From assembly GCF_001431405.1 (NCBI RefSeq), contig NZ_LDJL01000011.1, forward strand, positions 496,001 to 560,000: DNA of 64,000 nucleotides. The letters run 5' to 3'. Under the pieces are notes generated by a model that was given only the letters and a program-made list of their open reading frames with translations, was not told the DNA's origin and searched no databases. Shown here piece after piece: positions 1 to 64,000 of this stretch (positions are counted from its first letter, which is position 1; every line of letters starts with the position of its first letter). The translations under genes and the position numbers were made by a program. This DNA comes from Pseudoxanthomonas dokdonensis. Lineage in GTDB: Bacteria; Pseudomonadota; Gammaproteobacteria; Xanthomonadales; Xanthomonadaceae.

Positions 1-72
1 TCGCATTCGCTGCGCGGCCATCGCCCAGACCGAAACCTCTCTTCTCCCTACATGGATCGCAAGGACTGTTGA
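1..72 (+). CDS. C-terminal end of an upstream gene (partial)
   Basis: Frame 1 is open from the window edge to a TGA at 70-72 and gives 23 residues ending MDRKDC. The stop overlaps the ATG of the next gene in a TGATG arrangement, as expected for translationally coupled operon members. The fragment is too short to identify, and chance openness at this GC content cannot be excluded. Confidence 0.35.
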   Translation, partial: SHSLRGHRPDRNLSSPYMDRKDC

Positions 73-1964
73 TGCCTACCCGTTTTGAACGCTGCTGGAT
101 CCAGGCCACCGGGCGCTTCCTGCCCGGCGCCGCCATCGACAACGAGGCCATGGATGCCTACATCGCACCACTGAACCGCATTTCCGCCCGGATCAAGAAG
201 CGCATCCTCGGCGAGAACGGCATCCGCAGCCGCCACTATGCGGTCGACGCCGACGGCAACACGCTGCATTCCTGCGCCGGCATGGCCGCTGCGGCGGTAC
301 ACGACTGCCTGGCCCAGGCCGGCATCGGCCTGGACAAGGTCGGCATGCTGGCCTGCGGAACATCGGGCGGCGATGCGCTGATGCCCGGCTTCGCCAGCAT
401 GCTGCAGGGCGAACTGGCGGCGCCACCGATGCAGACGCTGTCCAGTCATGGCATCTGCGCCTCCGGGGTGGGTGCCTGGGAAGGCGCAGCAGCAGCCATC
501 GAACTCGGTTCCCATGCCCATGCGCTGGTCGCGGCGGCTGAAATGCCATCGCGTCTGTTCAAGCGTTCGCGCTATGCCGCGCGCGACTACGACGCCGATT
601 TCGATGCGCATTTCCTGCGCTGGATGCTGTCCGACGGTGCCGGCGCGCTGCTGCTGACGTCGGCGCCAGCGGCCAGCGCGGGTATACGCCTGCGCCTGCG
701 CTTCATCCACCAGCGCTCGTTCTCCGGCGACTATCCGGTGTGCATGCAACTGGGCTTGTCGCCGGACCGTGCACGTTCGCACCTGGACTATGATTCGTGG
801 CGACAGGCTGAAGCCGATGGCGCGTTGTTCCTGCGCCAGGACATCCGGCTGCTGCCACACCTGTTCGATGTCGGCATCCACGAGTACGCCAGCCTGGCCC
901 ACGCCGGCTGGATCGACAGCAGCCGTATCGATCACTTTCTTTGCCACTATTCATCGGAGCGGTTCGCGCCGGTGGTGGATGAGTTGATGCACAAGGCCGG
1001 GCTGGCGATTCCGCGCGAACGCTGGTACAGCAACCTGACCAGCCGCGGCAACACCGGCGCGGCGTCGATCTTCATCATGCTCGACGAGTTCCTGCGCAGC
1101 CATGATCTGCGGCCGGGTGAACAGATCCTGTGCTTCATTCCCGAATCCGGCCGCTTCACCGTGTCCTTCGCCCTGATTGAAGTGGAAGCCGCCGATGCGC
1201 CGATGCCGCTGCCGGTCCGTCAATCCGTTGCCAACGAGCAGACAGGTGATGCCGAAAGCATTGCCGCGCCGCACGACCCGGACAGCGCTCCAGCCGCGCT
1301 GAAGCATCTGCTCGGCGAGCTGGCGACGATCTGGCATGACTACCGCTCACGCGCATGGCGCACGCCGGTGATCCGCCGTATCCGCGAACGCCGCTTCAGC
1401 CGCGCCGATTACCTGCAATGGATGCAGCACTGGATCCCGCAGGTGCGCGAGGGCAGCCTGTGGATGCGCGAGGGGGCTGCCTCGGTACAGGCGCCGTACC
1501 TGGGCCTGGCCGAGCTGATCGAAACCCATGCCGGCGACGAGCAGGACGATTACCAGATCCTGTTCGACGACTATCGCAGGGCCGGCGGCGATATCGACGA
1601 CATCGACCGGCTTCGGCGCAATCCCGGCGGCGAGGCCCTCACCGCCTACCTGCATGCGCTGGCCGCGACCATCAATCCGCTGGGCCTGCTCGGCGCCATC
1701 TACATCATCGAAGGCACCGGCCAACGGATCATCCCGGCGTTGCTGCCATTGTTGAAGTCCAGCCTGGATCTGCCGGCGGATGCGTTCCGCTTCCTCGAGT
1801 ACCATGGCGAAAATGACCAGCATCATCTCCTGCGTTGGCTGCGCGCTGTCGAAATCGTGCTTGAACACGATGCAGACGGTCGCGGCGTGCAGGCCATCAT
1901 CGACACCGCCCGGCGTACCGCCGAGCTTTATCTGATGCAGTTCGAACACGTGCCGACGCCATGA
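72..1964 (+). CDS. beta-ketoacyl-ACP synthase III fused to a heme-oxygenase-like diiron domain
   Basis: A 630-residue two-domain protein. Residues 1-370 are a FabH/thiolase-fold ketosynthase with a visible Cys-His-Asn triad: C129 in HGICASG, H292 in CHYSSE and N327 in SRGNTGAAS. Residues 405-625 look like the heme-oxygenase-like iron oxidase fold, with E484/H486 (IETHAGDE), E547 (YIIEGTGQ) and H578/D582/H585 (YHGENDQHH) as candidate metal ligands. FabH and OleA are usually about 320-340 residues, so the C-terminal half is a true fusion. The start is the ATG at 72, six bases after AAGGA; a TTG at 69 is the alternative. The stop overlaps the next ATG. By inference it makes or oxidatively processes a fatty-acyl or polyketide-like product; the substrate is unknown. 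Confidence 0.8.
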   Translation: MPTRFERCWIQATGRFLPGAAIDNEAMDAYIAPLNRISARIKKRILGENGIRSRHYAVDADGNTLHSCAGMAAAAVHDCLAQAGIGLDKVGMLACGTSGGDALMPGFASMLQGELAAPPMQTLSSHGICASGVGAWEGAAAAIELGSHAHALVAAAEMPSRLFKRSRYAARDYDADFDAHFLRWMLSDGAGALLLTSAPAASAGIRLRLRFIHQRSFSGDYPVCMQLGLSPDRARSHLDYDSWRQAEADGALFLRQDIRLLPHLFDVGIHEYASLAHAGWIDSSRIDHFLCHYSSERFAPVVDELMHKAGLAIPRERWYSNLTSRGNTGAASIFIMLDEFLRSHDLRPGEQILCFIPESGRFTVSFALIEVEAADAPMPLPVRQSVANEQTGDAESIAAPHDPDSAPAALKHLLGELATIWHDYRSRAWRTPVIRRIRERRFSRADYLQWMQHWIPQVREGSLWMREGAASVQAPYLGLAELIETHAGDEQDDYQILFDDYRRAGGDIDDIDRLRRNPGGEALTAYLHALAATINPLGLLGAIYIIEGTGQRIIPALLPLLKSSLDLPADAFRFLEYHGENDQHHLLRWLRAVEIVLEHDADGRGVQAIIDTARRTAELYLMQFEHVPTP

Positions 1965-2863
1965 AGCCCACTCCTGATTTCATGGCCCATGGCCATGACC
2001 CGCGCGATCCCAATCCCTGGCTGGCGATGTATCTCGACCAGAGCACACCGCTGGACGAGGAGGTCAAGCGCGCCTGGCTCGCCGACTCCAGTTCGTGGTC
2101 GCGTCAGTTCGTATTGCCGTTCGTGCGTCCTTTCGCCCGCACCCTGATCGTGCTGTTCCAGATCATCAAGGTGCTGGCGCCACGCAAGCTGGCGTTCTCG
2201 CGGCTGTTGCACCGTCTGCTGGCCTGGGGCATGGAAAACTTCATCCGCCCGGAGGCCAACTGGCTGATCCTGCGCCACTTCCACCTGGGTTCGCAGGTGC
2301 TGGAGTTCATCGCCAGGAACTCACCCGTGCCAGTGGCGACCAATCCACTCCGGCCCACCGCCATTGCTGACGTGCGCGAGGACATGTTCCTGGTCCACGA
2401 TCTCAATCTGTACAACTTCGTCATCCGCCTCAACCAGGCGCTGCGCGATAACGGCCAGCAGCTGCAGCATGTAGCGGAGCCGGATCTTTCGATGATCCAG
2501 CAACCGCCATTGGCGCTGGCCGACATGCCGCGGCGGCGGCGCAATTTCCTCGACCTGCAAAGTTCGATCGAGCTGTTCACGCCGATCTACCAGTTGCTGC
2601 TGACCGACAGCGACTTCTGGCGCGCCACCAACTCATTGCAGCTGGACGAAACCATCGGCCTGTACGCGGCCACCATTCTGGATGCGCGCTCGCACCTGAT
2701 CCTGTTGAACAATCGCCATCCACTGGTACCGATGTCGACCTTGCGCGCCGGTTTCCGATTGACCCTGCATGGCTTGTCGACCGAAATGCTGCACGCGTTC
2801 CTCAGCGCCAAACGCGATCAACAGGCCACTGCCGCGGGCCGGGAACCCACCGACGCCGCGTAA
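1961..2863 (+). CDS. conserved hypothetical partner of the ketosynthase-diiron fusion
   Basis: A 300-residue protein not assigned to a family. It is rich in aromatic residues and His, with a weakly hydrophobic helical stretch near residues 45-75 (LPFVRPFARTLIVLFQIIKV) but no signal peptide. Conserved-looking parts are ENFIRPEANW, LRHFHLGSQVLEF and the Asp/His-containing FLVHDLNLYN. Its ATG overlaps the stop of the fusion gene (ATGA), so the two are probably translationally coupled and act together. It could be a membrane-associated enzyme or a substrate-handling partner; nothing in the sequence decides this. Confidence 0.7.
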   Translation: MKPTPDFMAHGHDPRDPNPWLAMYLDQSTPLDEEVKRAWLADSSSWSRQFVLPFVRPFARTLIVLFQIIKVLAPRKLAFSRLLHRLLAWGMENFIRPEANWLILRHFHLGSQVLEFIARNSPVPVATNPLRPTAIADVREDMFLVHDLNLYNFVIRLNQALRDNGQQLQHVAEPDLSMIQQPPLALADMPRRRRNFLDLQSSIELFTPIYQLLLTDSDFWRATNSLQLDETIGLYAATILDARSHLILLNNRHPLVPMSTLRAGFRLTLHGLSTEMLHAFLSAKRDQQATAAGREPTDAA

Positions 2864-2888
2864 TGTCCCCGCCGATCGCGGTTGACGA

Positions 2889-3929
2889 TCAGGGCTCGGT
2901 TATCTCGTATCCCCGGGCCCGGAAGGCAGCCAGGTAACCGTCGGTCGCCAGCAACTCACTGACCGGGAGGGTGGCGACGGTGGTATCGCTCTGTTGCAGC
3001 GCCTGCTCCGCCACCTCCAGCCACATGGCCTTGACCCGCGCCTCGACATCGGTCAAACCGCGCTTGCGCGCCGCCCTGGACTGACTGAAGGCGGCGACGC
3101 ATACCGCCTGGGTACCCACCGCTGGACTGCGCTGCAGGGCTTCGATGTCACCGACTGCCCAGGCGTTGGCGCGTTCGACCATCGCCGGAATGTCGTGTTC
3201 GACCAGATCCAGGGTCTTGCGCATGCATTCGACGTCATCAAGGCTTTCGCCGCGGAATTCGGCAATCGCGGCTTTCGGATCGGCAATCCTGAGTTCCAGC
3301 GTGGCCGGGGTGTAATCCAGCTTGCGCTTTTTCATCGCGCGCTTGAACACCGGCCGGATCACCGGCTTGTCGCCAAGGCCCGATTGTTTGATGGCATCGA
3401 AGTACAGCTCGCTGGCGGCGACGATCGGCCGCTTCTTCTCGATGCCGCGATCACGGCCGATGTACTGCGCCTTCAATCGCGACCAGCGCGCATACAGATC
3501 CGCTGGCAGGATCTCCTGCAGGGTCACGTCACCGGGATTGCGGCCGGCCTTGAACGCCGACGGCGCCAGCATCAGCTTGCCGAAGAAGCCGAGGTCGGTG
3601 TCGACCGTGATCCCGGGCGAGCCGAGCACCTGATCGGCCTGCGCCAGCACCGCTTCGACCTGCTCCGATTTCCACTGCAGCCGGTTCGGCAACGGGCTGA
3701 CCGTGCCGAGGATCCAAAGATGATGATCGCCCTTGCTCACCCGCCACATGCCCGGGCCGGGTTGCACGCCACTGACGGCGACGGCTGGCATGTCGATGAC
3801 CGCATCCGGCGTCGTTGCCGCTGCGAAGGTTTCTTGCGCCGGCGCGGCGGCCGGCATCGGCGTGGTGGTCTGCGCCAACGCGGTGGCCAGCGGCAGGCAA
3901 AGTACCAGCAACCATCTTCCATGACCCAT
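2889..3929 (-). CDS. TraB/GumN family exported protein
   Basis: A 346-residue TraB/PrgY/GumN-like protein, a fold related to metal-dependent erythromycin esterase/Tiki-type hydrolases. The start chosen (MGHGRWLLVLCLPLATALAQ) gives a clean signal peptide; earlier in-frame starts would bury it behind a charged extension. Family signatures are MWRVSKGDHHLWILGTVSPLP near the mature N-terminus and the C-terminal LLATDGYLAAFRARGYEI. It is likely periplasmic or outer-membrane associated. Homologs lie beside the xanthan gum cluster in Xanthomonas (gumN), but no gum genes are seen here. The gene is convergent with the upstream hypothetical gene. Confidence 0.85.
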   Translation of the reverse strand: MGHGRWLLVLCLPLATALAQTTTPMPAAAPAQETFAAATTPDAVIDMPAVAVSGVQPGPGMWRVSKGDHHLWILGTVSPLPNRLQWKSEQVEAVLAQADQVLGSPGITVDTDLGFFGKLMLAPSAFKAGRNPGDVTLQEILPADLYARWSRLKAQYIGRDRGIEKKRPIVAASELYFDAIKQSGLGDKPVIRPVFKRAMKKRKLDYTPATLELRIADPKAAIAEFRGESLDDVECMRKTLDLVEHDIPAMVERANAWAVGDIEALQRSPAVGTQAVCVAAFSQSRAARKRGLTDVEARVKAMWLEVAEQALQQSDTTVATLPVSELLATDGYLAAFRARGYEITEP

Positions 3930-4020
3930 TTCCGCAGCCTCTCGTTGAACCGGCATGCCGCCGTGACGTTGGCGATTCGCCACCGTCACGCAGTCTCTGC
4001 AAGCCCGACTGAATCAGACG

Positions 4021-4488
4021 TTATGGCAGCGCCTGGCCCAGCTGACGCAGGCGCAGGGCGACATCATGGTCGCTGGCCAGCATCTCGAATCCTTCCCAGA
4101 CAAAGCCCGGAGTGACGGTACAGCGCATCAGCGAATAGTCGCCCTGGCTGCGCGCGCTCTGCCAGACCCCGGCCATCACCGCCTGCGAAGCTGGATCGCC
4201 GGAAGGCGGATGCAGGCGATGGCAGGTGAGCGCGTCGGCACCAGCGTCGAACAGGCTCAGCTGCAACGCGTCACCTTGCAGCCATTGCCAGGTTTCGCTG
4301 GCATCGATCCGGTGCCAGCGGCTTTGCACGCCACCGGGCAGCAGATAATCGATGGCGGTCTCGGCCGGGCGGACGCGACCGTTGGCCTGCACCTGCCCGG
4401 TTGCGGTATGGATGCGACGGTAGAAACCGCCTTCCGGATGAGGCGCCAACTGCAGCGCCCGCACCAATGTCTGTACCTGGCTGTCCAT
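4021..4488 (-). CDS. cupin family protein (DUF985/Cupin_5)
   Basis: A 155-residue single-domain cupin with the hallmarks of the DUF985 group: LAPHPEGGFYRRIH at the start, a central YLLPGG..SRWHRIDASETWQWLQGD strand pair, and GFVWEGFEML near the end. Full length for the family. The biochemical role of the group is not established; many members are predicted sugar- or metal-binding. It is minus strand, between gumN-like and tRNA-Pro. Confidence 0.9.
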   Translation of the reverse strand: MDSQVQTLVRALQLAPHPEGGFYRRIHTATGQVQANGRVRPAETAIDYLLPGGVQSRWHRIDASETWQWLQGDALQLSLFDAGADALTCHRLHPPSGDPASQAVMAGVWQSARSQGDYSLMRCTVTPGFVWEGFEMLASDHDVALRLRQLGQALP

Positions 4489-4596
4489 GGCCGGTAACGG
4501 TAACCCATCGCGCGTTGTGGTGCCGCCATCGCCTCAGCCGATGGCGGAAACAACAAACCCGTGCGCTGGGCACGGGTTGTGGTGATCCTCGCAAAT

Positions 4597-4673
4597 TGGT
4601 CGGGACGGCCGGATTTGAACCGACGACCCTCTGCCCCCCAGGCAGATGCGCTACCAGGCTGCGCTACGCCCCG
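4597..4673 (-). tRNA. tRNA-Pro (anticodon GGG)
   Basis: On the minus strand the 77-nt cloverleaf runs from CGGGGCG (acceptor) through the D-arm, an anticodon loop CTGGGGG with anticodon GGG, and the T-loop GGTTCAAATCC, to an encoded CCA. The acceptor stem pairs fully apart from one G-U. It follows the ihfA-merR operon by about 110 nt. Confidence 0.97.
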
Positions 4674-4784
4674 AACGTGTTGCGATCCCGCATTGCTGCG
4701 GGGCGACAATTATAGCCGCTTAATTGGACTGATGCGGCAATCGGCAGCCAGCAGGACGGATTTTTGTTCGTCCCTGCGCCGGCT

Positions 4785-5141
4785 TCAGCGCCGCAACAGG
4801 TGCAGCACTTCCTCCAGCTCCATCCGCACCTGTTTGACGATCTGGTTGCTCAATGCCGATTCCTGCTTGGCGCCATCGCCTTCCAGGCGCAGCCGCGCAC
4901 CGCCGATGGTGTAGCCCTGTTCGTACAGCAGGCCACGGATCTGCCGCACCATCAGCACATCGTGGCGCTGGTAATAGCGGCGGTTGCCACGGCGCTTGAC
5001 CGGCTCCAGGCTGGGGAACTCGGTTTCCCAGTAGCGCAGGACATGCGGTTTGACATCACACAGCTCACTGACTTCACCGATGGTGAAGTAGCGTTTCGCC
5101 GGTATCGGCGGTAATTCCCTGTTACTGCCCGGATCCAGCAT
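4785..5141 (-). CDS. MerR family transcriptional regulator
   Basis: A 118-residue protein with an N-terminal MerR winged helix (residues 17-85): [21 protein letters not shown], then [13 protein letters not shown]. The C-terminal part is short and helical, with no metal-binding cysteines, so the effector is unknown. Its start lies within the last 20 nt of ihfA, so it is the last gene of the phenylalanyl-tRNA synthetase/IHF operon. The ihfA-merR-tRNA-Pro arrangement is typical of xanthomonads. Confidence 0.9.
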
Positions 5142-5421
5142 AGGCTTCCACTCGCTCCTTCAACTTCTGCCCTGGCCGGAACGTCACAACCGTCCGTGCC
5201 GAAATCGGAATTTCCTCGCCGGTCTTCGGGTTGCGCCCGGGCCGCTGGTTCTTGCGGCGCAGATCGAAGTTGCCGAAACCCGACAGCTTGACCTGGCGGC
5301 CCTGCTCCAGCGCCTGCCGCAGCACGTCGAAATAGGCGTCGACGAATTCCTTGGCCTCGCGCTTGTTCAGGCCGACGTCCTCGAACAGACGTTCCGCCAT
5401 CTCCGCCTTGGTCAACGCCAT
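5122..5421 (-). CDS. ihfA: integration host factor subunit alpha
   Basis: 99 residues, the standard IHF-alpha length. It has the DNABII fold with [10 protein letters not shown] at the start, [15 protein letters not shown], the [26 protein letters not shown] beta-arm region containing the intercalating proline, and [11 protein letters not shown]. With IHF-beta (not in the window) it bends DNA for recombination, replication and transcription, and it is a likely cofactor for the nearby prophage integrase. The start is chosen at MALTKAE because a strong GGGGGAA precedes it by 7 nt; an upstream in-frame extension is not IHF-like. Confidence 0.96.
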
Positions 5422-5476
5422 GCCGCGTTCCCCCGTAATGCCCAAATGTCGCCAGTCTGCAACCGTTGCAACGCCA

Positions 5477-7876
5477 TCATCCTCGGATCCTTGCGCCATG
5501 CTCCTGTTCGATGGAAGCGACCGCGGCGGTCACCACGTCTTCCACGTCACGGTCAGTCAGAGTGCGTGAGTTATCTTGCAAAATCAAGCCCATAGCCAGA
5601 CTCTTTTGACCCGATTCGACCCCTTGGCCGACGTAGCGGTCAAACAAAAGCACTTCGCGCAGCAGCGGCCCGGCGGCGGCACGGGCAGTGGCGGCAATGG
5701 CCGCCCATGGCACGCTGTCGGCGACCACGAAGGCCAGGTCGCGACGTACCGACGGGAACCGCGACAGCTCGCCAGCGCGCGGCAGCGGCCGCTTCACCAG
5801 CGCGGCCAGGTCGACTTCGAACGCATAGGCATCGACATCCAGGTCCAGGGTCCGCTGCAGGCGTGGGTGCAACTGGCCGATCCAGCCGATGCTCTGGCCA
5901 TCGCGAACAACGTCGGCGCAGCGGCCCGGATGCGCCTGCGGGTGCTGCGCGGGCTGGTATTGCAGGGTCGCGCCGCAGGCCGCGGCCAGGCTGTCCAGAT
6001 CGCCACGCAGGTCATGGAAATCCGCCTTGCGCGCCGGTTCGCCCCATTGCAGGTTGCGCGCATCGCCGCAGATGACCGCGGCCAGGCGCTGGGTTTCCCG
6101 CGGTGCGGTGTTGCCATCGCCCGAATCGTCGCTGATGAATACATTGCCGAGCTCGAACAGGCGCACCCGGCCGGCTTGACGAGCAAGATTGCGTTGCAGG
6201 GTATCGACCAAGCCGGGCAGCAGCTGGGTGCGCATGACGCCCAGCTCGGCGCTCAGCGGATTGGCCAGCACCACTGCACGCTCGCCGGCCTGCCAGCGGT
6301 CGAGCAGATCCGCATCGACGAAGGCGAAGTTGACCGTTTCCAGATAGTCACGGGCGGCCAGCTGGCGCCTGACCGTGGCCTCATCCAGACGGGTTTCCGA
6401 AGGCACTGCCACCCGCGTCGGGCCACCCGGCAGGGTGGTCGGGATGCGATCGTAGCCGTGGATGCGGGCCAGCTCTTCAATCAGGTCTTCTTCGATGGCG
6501 ATGTCGAAGCGGCGGCTGGGCGCGGTGACCTGCCAACCGTCGGCATCGGCGTGCACCTGCATGTCCAATGCGCGCAGGATGCGTTCGACATCGGCGTCGG
6601 CGATGTCCAGCCCCAGCACCCGGCCGATGCGCTGGCGGCGCAGGCGGATCGGTTGTGGTGCCGGCAGGTGTTGCGGCAGCACCGCCTCGACCACCGGGCC
6701 GGGCTGGCCACCGGCCAGTTCCAGCAGCAGGCGGGTCGCGATTTCGATGGCCTGGGCTGGCAACTGCGGATCGACGCCGCGCTCGAAACGGTGCGAGGCA
6801 TCGGTATGCAGGCCCAGCTTGCGGCTCTTGCCGATGATCGCCGAGGGTGCGAAATGCGCCGCTTCCAGGAATACATTGCGGGTGGCGTCGGTGACCCGGG
6901 TATCGAACCCGCCCATCACCCCGGCCAGGGCGATGGCGCGACTTCCGTCAGCGCCAGCGGCGTCGGTGACGACCAGGAAGCTGTCATCCAGCGCCACCTC
7001 GCGACCATCCAGCAGCTTGATGGTTTCGCCCTGCCGGGAATGCCGCACGCCGACCGGTCCTTGCAGGGTGTCGAGGTCGAACGCGTGCATCGGCTGGCCC
7101 AGTTCCAGCATCACGTACTGGGTGATGTCGACCAGCAGCGACAGCGGACGCACGCCGCTGCGGCGCAGCCGTTCGGCCATCCACACCGGGGTCCTGGCGC
7201 TGGCATCGATGGCTTCGACCACGCGCCCGCAATAACGCGGCGCATCGGCACCGGCAGCCAGCTCCACCTCCAGCACGCGCTGGCTCTGCGCGGCAATCGG
7301 ACTGGCATCGAATGGCAGCACTTCGCTGCCGCAGGCCGCGGCCACGTCGTAGGCAATGCCACGGATGCCGAAGCAGTCGGCGCGGTTGGGGGTCAGCTTT
7401 ATTTCGATGCTGGCATCGGGCAGGCCCAGGTAATCGGCAATCGGGGTGCCAGGCACGGCGTCGGCCGGTAGTTCGAGCAGGCCGGAAGCATCGGCGTCGG
7501 TGCCCAGCTCCCTGGCCGAACAGAGCATGCCGTTGGACGGCACGCCACGCAGCTTGGCCGCCTTGATGTCGATGCCGGCGACATGCGCGCCGACCATTGC
7601 CAGCGGCGCCATCAGTCCGGCGCGGGCATTGGGCGCACCGCAGACAATCTGCAGCAGCTCGCCCTGGCCGGCATCGACCTGACAGATCTGCAGGCGGTCG
7701 GCCTCGGGATGCTTGCCACACTCGACAATCCGCGCCACCACCACGCCGTCCAAGCCGGCTCCCATCGCGGTGACTTCTTCCACTTCCAGGCCGATCGCGG
7801 TCAGGGTGGCGGTCAGCTCATCGCGGCTGGCGGCGGTGGGAACGTGGCTACGCAGCCAGTTTTCGGAAAATTTCAT
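5477..7876 (-). CDS. pheT: phenylalanine--tRNA ligase subunit beta
   Basis: 799 residues, full bacterial length. The start is [12 protein letters not shown]. The N-terminal EMAP/OB tRNA-binding domain (about 40-150) contains [19 protein letters not shown]. The B3/B4 editing region includes [21 protein letters not shown], and the B5 and catalytic-like modules follow with [15 protein letters not shown]. The C-terminal FDX anticodon-binding domain ends with [14 protein letters not shown]. It forms the (alpha-beta)2 enzyme with PheS. A perfect 7-bp-stem palindrome (GGCGGGC/GCCCGCC, 7891-7908) lies in the pheS-pheT gap. An upstream in-frame ATG at 7888 is less likely. Confidence 0.97.
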
Positions 7877-7954
7877 TGGGATACCCATAGGGCGGGCATT
7901 CGCCCGCCAGTGCCATGTATCAGTGTCTGCAGCTTGCCGGTGATGCGTCTGCGC

Positions 7955-9115
<1,161 letters not shown>

Positions 9116-9137
9116 GCGTTTACGGTGGAGATGCGGC

Positions 9138-9497
9138 TTACGCCGCCAGTGCGCCCTTGGCCTTTTCTGCCAAGGCGGCAAAACCCACCGGATCATGCAC
9201 GGCGATATCGGCCAGGACCTTGCGATCCAGGGTGATCTCGGCTTTCAGCAGGCCGTTCATGAAACGGCTGTAGCTCAGGCCGTTGATGCGGGCAGCCGCG
9301 TTGATGCGGGTGATCCACAGCGAACGGAAGTTGCGCTTCTTCTGCTTGCGGCCGATGTAGGCGTACTGGCCAGCCTTGATGACGGCCTGGTTGGCAACGC
9401 GGAAGACCTTGCGGCGGGCGTTGTAGTAGCCCTTGGCAAGCTTCAGGATTTTCTTGTGACGGCGGCGTGCGGTTACGCCACGTTTTACTCGTGCCAT
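9138..9497 (-). CDS. rplT: 50S ribosomal protein L20
   Basis: 119 residues, full length, with the typical start [25 protein letters not shown] and [24 protein letters not shown]. It binds 23S rRNA and is essential for early 50S assembly. In the E. coli operon L20 also represses translation of rpmI-rplT by mimicry of its rRNA site; whether that control operates here is not shown. Confidence 0.98.
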
Positions 9498-9507
9498 GGT
9501 TCAGTCC

Positions 9508-9705
9508 TCAGAGGTAAGGCAGCATGCGGTTCAAACGGCCGGAGTCCTCGGCGCGGATGATGTTCGTCGCGCGCAGGCCGCGCTTACGCTTGGTCGCTTT
9601 CTTGGTGAGGATGTGGCTACGGTTGGCGTGGCCAGCCTTGAATTTGCCGGAAGCGGTCTTCCGGAAACGCTTGGCCGCCGCCCGATGGGTCTTGATCTTG
9701 GGCAT
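9508..9705 (-). CDS. rpmI: 50S ribosomal protein L35
   Basis: 65 residues and very basic: [47 protein letters not shown]. Full length for L35. It sits 10 nt upstream of rplT and is separated from infC by an unusually long 412-nt gap that contains a paired SMAG-like repeat. Confidence 0.98.
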
Positions 9706-10117
9706 TGCGAAGTCCTTGGATATTGTTTTCTTACTGACTGGGCGGTGGCTTGTGTTGACGCGCCACTCTTTCCGTCCTGCCCAAATCGGCTAGTAAGTTG
9801 CTGATTTCAAAAGTAAAACTCAAGAAAGCACAACAGGTTCCATACGTCGTTGAACGACAGCCCGGTCAACCCGGGCCGCACATTATGCCTGCCCCGGCTT
9901 TCCCTTGCAAATCAGCCGCGTAGAGCGCAGCTTGCTGCGCCAGGGAAGCCATCGCGCTGAAGCATGCCGGTGTTGCGGCGCTGGCGCGCAGCCAGAGCAA
10001 CGCAGGAAAGCAGCGCAGCAAGCTGCGCTCTACGGTGGGGGTGGGAACCAGACGTGACAAAGGCGGGTTGCCCCGCCTTGTCTGCCGGCCTGCCGCGATG
10101 AAAGCCGCGGCGGTGGT
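9706..10117. other. long infC-rpmI intergenic region
   Basis: No credible coding sequence. The rpmI-proximal part is AT-rich and may carry the L20 operator or a promoter, since it includes TTGCTGATTTCAAAAG-like sequence on either strand. The distal half holds an inverted pair of 21-bp GTAG palindromes, listed separately. In E. coli this gap is much shorter. Confidence 0.7.
9920..10033. repeat. inverted pair of SMAG-like (GTAG) palindromic repeats
   Basis: GTAGAGCGCAGCTTGCTGCGC at 9920-9940 recurs exactly in inverted orientation at 10013-10033, 72 nt apart. Each copy is itself a stem-loop headed by the tetranucleotide GTAG, matching the SMAG/REP elements described in Stenotrophomonas. A related pair lies at 63775-63862. 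Such REPs are moved by RAYT transposases; none is encoded here. Confidence 0.85.
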
Positions 10118-10645
10118 TCAGGTCTTCTTCTTCGGCGCGATCATCATGACCATCTGCCGGCCTTCCAGGCGCGGACGCGATTCGATGACGATCTCGTCGC
10201 CCAGCTCGGCCTCGATGCGCGCGGCCATCTCGCGACCCAGTTCCTGGTGGCTCATTTCGCGGCCACGGAAGCGGATGTTGACCTTGACCTTGTCGCCCTC
10301 TTCGAGGAAGCGGCGGATGTTGCGCATCTTGATCTGGTAGTCGCCTTCATCGGTGACCGGGCGGAACTTGAGTTCCTTGATCTCGACCTGCTTCTGCTTC
10401 TTTTTGGCCGCGTTGGCCTTTTTCTGCAGCTCGAACTTGTATTTGCCGAAGTCCATGACCCGGCAGACCGGTGGGTCGGCCTGCGGCTGGATCTCGACCA
10501 GATCCATGCCCGACTCCTCGGCCAGGGCCAAGGCTTCGTCACGCGAAAGAACGCCGACCATCTCGCCGTCGGCACCAATCACGCGCACGCGGGGTACGCG
10601 GATTTCGTTGTTCTTGCGGTTTTGCTTGTTGTCAGGGGTGCTGAT
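10118..10645 (-). CDS. infC: translation initiation factor IF-3 (ATC start codon)
   Basis: 175 residues when started at an ATC codon (10645-10643), read as ISTPDNKQNRKNNEIRVPRV, versus 180 in E. coli. The IF3-N domain (NNEIRVPRVRVIGADGEMVG, DPPVCRVMDFGKYKFE) and the IF3-C domain (KFRPVTDEGDYQIKMRN, FRGREMSHQELG, LEGRQMVMMIAPKKK) are complete. GGAG lies 8 nt before the ATC, and no ATG, GTG or TTG occurs in frame before residue 20 (GTG), which would delete conserved sequence. Rare AUU/AUC starts on infC are the known basis of IF3 autoregulation. Lies 50 nt after thrS. Confidence 0.95.
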   Translation of the reverse strand: MSTPDNKQNRKNNEIRVPRVRVIGADGEMVGVLSRDEALALAEESGMDLVEIQPQADPPVCRVMDFGKYKFELQKKANAAKKKQKQVEIKELKFRPVTDEGDYQIKMRNIRRFLEEGDKVKVNIRFRGREMSHQELGREMAARIEAELGDEIVIESRPRLEGRQMVMMIAPKKKT

Positions 10646-10695
10646 GTTTCAGTCTCCAAAGAGAATCATGCCGCCCGGTAGCGGGCGGAACCTGC

Positions 10696-12597
10696 CTACG
10701 CAACCTGTTCGCTGCGCAGGCGTTCGGCGAAAGCGGCCACGGACATCGAGCCCAGGTCTTCGCCGGAACGGGTGCGCACGGCAATGGCGCCATTTTCCTT
10801 CTCGCGGTCTCCGACCACCAGCAGGTACGGCACTCGCTGCAGCGTGTGCTCGCGGATCTTATAGCCGATCTTCTCGTTCCGCAAATCGGAGCCGACCCGG
10901 AAGCCTTGTTTGGCAAGGGTTTTGCGGACCTCCTCGACATAATCGGCCTGGGCGTCGGTAATGTTCATGATCACCGCCTGGCGTGGCGCCAGCCAGGCCG
11001 GGAACGCACCAGCATGGTGCTCGATGAGGATGCCGATGAAACGCTCCATCGAGCCGACAATGGCCCGGTGCAGCATCACCGGGTGCCGGCGTTGGCTGTG
11101 TTCATCCACGTATTCGGCACCGAGCCGGCCCGGCATCATGAAGTCGACCTGCATGGTGCCCAGCTGCCAGGTGCGGCCGATGGCGTCCTTCAGGTGGTAC
11201 TCGATCTTGGGGCCGTAGAAGGCGCCCTCGCCCGGCAGTTCCTGCCATTCCACCCCGCAGGTGGTCAGCGCAGCGCGCAGCGCGTCCTCGGCCTTGTCCC
11301 AGATAGCGTCCTCGCCGAGGCGCTTTTCCGGGCGCAGTGCGATCTTGATCTGGATGTCCTCGAAGCCGAACGCGGTATATACCGCCAGCGCCTGCTGGTG
11401 GAAGGCGGTGACTTCGGCCTCGATCTGCTCCTCGGTGCAGAACACATGGCCATCGTCCTGGGTGAACCCCCGTACCCGCAGGATGCCGTGCAGCGCGCCG
11501 GACGGCTCGTTGCGGTGGCAGCTGCCGAACTCGCCATAGCGGATCGGCAGGTCACGGTAGCTGTGCAGGCCCTGGTTGAAGACCTGGACGTGGCCGGGAC
11601 AGTTCATCGGCTTGACCGCGTAGGTGCGCTTTTCCGACTCGGTGAAGAACATGTTCTCCTGGTAATTGTCCCAATGGCCGGACTTCTGCCACAGCGACAC
11701 GTCCAGGATCTGCGGGCAACGGACCTCGCCGTAGCCACTGTCCTGGTAGACCTTGCGCATGTACTGCTCGACCACCTGCCACAGCGCCCAGCCCTTCGGG
11801 TGCCAGAAAACCAGGCCGGGGGCTTCTTCCTGCAGGTGGAACAGGTCCTGCTGCTTGCCGATGCGGCGATGGTCGCGCTTTTCGGCTTCCTCGATGCGCT
11901 GGATGTAGGCGTCCAGCTGCTTCTTGTCGGCCCAGGCGGTGCCGTAGATGCGCTGCAACTGCTCGTTCTTGGCGTCGCCGCGCCAGTAGGCACCGGAAAT
12001 GCGGGTCAACTTGAAGGCTTTCAGGAACCGTGTGTTCGGCACGTGCGGACCACGGCACATGTCGACGTATTCCTGGTGGTAGTACAGGCCCATCTGGGTT
12101 TCGGCGGGCATGTCGTCGATCAGGCGCAGCTTGTAGTCTTCGCCACGTGACCTGAACACCTCGATGGCCTCGGCGCGCGGGGTCATCTTCTTGACCACGT
12201 CGTAATCCTGGGCGATCAGCTCCTGCATCCGCGCCTGGATGGCCTCAAGGTCCTCGGGAGTGAACGGGCGTTCGCTGAAGATGTCGTAGTAGAAGCCCTC
12301 GGCAATCACCGGGCCAATCACCATCTTCACTTCCGGGTACAGCTGCTTGACCGCGTGCCCGACCAGGTGCGCGCACGAGTGGCGGATGATTTCCACGCCC
12401 TCCTCGTCCTTGGCGGTGATGATGCGCAGGCTGGCGTCGTGGTCGATGACGTCGCTGGCATCGACCAGTCGGCCGTCGACGGCGCCGGCAATGGTGGCCT
12501 TGGCCAGGCCGGCGCCAATGGATTGCGCCACCTGCATGACCGAGACGGGGGATTCGAATTCGCGGCGGCTGCCGTCGGGAAGGGTAATCGTGACCAT
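10696..12597 (-). CDS. thrS: threonine--tRNA ligase
   Basis: 633 residues, full length. TGS domain (1-60; [13 protein letters not shown]). The editing domain has the HxxxH motif H73/H77 (HSCAHLVGH) and the later CRGPHVP. The class II catalytic core has the zinc-binding MNCPGH, motif-2 [24 protein letters not shown] and motif-3 [20 protein letters not shown]. The C-terminal anticodon-binding domain ends near the stop. First gene of the operon; a terminator-like hairpin lies only about 20 nt upstream of its start, inside the probable leader. Confidence 0.98.
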
Positions 12598-12800
12598 GGA
12601 ATCAATACCGTAGAAAGCAAAAAAAAGAGCGCCAGGCGCTCTCGATTGGGACGAAGCGACTGGAAGAATCAGCAGGGGCAGCCGGTAGTGCTCATGTCAC
12701 ACGCTCGACGGGGCTTTCGCACCGTCACCTTGTTGTTCGCCGTGGAAACAAAGCCCGGCCGGCGCAGCCAGCGGGCACGGCTTATTTTAGGCCAATTGCC
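12598..12800 (-). promoter_or_regulatory. putative thrS leader with 8-residue leader ORF and attenuator
   Basis: The minus strand shows a TAAAAT -10-like box near 12790, then a stem of 7 bp (GGGCTTT/AAAGCCC, 12711-12756), then an ATG ORF at 12695-12669 encoding MSTTGCPC (Ser and two adjacent Thr codons), then the hairpin AGAGCGC-CTG-GCGCTCT followed by eight T (12642-12619), and thrS 22 nt later. The order is that of a transcription attenuator. The leader ORF has a weak ribosome site and only two Thr codons, so this is a hypothesis. Confidence 0.45.
12619..12642 (-). terminator. intrinsic terminator just upstream of thrS
   Basis: A perfect 7-bp stem with a 3-nt loop and a run of eight T on the minus strand. 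It could end the DUF2092 operon transcript (about 260 nt upstream) or act as the thrS attenuator. Confidence 0.85.
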
Positions 12801-12903
12801 GGCAGTGCACTACCGTCCCGGCCCGCTGCCCCCGCTTTGCTGGCGGGCGGCGACCGGCGCGGTCCGCGAGCCGCCAATGCGGCGGCCGCGGACGCGGGCG
12901 GGT

Positions 12904-13422
12904 TCAATACGGCGAATTGACCACTACGTACTGGACGTTGCTGCCTGCATATTGCGGCTGGTACCAGGTCGAACCGCACTGCTGGTAGGCGATGTTGTTG
13001 ACCATCACCGTCTGGCAGCCCGAAGACGGCACCGAGTTGACGATGGAACCGATCACCGCGGCCGTGGTCACCACCGCGGCGGTGGTGGCGATGGGGTGGT
13101 AGTGATCGTTCCAGTCGTTGTCCCAGCCATGATCAACGTCCACGTCGACATCGACATGACGGTTGGAATTGACGTTGACGTTGTGGTTGGTGTTGATGTT
13201 GCGATTGCTGTTGACGTTGCGGTTGTTGCTGACATTGCGGTTGCCGCCGCTGTTGCGGCTGACGTTGCCGCGATTGGGCGCGGCGGCGCGGTTGACACTG
13301 TGCGGTGCGCCACCGCGGGCACGCGGACCGGCCTCGGCATCGGCGATGAAAGTCTGCGGACAGCTCAACGCGGCCATGGCCGCCAGCACGGTCGACACAG
13401 TCAGGGCATGCAGGGTTTTCAT
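12904..13422 (-). CDS. exported Asn-rich protein
   Basis: 172 residues. A signal peptide (MKTLHALTVSTVLAAMAALS) is followed by a low-complexity Asn/Arg region (about 50-95) made of NRNVN-type repeats, then alternating VDVDVDVD, an aromatic His/Asp patch (GWDNDWNDHYH), a hydrophobic Ala/Val/Thr segment (IATTAAVVTTAAVIGSIV), and a C-terminal domain with two Cys (SGCQTVMVNNIAYQQCGSTWYQPQY). It starts four bases inside the upstream gene (ATGA overlap), so it is coupled to the DUF2092 protein. Function unknown. Confidence 0.8.
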   Translation of the reverse strand: MKTLHALTVSTVLAAMAALSCPQTFIADAEAGPRARGGAPHSVNRAAAPNRGNVSRNSGGNRNVSNNRNVNSNRNINTNHNVNVNSNRHVDVDVDVDHGWDNDWNDHYHPIATTAAVVTTAAVIGSIVNSVPSSGCQTVMVNNIAYQQCGSTWYQPQYAGSNVQYVVVNSPY

Positions 13423-14213
13423 TCGGCCACCTCCACTTCGGCAACGGTGACGACCTCGATTTCCTCGGCTCCTTCAGGCGGGCTGAAGGTGAAATCCGAT
13501 GCCGCCACTTTGGCTTGCGTATCCCAGTGCAGGACCGCGGTATAGGCGGGCCTGGCAGGATCGTTGTTGGCGGTCATCACCAGTTTCCGTGGCAACGGCG
13601 CATCGCCGCGTGACAGCCAGACCTGCCAGTCGACGTCACCTTGTCGCACTGCGTACTGGTCCAGCACCGCATCACCCATCTTCGCCGGCCCGACGTAGAT
13701 GGCCGAGCTCATCGGGGTGCGTCTGGCGATGTCGGTCCCCCACAGGAACAGATCCGCCAATGGCAGATCCCATTCGTGCTCCTGCGCCACCGCGACCATC
13801 CCCGACAGATCCGGCGGCGCCGGCAACGAGGCGTAATACTTCATCCGCGGCGCGTAGAGGGTGATGGTCTTGCCGTCGTAGAACAGCTCCCGGTCCTTGC
13901 GGTCGGTCTTGATATGCGCATACAACCCACCGGGGCGCTGCGCGCGATATTCGATACTGCCGCCGAACTGCAGCTTCTGCAGATCCTCGGTGACCATCTC
14001 GTCCCAGGTATCGGCCTTGACCGTGAAGCTTTTCAGCGAACGAAGGTATTTACCCATGTCGTCCAGCCGCGCGACCACGGTCGGATCGACCGCGGGCACC
14101 ATACTGCCGTCGGAACCATCGGCAGCGGCCTGCGCGGACGCCGGTCGTGGCCCGGCGCAGAACAACGCCGCCAGCAAAGCCACCGATAGCGGAGTCAACA
14201 ACTTCTGTTTCAT
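13419..14213 (-). CDS. DUF2092 family periplasmic protein
   Basis: 264 residues from MKQKLLTPLSVALLAALFC, a clear signal peptide ending near ASA-QAAADG. The rest matches the DUF2092 pattern: LDDMGKYLRSLKSFTVKADTWDE, RAQRPGGLYAHIKTDRKDRELFYDGKTITLY, YYASLPAPPDLSGM and ARRTPMSSAIYVGPAKMGD. The fold resembles LolA/LolB-type lipoprotein carriers, which suggests lipid or hydrophobic ligand binding in the periplasm (inference). The longer upstream reading is Arg-rich noise. It is translationally coupled to the exported Asn-rich protein. Confidence 0.85.
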   Translation of the reverse strand: MKQKLLTPLSVALLAALFCAGPRPASAQAAADGSDGSMVPAVDPTVVARLDDMGKYLRSLKSFTVKADTWDEMVTEDLQKLQFGGSIEYRAQRPGGLYAHIKTDRKDRELFYDGKTITLYAPRMKYYASLPAPPDLSGMVAVAQEHEWDLPLADLFLWGTDIARRTPMSSAIYVGPAKMGDAVLDQYAVRQGDVDWQVWLSRGDAPLPRKLVMTANNDPARPAYTAVLHWDTQAKVAASDFTFSPPEGAEEIEVVTVAEVEVAE

Positions 14214-14690
14214 AGCGTGCTCCAGAGTGTCGGGCATGCGCCCATCAAGAGGACGGCCAGGCAGACGCCCGGCCGCAAGCGCCGACCAATGGACGGCGGA
14301 CGAACAGGAAAACAAGCGAGGCCGAGGGCGTGGGCAGGCAGGCGCGGGCAGTTGGCGGCAGGACCCGCGGCGATCCGGGATTGGCGATTGAAGGGTCCAA
14401 GTGCGCGTCCTTACATCAACAGGTGGGTCATGCAGAACCCAGGAACCTGGACGACAGACGCGTCCTGTTCCTGCCCTTCGCCGAGACCAACCAGCCTCCG
14501 GGTCTACCCGGCGAGTCACTGTTATGCACCAGAACGATGGATCAGATCAAATACCGGGCTTGCCGCGCGAAGCAGGCAGGGCCGGCGCCGGCATCCGCGC
14601 AAAAAAAAACCGCCGGCCATTGCCGACGGTTTTCAATCTGTTGCCTGATGACCCGGGTACCAGCCTGACATGCCGCGGGACATCGATAAT
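14214..14690. other. non-coding stretch between DUF2092 gene and attL
   Basis: No credible gene: the open frames here are Arg/Pro-rich and without ribosome sites. The only clear element is the minus-strand terminator at 14601-14633, which is the original terminator of the tRNA-Val transcript before prophage insertion. Confidence 0.7.
14601..14633 (-). terminator. former tRNA-Val terminator, stranded at the left end
   Basis: On the minus strand the stem AAAACCGTCGGC/GCCGGCGGTTTT (one mismatch, 4-nt loop) is followed by nine T. It lies about 58 nt beyond the 3' end of the displaced tRNA-Val remnant, which was transcribed on this strand, so it would have been the tRNA terminator before integration. 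Confidence 0.75.
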
Positions 14691-14737
14691 CTGGTGGGCG
14701 GTACAGGGTTCGAACCTGTGACCCCTACCATGTCAAG
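14691..14737 (-). repeat. attL core: displaced 3' fragment of tRNA-Val
   Basis: 47 bp identical to 52442-52488. It covers the anticodon loop, T-arm, acceptor 3' strand and CCA of tRNA-Val; sequence diverges immediately after CATGTCAAG, where the 5' half would be. It is a remnant, not a functional tRNA. Confidence 0.95.
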
Positions 14738-14821
14738 CTAGGGTGACTGTAAGGAATACAACAACATAGCGATTCGCCGACCATCAACGGACAACTGAAA
14801 AACAAGGCTGGAATCAGCTGT

Positions 14822-14842
14822 GCGTGTCAGTTGCGTGTTAGT
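14822..14842 (+). repeat. putative integrase arm-type sites (left pair)
   Basis: Tandem GCGTGTCAGT and GCGTGTTAGT, 11 bp apart, 85 bp inside attL. The same 10-mer pair with the same 11-bp spacing and the same orientation occurs at the right end (52376-52396). The consensus GCGTGYYAGT fits integrase arm-binding sites. The rest of 14738-14970 shows no gene. Confidence 0.65.
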
Positions 14843-14970
14843 CCATGCCCGATGCTCAGTCGGGAGCGCGGTTGAGCGGCTTGCGGCGACCGGGGAAGTG
14901 AAGACGCAGCCCGCGCTGGCAGAACAACTGTCATGGATTCCTTCACGGCTGCCAATCAGCCGGCGCCGCT

Positions 14971-15210
14971 CTATCGTGTCGGGGCATTCCTACGCCCGAA
15001 TCCCGGCAGGCCGCCGCGGGCCGCGATCCACCGCTCGACGAAGCGCTTGCCCTGGGCGTGGCTGGCCGCCCTACCCTCGTGCCGAACGCCCCAGCCTTGG
15101 ACCCAGTGCCGCCCGTCCGCGTAGGCCACGCCCACGGTGCCGTAATGCCACCGCAGGTAGCTGTGGCCCTCATCTGAATCAATCCACTGGCACGGTGCCG
15201 GGAGCGGCAT
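14971..15210 (-). CDS. small phage protein of unknown function
   Basis: 79 residues, last gene of the late operon, 42 nt after the S74 tail fiber. The sequence has globular character (CQWIDSDEGHSYLRWHYGTVGVAYADG, QGKRFVERWIAARGGLPG), unlike the Arg/Pro-rich shadows around it. Not recognised; its position suggests a tail-associated or late accessory role. Confidence 0.65.
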   Translation of the reverse strand: MPLPAPCQWIDSDEGHSYLRWHYGTVGVAYADGRHWVQGWGVRHEGRAASHAQGKRFVERWIAARGGLPGFGRRNAPTR

Positions 15211-15252
15211 GCCGGCATGGTAGCGCCGGCTGGTGCAGGGGGTGAGATTGGA

Positions 15253-17121
15253 TCAGCCACCAAGCGCTGCCAGCCTCGCCTCTAGCGCATCCTGGCGCGC
15301 CGATTGCCCGCGCAATACGAACCATGCCAGTTCGGACGGGCGCAGGCTGTACCGGTCGCCTGCCGGCCTGTACTCCTGCACAAGCTCACGGCCCGCTTCT
15401 CTCGTAACGCTTCCATCTTCGTCTCGCTCTTCCGACCATTCATGCCACTTCTCAGGAAGCTCTTCCCACTCGTCATAGCAGACAAACCCGTAGGCGAACG
15501 GGTCAAGGCCGTGTGATTCCATGACGGCAATCACCGACTGGACGCCGGGACTGACGTGCAGGCGCGCTGCATCACCCTTCTCGGCCACGGCTGACAGGAA
15601 CTTGTAGACGCATGGCAGGCGCGATAGCTCTACAGCACAATCAATCTCCTTCTGAGTCATGTCCCGGAGTGGGGCTTTCTCGCGCTCGTCGGAGGTGTTG
15701 ATTGCTCCGGTAGCCGCATAAACAACAGACCATCGCTGGCCCGGCTTGCCACATGACATTTGGTTGTCTGTGCTGGACGCGCAGGAAGACGGCTCAATGT
15801 CGAAATAGCGAAGCGGGGTTGAGGAGTTGGCCGATGCTCCCATCCGAAGTAGGTTGGTGCCGAACTGGAAATCGACGCGGCTCGTTCCGCCAGAAAATCC
15901 GACAAACCCAGGGGTTCCACCCGGAGAGGTGGCGATGAGGCTTGACCCGGCTGGAGCTGTGTTTGGCTCAACCCACGTAGTCATCGTGCCAGCGCCGAAC
16001 GTCTTGTTGCCGGTCATTGTCTCGGCGCCAGCCAAGTGGACGACAGCGGAATCATCCGCCTTGCTGGATGGCGCGATGCCTGACCAGCTTTGCAGGTTGG
16101 CAGACAGGGTATAGGTCAACGTGCCGCTGCCGGTGACCGGGCCACCGCTTGGCGTCAGGCCAGTGGATGCGCCGAGATTGACACTGGTGACGGTGCCGGT
16201 GCCAGCCATCACCGCCGACCACGCACCATCCTTCCGGCCATAGGTAGTGCCGTCGCTGGGCGCATCGCTGATGTAGTCGGCGTCATTGGATAGATCCGAC
16301 ACGTTGTCGCCCGGCTGGAGAGCCGTGGGAACCAACGCCGCCTCTGCCGCCTTCAGGTGGACATAATTTCCCGGCTCGCCGCCTTGCAGGTTGCCCAGCT
16401 CATTGTGGTCGATGGTGGACGGGTCAATGGCTGTCAGCAGCAGGATATTGACATCGGTCCAGTCGGTCAGCGGGTTCGGCCCTGCATCAAGCAGGGCGAC
16501 CGGAATGGATGATGCATCATCGCCGACCGGGGTTGATGTGCCGGTGACAAGGAACCTGCCCCATGCGTCATCGTCAACCTGCGACTGCCCGTAGAGAATC
16601 GAATTCTCGGTGAGCAGCTTCAGGATGCCGCGATGGTCTTGGCCAGTGCGGTCAACGCGGTTGAAGATGAACTCGGTTGCCAGTGCCGGCGCGGTTTCCG
16701 CGTTCGCCGAGAATTGGCCCCATGTCGGCGCGGCCACGCCCGGCGCCCACTGATAGGTGGCGAAGGTGCCGATTCCGCTGCCGGTCTGCAGGTTCCAGCC
16801 GCGCTCTCCATTGCCGTTGGTGCCGTAGTAATAGCCCGGGGGCGGCAACGCAACGTCGTTGTCGAGGATGATGGATACCATCCCGTCAGCCGGCGTGCCG
16901 AATACGCGCACGCTGTTGGGGCCGACGATGGTGAATGGCGGTATCTGGCTCTCTTCCAGCGCGGTCAGCCGGGCCTCAATCTCGGCCAGCTCGGCGCTAT
17001 CGCCCTGGGCCCGGCGCACGAAAGAGAGCAGCTCGCGAAAGAAGTCGTACCACTCCTTCGTGGTCGCGCCGCGGCCATCAGCGATTGAGGATTGGACCCG
17101 CGGCAGAATGGGGTTGACCAT
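15253..17121 (-). CDS. phage tail fiber with C-terminal peptidase S74 chaperone domain
   Basis: 622 residues from MVNPILPRVQSS. A short helical N-terminal part (TTKEWYDFFRELLSFVRRA, coiled coil to about 60) is followed by a long Gly/Ser/Thr-rich beta region (70-480), and by an intramolecular chaperone domain beginning at NTSDEREKAPLRDM (Ser-Asp dyad with downstream Lys, as in S74 autoproteases) through GVQSVIAVMESHGLDPFAYG. S74 domains promote trimerisation and then cleave themselves off. The ATG overlaps the preceding gene's TGA, so the two tail proteins are coupled. Confidence 0.85.
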   Translation of the reverse strand: MVNPILPRVQSSIADGRGATTKEWYDFFRELLSFVRRAQGDSAELAEIEARLTALEESQIPPFTIVGPNSVRVFGTPADGMVSIILDNDVALPPPGYYYGTNGNGERGWNLQTGSGIGTFATYQWAPGVAAPTWGQFSANAETAPALATEFIFNRVDRTGQDHRGILKLLTENSILYGQSQVDDDAWGRFLVTGTSTPVGDDASSIPVALLDAGPNPLTDWTDVNILLLTAIDPSTIDHNELGNLQGGEPGNYVHLKAAEAALVPTALQPGDNVSDLSNDADYISDAPSDGTTYGRKDGAWSAVMAGTGTVTSVNLGASTGLTPSGGPVTGSGTLTYTLSANLQSWSGIAPSSKADDSAVVHLAGAETMTGNKTFGAGTMTTWVEPNTAPAGSSLIATSPGGTPGFVGFSGGTSRVDFQFGTNLLRMGASANSSTPLRYFDIEPSSCASSTDNQMSCGKPGQRWSVVYAATGAINTSDEREKAPLRDMTQKEIDCAVELSRLPCVYKFLSAVAEKGDAARLHVSPGVQSVIAVMESHGLDPFAYGFVCYDEWEELPEKWHEWSEERDEDGSVTREAGRELVQEYRPAGDRYSLRPSELAWFVLRGQSARQDALEARLAALGG

Positions 17122-17945
17122 CAGGCGACCTCGCGAGTGCCTTTGGCCTCGTAGGTAAACGGCACCGGGCTGGTGATGTTCCAGCCGGAGAAGTCGCTGT
17201 TCTCGTCGGTCGAGAATCGGACGGTAAAGCCGGTTGGAGACGATGCCGTGAGCGTCAGGCTCGGGACGGTGCCAAGCGCCGTCACGCCGTTGTGGGTCTG
17301 CGTGATGTTGATGTGCCACAAGGCGTCGAACGGCACCGGGAAGGTCACCGACACCTGCGTATTCTCCGAGCCACTGGCCGGCGCCGAGCCGGAGCCGCAC
17401 TGCACGAAATATTTGGTTTCGTCATCGGTCACGCCGGCCAGGAACGTCTTGGCCGTGCCATCGACCACGATGTCGGGATCCACGGGCGGCTCGGGCTCGG
17501 GCAAGTCGGTCAGCACGTAGCCGGCGCCGTCGGTCACCGGCACCTGGCCGGTTGAGCCGGTGGCATCCGGCATCTGGCGCACGTCCTCCCACAGCAGGTT
17601 CACGCCGTCATTGGTCAGAAACTTGCCCGTCTCTCCGGACAGTGCCGGAATGGTCAGCGCGGTGTCGCCGCCGGGGATGACATCACGCGTCCAGATGGTC
17701 GCGCCCAATGCATCCTTCAGCACCACGGTGTAATTGCCATTGAGGAAGATATTGGTGTTGGCGCGGCCAGCGCTGTCCAGGACCACCGGGTTGCTATTCG
17801 GGATGGCCAGCCCATCGTCTGACCACGTCGTGCGCAGATCCGTGGTGCCAAGGTCGTAGAAGGTCAGCGAGCCGCCGGATACCGGCTCAATGCCGAGCAG
17901 GTCGGGGAATACGGGCGCGGGGTTGTAGAACCGATAGGCGGGCAT
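17121..17945 (-). CDS. phage tail fiber/tail-attachment protein
   Basis: 274 residues. The N-terminus (YNPAPVFPDLLGIEPVSGG, then TFYDLGTTDLRTTWSDDG and VVLDSAGRANTNIFLNGNYTVVL) is a module seen at the start of many podovirus tail fiber and tailspike proteins, probably binding the tail hub. The C-terminal half is a beta-rich domain (ENTQVSVTFPVPF). Coupled to the S74 fiber, it may serve as the adaptor that anchors it (inference). Lies downstream of an intrinsic terminator. Confidence 0.75.
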   Translation of the reverse strand: MPAYRFYNPAPVFPDLLGIEPVSGGSLTFYDLGTTDLRTTWSDDGLAIPNSNPVVLDSAGRANTNIFLNGNYTVVLKDALGATIWTRDVIPGGDTALTIPALSGETGKFLTNDGVNLLWEDVRQMPDATGSTGQVPVTDGAGYVLTDLPEPEPPVDPDIVVDGTAKTFLAGVTDDETKYFVQCGSGSAPASGSENTQVSVTFPVPFDALWHINITQTHNGVTALGTVPSLTLTASSPTGFTVRFSTDENSDFSGWNITSPVPFTYEAKGTREVA

Positions 17946-17959
17946 GATGGCTCCAAAGA

Positions 17960-17982
17960 AAAAGCCCCGGATGGCCGGGGCT
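17960..17982 (-). terminator. intrinsic terminator inside the late operon
   Basis: AGCCCCGG-CCAT-CCGGGGCT followed by TTTTTC on the minus strand, between the last ejection gene and the tail fiber pair. It would end most transcripts arriving from upstream unless Q-type antitermination is active. Confidence 0.75.
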
Positions 17983-18002
17983 GTGTGTGGTAGATTTCGC
18001 GA

Positions 18003-18218
18003 ATGAAGGGATTTCTGATTTCGCAGCTGATGTGGCCGCTGGGGTGCCTGGTGTTCCTGTCAGGCCCGTACCTGCTCACGCGCCTGATTTGGCGCTACAT
18101 GCCCGACTGCTGGCTCAAGCGGCTGCTGTTCACCGCCTGGTATGAGACGCCGGCCGAACCCTGGTTCAGGGATAAAGCCGGTCGAACTCAGCAGCTGGAA
18201 CCGACTGACCGCCGGTGA
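18003..18218 (+). CDS. possible membrane moron gene on the opposite strand
   Basis: 71 residues, plus strand, in the gap between minus-strand late genes. One or two hydrophobic segments (LMWPLGCLVFLSGPYLL, LKRLLFTAWYE) and a basic/polar tail. Its last 50 nt overlap the neighbouring gene antisense. There is no strong ribosome site. Independent, oppositely oriented membrane genes in late regions are often lysogenic-conversion genes, but this one could be spurious. Confidence 0.4.
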   Translation: MKGFLISQLMWPLGCLVFLSGPYLLTRLIWRYMPDCWLKRLLFTAWYETPAEPWFRDKAGRTQQLEPTDRR

Positions 18219-19923
18219 TGTCGATTTCCAGCGGGCGGTCGTTCCCGTAGGAAGCCGCGCCGGGCAGCGCCATGCGGTTGGCAATCTTGGCTGCAGCCTT
18301 GGCGCTGATGCCGGGGTTCTTCCGCATCAACAGCTTCGCCAGCGCCGTGCTGTCCAGCGCACGCGACACTGGGGCTGCCACGGCTGCGCCGGCCGCATAG
18401 CCTGGCCAGTTGACCGGATTGAACACGCCACCTGCCAGCATGTTCTCGGCGGTTCCCGATGACGGTGGTGCCTTCATGCGCTGGCCAATCTTCGCCAGTT
18501 CGCCCAGTTCGCCGCGGGTGCCAGAGGCCATTGCCTCCTTTGCCCCCTTGCTGTTGGAGACCGCGCCCATCAGCGACGGCGGGCTGATGTCGCCGTCCGA
18601 TGCTTTTGCCACCAGCGGCGCCAGCGTCTTGCGGTTGCCATACTCCTTCCGCAGCTGCGCCCAGGCGGCGGCATCTTCCGGGCTGATTGACTTGTCCATC
18701 GCACGGCGCACCGCGGTCTGTACGTTGCCGAGGAAATGCGAGGTTGGGCCGCCACTCTTGATGATTTGGCCCAGCTCCGAGTCGAACGCCTGGTATGCCC
18801 TGCCCGGTATGGTCACGCCATTGGGGCCGGTGACCGCCTGCGCGTACAGCCTGTCGATGGCGCTGTTGACATCGGCTGACACCTGCTGGCTGATGCTGGA
18901 GGAATCAGCGATGTTCTGCAGGCTCCGCACGAGTTGCTCGTCGACCTTCAGGTCGTTGCGACCGGTCAGATCATCGAACAGCCGAGACTGACGCGCCTTG
19001 GCCATACTGTAGACATTCGAGTCAACCCGGGCGGCATCCTCGCCAATGGTCGAGGCCAGCTGCTTGTTGAAGGAGGCCACCTGGTCAGCGTATCGCCCCT
19101 GCGCACCGGTAAACGGCATATTCCGCAGCATCGACTGCATGCGCTTGATGAAGGTCGAGTCCGACAGCTGCGCCGGCGTGAGGTCGATGCCCCTGGCGCG
19201 AGCGGCCTCGTAGACCGATCGGGCTTCCGGGCTGATGGAGGTGCCGGCCCGCGATGCCAGGGCGCCCAGGCCTTTGCCAAGACGCTCGCCCGCGGCACCA
19301 GCGCCAGCACCCAAGCCAACGTTGGTCAGCCGATTCTCACCCGTGGCCACCGGCTGCAGGCCGCCCATTACGGCGCCCTGGGCGGCATTGCCCAGCAGAG
19401 TGGTCGGCAGGAACGCCGCACGCGCTGCAGGCAAGCTGCGAAGTCCCGCCGCCGGCAGCAGCATTGTCGACAGGTAGCCGCCAACGTTGCCGGCCACGCC
19501 CGCCCCGGTGCCCATCAAGGGCTGCGACAGCCGGCGGTCCTCATCGATGGTGGCCTGCTGGTCAGCCAGCGAATTGCGCAGGTACTCGCCCGCGCTGCCG
19601 CCGTTCTCGCCGAAGATGACCGGGTTCGATTCCACCGCATAGCGCGCCGCGTCGGTGCCGGCTTGCTTGATGCCGCGACCGGTGTCGGCGAACGCCTTGC
19701 CCATGCCGGCCAGGAACTTGTCGACACCGGACATGCCATCGGTCGGGTTGCTCGGCGCGGGCGCCTCTACGGGGCGCTGCTGCGGCTGTTGCGGCGCGGG
19801 CAGGTCGGCCGGGGCCTGGTAATTCTGCTGCGCGTAGGCCAGCACCTGCTCCTGCGTGGCGTCATCTGGCGCGGTGACCTCGTAGCTGTTGCCGTCCGGC
19901 CCGGTGATTCGGTACTTCGCCAT
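18166..19923 (-). CDS. phage DNA ejection protein (P22 gp16-like position)
   Basis: 585 residues. It starts with MAKYRITGPDGNSYEVTAPDDATQEQVLAYAQQ, a short module common at the front of podovirus internal virion proteins, then a Pro/Gln linker (45-65), then Ala/Gly-rich amphipathic and weakly hydrophobic helices (about 130-230; GAGVAGNVGGYLSTMLLP) typical of proteins that cross the cell envelope during DNA injection. Third of three consecutive ejection-type genes, like P22 gp7, gp20 and gp16. Similarity to a named protein cannot be shown by eye. Confidence 0.7.
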   Translation of the reverse strand: MAKYRITGPDGNSYEVTAPDDATQEQVLAYAQQNYQAPADLPAPQQPQQRPVEAPAPSNPTDGMSGVDKFLAGMGKAFADTGRGIKQAGTDAARYAVESNPVIFGENGGSAGEYLRNSLADQQATIDEDRRLSQPLMGTGAGVAGNVGGYLSTMLLPAAGLRSLPAARAAFLPTTLLGNAAQGAVMGGLQPVATGENRLTNVGLGAGAGAAGERLGKGLGALASRAGTSISPEARSVYEAARARGIDLTPAQLSDSTFIKRMQSMLRNMPFTGAQGRYADQVASFNKQLASTIGEDAARVDSNVYSMAKARQSRLFDDLTGRNDLKVDEQLVRSLQNIADSSSISQQVSADVNSAIDRLYAQAVTGPNGVTIPGRAYQAFDSELGQIIKSGGPTSHFLGNVQTAVRRAMDKSISPEDAAAWAQLRKEYGNRKTLAPLVAKASDGDISPPSLMGAVSNSKGAKEAMASGTRGELGELAKIGQRMKAPPSSGTAENMLAGGVFNPVNWPGYAAGAAVAAPVSRALDSTALAKLLMRKNPGISAKAAAKIANRMALPGAASYGNDRPLEIDITGGQSVPAAEFDRLYP

Positions 19924-21335
19924 TATTCGACCCTCTGGATTGACCAGCCGCCGGGTGCGGCGCCCGCCGCCGGCTGGCTGCGGCCGAGCGACTCCGACAG
20001 ATCCTTGATGAAGGCTCGCAGTTGCTGCAGGTTTCGCAGATTGACCGCGGGGTCATTGGCCAGACTTGGGTATTTGAGGTTGGCGATTTTCTGCTCCAGG
20101 TCGGACTGAGAGCCAACGCCGGGCACACGGGTCAGGGCCAGCATGTCGTTCTGGATGGACCCGATGGCGGCGTCCAACTCCTGCCCTTCCGGGGTGAAGC
20201 GCTTGTAATACTGGTCGATCGGGCCGGTGTCGCCAATCACGCCCTGATCCAGCTTCTGCAGCGCCATGTCGATGCGATTCAAGCCGCGCTCTACATTCAG
20301 GAGTTGTGGCGCTTTCGTGCGTGCCGCGGCGTTACGCTCGGCCTCCGACTTAGCCTGCTCCTGCCCCGCGGTTTGCGCGATCGCTGCATTCGCCTGAATT
20401 GCCTGAACCTGCGGCAGGTACTTCAGCTTCGCCGCCTCTTGCGCTGCCGTGGTCAGTGCCGCCTGCTCTTCGGGGGAGCGACCGGTTGCAAGGCCGGTCG
20501 CCGCCGCGCCGAAGTCAACCGATGACCCGCTCGGCGCTGCATTGAACGCCGCCGGATTATCGCGAATCTGTGCCTGCAATTCCGCAGGCAGCAAGGGATC
20601 AATCGCGATCGGCATGCCATCAGGGCCGGTGAAGGTTGGATTCCCAAGCGATGACGGGCGGCCCCCGCCAAGGTTTCCGGCTCCGCCCAACGGAGTCCAT
20701 CCTGCGGAATCGCTGAACACCTCGACCATGCCGGTGCGGGGGTCGCGCCGTGCCGGCCGCTCCCGCCCATCGGCGCCACGAATCATCTCGAACGAGAATC
20801 CGCCGGTCGCTGCCCTACCCTCCTGCCCCAGCGCGATTCGTGCGGCCTGCTGATACTCGGGCGTTCCGGGTTTGAGGCCAGCAGCTTCGGCCGTCAACTG
20901 GAATTGCTGGAATCCTGCCGGGACGCCATTCGCAGTCTTCACCCCATCAGTCATGGCCAGAATCTGCTCGGCCACGGGCATGACCTGAGCAGCGTCGAAC
21001 TCGTCCGGCACATCGCCACCCCATGATTGCGCCTTCAGCAACGGGAGCGCGCTGCGGTAGAGAGCGGCCTGCAGCTGCGGATTGTTGCTGGACTGCTTGA
21101 GCGACTTGGCGAGTCCGCGAAGCTGGCCGCGCAGGCGGTCGCCCTGCCCCTGGTATGCGCTGGCCGCCTTGGGATCCAGCGCGAAGGCGCGGTTGCTGGC
21201 GTTTACGTCACCGCCGATGGCCAGCGGGGCAAGGCCCTGCAATTCTGCATTACGGGCTGCCTGTTCGCGCTCCTGGCGCTGGCGGGTGCCGAAGGCATAA
21301 CCCTCCTGCATCGCTTCGGCGAAGTTGTTTGCCAT
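19923..21335 (-). CDS. phage DNA ejection protein (P22 gp20-like position)
   Basis: 470 residues, soluble, Gln/Ala-rich and mostly helical (FAEAMQEGYAFGTRQRQEREQAARNAEL; AKSEAERNAAARTKAPQLLNVERGLNRIDMALQKLD), with a Gly/Pro-rich middle section. The gene overlaps the start of the next ejection protein by one base and follows the gp7-like gene by 9 nt. Assigned by composition and position. Confidence 0.65.
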   Translation of the reverse strand: MANNFAEAMQEGYAFGTRQRQEREQAARNAELQGLAPLAIGGDVNASNRAFALDPKAASAYQGQGDRLRGQLRGLAKSLKQSSNNPQLQAALYRSALPLLKAQSWGGDVPDEFDAAQVMPVAEQILAMTDGVKTANGVPAGFQQFQLTAEAAGLKPGTPEYQQAARIALGQEGRAATGGFSFEMIRGADGRERPARRDPRTGMVEVFSDSAGWTPLGGAGNLGGGRPSSLGNPTFTGPDGMPIAIDPLLPAELQAQIRDNPAAFNAAPSGSSVDFGAAATGLATGRSPEEQAALTTAAQEAAKLKYLPQVQAIQANAAIAQTAGQEQAKSEAERNAAARTKAPQLLNVERGLNRIDMALQKLDQGVIGDTGPIDQYYKRFTPEGQELDAAIGSIQNDMLALTRVPGVGSQSDLEQKIANLKYPSLANDPAVNLRNLQQLRAFIKDLSESLGRSQPAAGAAPGGWSIQRVE

Positions 21336-21344
21336 GTCGGTTCC

Positions 21345-22262
21345 TCAGTAGCTGTAGGGGATTTGTTCGCGGACGACCGGGCCGATGCTGCCTTGTCCGC
21401 CCCATCCGTTGTTTCCGAAGTACTGGCCGGCAGCCGTGCCGACGCCATTCAATGCATTTCCCCATGCGTTGGCCTTGTCGCCATACGCTGAGGCGCGGGC
21501 GTTGCCAATGCCGACAAGCTGGTTTCCAACCTGTCCGGCCGTGTTCTGGCCGAGGCTGTTCAACTGGCTATTTGCCTGACCGCCGATGCCGGCAAGCCGG
21601 AACAGGTTGTTCTGGAAGTTCCCGAACGCCTGCGACCCCAAGTTGGATGCAAAGCGCATCCGGTCCGCATCCGCGCCGCCGGAGTAGAGGCCGCCACGAG
21701 CGGCAGCGCCACGGTCAAGCGCTTGGATCCCTTCGTCTCGGGCTACCAGGTAGTCGGGCGTCTGGTAGAACTGGCTGAAATCGGCCACACCAGTGCCGGG
21801 CGTACTCGCGCCGCCCACTCCACCAGGGGAGCCGCCCGCAATCGAGTACGTCACTGGCGTAGTGCCGCCCTGATCGCCCTTGCTGAACAACCCGAGGGCG
21901 TCATAGCTGGTGCCGCCGAATTGACCAGCAAGGTTGGCGGGATCGGTAATCTTGTCGAAGAAGCTGCGCTTCTTCTTGGCCGTGGGTTCGCCCCCGCTCA
22001 TCGTGATGCCGCTCGCGCCGGTCGTTTCGCCTTGATACGTTGGCAGGCCATACATGCCGGCCAGCATGTTCAGAGCGCCAACGCCAGTCTGTTGGTACGG
22101 AAGCGTGTCGGCACGAGACTGGTTGTACATCGCCAACTGTGCGTTGATGGCGTTCTGGCCGCCCGCGGCGCTGGCGTTGGCCGCGCTGTCTGCCGCGTCT
22201 GATTGCATTTTGCCGCCGATAAGTGAACCGGCTGCACCGATGATGGCGCCTGCTGCTGGCAT
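21345..22262 (-). CDS. phage DNA ejection/transfer protein (P22 gp7-like position)
   Basis: 305 residues from MPAAGAIIGAAGSLIGGKMQSD, a Gly-zipper-like hydrophobic N-terminus followed by a Ser/Gln/Gly-rich body (QNAINAQLAMYNQSRADTLPYQQTGVGALNML; FRLAGIGGQANSQLNSLGQNTAGQVGNQ). This pattern is shared by many podovirus DNA transfer proteins. The upstream in-frame extension lies inside the GNAT gene and is rejected. First of the three ejection genes. Confidence 0.7.
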   Translation of the reverse strand: MPAAGAIIGAAGSLIGGKMQSDAADSAANASAAGGQNAINAQLAMYNQSRADTLPYQQTGVGALNMLAGMYGLPTYQGETTGASGITMSGGEPTAKKKRSFFDKITDPANLAGQFGGTSYDALGLFSKGDQGGTTPVTYSIAGGSPGGVGGASTPGTGVADFSQFYQTPDYLVARDEGIQALDRGAAARGGLYSGGADADRMRFASNLGSQAFGNFQNNLFRLAGIGGQANSQLNSLGQNTAGQVGNQLVGIGNARASAYGDKANAWGNALNGVGTAAGQYFGNNGWGGQGSIGPVVREQIPYSY

Positions 22263-22264
22263 GT

Positions 22265-22822
22265 TCAGTTCTCCAATATGGAATAGTCGTCGTGCATCAC
22301 CGCCCAGCGGTAAGCCGCACGAACCCCTTTGTCTTTCTGGCCCAGAAGAGCGCATTGACCGCGCACCCATTGCGGGCTTTCCTGCATGTGCATCCAGTCG
22401 TCAAGATTCAGCGAGTAGTGCCTGATGTCGTGCGCCACACCACGTCGAATGAAAGCCGCCGGCCTGATGCGGTCCTTCCGGAACCCGACCTTCTCGGTCA
22501 ACCGCCAGGCCGGAATGTTGTCCTCGGGCACCTTGGTCACGATTCGCGTGCAGTCGGTGCCACAGAACAGGTAATGCGCCGCGGCCTTGGCGCAAGCCAG
22601 CGCATCGCGTGTTCCAGGCAAGAACAGCGTGTGGACCTCGTACACTCCGTCGCCGAGGCGGTGGAAGAAGAATCCGCCAGTGGCGAACTCAATTCCGATG
22701 CCGTCATCAAAGATGGCCGACAGCGGCAGTGGCCCATCCTGGCCATCTTGCGAGATCCACGGCTTCACTTTCGGATGGTCGATAACGCCTTGCAGGAATT
22801 CCGGGCCTTCAGCAACCCTCAT
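22265..22822 (-). CDS. phage GNAT-like acetyltransferase (DUF2824 type)
   Basis: 185 residues. The core has the GNAT pattern: GGFFFHRLGDGVYEVHTLFLPGTRD (beta4-beta5), ALACAKAAAHYLFCGTDCTRI, then DNIPAWRLTEKVGFRKD, the N-x2-A-x3-x3-GF signature of acetyl-CoA-binding motif B. P22-like phages often carry such a gene between tail-accessory and ejection genes. Target unknown; it may modify a virion or host protein. Confidence 0.75.
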   Translation of the reverse strand: MRVAEGPEFLQGVIDHPKVKPWISQDGQDGPLPLSAIFDDGIGIEFATGGFFFHRLGDGVYEVHTLFLPGTRDALACAKAAAHYLFCGTDCTRIVTKVPEDNIPAWRLTEKVGFRKDRIRPAAFIRRGVAHDIRHYSLNLDDWMHMQESPQWVRGQCALLGQKDKGVRAAYRWAVMHDDYSILEN

Positions 22823-23040
22823 CCTGGAGTTACCTGTATATTCACCACCCCACCCAACAAATCCCGCTTGATGGGGCTGGACACGCGGATGCGGTAGATG
22901 CGATTGCGGAAGCGGCCCAAGCGCCAGAATCGAACGCGCTTGCCGTATTCGCCCAGCTCGCCGAGCGAACGTTCGCGCCAGTTCGACCAGTTGCGGCCGC
23001 CGTCATCTGAGTAGGAGATTTGGACTTTGCGGTCACTCAT
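22819..23040 (-). CDS. detached C-terminal piece of gp10-like tail accessory protein
   Basis: 73 residues: VQISYSDDGGRNWSNWRER, LGELGEYGKRVRFWRLGRF and RNRIYRIRVSSPIKRDLLG. This SDDGG-W...GEY...R-LG-R-R-R-F signature normally forms the C-terminus of podovirus gp10-type packaged-DNA stabilization proteins. Here it is a separate ORF overlapping the end of the large upstream gene by 8 nt and the start of the GNAT gene by 4 nt. It probably assembles with the upstream product (inference). Confidence 0.8.
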   Translation of the reverse strand: MSDRKVQISYSDDGGRNWSNWRERSLGELGEYGKRVRFWRLGRFRNRIYRIRVSSPIKRDLLGGVVNIQVTPG

Positions 23041-25453
23041 TTGACACCGTCAATCCGTACACTCGCCCGGTCAGTGATGATGTTATTTCGGTCCAGTCGA
23101 TACCGTCGTCAGATACGTAGACATGACCCCCGACAGTCGGCCCCGCGCTCTGATATGAGCAAAGCGTATAACTTGCGCCGGTCCATTCCATTGCCGTTAC
23201 CTCGCCGTCAGCCGTAAATGTCTGAGTCCATGACCCGCCATTGTTGGTGGAGACCAGTACTTCGCCAGTAGCGCCGCCCACTACCCATACTTCATTGCCG
23301 CCAGGGAACCCGGCAGCGACGGCGGACCCGCGCAGAGATGCCCCAACCTTGACGATTGAGTTCGATACGGCCACGCCATCAACCGTAACGGCGCAATAAA
23401 TATCTTGGCCTGAGATTCTTGAGCCAACAAGAATTGCTCGATTTCCACTTGATGCGATAGCGCCGCCGCTGGTGAGATATACCCCGTGAGCGCCGCCAGC
23501 GACCAAATCCGTAGCCATTTCATCATCGGAGTAACTGAACCCACTGGATGCCGTTGTTCCTGCCGTAATTAGCCTCTCGCCAACATAGGTCAGGTATTGA
23601 ACCCGGACGATTTCTGATTTAAGCGAGAAGGTTGACCCGTTGTCAGTACTCCTGTTTGCTCCATTGGAGCTTCCCCGGCCAATCAGAACAACGTCACTGC
23701 CAGCCTTCCTTGCTGCGCCTCTGGCGCCCCCTGAGCCGCCAAGCGCCCCAGTAGAGGTAAGCCAGTCCGCGCCTGAATTGTCCGAATATCTGGCAGTCGT
23801 TGCGTTGTAAGCAATCACTCTTCCTGCATCTGCTGCAATTATCCCAGACGCAGCCAGTTCTGGATTCAGTAGCGGCCTATTCCAGTCGTCCGAATCAATT
23901 ACCCGGATGACTCGATAATCCGAGCCTCCAATTCCGCCTAGTGCATACGAAATGAGGGAGACGTTAAACGTGTCGTTCAACTCGTCTCGCAACCCAGCAG
24001 TATCCAAAACGCGGAGAACCAATGTGATCTGGCCTGGCTCTATTGGCGTTCCGCTAATAGTGGCGGTAACTTCATCCCATTCAAGTCCAAACAGCGAAAG
24101 GTCGCTAGACCCCTCAACAAGAATCGTTTTCAGGATTGGGTAAGTCCCGGGCGTTGTGGTGTAGCTGTACAAATATGCGTCGCCAGCGGCCCCGCCCGGT
24201 GCGTGGCCAACTATGGAGGGCGGCTCTGGCTGTACAGGAAATACTCCATCCGCTTCATCACTGGCCAATCCACCAGTGTCGAAAACCAGCTCCATGTAAG
24301 GCGCCACGATGGCGTTCTGATTTGCGTGAAATACACCCGTGACACGCTCGGAGACCAACGGTTCGACTTCTTCGAAATGCCAGTCCCAATCCAGAACAAA
24401 GAGCTTCCCGGAGTAGGCGTCGCCGGCAATCCACTGACCGTTCCAGTAGGTCAGCGTGTTGATGCGCCAGCGGCCGGCAAGCTCGGTCGGGCCGGTGTAG
24501 GTGGATCGCCGATGCCAGATGCCCTGGGCCACGTCATAGCCCCAGGTCTTGCCGCTTGGGAAGGTCAAGTAGTAGACCTTGTGGCCTTCGTCCTCCCACA
24601 CCATCGCGAAGGCATCGGCCCAGCTTTCCTCGGCGATGGCGCGTTCGATGGCCCGGGTCGACACCGGAACAGCGCGGTAGCCGTCCATGCGGTACACGAC
24701 GCCATCGTTGCCCAGCCACATCGGCGCATTGTCCAGCATGGCAATTGTGAACCGGCCAGCGCAGCCGCGCTCGACGACGATGCGCTTGGACTGGAATGTC
24801 CCAGTGGCAGCGCCGGTGTTGGCGAAGAACTCCGTGGTGGTCTGGTTGAACACGACCACTTCGAACTGGCTGACGATGAGGCCGACAATCTTGTCGGGGG
24901 ATGCCTCGGACTCGTAGCGATCCAGCGAGTTGTAATCGAAGGCGTTGGCCAGGTTCGAATGGAACCAGAACCGGCCGAACGGCTCGACCTGCGCCAGATA
25001 GGAATCGATGTAGGCCACCGAGCCAGCGCCCGGGTAGGCCTCATCGGTGATTTTGGCCAGTACCGTCGAGCTGGTGTTGTAGACGTAGCCGGCTGAGCCA
25101 TTGGCAATGAGAAGCTCATTGCCCAGGCCACGCTGGTTGTAGGCCATCGACACCCGGCCAACGCCAGGAATGGCGCCGCGGGGGATGCCGACACCGGTGT
25201 TGCTGACCTGGTAGAGCTGGTTGCCGGAGACGACGAACAGCTTGCCTTCGACGTTGATTGAGCCGCGAATCGGGCCATCGCCGATGATTTGATAGGGCTT
25301 CAGCCCGGGCGGCGTGCGAAGCCGGTTCACTGTCCGAGTGCCGGGCACCTCGGACATTACCGGCAGGTAATTCACCGTGTCCTGCGAGGACCACGGCAGG
25401 CTGTCGTCGGTGTAGAAGCCGCCAATCAGGTCGACAGGGGTGTACTTCATCAT
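23033..25453 (-). CDS. gp10-like DNA stabilization protein fused to an inserted Ig/beta-propeller module
   Basis: 806 residues from MMKYTPVDLIGGFY (start overlaps the gp4-like stop). Residues 1-395 follow the podovirus gp10 pattern (SWSSQDTVNYLPV-type start, TPPGLKPY, FGRFWFHSNLANAF, GCAGRFTIAMLDNAPMWLG, VPYMELVFDTGG-like end). Then come a He_PIG/cadherin-like Ig domain (about 405-500; TISGTPIEPGQITLVLRVLDTAG) and a run of Asp-box-like repeats (SDNSGADW, STDNGSTF, STNNGGSW, SDDGIDW), indicating a sialidase-type beta-propeller. The insert DNA (about 23040-24260) is visibly poorer in GC. The usual gp10 C-terminus follows as a separate ORF. Confidence 0.8.
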   Translation of the reverse strand: MMKYTPVDLIGGFYTDDSLPWSSQDTVNYLPVMSEVPGTRTVNRLRTPPGLKPYQIIGDGPIRGSINVEGKLFVVSGNQLYQVSNTGVGIPRGAIPGVGRVSMAYNQRGLGNELLIANGSAGYVYNTSSTVLAKITDEAYPGAGSVAYIDSYLAQVEPFGRFWFHSNLANAFDYNSLDRYESEASPDKIVGLIVSQFEVVVFNQTTTEFFANTGAATGTFQSKRIVVERGCAGRFTIAMLDNAPMWLGNDGVVYRMDGYRAVPVSTRAIERAIAEESWADAFAMVWEDEGHKVYYLTFPSGKTWGYDVAQGIWHRRSTYTGPTELAGRWRINTLTYWNGQWIAGDAYSGKLFVLDWDWHFEEVEPLVSERVTGVFHANQNAIVAPYMELVFDTGGLASDEADGVFPVQPEPPSIVGHAPGGAAGDAYLYSYTTTPGTYPILKTILVEGSSDLSLFGLEWDEVTATISGTPIEPGQITLVLRVLDTAGLRDELNDTFNVSLISYALGGIGGSDYRVIRVIDSDDWNRPLLNPELAASGIIAADAGRVIAYNATTARYSDNSGADWLTSTGALGGSGGARGAARKAGSDVVLIGRGSSNGANRSTDNGSTFSLKSEIVRVQYLTYVGERLITAGTTASSGFSYSDDEMATDLVAGGAHGVYLTSGGAIASSGNRAILVGSRISGQDIYCAVTVDGVAVSNSIVKVGASLRGSAVAAGFPGGNEVWVVGGATGEVLVSTNNGGSWTQTFTADGEVTAMEWTGASYTLCSYQSAGPTVGGHVYVSDDGIDWTEITSSLTGRVYGLTVSNE

Positions 25454-25863
25454 TGGAAGAATCCATCCCGCCATGAGCCAAAGCGAGATCCGACACCTGC
25501 CGGCAAGTCGGGGAATTCGGTGCGGGCAAACGTGTTGGCGGTAATCTGTGCGCTCAGGGTGGCCAGGCCGTCATTGGCCTGCTGCACGATGTCGGCAGAC
25601 AGCTCGGTGCCGTAGCGCGGGCGCAGGCGCAGGGCCAGGTTGTAGGCGATGGCCTCTTCGGCCTCGGGGGGTGCGGGCAGCTCTTCGCCCGGGCCGCTGA
25701 CATCCTGCCAGCCCAGCGTCATGCCCTGAACCTCCCAGGCGCGGCACATCAGGTTCAGTGCGCGAATGGCGGTGGCTTCGTCCTCGGCTTCAGGCGCCTC
25801 GTTGGGATCAACGACACCGAGAATCTGCAGGGCGTCGCGCACGATGTCGGCGACGGCGGTCAT
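25450..25863 (-). CDS. P22 gp4-like tail accessory factor (head-tail adaptor)
   Basis: 137 residues: TAVADIVRDALQILGVVDP, a region like AIRALNLMCRAWEVQGM, then EEAIAYNLALRLRPRYG and C-terminal FPDLPAGVGSRFGSWRDGFF. This is the pattern of the small helical adaptor that binds under the portal after packaging. Order coat - small protein - gp4-like - gp10-like matches P22-type clusters. The stop overlaps the next start (ATGA). Confidence 0.8.
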   Translation of the reverse strand: MTAVADIVRDALQILGVVDPNEAPEAEDEATAIRALNLMCRAWEVQGMTLGWQDVSGPGEELPAPPEAEEAIAYNLALRLRPRYGTELSADIVQQANDGLATLSAQITANTFARTEFPDLPAGVGSRFGSWRDGFFQ

Positions 25864-26034
25864 TTAAGCGCCCTTCTTGGTCGGCGCGGGCTTCTTCGTA
25901 GTCAGCTTGTTGCCTTCGCCGGCACGCACGAAACCGTCCTTGCCGGCCTCTTTCTCGGCATCGGCATCGGCCACGATTTTGTAAGCGGCCGCGGTGTCGC
26001 CGCCCAGATAGAGCATGCGGGGGTAATCGTTCAT
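25864..26034 (-). CDS. small phage protein between coat and head-tail adaptor
   Basis: 56 residues from MNDYPRMLYLGGDTAAAYKIV, six bases after GGAG. Basic Lys/Pro C-terminus (TTKKPAPTKKGA). Directly abuts the gp4-like gene. Similar tiny genes follow coat genes in many phages, with unknown role. A short GC hairpin (26050-26068) lies just upstream. Confidence 0.7.
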   Translation of the reverse strand: MNDYPRMLYLGGDTAAAYKIVADADAEKEAGKDGFVRAGEGNKLTTKKPAPTKKGA

Positions 26035-26097
26035 CGGAATCTCCAAAGACGGCCCCCGAAGGGGCCGCCGTTGCCTGGGTGGGTGTTGCGGGCGGGG

Positions 26098-27294
26098 TTA
26101 CTCGGTGATGCGCGTCGCGTGGTCCGGACGCACAGCCGCTTCGCCGTACAGCACATCGACGCGGGTGTGTTCCTGGTCGGCCAAGCCGTCACCGAAGGTC
26201 ATCACGCGCACGCTGATGCCGTTGATGGTCGCGGTGTAGCCTTCGCACGACGCCAGCACCGGCAGCGGAGCAAACGCCGCGGCGAACGCGTTCTTGTGGA
26301 ACGCCAGGCCCTGGACTGCCGAGTCGCTGGCATCGCCAAACACGGTGATGGCCGCGCCCGCAGCCGGGCCTGCCGAGACGGTGCCCACGACGGTCGAGGT
26401 GGTCGGGATGATGGCCGGGTAGATGGACACGTTGCCCGCGCCGCCCACGTAGTCAGCCGTGACCACGAAGTAGCGCGGCTTGCCGTTGTTGACGCCGGTC
26501 ACCGGATTGACGGCATTGACGCCGGCAATGGTGAAGACGGTGCCCTTGGGCAGTACACCGGTGCCGGTATTGACCGCCAGTACCGAACCCGTCTGGCCCG
26601 CCCCATTGACCAAGTAGCCCGCGCCGCCGCCGTTGACCTGCAATGGAAGCGACTGCTGCTCATAGAACGTGAAGCCGGCGAACTGGCCCACCGCGTTCTC
26701 GTCGAACTCCTTGCGGATTTCGCTGTTGGTATGGAACAGGGTGGCGTTGGCTTCGGCCAGTGCGATGTTGGCATCGCTGGAGAAGTGCACGCTGCGCTGA
26801 TCCGACGGGGCCAGGAACCGGTTGAGCATCGCCGATGCTTCGCGGTACGGGGTACGGGTGGCCGGCACGGTGCCCCAGGTGCCAACGGTATTGGCCGTCT
26901 GGTTCTTCATGCGGGTCAGCAGGTCGGCGTTGACCTCGGACGACAGCGCGCTCATCGCCGGACGCAGGAAGCGTTCCCGGAAATCGGTGAGGTCCAGCTT
27001 CTTTTCCTTGGCGGTGAAGGTCAGCGGGACATGCTTCTGGGTGTCCAGGGTCAGCGGGACTTCGGTTTCGTTCAGTGCGGGCGCGGACGAGCCGCCGGCA
27101 AAGGTCGAGCCGTCGAACACGACCGGGGTCGGCGGCACCTTGATGCGGACCGTCTCGCCCTTCTTGTAGCCCTGGACTTCCTGGCCGAACTCGATGCTGC
27201 GGTTGGTGTTGATGTTTTTGACGACGACGTTTTCTTCGACCAGCATCTTGGCCGCCTCGCGGGCGATCATCTGGTGAGTGAGTGCCTGTGGCAT
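26098..27294 (-). CDS. major capsid protein (P22 coat type)
   Basis: 398 residues. The N-terminal MPQALTHQMIAREAAKMLVEENVVVKNINT, YKKGETVRIKVPPTP and PLTLDTQKHVPLTFTAKEKKLDLTDF strands, and the later FAGFTFYEQQSLP, match the P22 coat family (HK97 fold with an inserted domain). The central Gly/Thr-rich segment (about 215-320) corresponds to the insertion domain. Follows the scaffold gene by 21 nt, as expected. Confidence 0.9.
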   Translation of the reverse strand: MPQALTHQMIAREAAKMLVEENVVVKNINTNRSIEFGQEVQGYKKGETVRIKVPPTPVVFDGSTFAGGSSAPALNETEVPLTLDTQKHVPLTFTAKEKKLDLTDFRERFLRPAMSALSSEVNADLLTRMKNQTANTVGTWGTVPATRTPYREASAMLNRFLAPSDQRSVHFSSDANIALAEANATLFHTNSEIRKEFDENAVGQFAGFTFYEQQSLPLQVNGGGAGYLVNGAGQTGSVLAVNTGTGVLPKGTVFTIAGVNAVNPVTGVNNGKPRYFVVTADYVGGAGNVSIYPAIIPTTSTVVGTVSAGPAAGAAITVFGDASDSAVQGLAFHKNAFAAAFAPLPVLASCEGYTATINGISVRVMTFGDGLADQEHTRVDVLYGEAAVRPDHATRITE

Positions 27295-27315
27295 TTTCGT
27301 TTCCTCTGTGTGGCC

Positions 27316-28218
27316 TTACCGCTTCCGCTGGCGCTCTCGTTCGCGCTTGAACCACTCGTCGTCGGTCAACTTCTCCGGCGGGGTTTCCGTCGGAGCGCGA
27401 CCAGAGACGGTCGGTGCGGGGGCGGGTGCCCGGGTGATGGGTTTGGGAGTTGCCACCGGTGCCGGGGGCGGGCTCTGCACTTGAGGAGGCGCGGCAGTCA
27501 GGCGCGACGCGAGACGGGCGACGGCATCGGCCATGAGTTCAGGCCGAATGGAGGCGACCGCCCACAGGTCGTCGTCGTTGGTTCCGAGGTGGTAGGCAAT
27601 CTGCGGCCCGTTTTCGTGGGCGATGATTGCTTCTTGCAGTTGCGGCGGCAGGTAGCGCGGGTCAATCGAACCGACGACCTCGTAGAAATCCGGGGTCTGC
27701 TCGGCGAAATCCTCGACACGGGTGTTGTACGAGGATTGGAGTTCCTGCTGCCGCTGGGTGGCTTGGGTCTGTTTTTGCTGCTCTTCCCGCGCACTCAGCT
27801 CCTGCTTCACGACCCACTGGGCGTGCGCGCGGCTGAAGGCTGGGATGTCGAAATCGAACTGATCCAGCGTCGGCTCGCCATCTGCCGGCGGGGTGCTGCG
27901 CTGGGGTGTGGTGGTGGCCGGCCGCGGCTGGCTGGATTCGGAAACCTGTCGCCGCAGCTCTGCGTTTTCGCGGTTCAGACGGTCGATGTATTCCCTGGTG
28001 CGGTTCTTCTTGCGATCGGAGCGCGCCTGCTCGTCGGCAGCTTTCTTGTCGGCCTCTTCCTTGGCCTTGGCCGCTTCGTCGCCTCCTTCGCCATCTGTGG
28101 CCGGCGGTTCCTGCTGGGCGGCCTCGGCATCGCTGCGCGGGGCTGGCTTGGGTGCGGTCTGTTCTTCGGCAACGGCTTCGCCGCCGCTCACCTGTTCGGT
28201 GTCGGTTTCAGTGCTCAT
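27316..28218 (-). CDS. phage scaffolding protein
   Basis: 300 residues from MSTETDTEQVSGG, with AGGA 6 nt upstream. Highly charged, Glu/Ala/Lys/Gln/Pro-rich and largely disordered or coiled coil (EQARSDRKKNRTREYIDRLNRENAELRRQV). A C-terminal basic helix (DDEWFKRERERQRKR) resembles the coat-binding tail of P22 gp8. Position between portal and coat supports the call. Confidence 0.85.
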   Translation of the reverse strand: MSTETDTEQVSGGEAVAEEQTAPKPAPRSDAEAAQQEPPATDGEGGDEAAKAKEEADKKAADEQARSDRKKNRTREYIDRLNRENAELRRQVSESSQPRPATTTPQRSTPPADGEPTLDQFDFDIPAFSRAHAQWVVKQELSAREEQQKQTQATQRQQELQSSYNTRVEDFAEQTPDFYEVVGSIDPRYLPPQLQEAIIAHENGPQIAYHLGTNDDDLWAVASIRPELMADAVARLASRLTAAPPQVQSPPPAPVATPKPITRAPAPAPTVSGRAPTETPPEKLTDDEWFKRERERQRKR

Positions 28219-28262
28219 TACGTCCTCTCGGGTTTCGGCCAGGCCGGGCCGATGCGGTCGGG

Positions 28263-28433
28263 TTACTTCCCGTGGTCTTTCCGTTCTTGCGCTGCCGCGG
28301 CGCGTGCAGCTGCGTCGCTCAGGTGTCCGTGGTAGAGCGCTGCCGCTCCTCCCTGCGCGCACTGCTGGTCCAGCTCCTGTCGCCTTTGGTCATGGAACCG
28401 CTGCATTTCTCGCAGCTGTTCGGCCAAGGTCAT
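28263..28433 (-). CDS. small helical phage protein between portal and scaffold
   Basis: 56 residues from MTLAEQLREMQRFHDQRRQE; Gln/Arg/Ala-rich and helical. A TTG at 28451 overlapping the portal stop is an alternative start; neither has a good ribosome site. Unknown role in head assembly. Confidence 0.6.
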   Translation of the reverse strand: MTLAEQLREMQRFHDQRRQELDQQCAQGGAAALYHGHLSDAAARAAAAQERKDHGK

Positions 28434-28447
28434 GTTGGCGAGCGAAA

Positions 28448-30499
28448 TCAAAACTGCGGCCCCTCACCAGGCATAAAAAAACCGCCCGGAGGCGGTTGGC
28501 TGGGTGCCGGCGAAAATTGCGGTGGAGGCTGCAGCATTGCAGCCAACTGACCGGACTGGGCCATGTTCTGCAGCTGCTGGGCCACGGCCTCGGCGACGGT
28601 TTTCTGGATGTCGGCCTGCGCCTGCGGAATGACCACCTGCGCCTTGGCAGCGGCCTCCTGTGCGCGGGCCTCGCTGTAGGCGGCATCGGCCTCGGCCTTG
28701 CGGGATTCGGCCTGCATCCGTGGATCTGGCTGCTGCGGCTCGGGCGGCTGCTCGCCTTCCTTCGGCTGCATGACACCCTGCGCGACCAGCAGCTTGCGGA
28801 ACGCGGAATCCACTTCGTCAGCGCCGGGAAGGTCGGTGTTCTTGACCACGGTGTAGGCCATCAATGCGGCGATCGGCGGCGGCAGCCCGTTCCCCATCTG
28901 ACCCAGCATCGCGGAGAAGGAATCGACCGCTTCCATGCGCTGGGTCGCGTAGCTCGGGCCAACGGTGATGACCACGTCGTACTTGCCCTTCTGGATGTCG
29001 TTGACCGTGTGCATCTGGCCATCCGGCCCCGGCACTTCCTGGTACAGCGTTTTCCACTTCTCGCCGCCGTCCTCGCCCAGCACGCGCACGACGCGCTGGG
29101 TGTCATAGACCCGCGGAATCATGTCGACCAGGATTTCGTAGGTGTAGCGGATTGAGTAGGTCAGGTTGTCCATGTAGTTGAACGTTGCCGTCGCGCCCTG
29201 CTGCTTGCGCGCATTGATGGCCTTGCCGCTGGTTTCGTTCGAACGAGCGCCCAGGCTGGCGTCATGCTGGCCGGTGGCGGCCTTCATGTCGTCGTTGTCC
29301 ATGCCCGCCAACTGGATCAGCGCCGCCGGCACCTCGGCCTGCTGGGCGCGCTTCGGCATTTCCTCAGCGTCGTCACGCACTGGCAGATAGGGGAAATCCT
29401 CCGAGTTGGCCTTCTTCCAGAAGTTCTCCAGCCCCTTGATCCATTTCATCTTGACGATGAATGGCGCCTTCGGCGCCTTGGCCACGGCCTCGGTCATGGC
29501 GGTGCGGTGGACGTTGTGCAGGCGCTGCTGGTCCTTGGACGGGCGAACCATGCCCTGCCAGTAGTCCTGGCCCTCGATGTTCTGGATGTTGCCCCACACC
29601 GGAACCAGCGGAATGTACTTGCTGGGGAACTCAGCCGGCTCTGTCAGGAACTCGTGGCCATTGGTGATGACCGACATCACCTTGTGCGAGTCGACGACAC
29701 GACGGCGCAGGATTGTGGTGCCGGTGGCGGCCAGGAACTCTTCCGCCTCAGCCTCGGTCAGCCCGGATTCTTCCGCCAGCTCATCGGCGAACACGACCCG
29801 GCCATCGGACAGCGCCCACAGGTCGCGCTTCACCGGCTGCTTGTACCAGTATTCGGAAATACGGACCTGTCCAGCGTCGCGCCAGTCCTCGCAGCCCTGA
29901 TCATCATCGAAGCCTTCCCAGTCGGCGTCGCCATACATGCGCTTGGCTTCGGATTCGGGAACCAGGTCATCCACGAAGGCGAACAGGCCGTCGCGGCGGT
30001 CAATCTGCATGGCGGCCGGGTCGAAGCGGACCGAGGCGAAATTTCGAATCGGGTCAATTCGAATGTCCAACTCGAAATCATCGTCGTTGGCGTAGTCGGT
30101 GCAGATGCGCCAGACGCCCAAGCCGCCCTGTACCGCGGACTCGAATGCGATGTCATACGCCTGCTCGGCGTTGCTCACCGACTCGATGTTGCGGCAGATG
30201 CCCTGCATGATTTCGGCCAGGCCGCGATCGGACTCCTCGGCGCCGCGAACCTTGCCCTGCGGCCGGGTCTGGCGCATTTCGTTGACGACTTGGCGCACGT
30301 GGCTGTTGAGCTTCGGGAACTCGTAGCAAGGGCGATCACCGCGGCGATTCTTCAGTGCGCTATCCCATTGGCAACCGGGAACGGTGACGAACTTGGTGTC
30401 CTCGATAGCCTTGCCGTACAGCTCCGAGCTGCACTCGACGGCGCGTTGGCGACGCTGGCGCATCTCGCTAATTTTGTCAGCGTCTTTGGTCTTTGCCAT
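28448..30499 (-). CDS. portal protein (P22 gp1 type)
   Basis: 683 residues, near the P22 gp1 length of 725. Features: NSHVRQVVNEMRQTRPQGKV, a GGLGVWRI..DY segment, FASVRFDPAAMQIDRRDGLFAFVDD, RPSKDQQRLHNVHRTAMTEAVAKAPK, and a Gln/Ala-rich C-terminal coiled coil (about 600-650) like the P22 portal barrel. It forms the dodecameric DNA entry ring. Overlaps the terminase gene by one base. Confidence 0.9.
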   Translation of the reverse strand: MAKTKDADKISEMRQRRQRAVECSSELYGKAIEDTKFVTVPGCQWDSALKNRRGDRPCYEFPKLNSHVRQVVNEMRQTRPQGKVRGAEESDRGLAEIMQGICRNIESVSNAEQAYDIAFESAVQGGLGVWRICTDYANDDDFELDIRIDPIRNFASVRFDPAAMQIDRRDGLFAFVDDLVPESEAKRMYGDADWEGFDDDQGCEDWRDAGQVRISEYWYKQPVKRDLWALSDGRVVFADELAEESGLTEAEAEEFLAATGTTILRRRVVDSHKVMSVITNGHEFLTEPAEFPSKYIPLVPVWGNIQNIEGQDYWQGMVRPSKDQQRLHNVHRTAMTEAVAKAPKAPFIVKMKWIKGLENFWKKANSEDFPYLPVRDDAEEMPKRAQQAEVPAALIQLAGMDNDDMKAATGQHDASLGARSNETSGKAINARKQQGATATFNYMDNLTYSIRYTYEILVDMIPRVYDTQRVVRVLGEDGGEKWKTLYQEVPGPDGQMHTVNDIQKGKYDVVITVGPSYATQRMEAVDSFSAMLGQMGNGLPPPIAALMAYTVVKNTDLPGADEVDSAFRKLLVAQGVMQPKEGEQPPEPQQPDPRMQAESRKAEADAAYSEARAQEAAAKAQVVIPQAQADIQKTVAEAVAQQLQNMAQSGQLAAMLQPPPQFSPAPSQPPPGGFFMPGEGPQF

Positions 30500-32085
30500 C
30501 AGTAGTCCACCGCGTAATCTTCAAGGCCCGAGACTCGGGTTGTGCTTTCCACCGGGACTGGCTCGGAGAAGGTGAGCGCCACCGCATCCCATTCATCAGG
30601 ACTTTTCACGCCCCGGCGCCGCATGTCCTCTTTCTTTTCCAGCAGCACCCGCGAATTGCTGTCGTAGCGATAGGACGGCCCGCAGGCATCGCCTTGCAGC
30701 ACGTCCGTATCAGGGATGTCTGCGCCGCCGGCCTGCTGCAGCCAATCTCGGGAAGCCATCCAGATTTCAGCGCGGCGGTTGGCGGGGCCGCCGCCGATTT
30801 CCCGGCCCTGTTCGTCGAACTTCGGCGGCTCAACCGGTGCCGCGCCGAAATTCACCGCCCGCACTACGTCGCCGTAGCCCATCTCTACCAGCCGGTCGTA
30901 GATGCCGATGCCCAGGCCGCCAACGTCGATGAACATCCTGGCCGGCTTCTCGGTATCCAGCACCTGCTTCAGCCAGCCAACCCCCTCCATCGTGGTCAGC
31001 TTGTACCGGCGCTCGGTGTTGATGACCTTGCGGCCACGACGGCGAGCGATAGCGAATCCGTCATCACCGAAGCGGGACGGATCGGCACCAATGACCAGCG
31101 GCCCGGACGGCTCGCGCACGTTCTTGCGCGCCTCCATCACGTCAGCCGGCTTGATGAAGCTGTCATGCCCGCTCATCTGGAAAGCCTCAGCCGCGGTGGC
31201 CGGGTATTCCTGCTTGAACAGCACCGGGTCTTTCAGCTCGGTGATTTTGTTGCGGCGCCAGGCCATCTGCTCGGCGTCCAAGCCGTAGAGCGTGGCGTAC
31301 TCCTGCTCTTCGGTCGTGAGCGTGAAGCCGTGGTCAGCAGCCTTGCGATATTCCTCCTGCCAGTACCAGGGCACGAAGATGGCGATGAAGTCGCCCTCCC
31401 CACGCTCGGCGTCGCTCCACTTCTGGTGGAACAGGTTGCCGATGCCGTTGGCGGTCGATTCCAGGATGACCTCGGTCCCTGGCTGATCGGGCACGGCCTG
31501 CAGCACGCCAGCGGCATGCGTTTCGGCGTGCGGCCAGAAGGCCACCTCGGAGCCGTGGAACAGCTGGATGGTCGATGACCGCCCAACACCCTTGGTGCCT
31601 GCGGTGCCAACCTTGTATCCGCTGTCCAGCGCCGAGAAGAACAACTCCTTCGCGTTGGCCGCGCCGGTTACTGGCCGATGCTCAACCGGGCACAACTCGT
31701 GGTAGCGATTGACCATCTCGAACAGGTTCTGCGTCGCCGCATCCTCATGGGTGAGGATGAACGTCCGAATCCCGTTCGCCATCGCCGTGCGGTGGTAGTA
31801 CCTCGCACCGACGTAGGTTGAGCAGCCCTGCTGGCGCCCCTTCAGGATGAGCGCCCGGACACGGCCGGTCTTGGCCAGCTGCTCTTCCAGGCGCTCATGG
31901 ATGAACTGCTGGGCGCGGTTGAACTCGAAATCGATGACCCGGCCCGACTTGGCCCGGATTTTCAGGCATCGGACGGCGAACAGGTCAAGGTCGACGGCCA
32001 TTCGTTGCCGCTCCTCCCTGCGCGCACGCTCTTCCAGAAGCGCCAGCAACTCGCGCTTTTCGTGTGACGACATCGGCATGTTCAC
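30499..32085 (-). CDS. terminase large subunit
   Basis: 528 residues. An ATPase domain with a Walker A-like RALILKGRQQGCSTYVGAR and Walker B-type TEVILESTANG, and a C-terminal RNase H-like nuclease with the metal-binding acidic residues in VIGADPSRFGDDG, MFIDVGGLG and SPDEWDAVALTF. It cuts and pumps DNA into the prohead. The GTG start overlaps the upstream stop (GTGA); ATG at 32079 is an alternative. Confidence 0.92.
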   Translation of the reverse strand: MNMPMSSHEKRELLALLEERARREERQRMAVDLDLFAVRCLKIRAKSGRVIDFEFNRAQQFIHERLEEQLAKTGRVRALILKGRQQGCSTYVGARYYHRTAMANGIRTFILTHEDAATQNLFEMVNRYHELCPVEHRPVTGAANAKELFFSALDSGYKVGTAGTKGVGRSSTIQLFHGSEVAFWPHAETHAAGVLQAVPDQPGTEVILESTANGIGNLFHQKWSDAERGEGDFIAIFVPWYWQEEYRKAADHGFTLTTEEQEYATLYGLDAEQMAWRRNKITELKDPVLFKQEYPATAAEAFQMSGHDSFIKPADVMEARKNVREPSGPLVIGADPSRFGDDGFAIARRRGRKVINTERRYKLTTMEGVGWLKQVLDTEKPARMFIDVGGLGIGIYDRLVEMGYGDVVRAVNFGAAPVEPPKFDEQGREIGGGPANRRAEIWMASRDWLQQAGGADIPDTDVLQGDACGPSYRYDSNSRVLLEKKEDMRRRGVKSPDEWDAVALTFSEPVPVESTTRVSGLEDYAVDY

Positions 32086-32480
32086 GCGGTGGCGGTCAGC
32101 TCTGTCGGCCCAGCAGCCAGCGAGTTCTCATCGCCGAAATACGGACCCTCCAGCACCTCAACCACGAACAGCTGGTTGTAGATTTCGCCGTTGTCCAGCG
32201 TCACCTGCGCCTTGATGTAGGCCCAGCCGCGGTAGACGCCCTGAACCATCACCTGCGCCGATCGGCCGTAGATGCTGGCGCTGGACATGGCCACGCTGCA
32301 GGCCGATTCCATCTTCCACTGCGCCGTGACGATGGTGCGCCCTGGCGGAATCGCTCCGTTGAAGTTGGCGACCAGGCAGCGCTTCTCGGTCGGATACAGG
32401 CGTGTGCTGTGGACCCGCTCCCGGGTGTGGGCCGAAACGTAGGCCCGAGAGACGCGGCCAATTTCCTCGCATGCAGGCAT
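32082..32480 (-). CDS. hypothetical protein between terminase subunits
   Basis: 132 residues with no helix-rich DNA-binding region. Strands such as RTIVTAQWKMESACSVAMSSASIYG and QVMVQGVYRGWAYIKAQVTLDNGEIYNQLFVVEVL suggest a small beta-sandwich. Not recognised. Overlaps both neighbours by a few bases, so it is co-translated with the terminase; it might be a head decoration or packaging accessory. Confidence 0.75.
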   Translation of the reverse strand: MPACEEIGRVSRAYVSAHTRERVHSTRLYPTEKRCLVANFNGAIPPGRTIVTAQWKMESACSVAMSSASIYGRSAQVMVQGVYRGWAYIKAQVTLDNGEIYNQLFVVEVLEGPYFGDENSLAAGPTELTATA

Positions 32481-32962
32481 CAGCCTTTCTCCTTCGCCAG
32501 CAATTCCTTGATGCGGGAATCGAGCTGGTCATCCGGCACAGACACCAGCGGCGCGTCAGGATCACCAGCAAGCACTTTGCGTGCGCCATAGCGGAGCGGG
32601 GACCACTTCTCCAGCAGCTGCATGCGGGTATGAACCTTCAGCTTGGAGCGCTGCACGTTCTCGGAGTCGAACTGCGCGCCGTCCTTGCCTTCGCGGTAAT
32701 CGCCGCTGCTGTCATCGGCAATGACCAGACAATGATCAGCGATGGCGTCATAACCTTCGTCCAGCGCCACGGCCATGCGGTGGTCGAAATCCGGGTACTT
32801 GGCCCGCCAGTCGCGCACGTTGCCGCGGTAGAAGTCGAACTCGCGAGCGCAATCGGAAATCGTCTTGCCTTCGGAAACGCGGCGGACAATCTTGTCGGCC
32901 AGCTCTGGCGTGTACTTGGATTCCTGACCGAAATGGCCGGGCTTGGAGCCGCGGCGTGCCAT
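32480..32962 (-). CDS. terminase small subunit
   Basis: 160 residues. N-terminal helix-turn-helix (YTPELADKIVRRVSEGKTISDCAREFDFYRGNVRDW) followed by a helical oligomerisation core (AVALDEGYDAIADHCLVIAD) and the family-typical NVQRSKLKVHTRMQLLEKWSPLRYG. Recognises the packaging site and recruits the large subunit. Confidence 0.88.
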   Translation of the reverse strand: MARRGSKPGHFGQESKYTPELADKIVRRVSEGKTISDCAREFDFYRGNVRDWRAKYPDFDHRMAVALDEGYDAIADHCLVIADDSSGDYREGKDGAQFDSENVQRSKLKVHTRMQLLEKWSPLRYGARKVLAGDPDAPLVSVPDDQLDSRIKELLAKEKG

Positions 32963-33477
32963 TACTCGGCTGCTCCAATGGCGCGGTCAGCCCTCACCAC
33001 GGCTTGCAGTCCTCGCACCTGGGCGTCGCACTGGTCTGCGGCTCGAACAATTCGGCCCGCACTTTCTGCCCGGTCTCGGGCGCCACCATCAGCGCTGGCG
33101 GCGCTGGCGGCAGCTGCGGAAAGATTGGCGGTGGCTGCCTGGGCTTCCCACAGCTTCCGAAGCCGGACATTGCCAGCGCGCAGATCAGCAACAAGCTGGC
33201 TCGACTGAGTTTCGATTTCATCGCGTTCACTCTCGTAGGTGGCGGCAATGCCGGCCAAGCGCTCGCTGGCGGCTCGCTCGACTTCCAGTGCGGTCTTGGC
33301 CTGGCTCAGCGCCTGCTCGGCGGCCACGGCTCGGGCTTCGGCGCTATCGGCTCGGGAATGACCATCAGCGGCAGATGCATGAAAGATAAGGGCCGCCATG
33401 ACCGCCGCGACCGCCAGCACGGCGCACAGGATGCAGGCGTACTTCCATGCGTTGGCGCGGAGTTCGGAGAGAATCAT
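32962..33477 (-). CDS. Rz-like i-spanin
   Basis: 171 residues from MILSELRANAWKYACILCAVLAVAAVMAALIF, one N-terminal membrane anchor, followed by a long Ala/Glu-rich periplasmic coiled coil (45-120). This is the Rz layout. The o-spanin gene is nested in another frame inside it. Start overlaps the preceding stop (ATGA). With Rz1 it fuses inner and outer membranes at the end of lysis. Confidence 0.85.
   Translation of the reverse strand: MILSELRANAWKYACILCAVLAVAAVMAALIFHASAADGHSRADSAEARAVAAEQALSQAKTALEVERAASERLAGIAATYESERDEIETQSSQLVADLRAGNVRLRKLWEAQAATANLSAAAASAASADGGARDRAESAGRIVRAADQCDAQVRGLQAVVRADRAIGAAE
32994..33221 (-). CDS. Rz1-like o-spanin lipoprotein nested inside Rz
   Basis: 75 residues, wholly inside the Rz gene in a different frame. 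Signal sequence MKSKLSRASLLLICALAMSGFGS-C gives a lipobox-like cleavage site before Cys, followed by the Pro-rich stretch KPRQPPPIFPQLPPAPPAL typical of Rz1 proteins. Confidence 0.88.
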   Translation of the reverse strand: MKSKLSRASLLLICALAMSGFGSCGKPRQPPPIFPQLPPAPPALMVAPETGQKVRAELFEPQTSATPRCEDCKPW

Positions 33478-33641
33478 TCGGCGGCTCCGATGGCGCACTG
33501 TTGGCGCGCTTCGATTCGTTCAAGCCTATGCGTCAGTCTCTTAGAGAATCTGCCGGGGATTGCGCCATGGTTCCTGCTTACCGGCCTGCGCCCCCAATAC
33601 TCAAAGCCACCCGGCTTCTTGCCTCGGCGAGACCTGCTCAT
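33474..33641 (-). CDS. small basic phage protein in lysis cassette
   Basis: 55 residues starting MSRSRRGKKPGGFEYWGRRPVS. Very basic, with a helical C-terminus (RFSKRLTHRLERIEARQQ). Overlaps both neighbours in ATGA style. Comparable short KPPG-YWxRRP proteins occur in lysis regions of other phages; role unknown. Confidence 0.7.
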   Translation of the reverse strand: MSRSRRGKKPGGFEYWGRRPVSRNHGAIPGRFSKRLTHRLERIEARQQCAIGAAE

Positions 33642-33769
33642 CGACCCAGTCCCGCTGCCAGCTGCAACACCCAAGCCAGCCAATCCGCGCCGGTGATGTA
33701 GCCCAGCAAGACCAGCGCCAGCGCGCCGCCCGAGAGCAGCAGGATCAGATTTCGGGTGCGTGCGGTCAT
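33638..33769 (-). CDS. 43-residue single-span membrane protein
   Basis: MTARTRNLILLLSGGALALVLL, then GYITGADWLAWVLQLAAGLGR. One clear transmembrane helix, with AAGGA 7 nt before the ATG. It lies directly after the endolysin gene and overlaps the next gene by 4 nt. It may be an antiholin or second holin component. Confidence 0.65.
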   Translation of the reverse strand: MTARTRNLILLLSGGALALVLLGYITGADWLAWVLQLAAGLGR

Positions 33770-33780
33770 GGCTGATTCCT

Positions 33781-34263
33781 TCATTCGATGCACTGGGCAT
33801 ATTCGGCCTGCCGGCGCCGCACCAGGCCCTTTACCTGGCGGCCACCGGCATAGGACCAGCGCAACAGCTGTCGGCACCATTGCGACGGCGGATAGCCTGC
33901 GTTGAGCTGGCGAACCAGCGTTGAATTGCAGGCCGCATGCACCCCGACGTTGTAGGCCCACGAAATCAGCGCCGCCCACTGGTTCAGCGCCAGCGGCTGG
34001 CCGATGCAGATTTGTAGGCCGGTGTAGGTGTTGGTTACTTCCCGGGCCAGCAGCGAGTCGCACTCGGCGCGGGTGTAGGTCTTGCCCTGCACGACCGCAT
34101 CGCCAGTGATGCCCTCGCATACCGTCCAGACGCCAACCACGTCCTGATACGGCGTGTAGCGGGTGCCCTCCCAGGGCGCGATGATGGCCACCGCCGCGGC
34201 CAAGACGGCTGCTGCCGACAGGCCAATGACGGGCTTTGTCGACTTCACCGCTTTGACTTCCAT
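33781..34263 (-). CDS. SAR endolysin (glycoside hydrolase 24, phage 21 R type)
   Basis: 160 residues. The N-terminal weakly hydrophobic Ala-rich helix (VIGLSAAAVLAAAVAIIAP) is a signal-anchor-release domain. It leads straight into the lysozyme active site WEGTRYTPYQDVVGVWTVCEGITG, with the E-8-D-5-T spacing. LNQWAALISWAYNVG and RRWSYAGG..KGLVRRR-type motifs complete the GH24 fold; an active-site Cys (VCEG) is positioned as in R21. Cleaves peptidoglycan once the membrane is depolarised by the holin. Confidence 0.9.
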   Translation of the reverse strand: MEVKAVKSTKPVIGLSAAAVLAAAVAIIAPWEGTRYTPYQDVVGVWTVCEGITGDAVVQGKTYTRAECDSLLAREVTNTYTGLQICIGQPLALNQWAALISWAYNVGVHAACNSTLVRQLNAGYPPSQWCRQLLRWSYAGGRQVKGLVRRRQAEYAQCIE

Positions 34264-34469
34264 TCCTTGTGCCACTTCCAGAGCAGGTAGCCGGTCTGGG
34301 TGACGATGTAAATCAGCGTGGCGGCGGCGACCATGAAGGTCATGTCCAGCGCCCCTCCGATGGTGGCGCCAACAACAGCAATCGGCGGCGTACTCTTGGC
34401 AACGGCCGTTCCGATGGCGTTGAAGGCTTCGTCTTTCACTACGGTGTTTCCCCTGTATTCGTCACGCAT
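34245..34469 (-). CDS. phage holin (class II type)
   Basis: 74 residues. Two hydrophobic segments (PPIAVVGATIGGALDM and TFMVAAATLIYIVTQTGYLLW) and a basic tail (KWHKEWKSKR). Overlaps the endolysin start by 19 nt, a usual holin-endolysin arrangement. The SAR endolysin partner fits a small-hole holin. Confidence 0.82.
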   Translation of the reverse strand: MRDEYRGNTVVKDEAFNAIGTAVAKSTPPIAVVGATIGGALDMTFMVAAATLIYIVTQTGYLLWKWHKEWKSKR

Positions 34470-34586
34470 GGCGACTGGTTGCGGTAGATGCCCCTCATGT
34501 CGTCATGAATGGCGGATAGGCGCCCGGCGACCGCTGGTAGGCGGTGCATCGACAGCGGGAGAGGCGCTGCGGCCGGGCATAGACGG

Positions 34587-34832
34587 TTACTGGATGGTCG
34601 ACAGGCGGGCTTTCTTTGGCCCTTTGTCCTCGACGTTCACCCACTGGCGCAGCGCGCCATCGAAATAGAACAGGCAGCCGCCACGCAGCATCAGCGCCAG
34701 GACGCCTTCGCATTCAGCCTCCGGGTGCAGCGTGTCCGGGTCTCCCACCCAGACCATGTCCTCGCTGATGACGACCGGATCAGCGATTTGCAGCTCAATG
34801 CCGCCATCCTCGTTGTCAGGTTCCTCGCTCAT
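34587..34832 (-). CDS. acidic hypothetical phage protein
   Basis: 81 residues, strongly acidic N-terminus (MSEEPDNEDGGIELQIADP), then a hydrophobic beta-like segment (VLALMLRGGCLFYFDGALRQWV). Start overlaps the stop of the phosphoesterase gene. Not recognised. Confidence 0.65.
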   Translation of the reverse strand: MSEEPDNEDGGIELQIADPVVISEDMVWVGDPDTLHPEAECEGVLALMLRGGCLFYFDGALRQWVNVEDKGPKKARLSTIQ

Positions 34833-35974
34833 CTGACCTCCAGCATCGCCGGGCTGACGGCGTGCCTTGCGACCTCGCCATGTTCGTCATGCAGAACGAT
34901 GCACTTCATGTTCCGTGCCGCACGCCAGCCGCCGGCAGTGGCATAGGCATCCTTGGCCGCTAGGGTGCCGAAGGTTTCGACGCTGACGCCCGGGTATTCC
35001 TTGACGCTCTGGTGGTGGACATGGCCCAGCCACCAGTAGCGGTGTTCAGTGGCGCCCCAGTCGATGGGGCGATCCGCGGCCATCACGCCGGGCAGCTTGT
35101 CCGGCTTGCAGGTGTTGCCGTGATGACAGCCAACCAGCGTCTTGCCGTGCCTGAAATAGGTGAACGGCGCCGGGCTCTGCTCGATGCTCACCCGCGGCTC
35201 GCTCTCGTACACATGCGCCAGCGCGGCCGACAGCCACAGCGCGCCGGTGTCATCGTGGTTGCCGATGACGTTGATGACGTGCACCTGCCGATGCTTGGCC
35301 AGCGCCGAGGTGATGCATTGGCGGATGACCTTGATGCCCACGCCAATCATCTTGGCGTAGCGGCCATCGCTGTCCAGGACATGGCCAGAACGGCTGGTGA
35401 CCGGCTCGATTGAGTCGTAGTGAAACCAGTCACCCAGGTTGACGATGACTGCCTTGTCGGTCTTGGGTGCGGCCTCGACCAGCGCCGCCATCGCCCCGCA
35501 CTGGATGCGCTCGGCAATGGCCAGATCCCACTCTTCGCCCGTTTCCAGCGGCCATGACAGCATGCCGATGTGGGCGTCGCCGATCGGGTAGCAGGCCATC
35601 AGCCGTTTGTCCCACACCTTGCCGGCCGTCTGCATCGGCGCGACCCGCGGCAAATCCTCGGCCATCGCTGCGCAGGCGACCTTCAGCGCCTCTCGCATAG
35701 CCTCCGCGTCCTGAGTCGTCTTGACCCACTGCGCGGCGATGCTGCCGTCGTCCCGGTACAGCGTCGATGTTCCCTTGACCTGGAACCCTGGCGCCGCGGC
35801 GCGTGTCATGTCGTGCGCTGGCGCAACGCCTTGGCGGGCCTCACGCACGGCGCGGGCAGCATCAACCGCTGCTTGCCGCTCCGGTGTGTTGTAGGACCGG
35901 TGACAGTCCTTGCACATCAGCCGGTTGGTGGCGCGCTTGACTGACCTATCGCTGCTGCAGTGAGGACAGGCCAT
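34829..35974 (-). CDS. phage metallophosphoesterase with N-terminal zinc ribbon
   Basis: 381 residues. Residues 3-26 form a zinc ribbon (CPHCSSDRSVKRATNRLMCKDC). Calcineurin-like phosphoesterase motifs follow from about 130: GDAHIG, NLGDWFHYD, VIGNHDD, CHHGN and GHVHH, giving the complete two-metal site. It could act on nucleic acid or nucleotides. Located between the Q-like gene and the lysis genes. The ATG overlaps the preceding stop (TGATG). Confidence 0.82.
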   Translation of the reverse strand: MACPHCSSDRSVKRATNRLMCKDCHRSYNTPERQAAVDAARAVREARQGVAPAHDMTRAAAPGFQVKGTSTLYRDDGSIAAQWVKTTQDAEAMREALKVACAAMAEDLPRVAPMQTAGKVWDKRLMACYPIGDAHIGMLSWPLETGEEWDLAIAERIQCGAMAALVEAAPKTDKAVIVNLGDWFHYDSIEPVTSRSGHVLDSDGRYAKMIGVGIKVIRQCITSALAKHRQVHVINVIGNHDDTGALWLSAALAHVYESEPRVSIEQSPAPFTYFRHGKTLVGCHHGNTCKPDKLPGVMAADRPIDWGATEHRYWWLGHVHHQSVKEYPGVSVETFGTLAAKDAYATAGGWRAARNMKCIVLHDEHGEVARHAVSPAMLEVR

Positions 35975-36252
35975 CAGTCGCCGGTATCCGTTCGCGGCAG
36001 GTTGCCGGCCGGCGGCGGCGGCGGCTGGAATGCCCGCTCGTTGACGTGAACCAGCAGATCCACCGCCTTGGCGGCGGCGGCCAAGCTGTTGAACTCTCGG
36101 CTGACGAGCCAGCCGGCCGGCGTTCGCTCGACGTTGGCGTGACCCATGCAACCCCCTGACATGCAAATGCCCAGCCGTTTCGGGCCGGGCATCTTCGATG
36201 GTGCGAACAGTGACAGGTTATCTGCGGGGGTTTCAACCCCGCACTGATTCAT
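35974..36252 (-). CDS. hypothetical phage protein
   Basis: 92 residues; Cys near the N-terminus (RLGICMSGGCMGHANVERT), a helix AAAAKAVDLLVHVNERAF, and a Pro-rich tail (QPPPPPAGNLP). ATG at 36252 lies in the end of the Q-like gene; 36192 is an alternative start. No function visible. Confidence 0.6.
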   Translation of the reverse strand: MNQCGVETPADNLSLFAPSKMPGPKRLGICMSGGCMGHANVERTPAGWLVSREFNSLAAAAKAVDLLVHVNERAFQPPPPPAGNLPRTDTGD

Positions 36253-36940
36253 CCCTCAGCGCATCGGACAATTGCCGCGCCGCCTGCTGCTCGGCATCGC
36301 GGAAGGCATCGAGCAGCCACTGGTAGATGCCGGCCCAGCTGTCGCGGTAGCTGCGCTCGTTGATGCCCAGTGCATGCGCCCGCCGGCGCCCGCTGACCTT
36401 GGCCAAGCCAGTGCGGTCACACAACAGGCAGGTCACCTTCAGCTCACCGGCCATGACGTGCCCGCGGCCCTCGCAACGCTCGCAGCGATGCGGGTGGGCA
36501 ATCTCGTCGATGACCGCCGATACCAGCGTGGGCAGGCTCTCGACCGTGGTCCGTGGCCATGTGCCGGCCCTGACTTGTTCCAGGCGTGCCTCACACGAAG
36601 CCAGCTCGCGTGATTGCTCGGCGGTAGCGCCGCGGCCAGACCATGCGATAGCGGCCTTGACCAGTTGCAGGTCCAGCGAGGCATGAGACAGCGCTCGCGA
36701 CTGGCGTTGCAGCTCCGGCACCACCAGCGCCATGACTTCGTTTCGCATCGACTTGCGGCTGCGTGCGGCGCCATCAGACCACCAGCATGCCTCCAGCAGC
36801 GAGCGGCCCAGCCCGGGAGATACGAACGCAAGCGCGCCCGCGATGTCCTGGTTCGTCAGCTGCGGCTGACCGCCGCGGCCGATGTCGAACTTGACCGTGG
36901 TCGGATTCAACCGGGCCAGCAGTTCACGCGCATTGCTCAT
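36233..36940 (-). CDS. Q-like late antitermination protein candidate
   Basis: 235 residues. The central zinc-finger pair CERCEGRGHVMAGELKVTC--C (HRCERCEGRGH, CLLCDRTGL), followed by a basic stretch and a C-terminal helix (SYRDSWAGIYQWLLDAFRDAEQQAARQL), resembles the phage 82-type Q proteins. It lies where Q should be, after the nin-like genes and before lysis and late genes. Assigned from motif and position. Confidence 0.55.
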   Translation of the reverse strand: MSNARELLARLNPTTVKFDIGRGGQPQLTNQDIAGALAFVSPGLGRSLLEACWWSDGAARSRKSMRNEVMALVVPELQRQSRALSHASLDLQLVKAAIAWSGRGATAEQSRELASCEARLEQVRAGTWPRTTVESLPTLVSAVIDEIAHPHRCERCEGRGHVMAGELKVTCLLCDRTGLAKVSGRRRAHALGINERSYRDSWAGIYQWLLDAFRDAEQQAARQLSDALRDESVRG

Positions 36941-37136
36941 GGAGTTCCCCTTGTGGTGGATTTGTGTTCGTTTCTGCTACAGAAAGCCGGCGCCGCTTGA
37001 TTTCCTTCCGCGCCCGATCAGCAGCCCGCTGCAACCTGGCCGCCTCACGCTGCCCCTCATCAGCCAGCGACTGCATGACCGCCGCGTGCTGCTCCAACTC
37101 CGGAACGCTCAGCCGGGATAGATCGTTGTTGGCCAT
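36924..37136 (-). CDS. small coiled-coil phage protein
   Basis: 70 residues; helical and charged (LSVPELEQHAAVMQSLADEGQREAARLQRAADRARKEIKRR), starting one base inside ninB's stop. Function unknown; possibly a partner of the Q-like protein whose start it overlaps. Confidence 0.7.
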   Translation of the reverse strand: MANNDLSRLSVPELEQHAAVMQSLADEGQREAARLQRAADRARKEIKRRRLSVAETNTNPPQGELHEQCA

Positions 37137-37543
37137 CAGGCAGCGTCCCGGAAGTCACGCGGGTTGAATCCCTGCCCGAGCAGCACCGCGTCGCACCACT
37201 GCGCCGGAGCTGATTTCAGGCTGTATTCGTCGGGGTGGTCACCTATGTGCAGCGCTTGCGTGATGGCGTCGGCGGCTTGTGAGCGCGTCATGCTCAGGCT
37301 GGACCCGCCCAGCATGATGAAGCCGGCCGCGCCTTCACCGCGGTCAATGGCTGGCATCATTCGCCAGCCCAGCATCGTCCCGCTAATCAGGTGCCGGAAA
37401 TCATCCTTGGAAAGTCGCTGTCCGTGCCACTTGATTTGGCTAGAAAGATCTCCGCAAACGGCGTTCAACATCCTGCGTTGAGCGTCGGTCATCCGGCCTT
37501 CGCCCCGGAGATCCCAGTCCGATCGACCGATCTTCTCGGTCAT
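37136..37543 (-). CDS. ninB: NinB-like recombination mediator
   Basis: 135 residues. The core QRRMLNAVCGDLSSQIKWHGQRLSKDDFRHLISG matches the NinB (lambda Orf) pattern D-x-NRKLWA-LGDVSRQVEWHGRWL. The ~40-residue N-terminal strand region of lambda NinB is missing, replaced by EKIGRSDWDLRGEGRM. A second copy of this start occurs on the adjacent HNH protein. In lambda, Orf assists Red recombination by loading on SSB-coated DNA. Confidence 0.75.
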   Translation of the reverse strand: MTEKIGRSDWDLRGEGRMTDAQRRMLNAVCGDLSSQIKWHGQRLSKDDFRHLISGTMLGWRMMPAIDRGEGAAGFIMLGGSSLSMTRSQAADAITQALHIGDHPDEYSLKSAPAQWCDAVLLGQGFNPRDFRDAA

Positions 37544-38103
37544 TTCGCGTAACCCCCGCGCAGACGCCTAGCCGCAGACAAATAAGCCTCCGACGCCTGC
37601 TCTTCTGTGTCGAATGATCCAAGCCGGATTGGTTTCCCGTCATGAAATATCTGCGAAATCCATCTATTGCTCCGATGTTCCTTGGTCACGCCTTTAAACC
37701 GGGAATGCTTTCGCCGTTTAGGTATTCCATGTGTGTTCCAGCGATTCTGCTGAACTGTCGCCTCACGCAGGTTGTCAATCCGGTTGTCATCGCGATTGCC
37801 ATTGATGTGGTCGATTTCTTCTGCCGGCCAATCTCCGCTCGATAGCAACCATGCCAGTCGATGGGCGAAATACGTCTGGCCAAGAATCTTGATCCTGATG
37901 TAGCCGTTTGAGTGCGCCGATCCGGCCCTTTCGCCAACGCGCTTGGTCCTGCCTCTCCCATTTGTCGCCCATACGAAGAATCCTGTCTCAGGGTCGTAGA
38001 GCACATGCTTTCGCAGCTCATCCGCATTGAGCATCCGCCGCTGCTTGTCGCTCATGCGCTCGGTGCCTTCCAACTTCCAGTCGGATGGGGATAGATCGGC
38101 CAT
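37540..38103 (-). CDS. HNH homing endonuclease with AP2 domain and a NinB-like N-terminus
   Basis: 187 residues. Residues 1-28 (SDWKLEGTERMSDKQRRMLNA) match the start of the adjacent NinB at 15 of 21 positions. The HNH domain follows (YDPETGFFVWATNGRGR, AHRLAWLLSSGDWP, EEIDHINGNRDDNRIDNLREAT), then an AP2-type DNA-binding domain (FKGVTKEHRSNRWISQIFHDGKPIRLGSFDTEEQASEAYL). Typical free-standing homing endonuclease; start at 38103 in a TGATG overlap. Confidence 0.88.
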   Translation of the reverse strand: MADLSPSDWKLEGTERMSDKQRRMLNADELRKHVLYDPETGFFVWATNGRGRTKRVGERAGSAHSNGYIRIKILGQTYFAHRLAWLLSSGDWPAEEIDHINGNRDDNRIDNLREATVQQNRWNTHGIPKRRKHSRFKGVTKEHRSNRWISQIFHDGKPIRLGSFDTEEQASEAYLSAARRLRGGYAK

Positions 38104-38456
38104 CAGAACACCTCCCTTTCCCAGCCGCCGCCGTGCTTCTTCGCCCGCACCTTGAACGCCATGAAGCGGAACGGGTACTGGTCCGCGGCGACCTTGATTT
38201 TGACGCGGGCATCGTCGGTCCAGAAGCCTTTGACCTCGTGCAGCTCCACCACACCATCGGATGCCATCACGGCGAAATCGGCCGTGTAGAACGTGTTGTC
38301 GGCCAGCCTCAGCTTGATGCCTTCGAAGCGGTACCACAGGACTTCGCCAGCAGCCTTCAACAGCTCAAGATGCGCTGCATACGCGATCTCGGTCTTGTTC
38401 ATCTGCCCGGACTTCAGGCGGCCCAGGGCGAAGTGCGCGCGCGATGTGGTGGTCAC
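38103..38456 (-). CDS. DUF1064-like nuclease (PD-(D/E)XK fold)
   Basis: 117 residues from a GTG overlapping the preceding stop (GTGA); an internal ATG at 38402 (MNKTEIAYAAHLE) is the alternative. Core motifs: LWYRFEGIKLRLADNTFYTADFAVM then VVELHEVKGFWTDDARVKIK, giving the D...ExK arrangement of restriction-like nucleases. Such phage genes often serve as Holliday-junction resolvases. Confidence 0.8.
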   Translation of the reverse strand: MTTTSRAHFALGRLKSGQMNKTEIAYAAHLELLKAAGEVLWYRFEGIKLRLADNTFYTADFAVMASDGVVELHEVKGFWTDDARVKIKVAADQYPFRFMAFKVRAKKHGGGWEREVF

Positions 38457-39019
38457 GAGGCACCCCACTGACTCGCCATCGCATCCGCAATCCCCTGATA
38501 GGTGGCTGACCTTTCCCTTGCGCGGTTTGGGCCGGGCGCCATCTTGTGGATACGCGCCTCGCGCCCTTCGACGATGTTTGTTGGAGCCAGTAGCGGCAGG
38601 TTCTTCAGCCACAAACAGGTGGCCTTAGTCTCGCCGTGCCCGAACTGCCACGGCTGGATGATTTGGTCCGGCTTTCGGAAAAGGCTAGACATGATCCCGA
38701 TAGGCTGCTCTGCCGCCATCTTGTCCACGTACCGCTCCCCGTGCCGCCACAACTCCATGAAGAAACTGATGCCGGCCTGCTGCCTGCCGTCCATACGCTT
38801 TGCGGCAAAGTGCTTCGCGCCACTCACGCAAATGTCAGTGCATGGCGCATGGAAAATCATCAAGTCCCAGCAGGCGTGCAGTACGTCGCGAACGTCACCC
38901 TGGTAGTGCGGACCATGTGAGCGAGTAGGAAGCAGGTCGCAGCTCATGGCGTCATGCCCCCCCCTGATGAAAGCATCGCGGACAGCGCCGGATTCTTCGC
39001 AAGCAATCAAGACCCTCAC
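38453..39019 (-). CDS. short C5-methyltransferase-like protein
   Basis: 188 residues with a GTG start. It opens like a Rossmann methyltransferase (VLIACEESGAVRDAFIRGGHDAMSCDL) and has an MTase-like PC motif (LMIFHAPCTDICVSGAK, PCT rather than PCQ), then a mixed C-terminal part. It is roughly half the length of typical C5 cytosine methyltransferases and no target-recognition domain is apparent. Conserved in phage nin-type regions; enzymatic activity is uncertain. Confidence 0.65.
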   Translation of the reverse strand: MRVLIACEESGAVRDAFIRGGHDAMSCDLLPTRSHGPHYQGDVRDVLHACWDLMIFHAPCTDICVSGAKHFAAKRMDGRQQAGISFFMELWRHGERYVDKMAAEQPIGIMSSLFRKPDQIIQPWQFGHGETKATCLWLKNLPLLAPTNIVEGREARIHKMAPGPNRARERSATYQGIADAMASQWGAS

Positions 39020-39201
39020 CGCTTAACCCTCCTACCCGCCATCCTCCACTGAACCCGCGCATAGTCGGCGCAGACCTGGCGGCAGTTGACGGTGCAGCGC
39101 TCACACTTCTCAGGCATCGATTCCACGGCGGTTTTCCATTCAGCGGCAGGGAGTTTTTGCAGGCGCTTGGCGAAGTCGCTTAGGCAGTGGGTGGTTGGCA
39201 T
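39016..39201 (-). CDS. small Cys-rich phage protein
   Basis: 61 residues from MPTTHCLSDFAKRLQKLP. A cluster of four Cys (CERCTVNCRQVC) probably binds zinc. Its start overlaps the preceding gene's stop region. Function unknown. Confidence 0.65.
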   Translation of the reverse strand: MPTTHCLSDFAKRLQKLPAAEWKTAVESMPEKCERCTVNCRQVCADYARVQWRMAGRRVKR

Positions 39202-39392
39202 CAGTTCGCCCTCCGCGCCAGACTGATGGCCCGCATCGCCGTTGACGTGGCCACACCGAATCGCTGGCACACGTCGCTGACCAGTAGCCGGGTACGCAGC
39301 CCCAGAAGTTCACGCGGCAGGCTCTGCGCGATGCGCGCCGCCTCCGGGTGGTGGCGGGTCCAGACGTGGAGCGGCGGGTGGTAGTGAATCAC
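39201..39392 (-). CDS. small HTH-like phage protein
   Basis: 63 residues from a GTG that overlaps the DnaC-like stop (GTGA). The C-terminal half (VSDVCQRFGVATSTAMRAISLARR) is a helix-turn-helix. It resembles the product of 41081-41278, so the two may be paralogs. Confidence 0.65.
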   Translation of the reverse strand: MIHYHPPLHVWTRHHPEAARIAQSLPRELLGLRTRLLVSDVCQRFGVATSTAMRAISLARRAN

Positions 39393-40207
39393 CGGCTCCC
39401 CCTGTGGCTTTCCCAATCGAACGCCAATACCGACCCGCACTCGCGGTAGCGGTCCATGACGCGCTGACCAAGGAACGATTCCAGTTCCTCCATCGCCAAG
39501 TTCGAAATCAGGATGGTGGGACGCAGCTCCTGGTAGCGGGCGTTCAGAACCTCGAACATCAGCATCTTTTCGTGTTCGCTTCCAATCTGCACGCCGACCT
39601 CATCGAGAATCAGCAGGTCGGGCGAAACTAGGTCATCAATGGCGCCCTGCTCCGTCTGCTGGCTGTCCTTGGCGTAGGTCGATTTGATGCGCCGCAACAT
39701 CGCCGAGACAGTGCCGAACGCAGCGACCGCAAGGTATTCGCGCATCACATGGCTGGCAATGGCGCAGGCCAAGTGCGTCTTTCCGGTGCCGGGCAACCCG
39801 GTCAGCACCAGCGATGAGCCGACAGCGGCCTTTTCGGGCCACTTGCTGGCGAACGCCCTGCAGACGCTGTGGGCGATTTTCTGGCCGTTCCCGGTCGCCT
39901 TGTAGCCATCAAAGTCGCGTTCCGCAAACCTCGCCGGGATGCCGGCCGAGCGGAACAGTGAATCGACGCGGCGCTGCCGTTCGCGTGAAATCTCCGCCGC
40001 CTTGCGGGCATCCTCGGCAGCATGCTTGGCGTCTTTGCAGGCTTGGCAGCTGCTGGTCACGACCGTGGTGCTGCCCAGGATGTGGTACTCGGTGACGGTG
40101 GCGCGATACGGCCCGTGTTCGGGGCAGATGGCGTCAACCGTCTGCGATTGCGGCTCGTGCAGCGTCTCGGAGGTCGGGGGGGAGCTGGTCGATTGGGGTG
40201 CTTGCAT
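39389..40207 (-). CDS. DnaC-like replicative helicase loader
   Basis: 272 residues from MQAPQSTSSPPT, eight bases after AAGGA. A zinc-binding N-terminal part (ICPEHGPYRA, CQACKDAKHA), a coiled region, then an AAA+ ATPase with Walker A VLTGLPGTGKTHLACAI and Walker B PDLLILDEVG, plus sensor-1 TILISNL. It recruits host DnaB to the phage origin, the role of lambda P. The start lies inside the initiator gene. Confidence 0.88.
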   Translation of the reverse strand: MQAPQSTSSPPTSETLHEPQSQTVDAICPEHGPYRATVTEYHILGSTTVVTSSCQACKDAKHAAEDARKAAEISRERQRRVDSLFRSAGIPARFAERDFDGYKATGNGQKIAHSVCRAFASKWPEKAAVGSSLVLTGLPGTGKTHLACAIASHVMREYLAVAAFGTVSAMLRRIKSTYAKDSQQTEQGAIDDLVSPDLLILDEVGVQIGSEHEKMLMFEVLNARYQELRPTILISNLAMEELESFLGQRVMDRYRECGSVLAFDWESHRGSR

Positions 40208-40916
40208 AGGTTTTTCCTTGGAAGTTTTCGGCGGCTGATGGTTTCCCGGATTGCGGCCCGGCTCGCTCGTGGGGTTTGAGCCAGGCCGCCTCCAAGCCCT
40301 GCGAACCACGGAAGCACCAAATCCTGAGGAAGGCGTCCAAGGTCATGCCGGCCTTCTCGGATTCGCGGATGGCGTGGGTCAGCACGGTTTCGGTAACGGG
40401 GGCTTTTTTGGCTTTCCGCAAATCCAGCCAGTCGAACCACGTTTGCTCGTCCACGCCATCGGGGCGAGTGAGCGCGTCAGCGCGTTTCTTATTGACGGTT
40501 GCTTTACTGACGGTTCTTGACGGTTCTTTACGGTTAGACCGCACCTGCTGCGGGGGTGACTGCCGCATCTGCGGGGGTGACTGCCGCATCTGCGGGGGTT
40601 CGATTGCCGCATCTGCGGGGGTGTCAGAAATGCGGGGGTGCCGCATCTGCGGGGGTACTGCCAGATTTGCGGGGGTTACGACGTACCGGGTATGTCGCCC
40701 ATTGGAGCGGTCAGAAACCAGTGCGCCGACTTTTTCAAGCTCCTGAATAGCGCGGTGAACAGCCCGCTCACTGAAGCAGGTGCGCTCGCAAATCGTCGGG
40801 ATGGATGGCCAGCATTCTCCGTGGTCATTGGCGTTGTCAGCCAGAGAAATCAACACCGCTTTCTGTGTGGGCGGCAGCTGCAAGGGCCAGCATTTGGACA
40901 TGACAAGGGTCGACAC
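40134..40916 (-). CDS. phage replication initiator (lambda O-like role)
   Basis: 260 residues from a GTG with AAGGA upstream. Winged-helix domain (1-80; TQKAVLISLADNANDHGECWPSIPTICERTCFSERAVHRAIQELEKVG), then a low-complexity linker of PPQMRQS-type repeats (88-125), which is the translation of an iteron array, then a C-terminal helical domain (ADALTRPDGVDEQTWFDWLDLRK..) like DnaT/primosomal partners. Combined initiator, embedded origin and downstream loader mirror lambda O-P. Confidence 0.82.
   Translation of the reverse strand: MSTLVMSKCWPLQLPPTQKAVLISLADNANDHGECWPSIPTICERTCFSERAVHRAIQELEKVGALVSDRSNGRHTRYVVTPANLAVPPQMRHPRISDTPADAAIEPPQMRQSPPQMRQSPPQQVRSNRKEPSRTVSKATVNKKRADALTRPDGVDEQTWFDWLDLRKAKKAPVTETVLTHAIRESEKAGMTLDAFLRIWCFRGSQGLEAAWLKPHERAGPQSGKPSAAENFQGKTYASTPIDQLPPDLRDAARAAIADG
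40486..40680. repeat. putative phage replication origin: iterons in the initiator gene
   Basis: Seven copies of TGCGGGGGT begin at 40549, 40570, 40591, 40614, 40631, 40648 and 40668, several extended to CCGCATCTGCGGGGGT. Next to them (40490-40540) is a lower-GC stretch with four tandem (G/T)ACGGTT units, a candidate unwinding element. The layout mimics lambda ori inside O. Confidence 0.75.
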
Positions 40917-40919
40917 GGC

Positions 40920-41084
40920 CTATTCCTTGACCTCATCGAAAGGCCGGCGCAGATGCTCGCCACTCTTGATGGCTGCACGCGCCAGACGCACGGTTTCCGG
41001 ATCCGGCCAGGTCTTTTCGTTGACGTCGAAGATGCCCGGGTCGTTCTCGGGCGATGGCGGCGACGGGATGGTGACGGGCTTCAT
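40920..41084 (-). CDS. small acidic phage protein
   Basis: 54 residues, MKPVTIPSPPSPENDPGIFDV.., ATGA overlap with the gene before it and 4 nt ahead of the initiator. The C-terminal helix (ETVRLARAAIKSGEHLRRPF) is charged. Unknown function. Confidence 0.65.
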   Translation of the reverse strand: MKPVTIPSPPSPENDPGIFDVNEKTWPDPETVRLARAAIKSGEHLRRPFDEVKE

Positions 41085-41278
41085 GCAATCCCCCTTGCGG
41101 CGCGTATGGCGGCAATCCAGCGCAGCGCCGTCGCCCTGCTCATGCCGAACAAATCCATAAGCTCGTCGCGCGTGGGAAGCCGGCTGGGGAATCTCTGCGC
41201 CAGCATGCACGCCACGTACATCGTCCCATTCCCTGAGCTGGGTGCAGGCGTGTGGAGTTGATCTCGGTAAGTGGTCAT
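41081..41278 (-). CDS. small HTH-like phage protein
   Basis: 65 residues; C-terminal helix-turn-helix (TRDELMDLFGMSRATALRWIAAIRA). Overlaps neighbours in ATGA style. Sister of 39201-39392 by appearance. Probably DNA binding, early operon. Confidence 0.7.
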   Translation of the reverse strand: MTTYRDQLHTPAPSSGNGTMYVACMLAQRFPSRLPTRDELMDLFGMSRATALRWIAAIRAARGIA

Positions 41279-41655
41279 GCGTGCGTCCTCGCCATGCGTG
41301 CCTGCAGCGCTTCCAGCGCCTTCACTGACGCGATGAACTCGCGCTGCAGCTGGGCGGCTTCATCCTCGGGATTGATGGGCTGCGGCTCGGCGTAACCAGC
41401 GGCCTGGGCCTCGTATGCCGCCAGCACATGCACGCCGGCTTGACGTGCGGCCTTGCGGATGTAGGCCAGTTCGCTCAGCGAGAGCTTCTCGCGCTTGTCC
41501 GGGTTGCAGCAGTCCGCCAGCCAGCGGCCGGCAGCTTCCACGGTCATATCCGGCTTCATGTCGTGACCGATGCGCTTGAAGCCGCCCATCGCCTCAACGG
41601 CATGTCTGACGGCGTCGTGGTAGTCGTCAACGAACAAGGGAATCTGGTTGCTCAT
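41275..41655 (-). CDS. CII-like phage transcriptional regulator
   Basis: 126 residues from MSNQIPLFVDDYHDAVRHAVEAMGG. The segment FKRIGHDMKPDMTVEAAGRWLADCCNPDKREKLSLSELAYI matches the CII-type regulators of many gammaproteobacterial phages, a helix-turn-helix with a conserved W-L-x-x-C-x-NP-x-(K/R)RE. By analogy it activates lysogeny genes. Begins the replication gene train; about 210 nt of non-coding DNA separates it from the plus-strand gene at 41866. Confidence 0.78.
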   Translation of the reverse strand: MSNQIPLFVDDYHDAVRHAVEAMGGFKRIGHDMKPDMTVEAAGRWLADCCNPDKREKLSLSELAYIRKAARQAGVHVLAAYEAQAAGYAEPQPINPEDEAAQLQREFIASVKALEALQARMARTHA

Positions 41656-41865
41656 GATGGGTTTCCGATGGTGTCCGCGAGCGTCGGAAAGCGTCGGACA
41701 GGCTGATTGGGTTACAAAAATGGCCCGCCCCGAAGGAACGAGCCGACGTGTTATTGATGGATGGACGCGCTGCCGCGAATGAAGCCCTTCCCAGCACTGC
41801 GTACGGAGATTCCTCCCCCGCTGTACGATGGGTTCACTACCACACCACCGACAGCGAGGAAGGAA

Positions 41866-42081
41866 ATGGACAACGAAACCAAGGGGCGTTTGCTGGCCCT
41901 CGAAGCATTGGTCAAGGAACTGGTCATTGCTCTTCCCTTCGACCAGGCGACCGGCATACTGGGCAACGTCCTGCCGCCGCTTCAGCGTCAACCACAGGAG
42001 CTTGGGGGGCATGCAACCGAGCTGATCCGCCAGATTTCTCTACAAGTTCACGAGAAGCAACGACGCGCTCAATCCGGCTGA
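41866..42081 (+). CDS. small phage protein, plus strand within the early minus operon
   Basis: 71 residues from MDNETKGRLLALEALVKELV, with AAGGAA 1-3 nt upstream of spacing range (GAGGAAGGAAATG). Amphipathic helices throughout. It runs against the early minus operon and overlaps a minus-strand ORF (41924-42208) at its 3' side. Unknown function. Confidence 0.65.
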   Translation: MDNETKGRLLALEALVKELVIALPFDQATGILGNVLPPLQRQPQELGGHATELIRQISLQVHEKQRRAQSG

Positions 42082-42208
42082 CCTGGGACTTGAGATCGCC
42101 GACATCCTTGCTGGTGTCGGCGATCTCGCGGCTTACCCAGAACTTCCATTCTCGAACCAGCTGGTCCATCTCAGGCACCAGCCAGCGACGCATCAATCTA
42201 CGCAGCAT
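41924..42208 (-). CDS. small phage protein with strong ribosome site, overlapping an opposing gene
   Basis: 94 residues from MLRRLMRRWLVPEMDQLVREWKF; GGAGG precedes the ATG by 7 nt. The first 50 residues form a basic anchor plus a coiled coil (EIADTSKDVGDLKSQVSRIERVV). The last half is antisense to the plus-strand gene 41866-42081 and looks less natural. Could be a small membrane-linked early protein or a shorter gene than shown. Confidence 0.5.
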   Translation of the reverse strand: MLRRLMRRWLVPEMDQLVREWKFWVSREIADTSKDVGDLKSQVSRIERVVASRELVEKSGGSARLHAPQAPVVDAEAAAGRCPVCRSPGRREEQ

Positions 42209-42285
42209 GATCGACCTCCGCGGCAAGGTTTCCGCCCCCGTGGCAGACTGGAGCTGCGAACAAGCAACCCGCCACGGAGACGGAA

Positions 42286-42603
42286 GTGGAATTGACGACA
42301 CTGTTGTTCGGAACGGAGGACGGGCAGCTCATGGTTGGCCCTGCAGTGCTGATAGAAGGCCAGCTTTGGCTTGTCGCTTCATGGCGCGAACAGACAGAAT
42401 CAGAATTTTGGCGGCCAGAAGTAGCCATTCCAGTGCCGATGGAGGCTGTTCAACACTGCCCGGATTGCGCGGACTACGAATATCTTCTGAGCGGCTCAAT
42501 ACCCAAACTCGCGTTTCAGGGCCACACCGCACAATGGCAAGGCCTGCTGTTCGTGCCAGAGGTCCGGCCTGCATGGAAGGTGGCTGTTCCGAGCCTGAAT
42601 TGA
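42286..42603 (+). CDS. hypothetical phage protein, plus strand next to cro
   Basis: 105 residues from a GTG with GGAGACGGAA in front. Globular composition with five Trp (LWLVASWREQTESEFW) and a CPDC motif (VQHCPDCADYEYLL). Converges on the Cro-like gene, 5 nt away. Not recognised; being opposite to the early transcript, it is likely expressed from its own promoter, perhaps in the lysogen. Confidence 0.7.
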   Translation: MELTTLLFGTEDGQLMVGPAVLIEGQLWLVASWREQTESEFWRPEVAIPVPMEAVQHCPDCADYEYLLSGSIPKLAFQGHTAQWQGLLFVPEVRPAWKVAVPSLN

Positions 42604-42608
42604 CGGCG

Positions 42609-42848
42609 CTACGCAGCATCTTTGGAGACCTCGGGCGCAGGTGTGCGAATGAAGTCGGCTGCGAAGTCCGCCGCAGACAAGGTCACGCCCCGCCTGGTGG
42701 CGAGCTCATTGATCGCGCGATACTGACGGCGGTTCGGGAATCTCTCGCCCCGTTCGTAGTAGCGAATCGAATGGGTGGTGCAGCCAATGGCCTCGGCAAT
42801 TTCAGCCGTGGTCATGCCGGTGTCGCGGATGAGGTTGATGGCTTTCAT
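42609..42848 (-). CDS. Cro-like HTH repressor
   Basis: 79 residues from MKAINLIRDTGMTTAEIAEAIGCTTHSIRYYERGERFP, a lambda-type helix-turn-helix of the YdaS/Cro kind. First gene of the minus-strand early operon, divergent from the CI-like gene. A predicted promoter (-35 TTGCGT at 42883-42878, -10 TACGGT at 42860-42855, 17-bp spacer) would start transcription at about the A of the ATG, so the mRNA may be leaderless. Confidence 0.78.
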   Translation of the reverse strand: MKAINLIRDTGMTTAEIAEAIGCTTHSIRYYERGERFPNRRQYRAINELATRRGVTLSAADFAADFIRTPAPEVSKDAA

Positions 42849-42854
42849 GCGCGA

Positions 42855-42930
42855 ACCGTAACACCATGTCACGGTATACGCAACACCCCGTTACGGTACG
42901 TACTTTGATGGGCCGTAACGCATCGTTACC
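42855..42930. promoter_or_regulatory. right operator: three 17-bp sites and the cro promoter
   Basis: Three copies of CGTAAC-N5-GTTACG: CGTAACACCATGTCACG (42857-42873), CGCAACACCCCGTTACG (42879-42895) and CGTAACGCATCGTTACC (42914-42930), each with at most one or two mismatches. The cro promoter -10 lies in the first site and its -35 at the second, so repressor binding would block it. Confidence 0.82.
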
Positions 42931-42967
42931 ATTGGCGTCTCATGTAATGCGAGTGGAATCCCCCAAG

Positions 42968-43285
42968 ATGCACTGGTACGAACGGGTAGCTGCCTCCCTC
43001 CGCGACAGATCTGTCAGTAACGCGGAGGTGGGCCGGAGAATGACCCCTCAGGTCACCGGCCAAGCCATCACCCTGAAACTGCAGGGGAAGCGCCCAGTCA
43101 CCGTTGATGAACTGAAAGTCTTTGCCGCCTGCGCAGGACTGACTGTGGCCGAAGCACTGGGGGATGATGTGATCGTTGAGCTTCAAGATGAGAAAGACCT
43201 TGTCGAGCTGTACCGCCTACTATCAGACGAGCAGAAGCGCGCATTCATGGAAATGCTGAAGGCCACTACGGGAGGCCCGCGATGA
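42968..43285 (+). CDS. CI-like prophage repressor without autocleavage domain
   Basis: 105 residues from MHWYERVAASLRDRSV; GGAA lies 9 nt upstream. Earlier in-frame ATGs (42866, 42947) would run through the operators or lack a ribosome site. Helix-turn-helix: NAEVGRRMTPQVTGQAITLKLQGKRPVTVDELKVFAACAGLTV; then a short acidic helical tail (DEKDLVELYRLLSDEQKRAFMEML). There is no S24/LexA protease domain. Position opposite the Cro-like gene and beside both operators supports the repressor role. Confidence 0.75.
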   Translation: MHWYERVAASLRDRSVSNAEVGRRMTPQVTGQAITLKLQGKRPVTVDELKVFAACAGLTVAEALGDDVIVELQDEKDLVELYRLLSDEQKRAFMEMLKATTGGPR

Positions 43286-43554
43286 AGCGCATCGCCGTAG
43301 GCCTATTAGCAGCCACCATTTGCAGCTGCAGCAACGACATAGAAGCCCAGTTCGGACGGGTGGAAAGGTTCGCCGAATCTGCCCAGAACGGAACGTCGCG
43401 CGACGTGTTCCTCGTGCGGTCTGGCATTGCCGGGAATGAGCGGGTTGGCTTCATCTATGCAATGGCCGACGATATGGCTGTTTGCCTGGAAATTGCCGCA
43501 GATATGTCCGCCAAATACCCTCGGGCTCCTTACAGCTGCGAATACGCGAACTAA
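43282..43554 (+). CDS. lysogeny-linked putative lipoprotein
   Basis: 90 residues. The start overlaps the repressor stop (ATGA), so it should be made in the lysogen. The signal sequence MKRIAVGLLAATICSC has a lipobox-like site (ATIC/SC). The mature part (about 73 residues; FGRVERFAESAQNG, VRSGIAGNERVGFIYAMAD, CLEIAADMSAKY, SCEYAN) has two further Cys. Candidate superinfection-exclusion or conversion protein by position only. Confidence 0.7.
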   Translation: MKRIAVGLLAATICSCSNDIEAQFGRVERFAESAQNGTSRDVFLVRSGIAGNERVGFIYAMADDMAVCLEIAADMSAKYPRAPYSCEYAN

Positions 43555-43604
43555 ACCGGGTCCAGAACCAAGCAAATCAGCGGATCCCGCGACTGTTCCA
43601 TAAG

Positions 43605-43670
43605 CGCAACGCTGTGTTACGATTATAGGCGTAACAACCTGTTGCGCATGCCGTAACTGTCCGTTACGAT
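43605..43670 (+). promoter_or_regulatory. left operator: three 17-bp sites and rightward early promoter
   Basis: CGCAACGCTGTGTTACG (43605-43621), CGTAACAACCTGTTGCG (43630-43646) and the perfect palindrome CGTAACTGTCCGTTACG (43652-43668), the same consensus as the cro-side operator. A promoter with -35 TTGCGC (43642-43647), 17-bp spacer and -10 TACGAT (43665-43670) overlaps the last two sites and would drive the plus-strand operon starting at 43726. Confidence 0.82.
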
Positions 43671-43725
43671 CCTCCCATCGCCCCAACGCACCCCGGATCG
43701 CCGGGCTGGGGCCAGGGAGAACGGG

Positions 43726-44106
43726 ATGAGCCAGAAACGCACCTACCTCTGCCCGGACTGTGACGGGTACGGCGAGACAGTTCACAACGACACGAACCCG
43801 TATGGCTACGGCCCGGACCCGCAGTGTGATGTAGAGGTCGAGTGCCGCAACTGCGACGGCAGCGGCGTCATCGTCAGCGAGTATGACGACACCCTGCAGC
43901 CGTGGAATGGCACCAGCGGTCGCATGGGATCACGCCCTGCGTCTCGCCCCGACCCGCTCATCACGATGGCCCGCTGGCGCGGAAAGCTGCGCGGCCATCC
44001 GACCTCGCCGTCCGCCAACCTCTACTACGGCTATGCCCGTCAGATTGCGGTGAGCCCTGTTGCTTTACCCGACATGCGCCCGGTGGCGATGGGGCGTGCG
44101 GCATGA
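43726..44106 (+). CDS. phage protein with DnaJ-like zinc-finger motifs
   Basis: 126 residues. Two CxxCxGxG-type motifs (CPDCDGYGET, CRNCDGSGVI) form a zinc-finger pair like the DnaJ central domain; the C-terminal region is basic (MARWRGKLRGHP). First gene after the second operator, with a strong GGGAGAACGGG ribosome site. Unknown function. Confidence 0.72.
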   Translation: MSQKRTYLCPDCDGYGETVHNDTNPYGYGPDPQCDVEVECRNCDGSGVIVSEYDDTLQPWNGTSGRMGSRPASRPDPLITMARWRGKLRGHPTSPSANLYYGYARQIAVSPVALPDMRPVAMGRAA

Positions 44107-44264
44107 CCACCCCAACACCCCTAATGCAGCGCCTGGACGCCGATTTCGCCGAAATGTTCGGCTATGGCCGAGATGCCGCGCCGCTGTTCGGCACTGACGT
44201 AATCCCCAGCAACCGGGACATTGAGCGGACCTTGAATAGCCGGATGGAGGTTGGTCATGAGTAA
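44103..44264 (+). CDS. small phage protein
   Basis: 53 residues: MTTPTPLMQRLDADFAEMFGY, ATGA overlap with the preceding gene. Acidic. Unknown function, likely co-translated. Confidence 0.65.
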   Translation: MTTPTPLMQRLDADFAEMFGYGRDAAPLFGTDVIPSNRDIERTLNSRMEVGHE

Positions 44265-44514
44265 GTCTGGCCTAAAGGCGTCGTTTTCTCGTTGTCCGGA
44301 GACCTGCCCGGAGGTTGACAGGATCATGTCTGAGGCGGTCGAGGAAATTAAGCGCCGAGGGACCGAGCGTCTACGCGAGGCGCTAACCGATGCGTGCGAG
44401 GAATTGGAAGAAATGGAATCTCGCCTCAATGAGGCTAACGACAAAATCAGCAAGCTTGAGGATGAAGTTAGCGATTTAAAGGGCGCCATCAGGGAGATTG
44501 AAAATGGTCAGTGA
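44257..44514 (+). CDS. coiled-coil phage protein
   Basis: 85 residues from MSKSGLKASFSRCPETCPEV. Residues 30-85 form a long charged coiled coil (DACEELEEMESRLNEANDKISKLEDEVSDLK). Overlaps both neighbours. Unknown function. Confidence 0.7.
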   Translation: MSKSGLKASFSRCPETCPEVDRIMSEAVEEIKRRGTERLREALTDACEELEEMESRLNEANDKISKLEDEVSDLKGAIREIENGQ

Positions 44515-44713
44515 CCCCCATGAATGGAAGTGCCAGGACCGGCTTTGGTTCTGGCGCTATGAGCTTCACCGGGCACGCCGCTGGTTCCGCCGAAACGGCT
44601 ATCGGCTTGCCTGCATCGCAGTCGCGGCGCTGGTGGTCTACGCCGTCAGTCTGCGCGCCGCCGAAATCCATGCCGGCATCGGGACCGGCGCAATCAGCTC
44701 AGTGAGGGGATAG
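44504..44713 (+). CDS. small single-span membrane protein
   Basis: 69 residues from MVSDPHEWKCQDRLWFW. A basic amphipathic region (HRARRWFRRNGYR) precedes one transmembrane helix (LACIAVAALVVYAVSL). Starts within the coiled-coil gene; early lytic expression expected. Candidate host-modifying protein. Confidence 0.65.
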   Translation: MVSDPHEWKCQDRLWFWRYELHRARRWFRRNGYRLACIAVAALVVYAVSLRAAEIHAGIGTGAISSVRG

Positions 44714-44715
44714 CC

Positions 44716-44901
44716 ATGCAACTCACGCACCTGTCTTTCCAACACGTTCCGCGCCATCGCTCGCCACTTGCGCCCACCAACGAACAGCGCGTGCGCAGCT
44801 GGCGAAACCTTCTCCCCGTGGTGCATGCCAATTCGCACCGGTGGGATTTTCAGAAGTCAACCACTAACCGTCCAGGAGGACGCCATGAAATTCGACGTTA
44901 A
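44716..44901 (+). CDS. possible small phage protein
   Basis: 61 residues, MQLTHLSFQHVPRHRSPLAP..., with a good AGGGG ribosome site but an unremarkable Arg/His-rich composition. Overlaps the start of the pentapeptide gene by 17 nt. Could be spurious. Confidence 0.45.
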   Translation: MQLTHLSFQHVPRHRSPLAPTNEQRVRSWRNLLPVVHANSHRWDFQKSTTNRPGGRHEIRR

Positions 44902-45496
44902 GAACCGCTGGTCTGGTGAGGTGCAATATTCGTGCGAGTTGACCGCCGAAATCGCGGGCAAGTCTTACGGGCTGCAACTCGGTTTTGCGGTGAAGTCCGC
45001 TCATGCGAGCGGTGCCGACCTGCGCGGTGCCGACCTGAGCGGTGCCGACCTGCGCGGTGCCGACCTGCGCGGTGCCGACCTGCGCGGTGCCGACCTGCGC
45101 GATGCCGACCTGAGCGATGCCGACCTGAGCGGTGCCGTCCTGCGCGGTGCCGACCTGCGGGTCTGCCCGATCACCATTCCCAACATTCACCAAGCGGTCT
45201 ACGCGGCAGCGTCCCAGCCGGCGGCGCTCGAAATGGGATCTTGGCATGCCTGTGACACCACGCATTGCCGGGCCGGGTGGGTTGTGCATTTGGCTGGCGA
45301 TGGTGGCAGAGCGCTCGAATGGGCGCTCGGAACGCCGGCAGCGGCAGCCGTCATCTACATGGCCAGCGACCCGCAGTTGGAGCGGATTCCCGACTTTTAC
45401 TGTGACAACAAAGCCGCGCTTGAGGATATGCGCCGACTGGCTGAAATCGAAGAAACCAAAGCGCCGCGCAGTGCGGCAAAGGATTCGCACAAGTGA
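44885..45496 (+). CDS. pentapeptide-repeat protein
   Basis: 203 residues from MKFDVKNRWSGEVQYSCEL, with AGGAGG 6 nt upstream. Residues 43-93 are ten tandem A-D-L-(R/S)-(G/D) pentapeptides, about 2.5 coils of a right-handed beta helix. A C-terminal domain follows with HACDTTHCRAGWVVHLAGDGGRALE and RIPDFYCDNKAALEDMRRLAE. Longer pentapeptide proteins mimic DNA and can protect or inhibit gyrase; this one is short and its target is unknown. Confidence 0.82.
   Translation: MKFDVKNRWSGEVQYSCELTAEIAGKSYGLQLGFAVKSAHASGADLRGADLSGADLRGADLRGADLRGADLRDADLSDADLSGAVLRGADLRVCPITIPNIHQAVYAAASQPAALEMGSWHACDTTHCRAGWVVHLAGDGGRALEWALGTPAAAAVIYMASDPQLERIPDFYCDNKAALEDMRRLAEIEETKAPRSAAKDSHK
45008..45160 (+). repeat. 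15-bp tandem repeat encoding pentapeptides
   Basis: Ten near-perfect units of GGTGCCGACCTGCGC, with AGC/CGC and GGT/GAT variants. Such identical repeats are prone to slippage, so copy number may vary between isolates. Confidence 0.85.
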
Positions 45497-46311
45497 GCAA
45501 CCTCGCCACCATCCCGCCGCAGGGATCGCCCGCACAACCACGCCAGCAGATGGACTTCAGCCCGCAGACCTTCGACCAGGCGCTGACCTTCTGCGACTAC
45601 CTGGCCGACAGCGACCTGGTGCCGAAAGACTTCAAGGGCAAGCCGGCGAACTGCCTGATTGCCATGCAGTGGGGCGCCGAGCTTGGCTTGAAGCCGCTTC
45701 AGGCTGTGCAGAATATCGCCATCATCAACGGTCGCCCCGCGTTGTGGGGTGACGCGGTCATCGCGCTGGTGCGCAGCTCGCCGCTTTGCGAGTACATCAC
45801 CGAGAGCGATGACGGCAAGGCCGCAACGTGCCGGGTCAAGCGCCGCGGCGAACCTGAAGAAGTCCGCATCTTCAGCATGGATGACGCCAAGGCTGCCGGC
45901 CTGGCTGGCAAGCAAGGGCCGTGGACGCAGTACCCCAAGCGCATGCGGCAGATGCGCGCTCGCGCCTTCGCGCTGCGTGACGTGTTCCCGGACGTGCTGA
46001 AGGGCATGCCAATCGCAGAAGAAATCATGGACATTCAGCCGGCGGGCGAGCAACGCGCCGTGGCCGCCGTGGTTTCTCAGCCTGCCGCGTACCCCGCCGA
46101 GGACTTCGCCCGGAACCTGCCGAGCTGGCGCGGCGTGATCGAGTCCGGTCGCAAGACCGCTGACCAGATCGTCGCGATGGTCAGCAGCAAGGGCCAGCTG
46201 AGCGCCGAACAGATCGACGCCATCCGCGCGCCGTTCGAGCCCGCGCCGGCCGAGTCCAGCGAGAACCCCGACTTCCCCCTTTCCAGCGATAACCAGGAGC
46301 CGCAGGCATGA
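45493..46311 (+). CDS. RecT-family single-strand annealing protein
   Basis: 272 residues from a GTG overlapping the preceding stop (GTGA). Core: FSPQTFDQALTFCDYLADSDLVPKDFKGKPANCLIAMQWGAELGLKPLQAVQNIAIINGRPALWGDA, the RecT/Bet-like pattern, followed by MRARAFALRDVFPDVLKGM. C-terminal third is a flexible linker and acidic tail. Acts with the exonuclease two genes downstream in phage recombination. Confidence 0.88.
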   Translation: MSNLATIPPQGSPAQPRQQMDFSPQTFDQALTFCDYLADSDLVPKDFKGKPANCLIAMQWGAELGLKPLQAVQNIAIINGRPALWGDAVIALVRSSPLCEYITESDDGKAATCRVKRRGEPEEVRIFSMDDAKAAGLAGKQGPWTQYPKRMRQMRARAFALRDVFPDVLKGMPIAEEIMDIQPAGEQRAVAAVVSQPAAYPAEDFARNLPSWRGVIESGRKTADQIVAMVSSKGQLSAEQIDAIRAPFEPAPAESSENPDFPLSSDNQEPQA

Positions 46312-46799
46312 AGGAGCTGTCGGTTGACCGGTTGAAGGCGGTTCTCCGCTATGAGCCCGAGACCGGCCTTTTCTTCTGGGTGAACCCTCCCAAGAACCAC
46401 CCTCGGCTCAATGAATACGTTGCCGGAGGGATATCCACTGGCTACGTAATGATCAAAGTCGATGGTCAGAAGTACAAGGCGCATCGCCTTGCCTGGCTCT
46501 ACATGCACGGCGCCTGGCCCGAGATGGACATCGATCATGCGAACGGCTCTCCGCTCGACAACCGGATCGCAAATCTGCGTCTCGCAACGAATCCGCAGAA
46601 CCAGGCAAACCGTCGCCGCGACCACGGCAAAGACACGCCAAAGGGCGTTCGGAGGCTGCCAAGAGGCAGCTACCAGGCGCGCATCACGATAGACCACAAG
46701 CAGATCTGTCTCGGCACGTTCGATACCGAAGACCAAGCACAGGCGGCATATCTGGCCGCCTCTCAAGACCACTACAAAGACTTCGCGAGGGCAGCATGA
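46308..46799 (+). CDS. HNH endonuclease with AP2 domain
   Basis: 163 residues. HNH domain: YEPETGLFFWVNPP, AHRLAWLYMHGAWP, MDIDHANGSPLDNRIANLRLAT; AP2-type tail: KGVRRLPRGSYQARITIDHKQICLGTFDTEDQAQAAYL. It is inserted between recT and the exonuclease genes with 4-nt overlaps on both sides, as free-standing homing endonucleases often are. Confidence 0.88.
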   Translation: MKELSVDRLKAVLRYEPETGLFFWVNPPKNHPRLNEYVAGGISTGYVMIKVDGQKYKAHRLAWLYMHGAWPEMDIDHANGSPLDNRIANLRLATNPQNQANRRRDHGKDTPKGVRRLPRGSYQARITIDHKQICLGTFDTEDQAQAAYLAASQDHYKDFARAA

Positions 46800-48445
46800 T
46801 TACCGTAGAACTCATTCAAGGCAGCGAGTTGTGGCATGCCCACCGCGCCCAGCATTTCAACGCCAGCGACGCGCCGGCCATGATGGGTTGCTCGCCGTAC
46901 AAGACCCGCGCCCAGTTGTTGCGCGAAGTCGCCACCGGCAACGTGCAGGAAGTCGATGCCGCCACGCAACGCCGGTTTGATGACGGCCACCGGTATGAGG
47001 CATTGGCGCGGCCGATTGCCGAGCAAATCATCGGCGAGGACTTGTACCCCTGCGTGGGCGTGGCCGATCACCTTCCCTACTCGGCCAGCTTCGATGGACT
47101 GACGCTGCTGGAGGACATCGCGTTCGAACACAAGTCGCTCAACGACGACCTGCGCCTGTCGATGGCTGATGGCTGCACTGGCGCCGACCTGCCCAAGCAC
47201 TACCGCGTCCAGATGGAGCATCAACTGCTGGTGTCCGGCGCGGAGCGCGTGCTGTTCATGGCGTCGAAGTGGAGCGGTGATGAACTGGTCGAAGAGCGCC
47301 ATTGCTGGTACGTCAGCGACGACGCCTTGCGTGCCGAGCTTCTGGCTGGCTGGCTGCAATTCTCCGATGACCTCGCCGCCTACGAGCCGGAGCCAGCCGC
47401 CGCGCCCACCCCTGCCGGCCGCGCCCCAGACCAGCTGCCGGCACTGCACATCGAAGTCACCGGGATGGTGACGGCTTCGAACCTGCGCGAGTGGAGGGAC
47501 GCCGCCATCGCGGTATTCCAGGGCATCAACTCCGACCTGCAGACCGACCAGGATTTTGCCGACGCCGAGAAAACCGTGAAGTGGTGCGGTGACATCGAGG
47601 ACCAGCTCAAAGCCGCCAAGCAGCACGCCCTGAGCCAGACGGCCAGCATTGATGAGTTGTTCCGCACCATCGACGCCATCAGCGCAGAAGCGCGCACGAA
47701 GCGCCTGGAGCTGGACAAGCTGGTCAAGTCCCGCAAGGACGAGCGGCGCACCGAGATTGGCAACGCGGGGCGCCGGGCGGTGCTGGAACACGTCCGCGTC
47801 ATCAACGAGAGCCTGGGCGAGCATGCCATCACCGCGCCGGCCACGCTGGTGGCTGACTTGGGCGCAGCCATGAAGGGCAAGAAGTCCTTTGCCAGCATGC
47901 AGGACGCCATCGACACAGTTGTGGCCAACGCGAAAATCGAATCCAGCCAGACGGCCGATCGCGTCCGCGCCAACATGGCCCTGCTGGAGAGGGAAGGTAG
48001 CGAGTTCGCCAGCCTGTTCCCTGACCGCGTGGCGCTGTGCGCGAACAAGGCGCCCGACGACCTGCGCAACCTCATCAGCACCCGCGTGGCTGACCACCAG
48101 GCGAAGCTGGAAGCCGAACGCGAACGTATCCGGAAGGAAGAGGCCGACAAGTTGGCGAAGGAACAGGCCGCGCCAGTCACGCCGGAGCCGGTCGCCGTCA
48201 AGCAACCGGACCCGCCGGCCATTCCGCGTCGCTCTGAATCCGTGCCAGCGTCCGTGAAGGTCAAGTTGGGCGACATCAACGCCCGCATCGCACCGCTGAG
48301 CATCAGCGCTGATGGCCTCGCGCAACTGGGCTTCGATCCGGTAGCGACCGAGCGCGGCGCGAAGTTGTACCGGGAATCGGACATGCCGGCGATGTTGCGC
48401 GCAATGACCAGCCTGCTGTCGCGGGCCATCCCGAAAGCCGCCTAA
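46796..48445 (+). CDS. YqaJ-like/RecE-type phage exonuclease with long C-terminal extension
   Basis: 549 residues. Residues 1-200 are a lambda-exonuclease/YqaJ fold: LIQGSELWHAHRAQHFNASDAPAMMG, RFDDGHRYEALARPI, ASFDGLTLLEDIAFEHKSLN (catalytic D...ExK) and YRVQMEHQLLVSGAERVLFM. Residues 220-470 are a coiled-coil region with a DUF1351-like look. It resects double strand ends to provide substrate for RecT. Confidence 0.86.
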   Translation: MITVELIQGSELWHAHRAQHFNASDAPAMMGCSPYKTRAQLLREVATGNVQEVDAATQRRFDDGHRYEALARPIAEQIIGEDLYPCVGVADHLPYSASFDGLTLLEDIAFEHKSLNDDLRLSMADGCTGADLPKHYRVQMEHQLLVSGAERVLFMASKWSGDELVEERHCWYVSDDALRAELLAGWLQFSDDLAAYEPEPAAAPTPAGRAPDQLPALHIEVTGMVTASNLREWRDAAIAVFQGINSDLQTDQDFADAEKTVKWCGDIEDQLKAAKQHALSQTASIDELFRTIDAISAEARTKRLELDKLVKSRKDERRTEIGNAGRRAVLEHVRVINESLGEHAITAPATLVADLGAAMKGKKSFASMQDAIDTVVANAKIESSQTADRVRANMALLEREGSEFASLFPDRVALCANKAPDDLRNLISTRVADHQAKLEAERERIRKEEADKLAKEQAAPVTPEPVAVKQPDPPAIPRRSESVPASVKVKLGDINARIAPLSISADGLAQLGFDPVATERGAKLYRESDMPAMLRAMTSLLSRAIPKAA

Positions 48446-48531
48446 CTCTCCCCCGCCAAGGACGGCACCCGCACTGGCCGGGCCTCATAAGCCAGCAACC
48501 ATTCACTGAAATCGAAATAGCAGGTGGCCGC

Positions 48532-48846
48532 ATGAAGGAATTCAACCAAACGCTGTTCGGGTCCACACAGGGCGACTACTTCGGCTCGCGCATGTTCCAG
48601 GCGCGGACGCACGCAGGCATCGAACGCAAGGACGCCGCCGAGAGTATCGGCATCTCCGTCGGTCAGCTTGGCCGTATCGAGCGGGGGGGGGTAAGGATGG
48701 TCAGCGACCCAACCACCATTGTTCGCGCCGCCCGCCTTTATGGGGTGTCGGACGTGTGGCTGTACGGCGGAAGCGCGGCAAGCTCCAAGCATGTCCCGGA
48801 TTGGTATCAGGTCAGGGCGCGCAAATCGCAGCGGGTGGCGGCATGA
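48532..48846 (+). CDS. XRE-family HTH phage regulator
   Basis: 104 residues. HTH around 30-55 (HAGIERKDAAESIGISVGQLGRIERGG), then a C-terminal VRAARLYGVSDVWLYGG that recalls many phage Cro/CI-type N-terminal domains. It sits 86 nt after the exonuclease with no gene in between. Possibly a second regulator of the operon. Confidence 0.75.
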   Translation: MKEFNQTLFGSTQGDYFGSRMFQARTHAGIERKDAAESIGISVGQLGRIERGGVRMVSDPTTIVRAARLYGVSDVWLYGGSAASSKHVPDWYQVRARKSQRVAA

Positions 48847-49004
48847 ACCAACCGCAGCTGCCGATGCCCGACCCGCACATGGCGCAAGTCTGGCGAATCG
48901 CTGCAGAGACGGCGCGCATCGATACCGCATTCACCCGCCGCGAGCGCGAGGAGCGGGCGGCCTATTACGAGCGACAGGCTCAACAATTCGAGGGGACGAA
49001 ATGA
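48843..49004 (+). CDS. small helical phage protein
   Basis: 53 residues, MNQPQLPMPDPHMAQVWRIAAE..., ATGA overlaps at both ends. Charged helix (TAFTRREREERAAYYERQAQQF). Unknown. Confidence 0.65.
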   Translation: MNQPQLPMPDPHMAQVWRIAAETARIDTAFTRREREERAAYYERQAQQFEGTK

Positions 49005-49285
49005 CCGAAATCACACCTGCCGGCTGGGGCTGGCATCCGAAGGCACCGATAGGCGAAGTTACTGCCGATGACCTGCCGGACGTGGACTATCACGCGCTGC
49101 CCAAGCATGGCCGTAACGGCAGGGGCGCGGCGTTGGTCACTGCGCTGTCAGCCCTTCCTTTCGTGCGCCGAATCCAACCACGCCACCTCACGCAGCGCTA
49201 CGGCATAGCGCAGTCGCAGGCGTCGGATTATCTGGCACGCGCTAAGTTCGGCGATGACCGGCGCGGAGGTGAGCGTCATGCGTGA
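49001..49285 (+). CDS. small phage protein with HTH
   Basis: 94 residues from MTEITPAGWGWHPKAPIG. C-terminal helix-turn-helix (PRHLTQRYGIAQSQASDYLARAKFG). ATGA overlap with the preceding gene. Unknown target. Confidence 0.68.
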   Translation: MTEITPAGWGWHPKAPIGEVTADDLPDVDYHALPKHGRNGRGAALVTALSALPFVRRIQPRHLTQRYGIAQSQASDYLARAKFGDDRRGGERHA

Positions 49286-49364
49286 TTCCAGGAGAACTCC
49301 GCCATACGGACGAGGCCAGCGGTCGTTCGTGACCCTGCGCGAAATCAATGGAGAAACGAAATGA
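49278..49364 (+). CDS. 28-residue basic peptide ORF
   Basis: ATG at 49278 to TGA at 49362-49364 encodes MRDSRRTPPYGRGQRS then FVTLREINGETK. Its start overlaps the end of the upstream gene and its stop overlaps the next ATG (ATGA), filling the only gap in a chain of coupled genes. Too short to be certain. Confidence 0.4.
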   Translation: MRDSRRTPPYGRGQRSFVTLREINGETK

Positions 49365-50023
49365 CCACCCCCAAGAATGAGAGTTTGCCGGAGTTGGTTG
49401 CGCGGTGGCGTGCCAGAGCCGATGCGATCAGCGTGTCCGGGACGTGGAGCGGCGACTCCGTTGCTGGTTTCATCCGTTATTGTGCTGACGATCTGCAAGC
49501 CGCCCTCGCCCGCGAAGCGAGCCGGGAGGGTGTGGGTAGCGATAGCGTCCTCATCCGCGTCTATCGCCCTGAAGGATACGATGACGTACACCCCGAAATC
49601 CTGCTGGACGACCTGAAAATTCATCCTGACTTCCGCCCGGAGATTGTCATCCAGCCAGAGCCTGTTGTGAGCGGGGGTGTTGAGCAGCAGGTCAGCACCG
49701 TCGCGAAGCTAATCGCCGACCATGTCGGCCACGGCATGCGCGAGAAGTGCGAGGCGGTCGCCATGCAGGTTATCGCCGCCATGAGCGAAGCCAAGCCGCA
49801 GGCGGGAGGGTATGTTCAGGATGTATGCAAGTGGTCGCAGCAGGATGAGGGCTACGAAGTTTTCAGCACGTCGTGCGGGCGCGAGTTTGAATTGAACGAT
49901 GGTGCAGATGGAGGCGTGAGTATTCCGTTTTGTCCATTCTGCGCACGCCGGATTGAAGGTAGCGCGTGGACGCGGGGTGATGAAATCGCCGCAGCCGCCA
50001 AGACTTCCGGAGATGCGGAATGA
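49361..50023 (+). CDS. phage protein with C-terminal zinc ribbon
   Basis: 220 residues. N-terminal helices (LVARWRARADAI, FIRYCADDLQAALAREASREG), middle TVAKLIADHVGHGMREKCEAVAMQVIAAM, and a C-terminal zinc ribbon made of C-x-W...STSCGREF and FCPFCARRIEG. Looks like a mosaic of phage segments; the function is unknown. Confidence 0.72.
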   Translation: MTTPKNESLPELVARWRARADAISVSGTWSGDSVAGFIRYCADDLQAALAREASREGVGSDSVLIRVYRPEGYDDVHPEILLDDLKIHPDFRPEIVIQPEPVVSGGVEQQVSTVAKLIADHVGHGMREKCEAVAMQVIAAMSEAKPQAGGYVQDVCKWSQQDEGYEVFSTSCGREFELNDGADGGVSIPFCPFCARRIEGSAWTRGDEIAAAAKTSGDAE

Positions 50024-50253
50024 ACGGTCGGATCCATCCGCTACACAGCTCGGTGGCGCGAGAGAGGCTGCACCGCATTCATGGCATGGATCGCATGATC
50101 ATGACCGAGGAGCAGCGCGAGGTGATTGAAGATCTGTCACTGTCCATCTTCACCGACATGGTGAACACAGGGCAGACGTTTCAGGCCGCGCTATCCGCGA
50201 TCTACCTGTCGGGGCTACAGCACGCCGCCAAGGCTTCCGGGGAGGGTGAGTGA
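50020..50253 (+). CDS. small phage protein
   Basis: 77 residues; MTEEQREVIEDLSLSIFTDMVNTGQTFQAALSAIYLSGLQHAA is a helical core that recurs in phage genomes. ATGA overlap upstream. An internal ATG (MDRMIMTEEQ) is an alternative start. Confidence 0.68.
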   Translation: MNGRIHPLHSSVARERLHRIHGMDRMIMTEEQREVIEDLSLSIFTDMVNTGQTFQAALSAIYLSGLQHAAKASGEGE

Positions 50254-50939
50254 TGCTGACTGCCAGGCGTTCGAGTAGGTCATGGACTAGCGACCAGATC
50301 GAATCGCTGAAGATCAACTTCGCGGATTGGCCGACGTATTTGGTTGCATTCGTCTGCGGCCACAGCTACAGCGCCACTGCTGCAAAGGCTGCCCAACTTG
50401 GGTTGAAGAAATCGGCTGAATTCCTGCAAGGCCCGTCGTCGGGTCGACTTGACGGAAAGCGAGGTTCCGCGTGTCGCTTCCAGAAAGGTCACGGTACATG
50501 GAATAAGGGCACCAAGGGTGTCACCGGCACCCATCCAAATTGCCGGAGAACGCAGTTCCGCAAAGGTGATCGCCGAGGTGCGGCCAGTCGCAACTATGTA
50601 CCCATAGGCACTACGCGCATTACCAGGGACGGAATGCTAGAGCGGAAAATCACGGATGACCCGGAAATTTACCCCGCGAGGCGATGGGTGGCTGTGTCTC
50701 GTTTAGTGTGGGAGGCGCAGTATGGCGTTATCCCATCGGGGCACGCAGTGGTGTTCAAAAAAGGTATGGCGACGACAGATGAGGCGTGCATCACCACTGA
50801 CGCGCTGGAATTAGTGTCACGAGCAGAGCTCATGCGTCGCAACAGCTACCACACTCGCTACCCGAAAGAAGTTGGCCGCCTGATTCAACTGAAGGGCGCG
50901 TTAAATAGAAAGATTAATGCCAGGAGCAAAAAAGCATGA
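50253..50939 (+). CDS. HNH-type phage endonuclease or DNA-binding protein
   Basis: 228 residues. N-terminal Myb-like/HTH part (SSRSWTSDQIESLKINFADWPTYLVAFVCGHSYSATAAKAAQLGL), then FQKGHGTWNKGTKGV, TQFRKGDRRGAA, a beta region (GTTRITRDGMLERKI) and VSRLVWEAQYGVIPSGHAVVFKKGMATTDEACITTDALELVSRAELMRRN, the HNH_3-like layout. Third HNH-type gene of the prophage. The codon usage is visibly lower in GC than its neighbours. Confidence 0.78.
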   Translation: MLTARRSSRSWTSDQIESLKINFADWPTYLVAFVCGHSYSATAAKAAQLGLKKSAEFLQGPSSGRLDGKRGSACRFQKGHGTWNKGTKGVTGTHPNCRRTQFRKGDRRGAASRNYVPIGTTRITRDGMLERKITDDPEIYPARRWVAVSRLVWEAQYGVIPSGHAVVFKKGMATTDEACITTDALELVSRAELMRRNSYHTRYPKEVGRLIQLKGALNRKINARSKKA

Positions 50940-51190
50940 AGAACAAGATGAGTGACGTTCGCGACCATCTGGTATCCATGCTGGAACAGTTAGGCGATCC
51001 AGACGTGAAGCCAGAGGTCATTGAGCGCGCAAAGGCAACCGCGTTGGTCGCCGGAACGTACATCAGTGCTGTCAAAACTGAGCTTGATGCATATCGATTA
51101 CATGACGAGATCGGCAAGATCCCAGGTTCCGTTGAAGCGCCTACGACGTTTCGGGCAATCGAAGGTGGTAAGCGCCAGGGGGCGGCATGA
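50936..51190 (+). CDS. conserved small phage protein
   Basis: 84 residues; MSDVRDHLVSMLEQLGDPDVKPEVIERAKATALVAGTYISAVKTELDAYRLH, a helical pattern found in many siphovirus/podovirus early regions. ATGA overlap. Function unknown. Confidence 0.72.
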   Translation: MKNKMSDVRDHLVSMLEQLGDPDVKPEVIERAKATALVAGTYISAVKTELDAYRLHDEIGKIPGSVEAPTTFRAIEGGKRQGAA

Positions 51191-51495
51191 CCCACGACAA
51201 ATTCAGCGAAGCTGAAGCAGCCCGACGGCTCGGCATCAGCAAAGCCACGCTCGCCCGTCAACGACTGGCTGGCATGGTTTCACCCATTCGAATCGGGCCG
51301 CGGGTCATCCGATACACGCAGCCCATTCTTGACGAGTACGAGCAACGATGCAGGAACGACCAGGACAAATCGGCGATTACTGGCTCAGCCAGCGCCCAGG
51401 ATCAAAGCAGTGGTGCCGGACGTGGTTCGACCGCACCACCCGACAGACAAAGCGCGCATCGCTTGGCACAAGCGATTTTCAAGAAGGCAAGCTGA
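51187..51495 (+). CDS. excisionase-like MerR-type HTH protein
   Basis: 102 residues. Winged helix near the start (FSEAEAARRLGISKATLARQRLAGMVSPIRIGPRVIRYTQPILDEYEQRC), the HTH_17/AlpA/Xis pattern. It precedes the integrase and overlaps its first 148 nt in another frame, so the C-terminal 45 residues are probably unstructured. Candidate directionality factor. Confidence 0.75.
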   Translation: MTHDKFSEAEAARRLGISKATLARQRLAGMVSPIRIGPRVIRYTQPILDEYEQRCRNDQDKSAITGSASAQDQSSGAGRGSTAPPDRQSAHRLAQAIFKKAS

Positions 51496-52436
51496 AGCTG
51501 TGGGAGTGGTTTGCACGGTATGGGCGCATCGACCAGCAGCAGCCCCAGGACGCGCCGCTGGCGATGGTGCTGGTGCGCTACTGGGAGCGCCACGCCCGTA
51601 CGCTGCCATCGGCTGAGTTTGCCAAGATTGCCCTGCGTTACTGGACCGAGTTCTGGGGCGAAGCCACGGTGTCGGAAGTGACCGCGGCGCGCCAGCGTGA
51701 ATTCGTCGCCTCGCTGCAGGGCAAGTCGCCGGGCTACATCAAGCGCATCTTGACCGTGGGCAAGGCGGCACTGAACCACGCCTACAAGGAAGGCGAGATC
51801 GCCAGCGTTCCCTACATCCTCCCCGGCGAAGATGGCCAGGCCCGCGACCGCGTGCTGACCGTGGCCGAGTCTGCGGCGCTGTGGTTGTCCACGACCCAGC
51901 CACATGAGCGGATGATGCTGGCCCTGCTCTACGGCACGCTGGCGCGTCCGGAGGCGGCACTGGACATCGAGCGGTCATTCGTCGATACGGACCGGTGGCT
52001 GCTCACACAGAACCCGCCTGGGCGAAAGCAGACGCGCAAGTATCGGCCGGTGGTGCCGGTGGCTCACTTCCTGCGCGCTCCGCTCCTGGCCGCCCCGGAT
52101 GGGCCGCTGGTGCAATGGCGCGGCCAGGCCATCAGCAGCTTCAAGACAGCATGGCGCGGACTGCGGCGGCGGGCCGAGTTGGGGGACGAAGTGGTATCTA
52201 AGACCATCCGCCACACGATGGCTACCGAGCTGCGGGCAGCAGGTGTTCCGGAGGCAGAGATTCAAGGGTTCCTCGGTCACCGGGCCTATGGTGGCCGGAC
52301 TGAGGTCTACGCGAAATATAGGCCGGACTTTTTAGGCCAGGCCGTTGGCGTCATCGACGGGTACATGTCCCGCGTGCGTGCTAGTTGCGTGCTAGTTTTG
52401 TTGATACTTGCCAGTCAACCAACCGTAACAGATTGA
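51348..52436 (+). CDS. tyrosine integrase
   Basis: 362 residues. Core-binding domain (EFAKIALRYWTEFWGEATVSEVTAARQREFVASL) and catalytic domain with Arg I (TLARPEAALDIE), box II in the K-x-x-R form (SKTIRHTMATEL), His/Arg of LGHRAYGG, and the nucleophile Tyr in TEVYAKYRP. Its 3' end contains the right pair of arm-site repeats and reaches to 5 bp from attR. Drives site-specific integration in tRNA-Val. Confidence 0.92.
   Translation: MQERPGQIGDYWLSQRPGSKQWCRTWFDRTTRQTKRASLGTSDFQEGKLKLWEWFARYGRIDQQQPQDAPLAMVLVRYWERHARTLPSAEFAKIALRYWTEFWGEATVSEVTAARQREFVASLQGKSPGYIKRILTVGKAALNHAYKEGEIASVPYILPGEDGQARDRVLTVAESAALWLSTTQPHERMMLALLYGTLARPEAALDIERSFVDTDRWLLTQNPPGRKQTRKYRPVVPVAHFLRAPLLAAPDGPLVQWRGQAISSFKTAWRGLRRRAELGDEVVSKTIRHTMATELRAAGVPEAEIQGFLGHRAYGGRTEVYAKYRPDFLGQAVGVIDGYMSRVRASCVLVLLILASQPTVTD
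52376..52396 (+). repeat. putative integrase arm-type sites (right pair)
   Basis: Two exact copies of GCGTGCTAGT, 11 bp apart, within the 3' end of int and 46 bp from attR. They match the left pair at 14822-14842 in sequence, spacing and orientation. Confidence 0.68.
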
Positions 52437-52441
52437 TTAGA

Positions 52442-52488
52442 CTGGTGGGCGGTACAGGGTTCGAACCTGTGACCCCTACCATGTCAAG
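52442..52488 (-). repeat. attR core within tRNA-Val
   Basis: 47 bp identical to attL (14691-14737). It supplies the 3' part of the intact tRNA-Val gene, from the anticodon loop to CCA, so integration leaves the tRNA functional. Confidence 0.95.
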
Positions 52489-52517
52489 GTAGTGCTCTAC
52501 CGCTGAGCTAACCGCCC
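52443..52517 (-). tRNA. tRNA-Val (anticodon GAC)
   Basis: 75 nt including CCA. Acceptor GGGCGGT pairs with ACCGCCC; D-arm AGCTC...GAGC; anticodon stem CTACC/GGTAG with loop TTGACAT, anticodon GAC; T-loop GGTTCGAACC. Intact, with its 3' part provided by the prophage attR. Its usual terminator lies across the prophage at 14601-14633. Confidence 0.97.
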
Positions 52518-52640
52518 GAAAGGTGTTGCATAAACCGCTTAGCGGGGCGCGAATTCTAGCCCAGCCCGCGACCACTTGCCAACTTGTTTCTGTCGGCGGC
52601 GGTGAACAGGGCATTCATCAGGCCCCGGACGCGCCAGTGG

Positions 52641-54659
52641 TCAGGCCAGACTGGCGTCGCGCAGGCGGTGGATCTGGTCGCGCAGGCGGGCGGCTTCCTC
52701 GAACTCCAGATCCCTTGCGTGCTGCTGCATCTGCGCTTCCAGCGCCTTGATGCGGTTGGCCAGCTGCGCCGGGTCCAGCGCCTGATAGTCGGCGGCAGGC
52801 TCGGCCACCTTGCGGCCCCTGCCCCGCCCGGACTTGCCCTCGTTGCCGACATCGCTGCGCGCGCCTTCGAGGATGTCGACGATCGGCCGTGCCACCGATT
52901 TGGGGGTGATGCCATGTTCGGCGTTGTATTCGACCTGCTTGGCCCGGCGGCGATCGGTTTCATCAATCGCCGCCTGCATCGAGCGGGTCATCTTGTCGGC
53001 GTACAGGATGGCCTTGCCGCGCAGGTTGCGGGCGGCTCGGCCGATGGTCTGGATCAGCGAACCGGTCGAGCGCAGGAAGCCTTCCTTGTCGGCATCCAGG
53101 ATCGCGACCAGTGACACTTCCGGCATGTCCAGGCCTTCGCGCAGCAGGTTGATGCCAACCAGCACGTCGAATTTGCCCAGGCGCAGGTCGCGGATGATCT
53201 CCACCCGCTCGACCGTGTCCACGTCCGAGTGCAGATAGCGCACCTTGATCCCGTGTTCGCCCAAGTATTCGGTGAGATTCTCGGCCATCCGCTTGGTCAG
53301 CGTGGTGACCAGAACGCGGTCGCCAGCGGCCACCCGCAGATTGATCTCCGACATCAGGTCATCGACCTGGGTGGCGACCGGGCGGATTTCCACTTCCGGG
53401 TCGATCAGTCCGGTCGGACGCACCACCAGTTCGGTGACCTGGCCTTCGGTCTCGCGCAGTTCGTACGGGCCGGGAGTGGCCGAGACATAGATGCTGCGCG
53501 GCGAACGCGCCTCCCATTCCTCGAACTTCAGCGGCCGGTTGTCCAGCGCCGACGGCAGCCGGAAACCAAACTCGACCAGGGTTTCCTTGCGCGAGCGGTC
53601 GCCCTTGTACATGGCGCCGATCTGCGGAATAGACACATGCGACTCGTCGCAGACCAGCAACGCGTCCGGCGGCAGGTAGTCGAACAGGGTCGGCGGCGGC
53701 TCACCCGGGGCCTTGCCGGTCAGATGCCGCGAATAGTTTTCGATGCCCGAGCAGAAGCCGACTTCGGCCATCATTTCCAGGTCGTACTGGGTGCGCTGGG
53801 CCAGCCGCTGCGCTTCCACCAGCTTGTTCTGCGAATAAAGCTGTTCCAGCCGTTCCTTGAGCTCGACCTTGATGGTGTCGACCGCGCTCAGCACGCGCTC
53901 GCGCGAGGTCGCGTAGTGGGTCTTGGGATAGACCGTGTAGCGTGGAATCCTGCGCAGGGTCTCACCGGTCAGCGGGTCGAACAAGGCCAGCTGTTCGATT
54001 TCACCATCGAACAGCTCAATCCGCAGCGCCTCCATGTCGCTTTCAGCCGGATGCACGTCGATCACTTCGCCACGCACGCGAAAGGTGCCGCGGCTGAGCT
54101 CGAATTCGTTGCGGGTGTACTGCAACTGGGTCAGGTGGCGGATAAGTTCGCGCTGGTCGATGTGCTCGCCACGCGACAGGATCAGACGCAGCGAAAGATA
54201 GTCTTCCGGCGCACCCAGGCCGTAGATTGCCGACACCGTGCCAACCACCAGCGCGTCCCGGCGCGACAGCAGCGCCTTGGTTGCCGACAGCCGCATCTGC
54301 TCGATGTGCTCGTTGATCGAGCTGTCCTTCTCGATGAAGGTATCCGACGACGGCACGTAGGCTTCGGGCTGGTAATAGTCGTAATAGCTGACGAAGTATT
54401 CGACCGCGTTGTGCGGGAAAAACGCCTTGAATTCGCCATACAGCTGCGCCGCCAGGGTCTTGTTCGGCGCCATCACCAGGGTCGGTCGCTGCACCGCCTG
54501 GACCACGTTGGCGATGGTGTAGGTCTTGCCCGAACCTGTTACCCCGAGCAGGGTCTGCTTGGCCACGCCGGCCTCGAAATTCTCGACCAGCCTTTCGATC
54601 GCCTGCGGCTGGTCACCGGCTGGCGAATAAGGGGAGACAAGCTGAAAGCGTTCGGTCAT
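52641..54659 (-). CDS. uvrB: UvrABC system protein B
   Basis: 672 residues. Walker A GVTGSGKT (39-46), the damage-sensing beta-hairpin [12 protein letters not shown], helicase motifs ([69 protein letters not shown]) and a C-terminal UVR motif ([31 protein letters not shown]). Complete. It loads at lesions with UvrA and positions UvrC. The long in-frame upstream extension is rejected in favour of [18 protein letters not shown]. Confidence 0.98.
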
Positions 54660-54810
54660 GGAGGCGTCCCAAAGGCGACTGATGAGTATACCGGCGCACG
54701 CGCGGTGGCCTGTGCACGGCAATTTCCTACACGGGATGCGGGCGACTGCCGATAGCGCAAGCCCGGCACGCACGTGAAGCTGAACAGAACGTTTAGACGC
54801 AGGTGAACCG

Positions 54811-55395
54811 ATGTCCAGTTCAGTCCTAACCACCCGCCGCCCCACGCTCCTCCAGGACAGCTACCGCGGACTCAGTCTGGTCGAGGTGCTGGTGACGATG
54901 GCGGTACTGGCAATTCTGGTCTCCATTGGCATCCCGTCCTACCAGGCGCTGATCCAGCGGCAACGGGTGGACGCCACCATGCATCTGCTGACCTCGCACA
55001 TGGCCAGCGCCCGCCTCAGCGCCGTCAACTACCGCATGATCACCGTGGTCTGCCCGTCCGACGGCCACAGCCGCATCTGCCGCACCGATGGTGACTGGAG
55101 CCAGGGTTGGATGATGTTCCGCGACAACGACGGTAACCACCAACCTGACCTGCCGCACGACATCCTGCGGGTGGAAGTACCGCCACTGCACCCCTCGCTG
55201 CGGCTGGTCTCCTCGCGTGGCCGCAAACAGCTGCGCTATCTGGCCGATGGCCGCGCCAGCGGCAGCAACCTGTCGGTACGCCTGTGCCAGGGCCCGCGGC
55301 TGATGGCGGCAGTGATGGTCAACAATTCCGGCCGCATCCGCAGCACCCGCGGCGAACCCGGCACCGGCTGCGCGAAAGCCAGCGCCAGCCCATAG
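54811..55395 (+). CDS. type IV pilin-like GspH/FimT protein
   Basis: 194 residues. A prepilin signal with the class III site: short leader ending G, then [28 protein letters not shown], Glu at +5. The body has the GspH/FimT pattern ([27 protein letters not shown]-terminal [14 protein letters not shown]). Divergent from uvrB, followed by tRNA-Asn, and distinct from the fimT in the minor-pilin operon. Possibly a minor pilin with its own control. Confidence 0.85.
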
Positions 55396-55454
55396 AAAAA
55401 AAGCCGTCACGGTGGCTTGCCGGATTCCACAGGGCCCACTACAATGGCGACCCC

Positions 55455-55531
55455 GCCCGAATAGCTCAGCCGGTTAGAGCACTTGACTGTTAATCAGGGG
55501 GTCGTTGGTTCGAGTCCAACTTCGGGCGCCA
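55455..55531 (+). tRNA. tRNA-Asn (anticodon GTT)
   Basis: 77 nt including CCA: acceptor GCCCGAA/TTCGGGC, D-arm AGCTC..GAGC, anticodon loop CTGTTAA with anticodon GTT, T-loop GGTTCGAGTCC. Followed 13 nt later by an intrinsic terminator. Confidence 0.97.
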
Positions 55532-55544
55532 AGTTCAGAACAAG

Positions 55545-55573
55545 AAAAAGCCATCCTGCGGGATGGCTTTTTT
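55545..55573. terminator. bidirectional terminator after tRNA-Asn
   Basis: AAAAAGCCATCC-TGC-GGGATGGCTTTTTT, a perfect 9-bp-plus stem with A and T runs on both sides. It ends tRNA-Asn on the plus strand and can end the pilE operon on the minus strand. Confidence 0.92.
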
Positions 55574-55684
55574 GTTGGCTGGCTGTCAATCGATACTTCC
55601 CACACTGCGCCTGGCTTTGCGAACCTTGGCAGGTCTGTGATCCGCAAACCGGATTCAATCCCTACCGGCAAGCCAGCAGAGCTT

Positions 55685-56104
55685 TCACCAGCATTCGCTT
55701 GCGTCAGCGGCGCTGCCACTTTTGCCACGGGCGCCGGCCTGGTTCAGCGACAGGGTGCCGCATTTCGTGTCCTTGGTTGCCTGGGCCCCGGTTGGGGCGA
55801 TCTGCAAGGTGAATGCCTTGGCCGTAGGTGCGGCGGTGAACGTCGGTGCCGAATAATGTGCGGCCACATCCGCATCGCATGCCGGCGGATTGCCCGCACC
55901 GACGTACGTCATGCTGGTCGAATAGTAACGCTCGACGAACTGGGCTGCCTGTTGCAGGCACACCGCTGCCGCCGCACGGCGTGAGCGCACGATTTGATCC
56001 TGGTAACTGGCGTAGGCAATCGTCGACAGAATGGCGACGATCGCCACCACGATCATCAGCTCAAGCAGGGTAAAGCCGGACTGGCTGTGCTTTGTGGCTT
56101 TCAT
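55685..56104 (-). CDS. pilE: type IV pilus minor pilin PilE
   Basis: 139 residues. Prepilin N-terminus MKATKHSQSG-FTLLELMIVVAIVAILSTIAYASYQDQIVRSRR with the G/F cleavage site and Glu at +5. A disulfide pair brackets the C-terminal D-region (CDADVAA...; KCGTLSLNQAG..., ASECW). Last gene of the minor-pilin operon, 4 nt after pilY1. It helps prime pilus assembly. Confidence 0.9.
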   Translation of the reverse strand: MKATKHSQSGFTLLELMIVVAIVAILSTIAYASYQDQIVRSRRAAAAVCLQQAAQFVERYYSTSMTYVGAGNPPACDADVAAHYSAPTFTAAPTAKAFTLQIAPTGAQATKDTKCGTLSLNQAGARGKSGSAADASECW

Positions 56105-56107
56105 TGA

Positions 56108-59100
56108 TTAGTTCCTTATGACTTCGCGCCAGGACACCCGGCCTACGTTGCGTACTTCGTCTTTGCCTACGCAGCCGGTGGTGCCGGCCGAACCCGAGGC
56201 ACAGATCTGTCCATTACCTCCGCCACCGCCACTGAACAGCGCGCCCTGGGTCACCATGCCCACCCCCAGATCCACCGAACCAATCGGCGTGCCGTCAGTG
56301 TTCCCGGGTGGCGTCAGGGTATCGTTCTGATCGAACTTGCCATCGCCATCAACGTCGAAATAGGGCTTGGCGGTGCTGGTACCGGTGAATGCGTCGACAG
56401 CGTTGATATAACCACGGCCATCGGATTCGCAGGCGGTCGCGGTGGGAATGATGCTGCTGACTTCCAGCACCGAGCCGTCGATCTGTGGTGGCGTGACGAT
56501 ACGTTCGCCCTGCGCCGTACCCGGTGGGGTCGGCGGATCCAGGAGATTGATGTACCAGCCCTTGGCGTTGGTCGGCAATGGCGCGTTCTGCTCGAAGCTG
56601 CGGACCAGCTTGCCATCCTGGGTACCGGCGATGACCACGCTGCGGGCAGTCAGATCGGTCTTGGCTACCGTGGCACCACTGTCGATGAAGCCATACAGGC
56701 TCTGCACGGAACGGTTGCTGACATCGCCGGTGGTCATGAAGCGGCCAGTGCCGAAGAATACCCAGGTCTTGTAGGTGGACGGATGCAGCGACACCGTCGG
56801 TCCGCCGGTGATTGGCTGGCGGGTGGTGCCGTCCGGGCCCACGGCCACGAACAGTGGAGCGCCGGAGTTGGCGACCCCCCAATTGGCGGAAGTGGCCGAG
56901 GAAATATCGAATTTCCACATGTTGCCCAGCATGTCACCACCGTAAATCGAATCGATGGTGCCATTGCCATCGCGGTCCCAGCCGACCGCGCCGGTCAGGC
57001 CATTGGAATTGGGATCGTCGGTGACGGATGACCCCACGCCCGTGTCGATTTCACGGATCAGCGCGCCGGTAAGCAGGTTGTACACCAGCAAAACCGCATG
57101 GCCGGTGGTGCTGTTGATGCCATTGGGCACGATCAGCGCGGTGGTACCGCCATTCAACTTGGCAATCAACGGGCGGCCCTGGACCAGGCCCATATTGTTG
57201 TTGGGAGTTTCCAGTGCTTCCCAACGCAGCACGTTGCTGGCCGATACGCTGCCAGGCGTGGTCACATTGAGCGCGAACAAGCCCTTGCCGCCCTTGCCCA
57301 AGGCGCCGACCAGGATGTTGATTCCGGCGGTCTGGTTGCGGGTGGACACCACGATGGGGCCGTCGACGAAGAACTGATGCGCGTAATCGGGACGGCTCAG
57401 CGTGCTGAGACGGCCGAGGTCGATGCCGCGTGGCACATAGGCAAACAATTCCGCGCCATTGTCGGCATTGATCGCATGCAACATGCCATCGTTGGCGCCC
57501 ACGTACAGGGTGTTGGTGTCGCGGACATAGAACGGTGACGAGGTGACGATATCGCCCAGCACGCTACTGCGATTACGCAGCACGCCACCGTTACGGACTT
57601 CCAGCGAGCCATCGCCGGCAATGTAAGCGGCATTGTTGGCGCCAGTGACTTTGAACTGATCGTTGGTGCCGTTGCGATCCAGCGCGGTGACCTGGGCGGA
57701 GGTCGGGAACACCGCGCCGGTGCCGCTGTTGGACGTCAGCACCTTGCGATTGGTCGCCGGGATACCCGCCGATGCGCGCCAGGCCGCGGTGGTCTCGAAG
57801 TTGTTGCTGTTGTTCTGCTTGTTGTAAGCCAGCACATCGCCCGACCAGACCCCGGAAATGTAATTGGCCTGGAACAGTTTGGCGCCGGTATCCAGTGACG
57901 CGGAGTTGGCGGCCACGTTGGAGAACGAGCCGGTGCGTTCGGTGATGGCGGCCAGCGCGGCTTTCAGGCCATTGGTGAAGGCCATCGGGTCGCTGGCGGC
58001 GACGAAGGTGCCGTGGCCGTTGACCGAAGCGTGCAGCAGGTCGTCGATGGTGGTGTTCTGGTCGCCGGTCGGCTGTGGCCAGCCAGCGACGCCATTGACC
58101 GAGGCATTGCCGTTGGCCAGCACGCCTTGCACCGACTTCTGATCAGCGGTGCCGCTGAGACCGATCGCCAGCCCGAAGGTCACCATGTGCTGCCAGAACG
58201 CTGGATCGGCGGAGGTGGTCGGCACGATGTTGCTGAGGTCGGTGCGCAGATCCCGCTTCCAGTAATGCATCGCGATGTCGGCCAACGTGGCATCGACGTT
58301 GCCGTTGTTACCACCCAGGCTGATGCTGCCTACATTGTCGCTGTACGGAGCAGCAGCGGTATAGGTATATGCCGGGTTCTTGGGACCGGTTATCTGGCTG
58401 CCATTGCTGCCGTCGGCATTGCCGATACCGCTGGAGTAATTGCTGCTGTTGTTGTAGTAGCCATCGGTGGTCAGGATGGCGAAGTTCTGCCGGCATTCCA
58501 GCTGGGCCGCGCCGGTGCCGCCGTAGGGTCCAGTGGCGCTGTTGCTGCTGTAATACTCGCCAGCGCTCTGCAGCGCGCCGTGCAGCGGCGTGCCGTCGCG
58601 TCCATAAGATGAGAACAAGCGGCTGTACCACTGGCTGCGGTTATCGATCCAGTTGCCGGCCACGGTGCTGTCGATGAAGCGACCTTCGTTGTAGCTGACC
58701 GGGATCGGCACGTTGTAGGTCGGCATGTTGCCCGGCCCATTGACGTTGCGCCGCCAGATGGTGCGGAAGCCAACGCGCACATCGGCACCCAGCTCGCTGA
58801 ACGCGGCGCTGGAACCTGCCTTGGCCGCTTTCATGCGCGAACGGTGGTAGGAAAACCAGGTGGCGTAGTTCTTCAGTTCGTTGGCGACCGTGCGGCCGGT
58901 CGGGGTGGCATTGGTGCAGTTGATCCAGTCGTTGCTGCCGTTACCGGAACCGCAGCGGTTGTTCGTCGTGTACGACCCAGCCAGCGACACGCCACTGTAG
59001 CTGCTGCGACTCCCTCCGCTGGATGCATACAAACCCACATACCAGGTGCCACTGGCGGGATTATTGATCGTGACGGACTCGTTGTTGTTGCCGCTCGTGG

Positions 59101-59923
59101 AAGCAGCGTCATAGTTGGAGGTGCTGGGCGCGCTGCCCCGACGGATGTAGAGGTCCGCACCATTCCTGGTTTCACTGCCCCCGCTGCTCTGGAAAGTCAG
59201 GGTAGCTACCCCGGAAGGAAGATTGAAGTTGTATACGTCCCAGCTCCCATTGCTGCCTGACAGATTATTCTTCGGAAATCCGCTGACATTGGTGGTCGTG
59301 GTTACCACCCCACCGTACTCACTGCGCTCTACATACGACCCGTCGATGATCTGGTAACGATAATAATTGCGTCCATCCTGCAGATAGCTGCCACTCGTGT
59401 TGGTCAGGTTCTTGGGCACATAGAATGTCTGCGTGCCGCCACATATCAGCTGATCGCCGCTGTCGCCGTCCGACCCATTGCCGTTGTAGTCATAACGCGC
59501 GCAACTGGACGAATTGGCCAGATCAATGGTGGTACCGGAGGCATAGTTGAAGCTGCCGTAGACCGCATTGTAGGAAGTGCCCCCTGTCATCAGGTTGCCG
59601 TTGGCCAGCGTCCACGGTTGATAGGTAAGGTTCGGGTTGTAGTAGACGGTGTTGCGCGTGTAGGCCTGGGTTTCGATACGGATGTTGGTGGTATCCGGTA
59701 CGTTGTCCGGCATGTAATCGAACGCCATCGAGCCCGAGTCATCGAGGATGAACAGCACGTTCGGTGGCACCCGGCTGGCGGTGGTCAGCGGCTCGTTGGG
59801 CAGGGTGATGCCGGCGCTGGCTGGCAGGCCCAGCAAGGTGGCGCTGAAGGCCAGTGCGATGGCGCCCAGGCGGCTGCGCAGAGTGCTCTCGCGCAGTGCG
59901 CGGTGGCTGACGGAACGGTTCAT
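56108..59923 (-). CDS. pilY1: type IV pilus assembly and adhesion protein PilY1
   Basis: 1271 residues from MNRSVSHRALRESTLRSRLGAIALAFSATLLGLPASAG, a signal peptide; GGAG is 7 nt upstream of the chosen ATG. A von Willebrand A-like region begins at VLFILDDSGSMAFDYMPDN (MIDAS DDSGS). The C-terminal half (about 800-1200) is the PilC beta-propeller (VYVGANDGMLHAINADNGAELFAYVPRG) with an EF-hand-like calcium loop (DVDGDGKFDQND). It tunes pilus retraction and surface sensing. Confidence 0.94.
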   Translation of the reverse strand: MNRSVSHRALRESTLRSRLGAIALAFSATLLGLPASAGITLPNEPLTTASRVPPNVLFILDDSGSMAFDYMPDNVPDTTNIRIETQAYTRNTVYYNPNLTYQPWTLANGNLMTGGTSYNAVYGSFNYASGTTIDLANSSSCARYDYNGNGSDGDSGDQLICGGTQTFYVPKNLTNTSGSYLQDGRNYYRYQIIDGSYVERSEYGGVVTTTTNVSGFPKNNLSGSNGSWDVYNFNLPSGVATLTFQSSGGSETRNGADLYIRRGSAPSTSNYDAASTSGNNNESVTINNPASGTWYVGLYASSGGSRSSYSGVSLAGSYTTNNRCGSGNGSNDWINCTNATPTGRTVANELKNYATWFSYHRSRMKAAKAGSSAAFSELGADVRVGFRTIWRRNVNGPGNMPTYNVPIPVSYNEGRFIDSTVAGNWIDNRSQWYSRLFSSYGRDGTPLHGALQSAGEYYSSNSATGPYGGTGAAQLECRQNFAILTTDGYYNNSSNYSSGIGNADGSNGSQITGPKNPAYTYTAAAPYSDNVGSISLGGNNGNVDATLADIAMHYWKRDLRTDLSNIVPTTSADPAFWQHMVTFGLAIGLSGTADQKSVQGVLANGNASVNGVAGWPQPTGDQNTTIDDLLHASVNGHGTFVAASDPMAFTNGLKAALAAITERTGSFSNVAANSASLDTGAKLFQANYISGVWSGDVLAYNKQNNSNNFETTAAWRASAGIPATNRKVLTSNSGTGAVFPTSAQVTALDRNGTNDQFKVTGANNAAYIAGDGSLEVRNGGVLRNRSSVLGDIVTSSPFYVRDTNTLYVGANDGMLHAINADNGAELFAYVPRGIDLGRLSTLSRPDYAHQFFVDGPIVVSTRNQTAGINILVGALGKGGKGLFALNVTTPGSVSASNVLRWEALETPNNNMGLVQGRPLIAKLNGGTTALIVPNGINSTTGHAVLLVYNLLTGALIREIDTGVGSSVTDDPNSNGLTGAVGWDRDGNGTIDSIYGGDMLGNMWKFDISSATSANWGVANSGAPLFVAVGPDGTTRQPITGGPTVSLHPSTYKTWVFFGTGRFMTTGDVSNRSVQSLYGFIDSGATVAKTDLTARSVVIAGTQDGKLVRSFEQNAPLPTNAKGWYINLLDPPTPPGTAQGERIVTPPQIDGSVLEVSSIIPTATACESDGRGYINAVDAFTGTSTAKPYFDVDGDGKFDQNDTLTPPGNTDGTPIGSVDLGVGMVTQGALFSGGGGGNGQICASGSAGTTGCVGKDEVRNVGRVSWREVIRN

Positions 59924-59937
59924 GATGGAGCTCCGGT

Positions 59938-60489
59938 TCACGGGGCGATGTAATTGGTTTGCATGAGCACTGCCGCGCGACCATCTGCCGCATTCGCGGC
60001 TTGACTACGCGCGGTGATCCGATAACGCGGACGCATGCACAGCGGCGAGCGGTTGGTTTCATCGACCCGGTCGCAACCGGGCCATGACGGCGCATCGCCC
60101 ATGTATTCGATAAAGAATGAGGCCGGTGTCGCAACGTCACCGATATCGGTGGCAGCCGGCTGCCAGCCATTGAAGCCGGCATCCAGCCAGCGATCGGTGG
60201 CGGCTGCATCCGGCAGCGAACAGATGCCGTTGTTGCAGCCAGCAGCCGGCACGGCTGCGCGGGTGGCGGGATCCTGGGCCAACGCCTCGCCTTCGCGCAG
60301 CGCCGCTTCGGCAGCCTGGAAGCTCATGCCGCGGTCATACAGATTGGCGCTCATGCGCTCTTCCAGCAGGGTACCGCGCATCACCGCCAGTCCCAGCAGC
60401 GTCATCACCAGCAACAGGATCATCACCACCACCAGCGAAACACCCCGCTGCCGGCGAATGGAAACGAGGTTTATCGGCCAGCGTTTCAT
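59938..60489 (-). CDS. pilX: type IV pilus minor pilin PilX
   Basis: 183 residues. N-terminal helix RQRGVSLVVVMILLLVMTLLGLAVMRGTLLEERMSANLYDRGMSFQAAEAALREGE, a PilX signature. The Glu at +5 of other pilins is replaced here (GVSLVVV), as common in PilX. Cys pairs in the body. The stop overlaps a GTG near the pilY1 start. Confidence 0.9.
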   Translation of the reverse strand: MKRWPINLVSIRRQRGVSLVVVMILLLVMTLLGLAVMRGTLLEERMSANLYDRGMSFQAAEAALREGEALAQDPATRAAVPAAGCNNGICSLPDAAATDRWLDAGFNGWQPAATDIGDVATPASFFIEYMGDAPSWPGCDRVDETNRSPLCMRPRYRITARSQAANAADGRAAVLMQTNYIAP

Positions 60490-61496
60490 AGATTTCGATT
60501 CCTCAAGCTGATGACATAGGTGACCACGCGCGAGATGGGCGCACCGTCTGTGCCGACGTTTTCCGGCGACACCATGTTGAGGTTGAAGCGGGCGGACACG
60601 ACATTTGCCCAGTTGCCGCCCACGCTGCCGCTGTCGACATAGTCAGTGGTGCCGCTCAACAGATAGTCGATGGTCATGTCGGAGACGCCCTGCGCCACTT
60701 CCTGGGTGACGGCGGTATTGCCGGTCGCAAGCGTCTGGTACAACGATGGTATGCCAGCGGGATTGTTGGCAATGAACCAGCGCGATGCATGCAGTTTGAC
60801 CAGCACCGAGTTGGGCGCGGCGAACTCGAACACCGGTCGTCCGGCACAGGGCTCGCCCTCGCCCAGCAGACCGAGATTGCCGGAGCAATTGCCTGGGGTG
60901 CCGCCGGCGCCATGCGAGATGGTCGCTCCGGTCACTGCGCTGGCCTGGAACAGGGCCGCCTGGCGTGAATTGCAGGCCAGCACCAGGTCACCGGCCACGA
61001 CGCCATGGGCGGCGGTGTTGACCGTGAACTGATTGCCCGCGGTGTTGTGGCCGCTGATGGTGACCACGTCATTGTCACCGGATACCAGTTCGATGGCGTC
61101 GGTGCCGGCCAGTCGTTGCGCACTGCCCGTACCGAAGCCCGCGCCATTCTCGGGGAATGGATCATTGCCAGAAAAACCGCGGACGGTCTGGCCCCAGTTG
61201 GAGAAGTTGGTCCACCACCGGGTGGTCGGCGTATTGATGACGTTGGCCAGAGGCAGGTTGTTGACGCACGGATTGCCGGCTGCTTCGCGTGCGTCCCGGG
61301 CCAGCAGTTCGAACGCGGTGCGGGTGTTTTCCTGCAGCACGCCCAGGTTGTCGGTTGCCCGGTAGGCCTGCTTGTTGGAAATGAAGATGCCAATCGCGGC
61401 GCCCACCACCAGCAGGCCCAGCACGATCGCGATCATCAGTTCGACCAGGCTCAGACCCTGCGCGCCCCGCCGTGAACATGGATTGGTTGGTTTCAT
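60486..61496 (-). CDS. pilW: type IV pilus minor pilin PilW
   Basis: 336 residues. Prepilin N-terminus RGAQG-LSLVELMIAIVLGLLVVGAAIGIFISNKQAYRATDNLGVLQENTRTAFELLARD, a long PilW body, and a C-terminal MVSPENVGTDGAPISRVVTYVISLRNR typical of PilW. Coupled with pilX (ATGA). Confidence 0.92.
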   Translation of the reverse strand: MKPTNPCSRRGAQGLSLVELMIAIVLGLLVVGAAIGIFISNKQAYRATDNLGVLQENTRTAFELLARDAREAAGNPCVNNLPLANVINTPTTRWWTNFSNWGQTVRGFSGNDPFPENGAGFGTGSAQRLAGTDAIELVSGDNDVVTISGHNTAGNQFTVNTAAHGVVAGDLVLACNSRQAALFQASAVTGATISHGAGGTPGNCSGNLGLLGEGEPCAGRPVFEFAAPNSVLVKLHASRWFIANNPAGIPSLYQTLATGNTAVTQEVAQGVSDMTIDYLLSGTTDYVDSGSVGGNWANVVSARFNLNMVSPENVGTDGAPISRVVTYVISLRNRNL

Positions 61497-61972
61497 ATCA
61501 GCGTCGTCACCGAAATGCTCTCTGTATTGATGCCCTGCCCTTCCAGGCCCGTGGCGCGGCTGTCATCCCACTGCACGGTAATCGTGCAGGCCGAGTTTGC
61601 CGGGCAGCTGATGGCGCCGCAGGCGCCCGCCCCTAGGGTGAGGTTGTCCTGCATATCGCTGATCCAGCGCTGCTGGTCCTTGTTGACCAGGCTGGCGCCT
61701 GCCGGTGGCGCGCAGGTCAGGGCCATGTCGTAGCCGCCATTGACGGCCTCTTCCCGATTGGCGCGCATGGCCTCCAGTATCGAGTAGGCCTGGATGACCG
61801 CCTGACTGCGTTCCATCGAGCTCTGGTTGTTGCGCAATGCGGTGGTCTGCATGGCGGCGATGCCGAGCAGACCGATGCCCATGATCAGCACCGCGATCAT
61901 CACTTCCAGCAGACTGGCGCCACGTTGTGCGCGTGGAGCATGGCAGCTTCTATTCAACTTGTGTGCTTGCAT
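61493..61972 (-). CDS. pilV: type IV pilus minor pilin PilV
   Basis: 159 residues. Prepilin N-terminus APRAQRG-ASLLEVMIAVLIMGIGLLGIAAMQTTALRNNQSSMERSQA is diagnostic of PilV. The Cys-rich C-terminal domain includes LTCAPPAG and GACGAISCPANSACTI. ATGA overlap with pilW. Confidence 0.92.
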   Translation of the reverse strand: MQAHKLNRSCHAPRAQRGASLLEVMIAVLIMGIGLLGIAAMQTTALRNNQSSMERSQAVIQAYSILEAMRANREEAVNGGYDMALTCAPPAGASLVNKDQQRWISDMQDNLTLGAGACGAISCPANSACTITVQWDDSRATGLEGQGINTESISVTTLI

Positions 61973-61990
61973 CGTGGTGTCCTTGCAACG

Positions 61991-62557
61991 TCACGGGCAT
62001 TGGCCCGAGCCATTGGCCTTGGTACTGGAAAAGCGGCTGCCGGCGGCGATCGACAGACGACGCTGGTTTTCCGCCGGGTAGGTGGTCGGCATGCAGACGG
62101 TCAGCGCGTTGTCGTCGCTGACCAGCAGGCCATTGGCTTCGCGCAGCAAGCCGTCGGCGCGGAAGGTGAACGCGGCACGGGTGCTGGAAACGCCGACCGG
62201 AGCCTTGGCGCCGACGCTGCGCAGGATTTCACCGGCACTGTCGACCGTCAGCCAGTTGTTCCAGGCGCCGGCAGCCGCGGCGCAGGTGGCGCCATCGGTG
62301 GTCCTGCAGACGGTGATCCGCTGGTTGCGGCGCACGGCCTCGGTACGGGCCAGCTGGAACGAGGTCACCAGTTCGTTGACGTTGGCGGTCAGGCGGTTGT
62401 TGTTGATCAGCGAGGTAAAGCTGGGCACGGCCAGCGTCACCAGCACGGCCAGTACCGAGAGGGTGACCATCAACTCGATCAGCGTGAAGCCCGCCAGCGC
62501 GCGCCATGCACCGGCAGGCGCAGGAGCCGAAGACGAACCATTGAATTTGCGTTGCAT
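61991..62557 (-). CDS. fimT: type IV pilin-like FimT/GspH minor pilin
   Basis: 188 residues from MQRKFNGSSSAPAPAGAWRALAG-FTLIELMVTLSVLAVLVTLAVPSFTSLINNNRLTANVNELVTSFQLARTEAVRRN, the classical GspH/FimT start. The body has C-terminal Cys. First gene of the minor-pilin operon; GGGGAAG precedes the ATG. FimT proteins have been linked to DNA uptake in xanthomonads and Acinetobacter. Confidence 0.9.
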   Translation of the reverse strand: MQRKFNGSSSAPAPAGAWRALAGFTLIELMVTLSVLAVLVTLAVPSFTSLINNNRLTANVNELVTSFQLARTEAVRRNQRITVCRTTDGATCAAAAGAWNNWLTVDSAGEILRSVGAKAPVGVSSTRAAFTFRADGLLREANGLLVSDDNALTVCMPTTYPAENQRRLSIAAGSRFSSTKANGSGQCP

Positions 62558-62717
62558 ACGCCGCTTCCCCAAGATAGCGTCTGGTTACCCTAGTCCCGCC
62601 CGGGTACCGGCGCCAGACCTTAGCCGATGCGCGGCGGGCTGGACAGGGCCAACGGTAGAGACCCTGCGCCATGTCCACATCCGGGCGTGATGACATTCAC
62701 CCATTCTGTGGCCCGCC

Positions 62718-63746
62718 ATGTCCGACAGCCGTTTGCCAGTCCATCCCATCGACGCCCTGTGGCAGGCGCCGGTGCTGATATGGACATTGCTCGCAGGCGA
62801 AGGCCTGGCCGTGATCCTGAGCCTGGCACCGGGTGTGTCAAGCGACCGCTGGGTCTATTTCGGCCTGGCATCACTGGTGATCCAATGGGTGCTGCTGCTC
62901 AGCCTGGGGGTGCTGTATCTGGCCCGCCGCTGGTTGTTCAACCTGCAGCCGCAGTTCATCGCCTACCTTGCCCTGTTGGCGATGCTGGCCGCGACGTGGG
63001 CGATATTCTGGCTCAGCTGGCGGTTGACGCCAGGCATGTGGAGCGGCGCTGATACCGACTGGCGGACGCCGCTGCTGCGCTTCACCGGCATCGCCGTTAC
63101 CGTCGGCCTGCTGGCGCTGGCCGCATTCCAGAATCATTGGCAGGCCCGGCAGCTGGCAGTGCGCGCCAGTCAGTCCGAGCTTGAATCACTGCAAGCGCGG
63201 ATCCGCCCCCACTTCCTGTTCAATACACTCAATACCGCCGCTTCGCTGGTACACCAGCAGCCCGGCCGCGCGGAAACGCTGCTGCTGGATCTGTCCGATC
63301 TGTTCCGCGCCGCGCTGCGGCATTCGACCCTGGTCAGCCTGCGCGAAGAGCTGTCGCTGGCGCAGCGCTATCTGCAGATCGAAGTGTTGCGCCTGGGTCC
63401 GCGACTTCGACTTGAGTGGGACGTTGCGGCCATGTTTCGCGACATCCGGATACCGTCATTGAGCCTGCAACCTCTGGTGGAAAATGCGATCCGGCACGGC
63501 ATCGAGCCGCTTCCCGACGGCGGAACGCTGTCAGTCAAGCTGGTCCAGAACGATAACGCGATCGTCATCGAAGTAAGCAACAGCATCGATGCCCGGCACA
63601 AGAGCATCGACACCACCGGTCATCAGATTGGCCTCAGTGGCGTGCGTGCGCGGTTGCGGGCGATGCTCGGTGACAGTGCCCGGCTGGAAACCCGGATCGA
63701 ATCAGAGCGCTATGTCGCCACTTTGTATTTCCAGTGGGACGCTTAG
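62718..63746 (+). CDS. LytS/AlgZ-type sensor histidine kinase
   Basis: 342 residues. Four or five transmembrane helices in the N-terminal half (LIWTLLAGEGLAVILSLA, LASLVIQWVLLLSLGVLYL, FIAYLALLAMLAATWAIFWL, LRFTGIAVTVGLLALAAF), then the His_kinase domain with phosphoacceptor H in LQARIRPHFLFNTLNTAASL, and a HATPase_c part with LQPLVENAIRHGIEP and GLSGVRARLRAML. This is the AlgZ (FimS) type, which controls pilus and alginate genes with AlgR in pseudomonads; the partner would lie outside the window or elsewhere. Divergent from the pilin operon. Confidence 0.88.
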   Translation: MSDSRLPVHPIDALWQAPVLIWTLLAGEGLAVILSLAPGVSSDRWVYFGLASLVIQWVLLLSLGVLYLARRWLFNLQPQFIAYLALLAMLAATWAIFWLSWRLTPGMWSGADTDWRTPLLRFTGIAVTVGLLALAAFQNHWQARQLAVRASQSELESLQARIRPHFLFNTLNTAASLVHQQPGRAETLLLDLSDLFRAALRHSTLVSLREELSLAQRYLQIEVLRLGPRLRLEWDVAAMFRDIRIPSLSLQPLVENAIRHGIEPLPDGGTLSVKLVQNDNAIVIEVSNSIDARHKSIDTTGHQIGLSGVRARLRAMLGDSARLETRIESERYVATLYFQWDA

Positions 63747-63774
63747 ACCCGTATCCGTCTTCCCCTCTTCTCCT

Positions 63775-63862
63775 GTAGCGCGGAGCCTGCTCCGCTGCAT
63801 ATTCCATCAATCGACCAATTACCGGCGTCGCATGGCAAGCAGCGGAGCAAGCTCCGCTCTAC
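63775..63862. repeat. inverted pair of SMAG-like repeats after the kinase gene
   Basis: GTAGCGCGGAGCCTGCTCCGCTGC (63775-63798 region) and the inverted counterpart of GTAGAGCGGAGCTTGCTCC (63839-63862) frame 40 nt of AT-rich DNA. Same GTAG-headed architecture as the pair at 9920-10033 with a different stem sequence. Confidence 0.82.
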
Positions 63863-63883
63863 GGGATGGGGGTTGATCGTCGC

Positions 63884-64000
63884 TCAGGTCACCACCCGGT
63901 AACACGGTTTGTATTCGCCGGCGATTTTCATACGGCGCTGTTCGACGAAGGCGCGCAGCAGGGCGTCCAGCGCCTGCATCATGTCGTGGTCGCCGTGGAT
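63884..64000 (-). CDS. C-terminal end of an unidentified gene (partial)
   Basis: From the right window edge, minus strand, 38 residues to a TGA at 63884-63886: HGDHDMMQALDALLRAFVEQ then RRMKIAGEYKPCYRVVT. Natural composition and a helix followed by a Cys-containing strand suggest a real protein. The family is not recognised from this fragment. Confidence 0.6.
   Translation of the reverse strand: MHGDHDMMQALDALLRAFVEQRRMKIAGEYKPCYRVVT

Follow-up and report, generated by a model that had tools for sequence, protein, structure and literature searches.

As judged from sequence, the tail hub of a prophage in Pseudoxanthomonas dokdonensis belongs to a clade-wide two-piece gp10 hub that appears to carry an exchangeable arm. 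In the window, the whole 64,000-nucleotide stretch analyzed here (contig NZ_LDJL01000011.1, positions 496,001 to 560,000), residues 9 to 404 of a long open reading frame (ORF) align with positions 1 to 400 of the head closure Hc3 profile PHROG 578 (phrog_578, 486 positions; E 4.9e-114), and the same ORF matches PF11134 (26.8 bits against a cut-off of 25). The 73-residue ORF behind it aligns with positions 406 to 470 of PHROG 578 (E 1.2e-11) and with positions 525 to 595 of phrog_19101, and its counterpart in solved hub chains spans residues 368 to 426 of 7eeq and 372 to 433 of 9vyg. Because the N-terminal part and the 73-residue ORF lie on consecutive stretches of PHROG 578, the two ORFs are one gp10 interrupted by ~409 residues; the three parts are called gp10N, cassette, and gp10C below. 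The initial annotation had read the first ~395 residues as gp10-like and the short ORF as the gp10 C-terminus, and both assignments held, the former reaching residue 404 and the latter ORF aligning to the gp10 C-terminus.

Genes for P22_portal, P22_CoatProtein, and P22_Tail-4 lie upstream of gp10N in this order, which puts gp10N at the position of a gp10 gene, and gp10N begins with an ATG at 25453 that shares bases with the stop of gp4 (Table 1). At the other end, gp10C and the 185-aa gene behind it overlap by 4 nt, stop on start; downstream of this GNAT-like gene are DNA-ejection genes, a weakly fiber-like 274-aa gene, and a 715-aa tail fiber. An obvious gp26 tail-needle gene was not seen at the usual place in a non-systematic look. 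The two copies of the 47-bp repeat (14691 to 14737 and 52442 to 52488, the second at a tRNA-Val gene, 52443 to 52517) are likely the attachment sites of a complete prophage, and an integrase gene (51348 to 52436) stands beside the second copy and the tRNA-Val gene.

Table 1. Features of the prophage and of the gp10 locus in the window
Feature	Coordinates	Strand	Remarks
Prophage, ~37.8 kb	14691..52488		Exact 47-bp direct repeat at both ends
Separate tail fiber with Peptidase_S74 chaperone	15253..17400	-	
Next gene, 185 aa	22265..22822	-	GNAT-like / phrog_651 head morphogenesis-like, both weak
gp10C, separate ORF, 73 residues	22819..23040	-	phrog_578, phrog_19101, solved hub chains
Long ORF/gp10C overlap, 8 nt, ATGAGTGA	23033..23040	-	gp10C start over long-ORF stop, different frame
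Cassette distal part, predicted WD40-size beta-propeller	23036..23956	-	Residues 507-813, 813-aa reading
Cassette stem, Ig-like (He_PIG type)	23957..24262	-	Residues 405-506, 813-aa reading
gp10N (P22 gp10-like tail hub, head closure Hc3)	24263..25453	-	N-terminal ~396-404 residues
gp4-like adaptor gene	25450..25863	-	PF11650 P22_Tail-4, phrog_637; directly upstream of gp10N

The insert is compositionally foreign in the window: as had been noticed at the outset, it is poorer in GC than its flanks, with a GC3 of 0.53 compared with 0.81 in gp10N and 0.73 in gp10C. The proposal that it consists of an Ig domain followed by Asp-box repeats stands in part. He_PIG (PF05345) scores below threshold in the window (14.4 bits; gathering cut-off 24 bits) but clears the cut-off in 6 of the 9 relatives that were scanned, which supports the Ig-like stem; the propeller is a prediction, the Asp-box-like motifs of the distal part were recognized by eye only, and a Pfam search of the 813-aa protein gave no BNR/Asp-box match up to E 1. 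The structural model of the window's long protein was poor overall (mean pLDDT 51.5), with pLDDT ~80 over Ig-like residues 411 to 506. A tblastn search of 50,697 phage records with the window insert (403 aa) gave no match at E up to 1, and a cultured phage as donor of the insert was dropped for this reason. gp10C matches 20 phage records, with no large insert in the six whose coordinates were compared by eye.

Among 395 genomes of the host family, 17 contain gp10, and the region was fetched from each of the 16 besides the window. Ten of these gp10 proteins are long (810 to 997 residues, window included) and seven have the usual length (483 to 555). In nine of the ten long-gp10 genomes, window included, gp10C forms its own ORF and the break falls at the same point of the protein, while in the tenth, Xanthomonas sp. 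NCPPB 1128, it is in frame. One of the nine (G232) has an open frame of 879 aa that seems to span the stop (TAA, 3 nt, and the gp10C ATG, all in the same frame) and was counted as split because TAA precedes the ATG. Split forms occur in Stenotrophomonas, Pseudoxanthomonas, and Lysobacter species, in [Pseudomonas] hibiscicola, and in a gammaproteobacterial MAG (locus L054, genome G564). In a class draw of 369 genomes, gp10 was found in seven (the window, G564 with a split form, four contiguous forms, and one partial match), and in an order draw of 299 genomes it was found in four; beyond the family survey, these draws added only G564 as split, and the split architecture is thus not widespread in the class draw.

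These genome regions were combined with viral contigs (the best 80 matches of a viral scan) into a set of at least 112 loci with a gp10N match, and 15 identical N-parts were collapsed (L034, L053, and L060, for instance, count as one; L078 and L079 are near-copies). Among the matches listed, the 97 distinct gp10N comprise 59 contiguous forms without a large insert, 30 split forms with a cassette at the same place (gp10C is cut by the contig end in L068 and L076, and the split call of L068 rests on 3.6 bits), two one-ORF forms with a cassette (L034, L086), three permuted forms (L090, L091, and L092, the last on the same contig as L161), and three cut off at contig edges (L063, L088, L116); the share of 30 in 97 should not be read as a population frequency, because the queries include long forms and the best 80 viral matches were used. 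The distance between the N- and C-terminal parts is at most 306 nt in the 59 contiguous forms and at least 422 nt in all 30 split ones. Since the split is found in 30 of the 32 usual-order loci with at least 400 nt between the ends and in none of the 59 others, large insert and split occur together. The insert has a lower GC content than gp10N in 24 of the 30 split loci. Domain capture into the hub, as first envisaged, is therefore retained insofar as a cassette lies inside a two-piece gp10, but a one-off event private to the window is contradicted by the recurrence of the same split; that relatives share the long protein and the separate C-terminal ORF is, in part, the pattern that the initial annotation had named as speaking against its reading. 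One contig of Xanthomonas sp. NCPPB 1128 (G320:C2) carries two gp10 loci with identical N-parts ~37 kb apart (L034/L053 and L060), perhaps tandem prophage copies.

The junction itself is tight. In 25 of the 30 split loci gp10C starts between -8 and +12 nt relative to the stop of the N-terminal ORF, and all three frames are used (13 at +2, 9 at +1, and 3 in frame yet as separate ORFs); gp10C opens with M(S/A/T)D in 20 of the 30. Spacing is larger in the remaining five, with extra ORFs in L052, L078, and L079, a 236-aa SPRY protein in L095, and a 104-nt gap in L077. The unnamed ORFs between gp10N and gp10C span 9577 to 11204 in L052 and 9589 to 11462 in L078; in L078 and L079 gp10C is fused behind another ORF, which in L078 is the second of the intervening ones. 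Purifying selection acts on gp10C in the relatives tested, with dN/dS of 0 to 0.24 in seven of eight pairs and saturation in the eighth.

Comparison of the 24 split loci whose cassette has 250 residues or more indicates that cassettes have been exchanged between related hubs. Ten sequence families are needed to group their distal parts, which can differ between hubs as close as 94 to 96% identity: among 13 pairs with gp10N at least 80% identical, five have similar distal parts, as do 5 of 35 pairs at 70 to 80%. L074 and L075 are 90.7% identical in DNA over 1238 nt, then show no detected similarity until 90.5% identity returns 7 nt before the end of the long-ORF stop and continues for 1740 columns. 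Between L033 and L071, 88% identity ends at nt 1211 and 81.5% identity returns at nt 2438, the gp10C start codon. In both of these closest pairs, the stop/start junction is thus the point at which DNA similarity returns.

A scan of cassette families covered 10 proteins, and the distal types include propeller-like, DUF7483, TIM, and SPRY. The cassette of NCPPB 1128, which differs from that of the window, is a GTA TIM-barrel (PF13547, E 4.5e-112) and is homologous, at 59 to 61% identity, to proteins encoded by the Xanthomonas phages XAJ2 and LucasX. Whereas it lies inside gp10 in NCPPB 1128, the XAJ2 homologue is a 3.9-kb tail-cluster gene, annotated as hypothetical, behind tape-measure and peptidase genes. 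Positions 9210 to 10982 of L053 correspond to PHROG 19101 (595 aa, function unknown), which comprises the GTA TIM-barrel domain plus gp10C; this composition suggests that elsewhere gp10N is broken from a joined cassette-gp10C (genome not found).

In a further lineage the order of the parts is permuted. L091 has a single 862-aa ORF in the order gp10C (MSDH...), gp10N, Ig, and propeller-like part, and an ORF just upstream of it reads as gp4-like in translation. Searching with this ORF gave 11 contigs with the permuted order, including that of L091 itself (L152 to L162), of which L155 to L157 are identical and L160 to L162 stop short of the cassette or where it begins; L090 is also permuted. In three permuted proteins the first 70 residues align with PHROG 19101, starting at position 525 and ending at 590 or 591, and the part that follows in L155 aligns with positions 6 to 383 of PHROG 578. 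L158 and L159 have cores that are 94% identical and unrelated distal parts, indicating exchange in permuted forms too. The permuted form was not found in 398 genomes of the phylum searched with the permuted gp10C end, which gave two weak matches only (the window and G132), and the lineage is thus known here only from IMG/VR viral contigs.

Two quick trees without bootstrap were built, one midpoint-rooted for drawing and leaving out the six loci without a downstream gp10C (L063, L088, L116, L090, L091, L092), the other rooted on a chosen outgroup with 51 rows (41 of 43 main-clade, 4 outgroup, and 6 permuted). The six permuted rows formed one clade (at 100*). Because the 48 rows beyond the deepest branch in the midpoint-rooted tree are all contiguous and the solved gp10 chains of P22, Sf6, Pan3, and Pam1 are single chains, a derived but old split is more likely than an ancestral one in the clade. 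The split label needs six or seven changes on these trees (L040 is a long branch of unsure placement), which may reflect several gains, losses, or exchange by recombination.

We think it probable that the hub is made of two polypeptides of one operon, translated in a coupled manner, in which gp10C completes the platform and the cassette is an exchangeable side arm. The long polypeptide would supply the N-terminal platform strand or strands and the hub's own beta-propeller, followed by the Ig stem and the distal propeller. Stop/start-coupled translation would then produce the 73-residue gp10C, which would add the remaining platform strands and pack onto the long protein as it does within one P22 gp10 chain, both pieces presumably co-assembling in the virion. 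The likeness to P22 gp10 extends to the profile over both pieces, to the gene order after portal, coat, and gp4, and to the fold of a model of L053, a relative with a one-ORF cassette, which is predicted to adopt the P22 gp10 fold over its whole length; in this model the insert is mostly below pLDDT 50 and unmodelled, and the L053 cassette differs from that of the window. P22 gp10 is, however, one ORF, whereas the window has two ORFs and ~409 residues of Ig and propeller before the last 73. With a stop/start rather than a continuous frame as its right border, a cassette could be swapped whatever its reading frame. gp10C would be free to change place in the same way, as in the metagenomic lineage in which it is fused ahead of gp10N and the cassette would be free at the C-terminus.

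Two phage nozzles offer comparisons. T7 gp12 is a single-chain hub of propeller and platform, the latter formed from both termini, with an outer-surface domain between the two and a jelly-roll dock that binds the fiber (PMC6702177). The layout of propeller and platform is shared with the window hub, and the cassette would exit at a platform loop beside the adaptor, at a site that probably corresponds to the fiber dock of the T7 nozzle; the T7 dock is a jelly roll binding a fiber, whereas the window insert would be a swappable Ig plus adhesin in a hub of two chains. The SU10 nozzle protein resembles the window hub in its added Ig-like domains and in a fiber dock loop towards the C-terminus, but it is one chain with the Ig-like domains between propeller blades 2 and 3 (PMC9509320), whereas the window insert precedes the last 73 residues. 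Fold types and turnover suggest that the side arm would touch the host surface or carry an appendage; since the prophage has its own fiber gene, receptor binding may depend mainly on a protein other than the arm.

Other readings fare less well. A frameshift or sequencing error that severed gp10C from a once continuous long gp10 would agree with the 8-nt overlap, which places gp10C in another frame, but the same break with a nearby start codon in 30 gp10N with varied cassettes and frames, and the purifying selection on gp10C in the relatives tested, make such a broken gene exceedingly improbable. An identical IMG/VR record is probably the same genome as the window and gives no independent support. 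A programmed ribosomal frameshift at the overlap that also yields a fused full-length gp10 is very unlikely: although the ORFs overlap, and cassette and gp10C share one frame in two distinct relatives (L034 = L053 = L060, and L086), the relative frame varies as described above and several junctions are non-overlapping, and varied frames with a kept start codon fit reinitiation, not a conserved slippery site. It is also unlikely that gp10C has become a free protein of separate function and that the cassette takes over its structural role in the hub. Separate encoding and the fusion behind another ORF in L078 and L079 are in keeping with such a role, but gp10C is a covalent part of the hub in L053 and in the permuted lineage, and the homologous stretch in solved hubs belongs to the same chain.

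Asp-box propellers occur in sialidases, and the cassette might correspondingly be an enzyme, or a head or neck decoration, rather than a host-contact arm. The site of insertion would also suit this reading, as it lies in the platform, which contacts the adaptor in T7 and SU10 (PMC6702177, PMC9509320). Against it, distal parts as diverse as these are more readily explained by a binding slot than by one enzyme, and one cassette is common to the tail-cluster protein of another Xanthomonas phage. We therefore regard an enzyme or decoration as rather doubtful, while a new receptor-binding domain, suggested from the start for the propeller, would be a plausible role for the whole slot.

As a core component of P22-type tails, gp10 is usually treated as a fixed structural plug. 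A tentative extension of the two-piece side-arm reading, which we hold at somewhat less than even chances, is that gp10 evolves by gene fission: insertion of an adhesin cassette would have split the gene, the junction would have become a frame-free border across which unrelated adhesins are exchanged, even ones from other tail types, and the freed gp10C would have fused ahead of gp10N. The result would be a circular permutation of natural origin, with the split stage still abundant today. Among the papers listed in our search of the open-access literature, none described gp10 as split or permuted. For annotators, a 73-aa ORF behind a long “stabilization protein” is half a hub. A variable part on the hub would make the outer tail changeable without touching the fiber genes. 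Because one hub protein occurs among related genomes in contiguous, split, permuted, and one-ORF-with-cassette forms side by side, it becomes directly testable how gene fission contributes to circular permutation.
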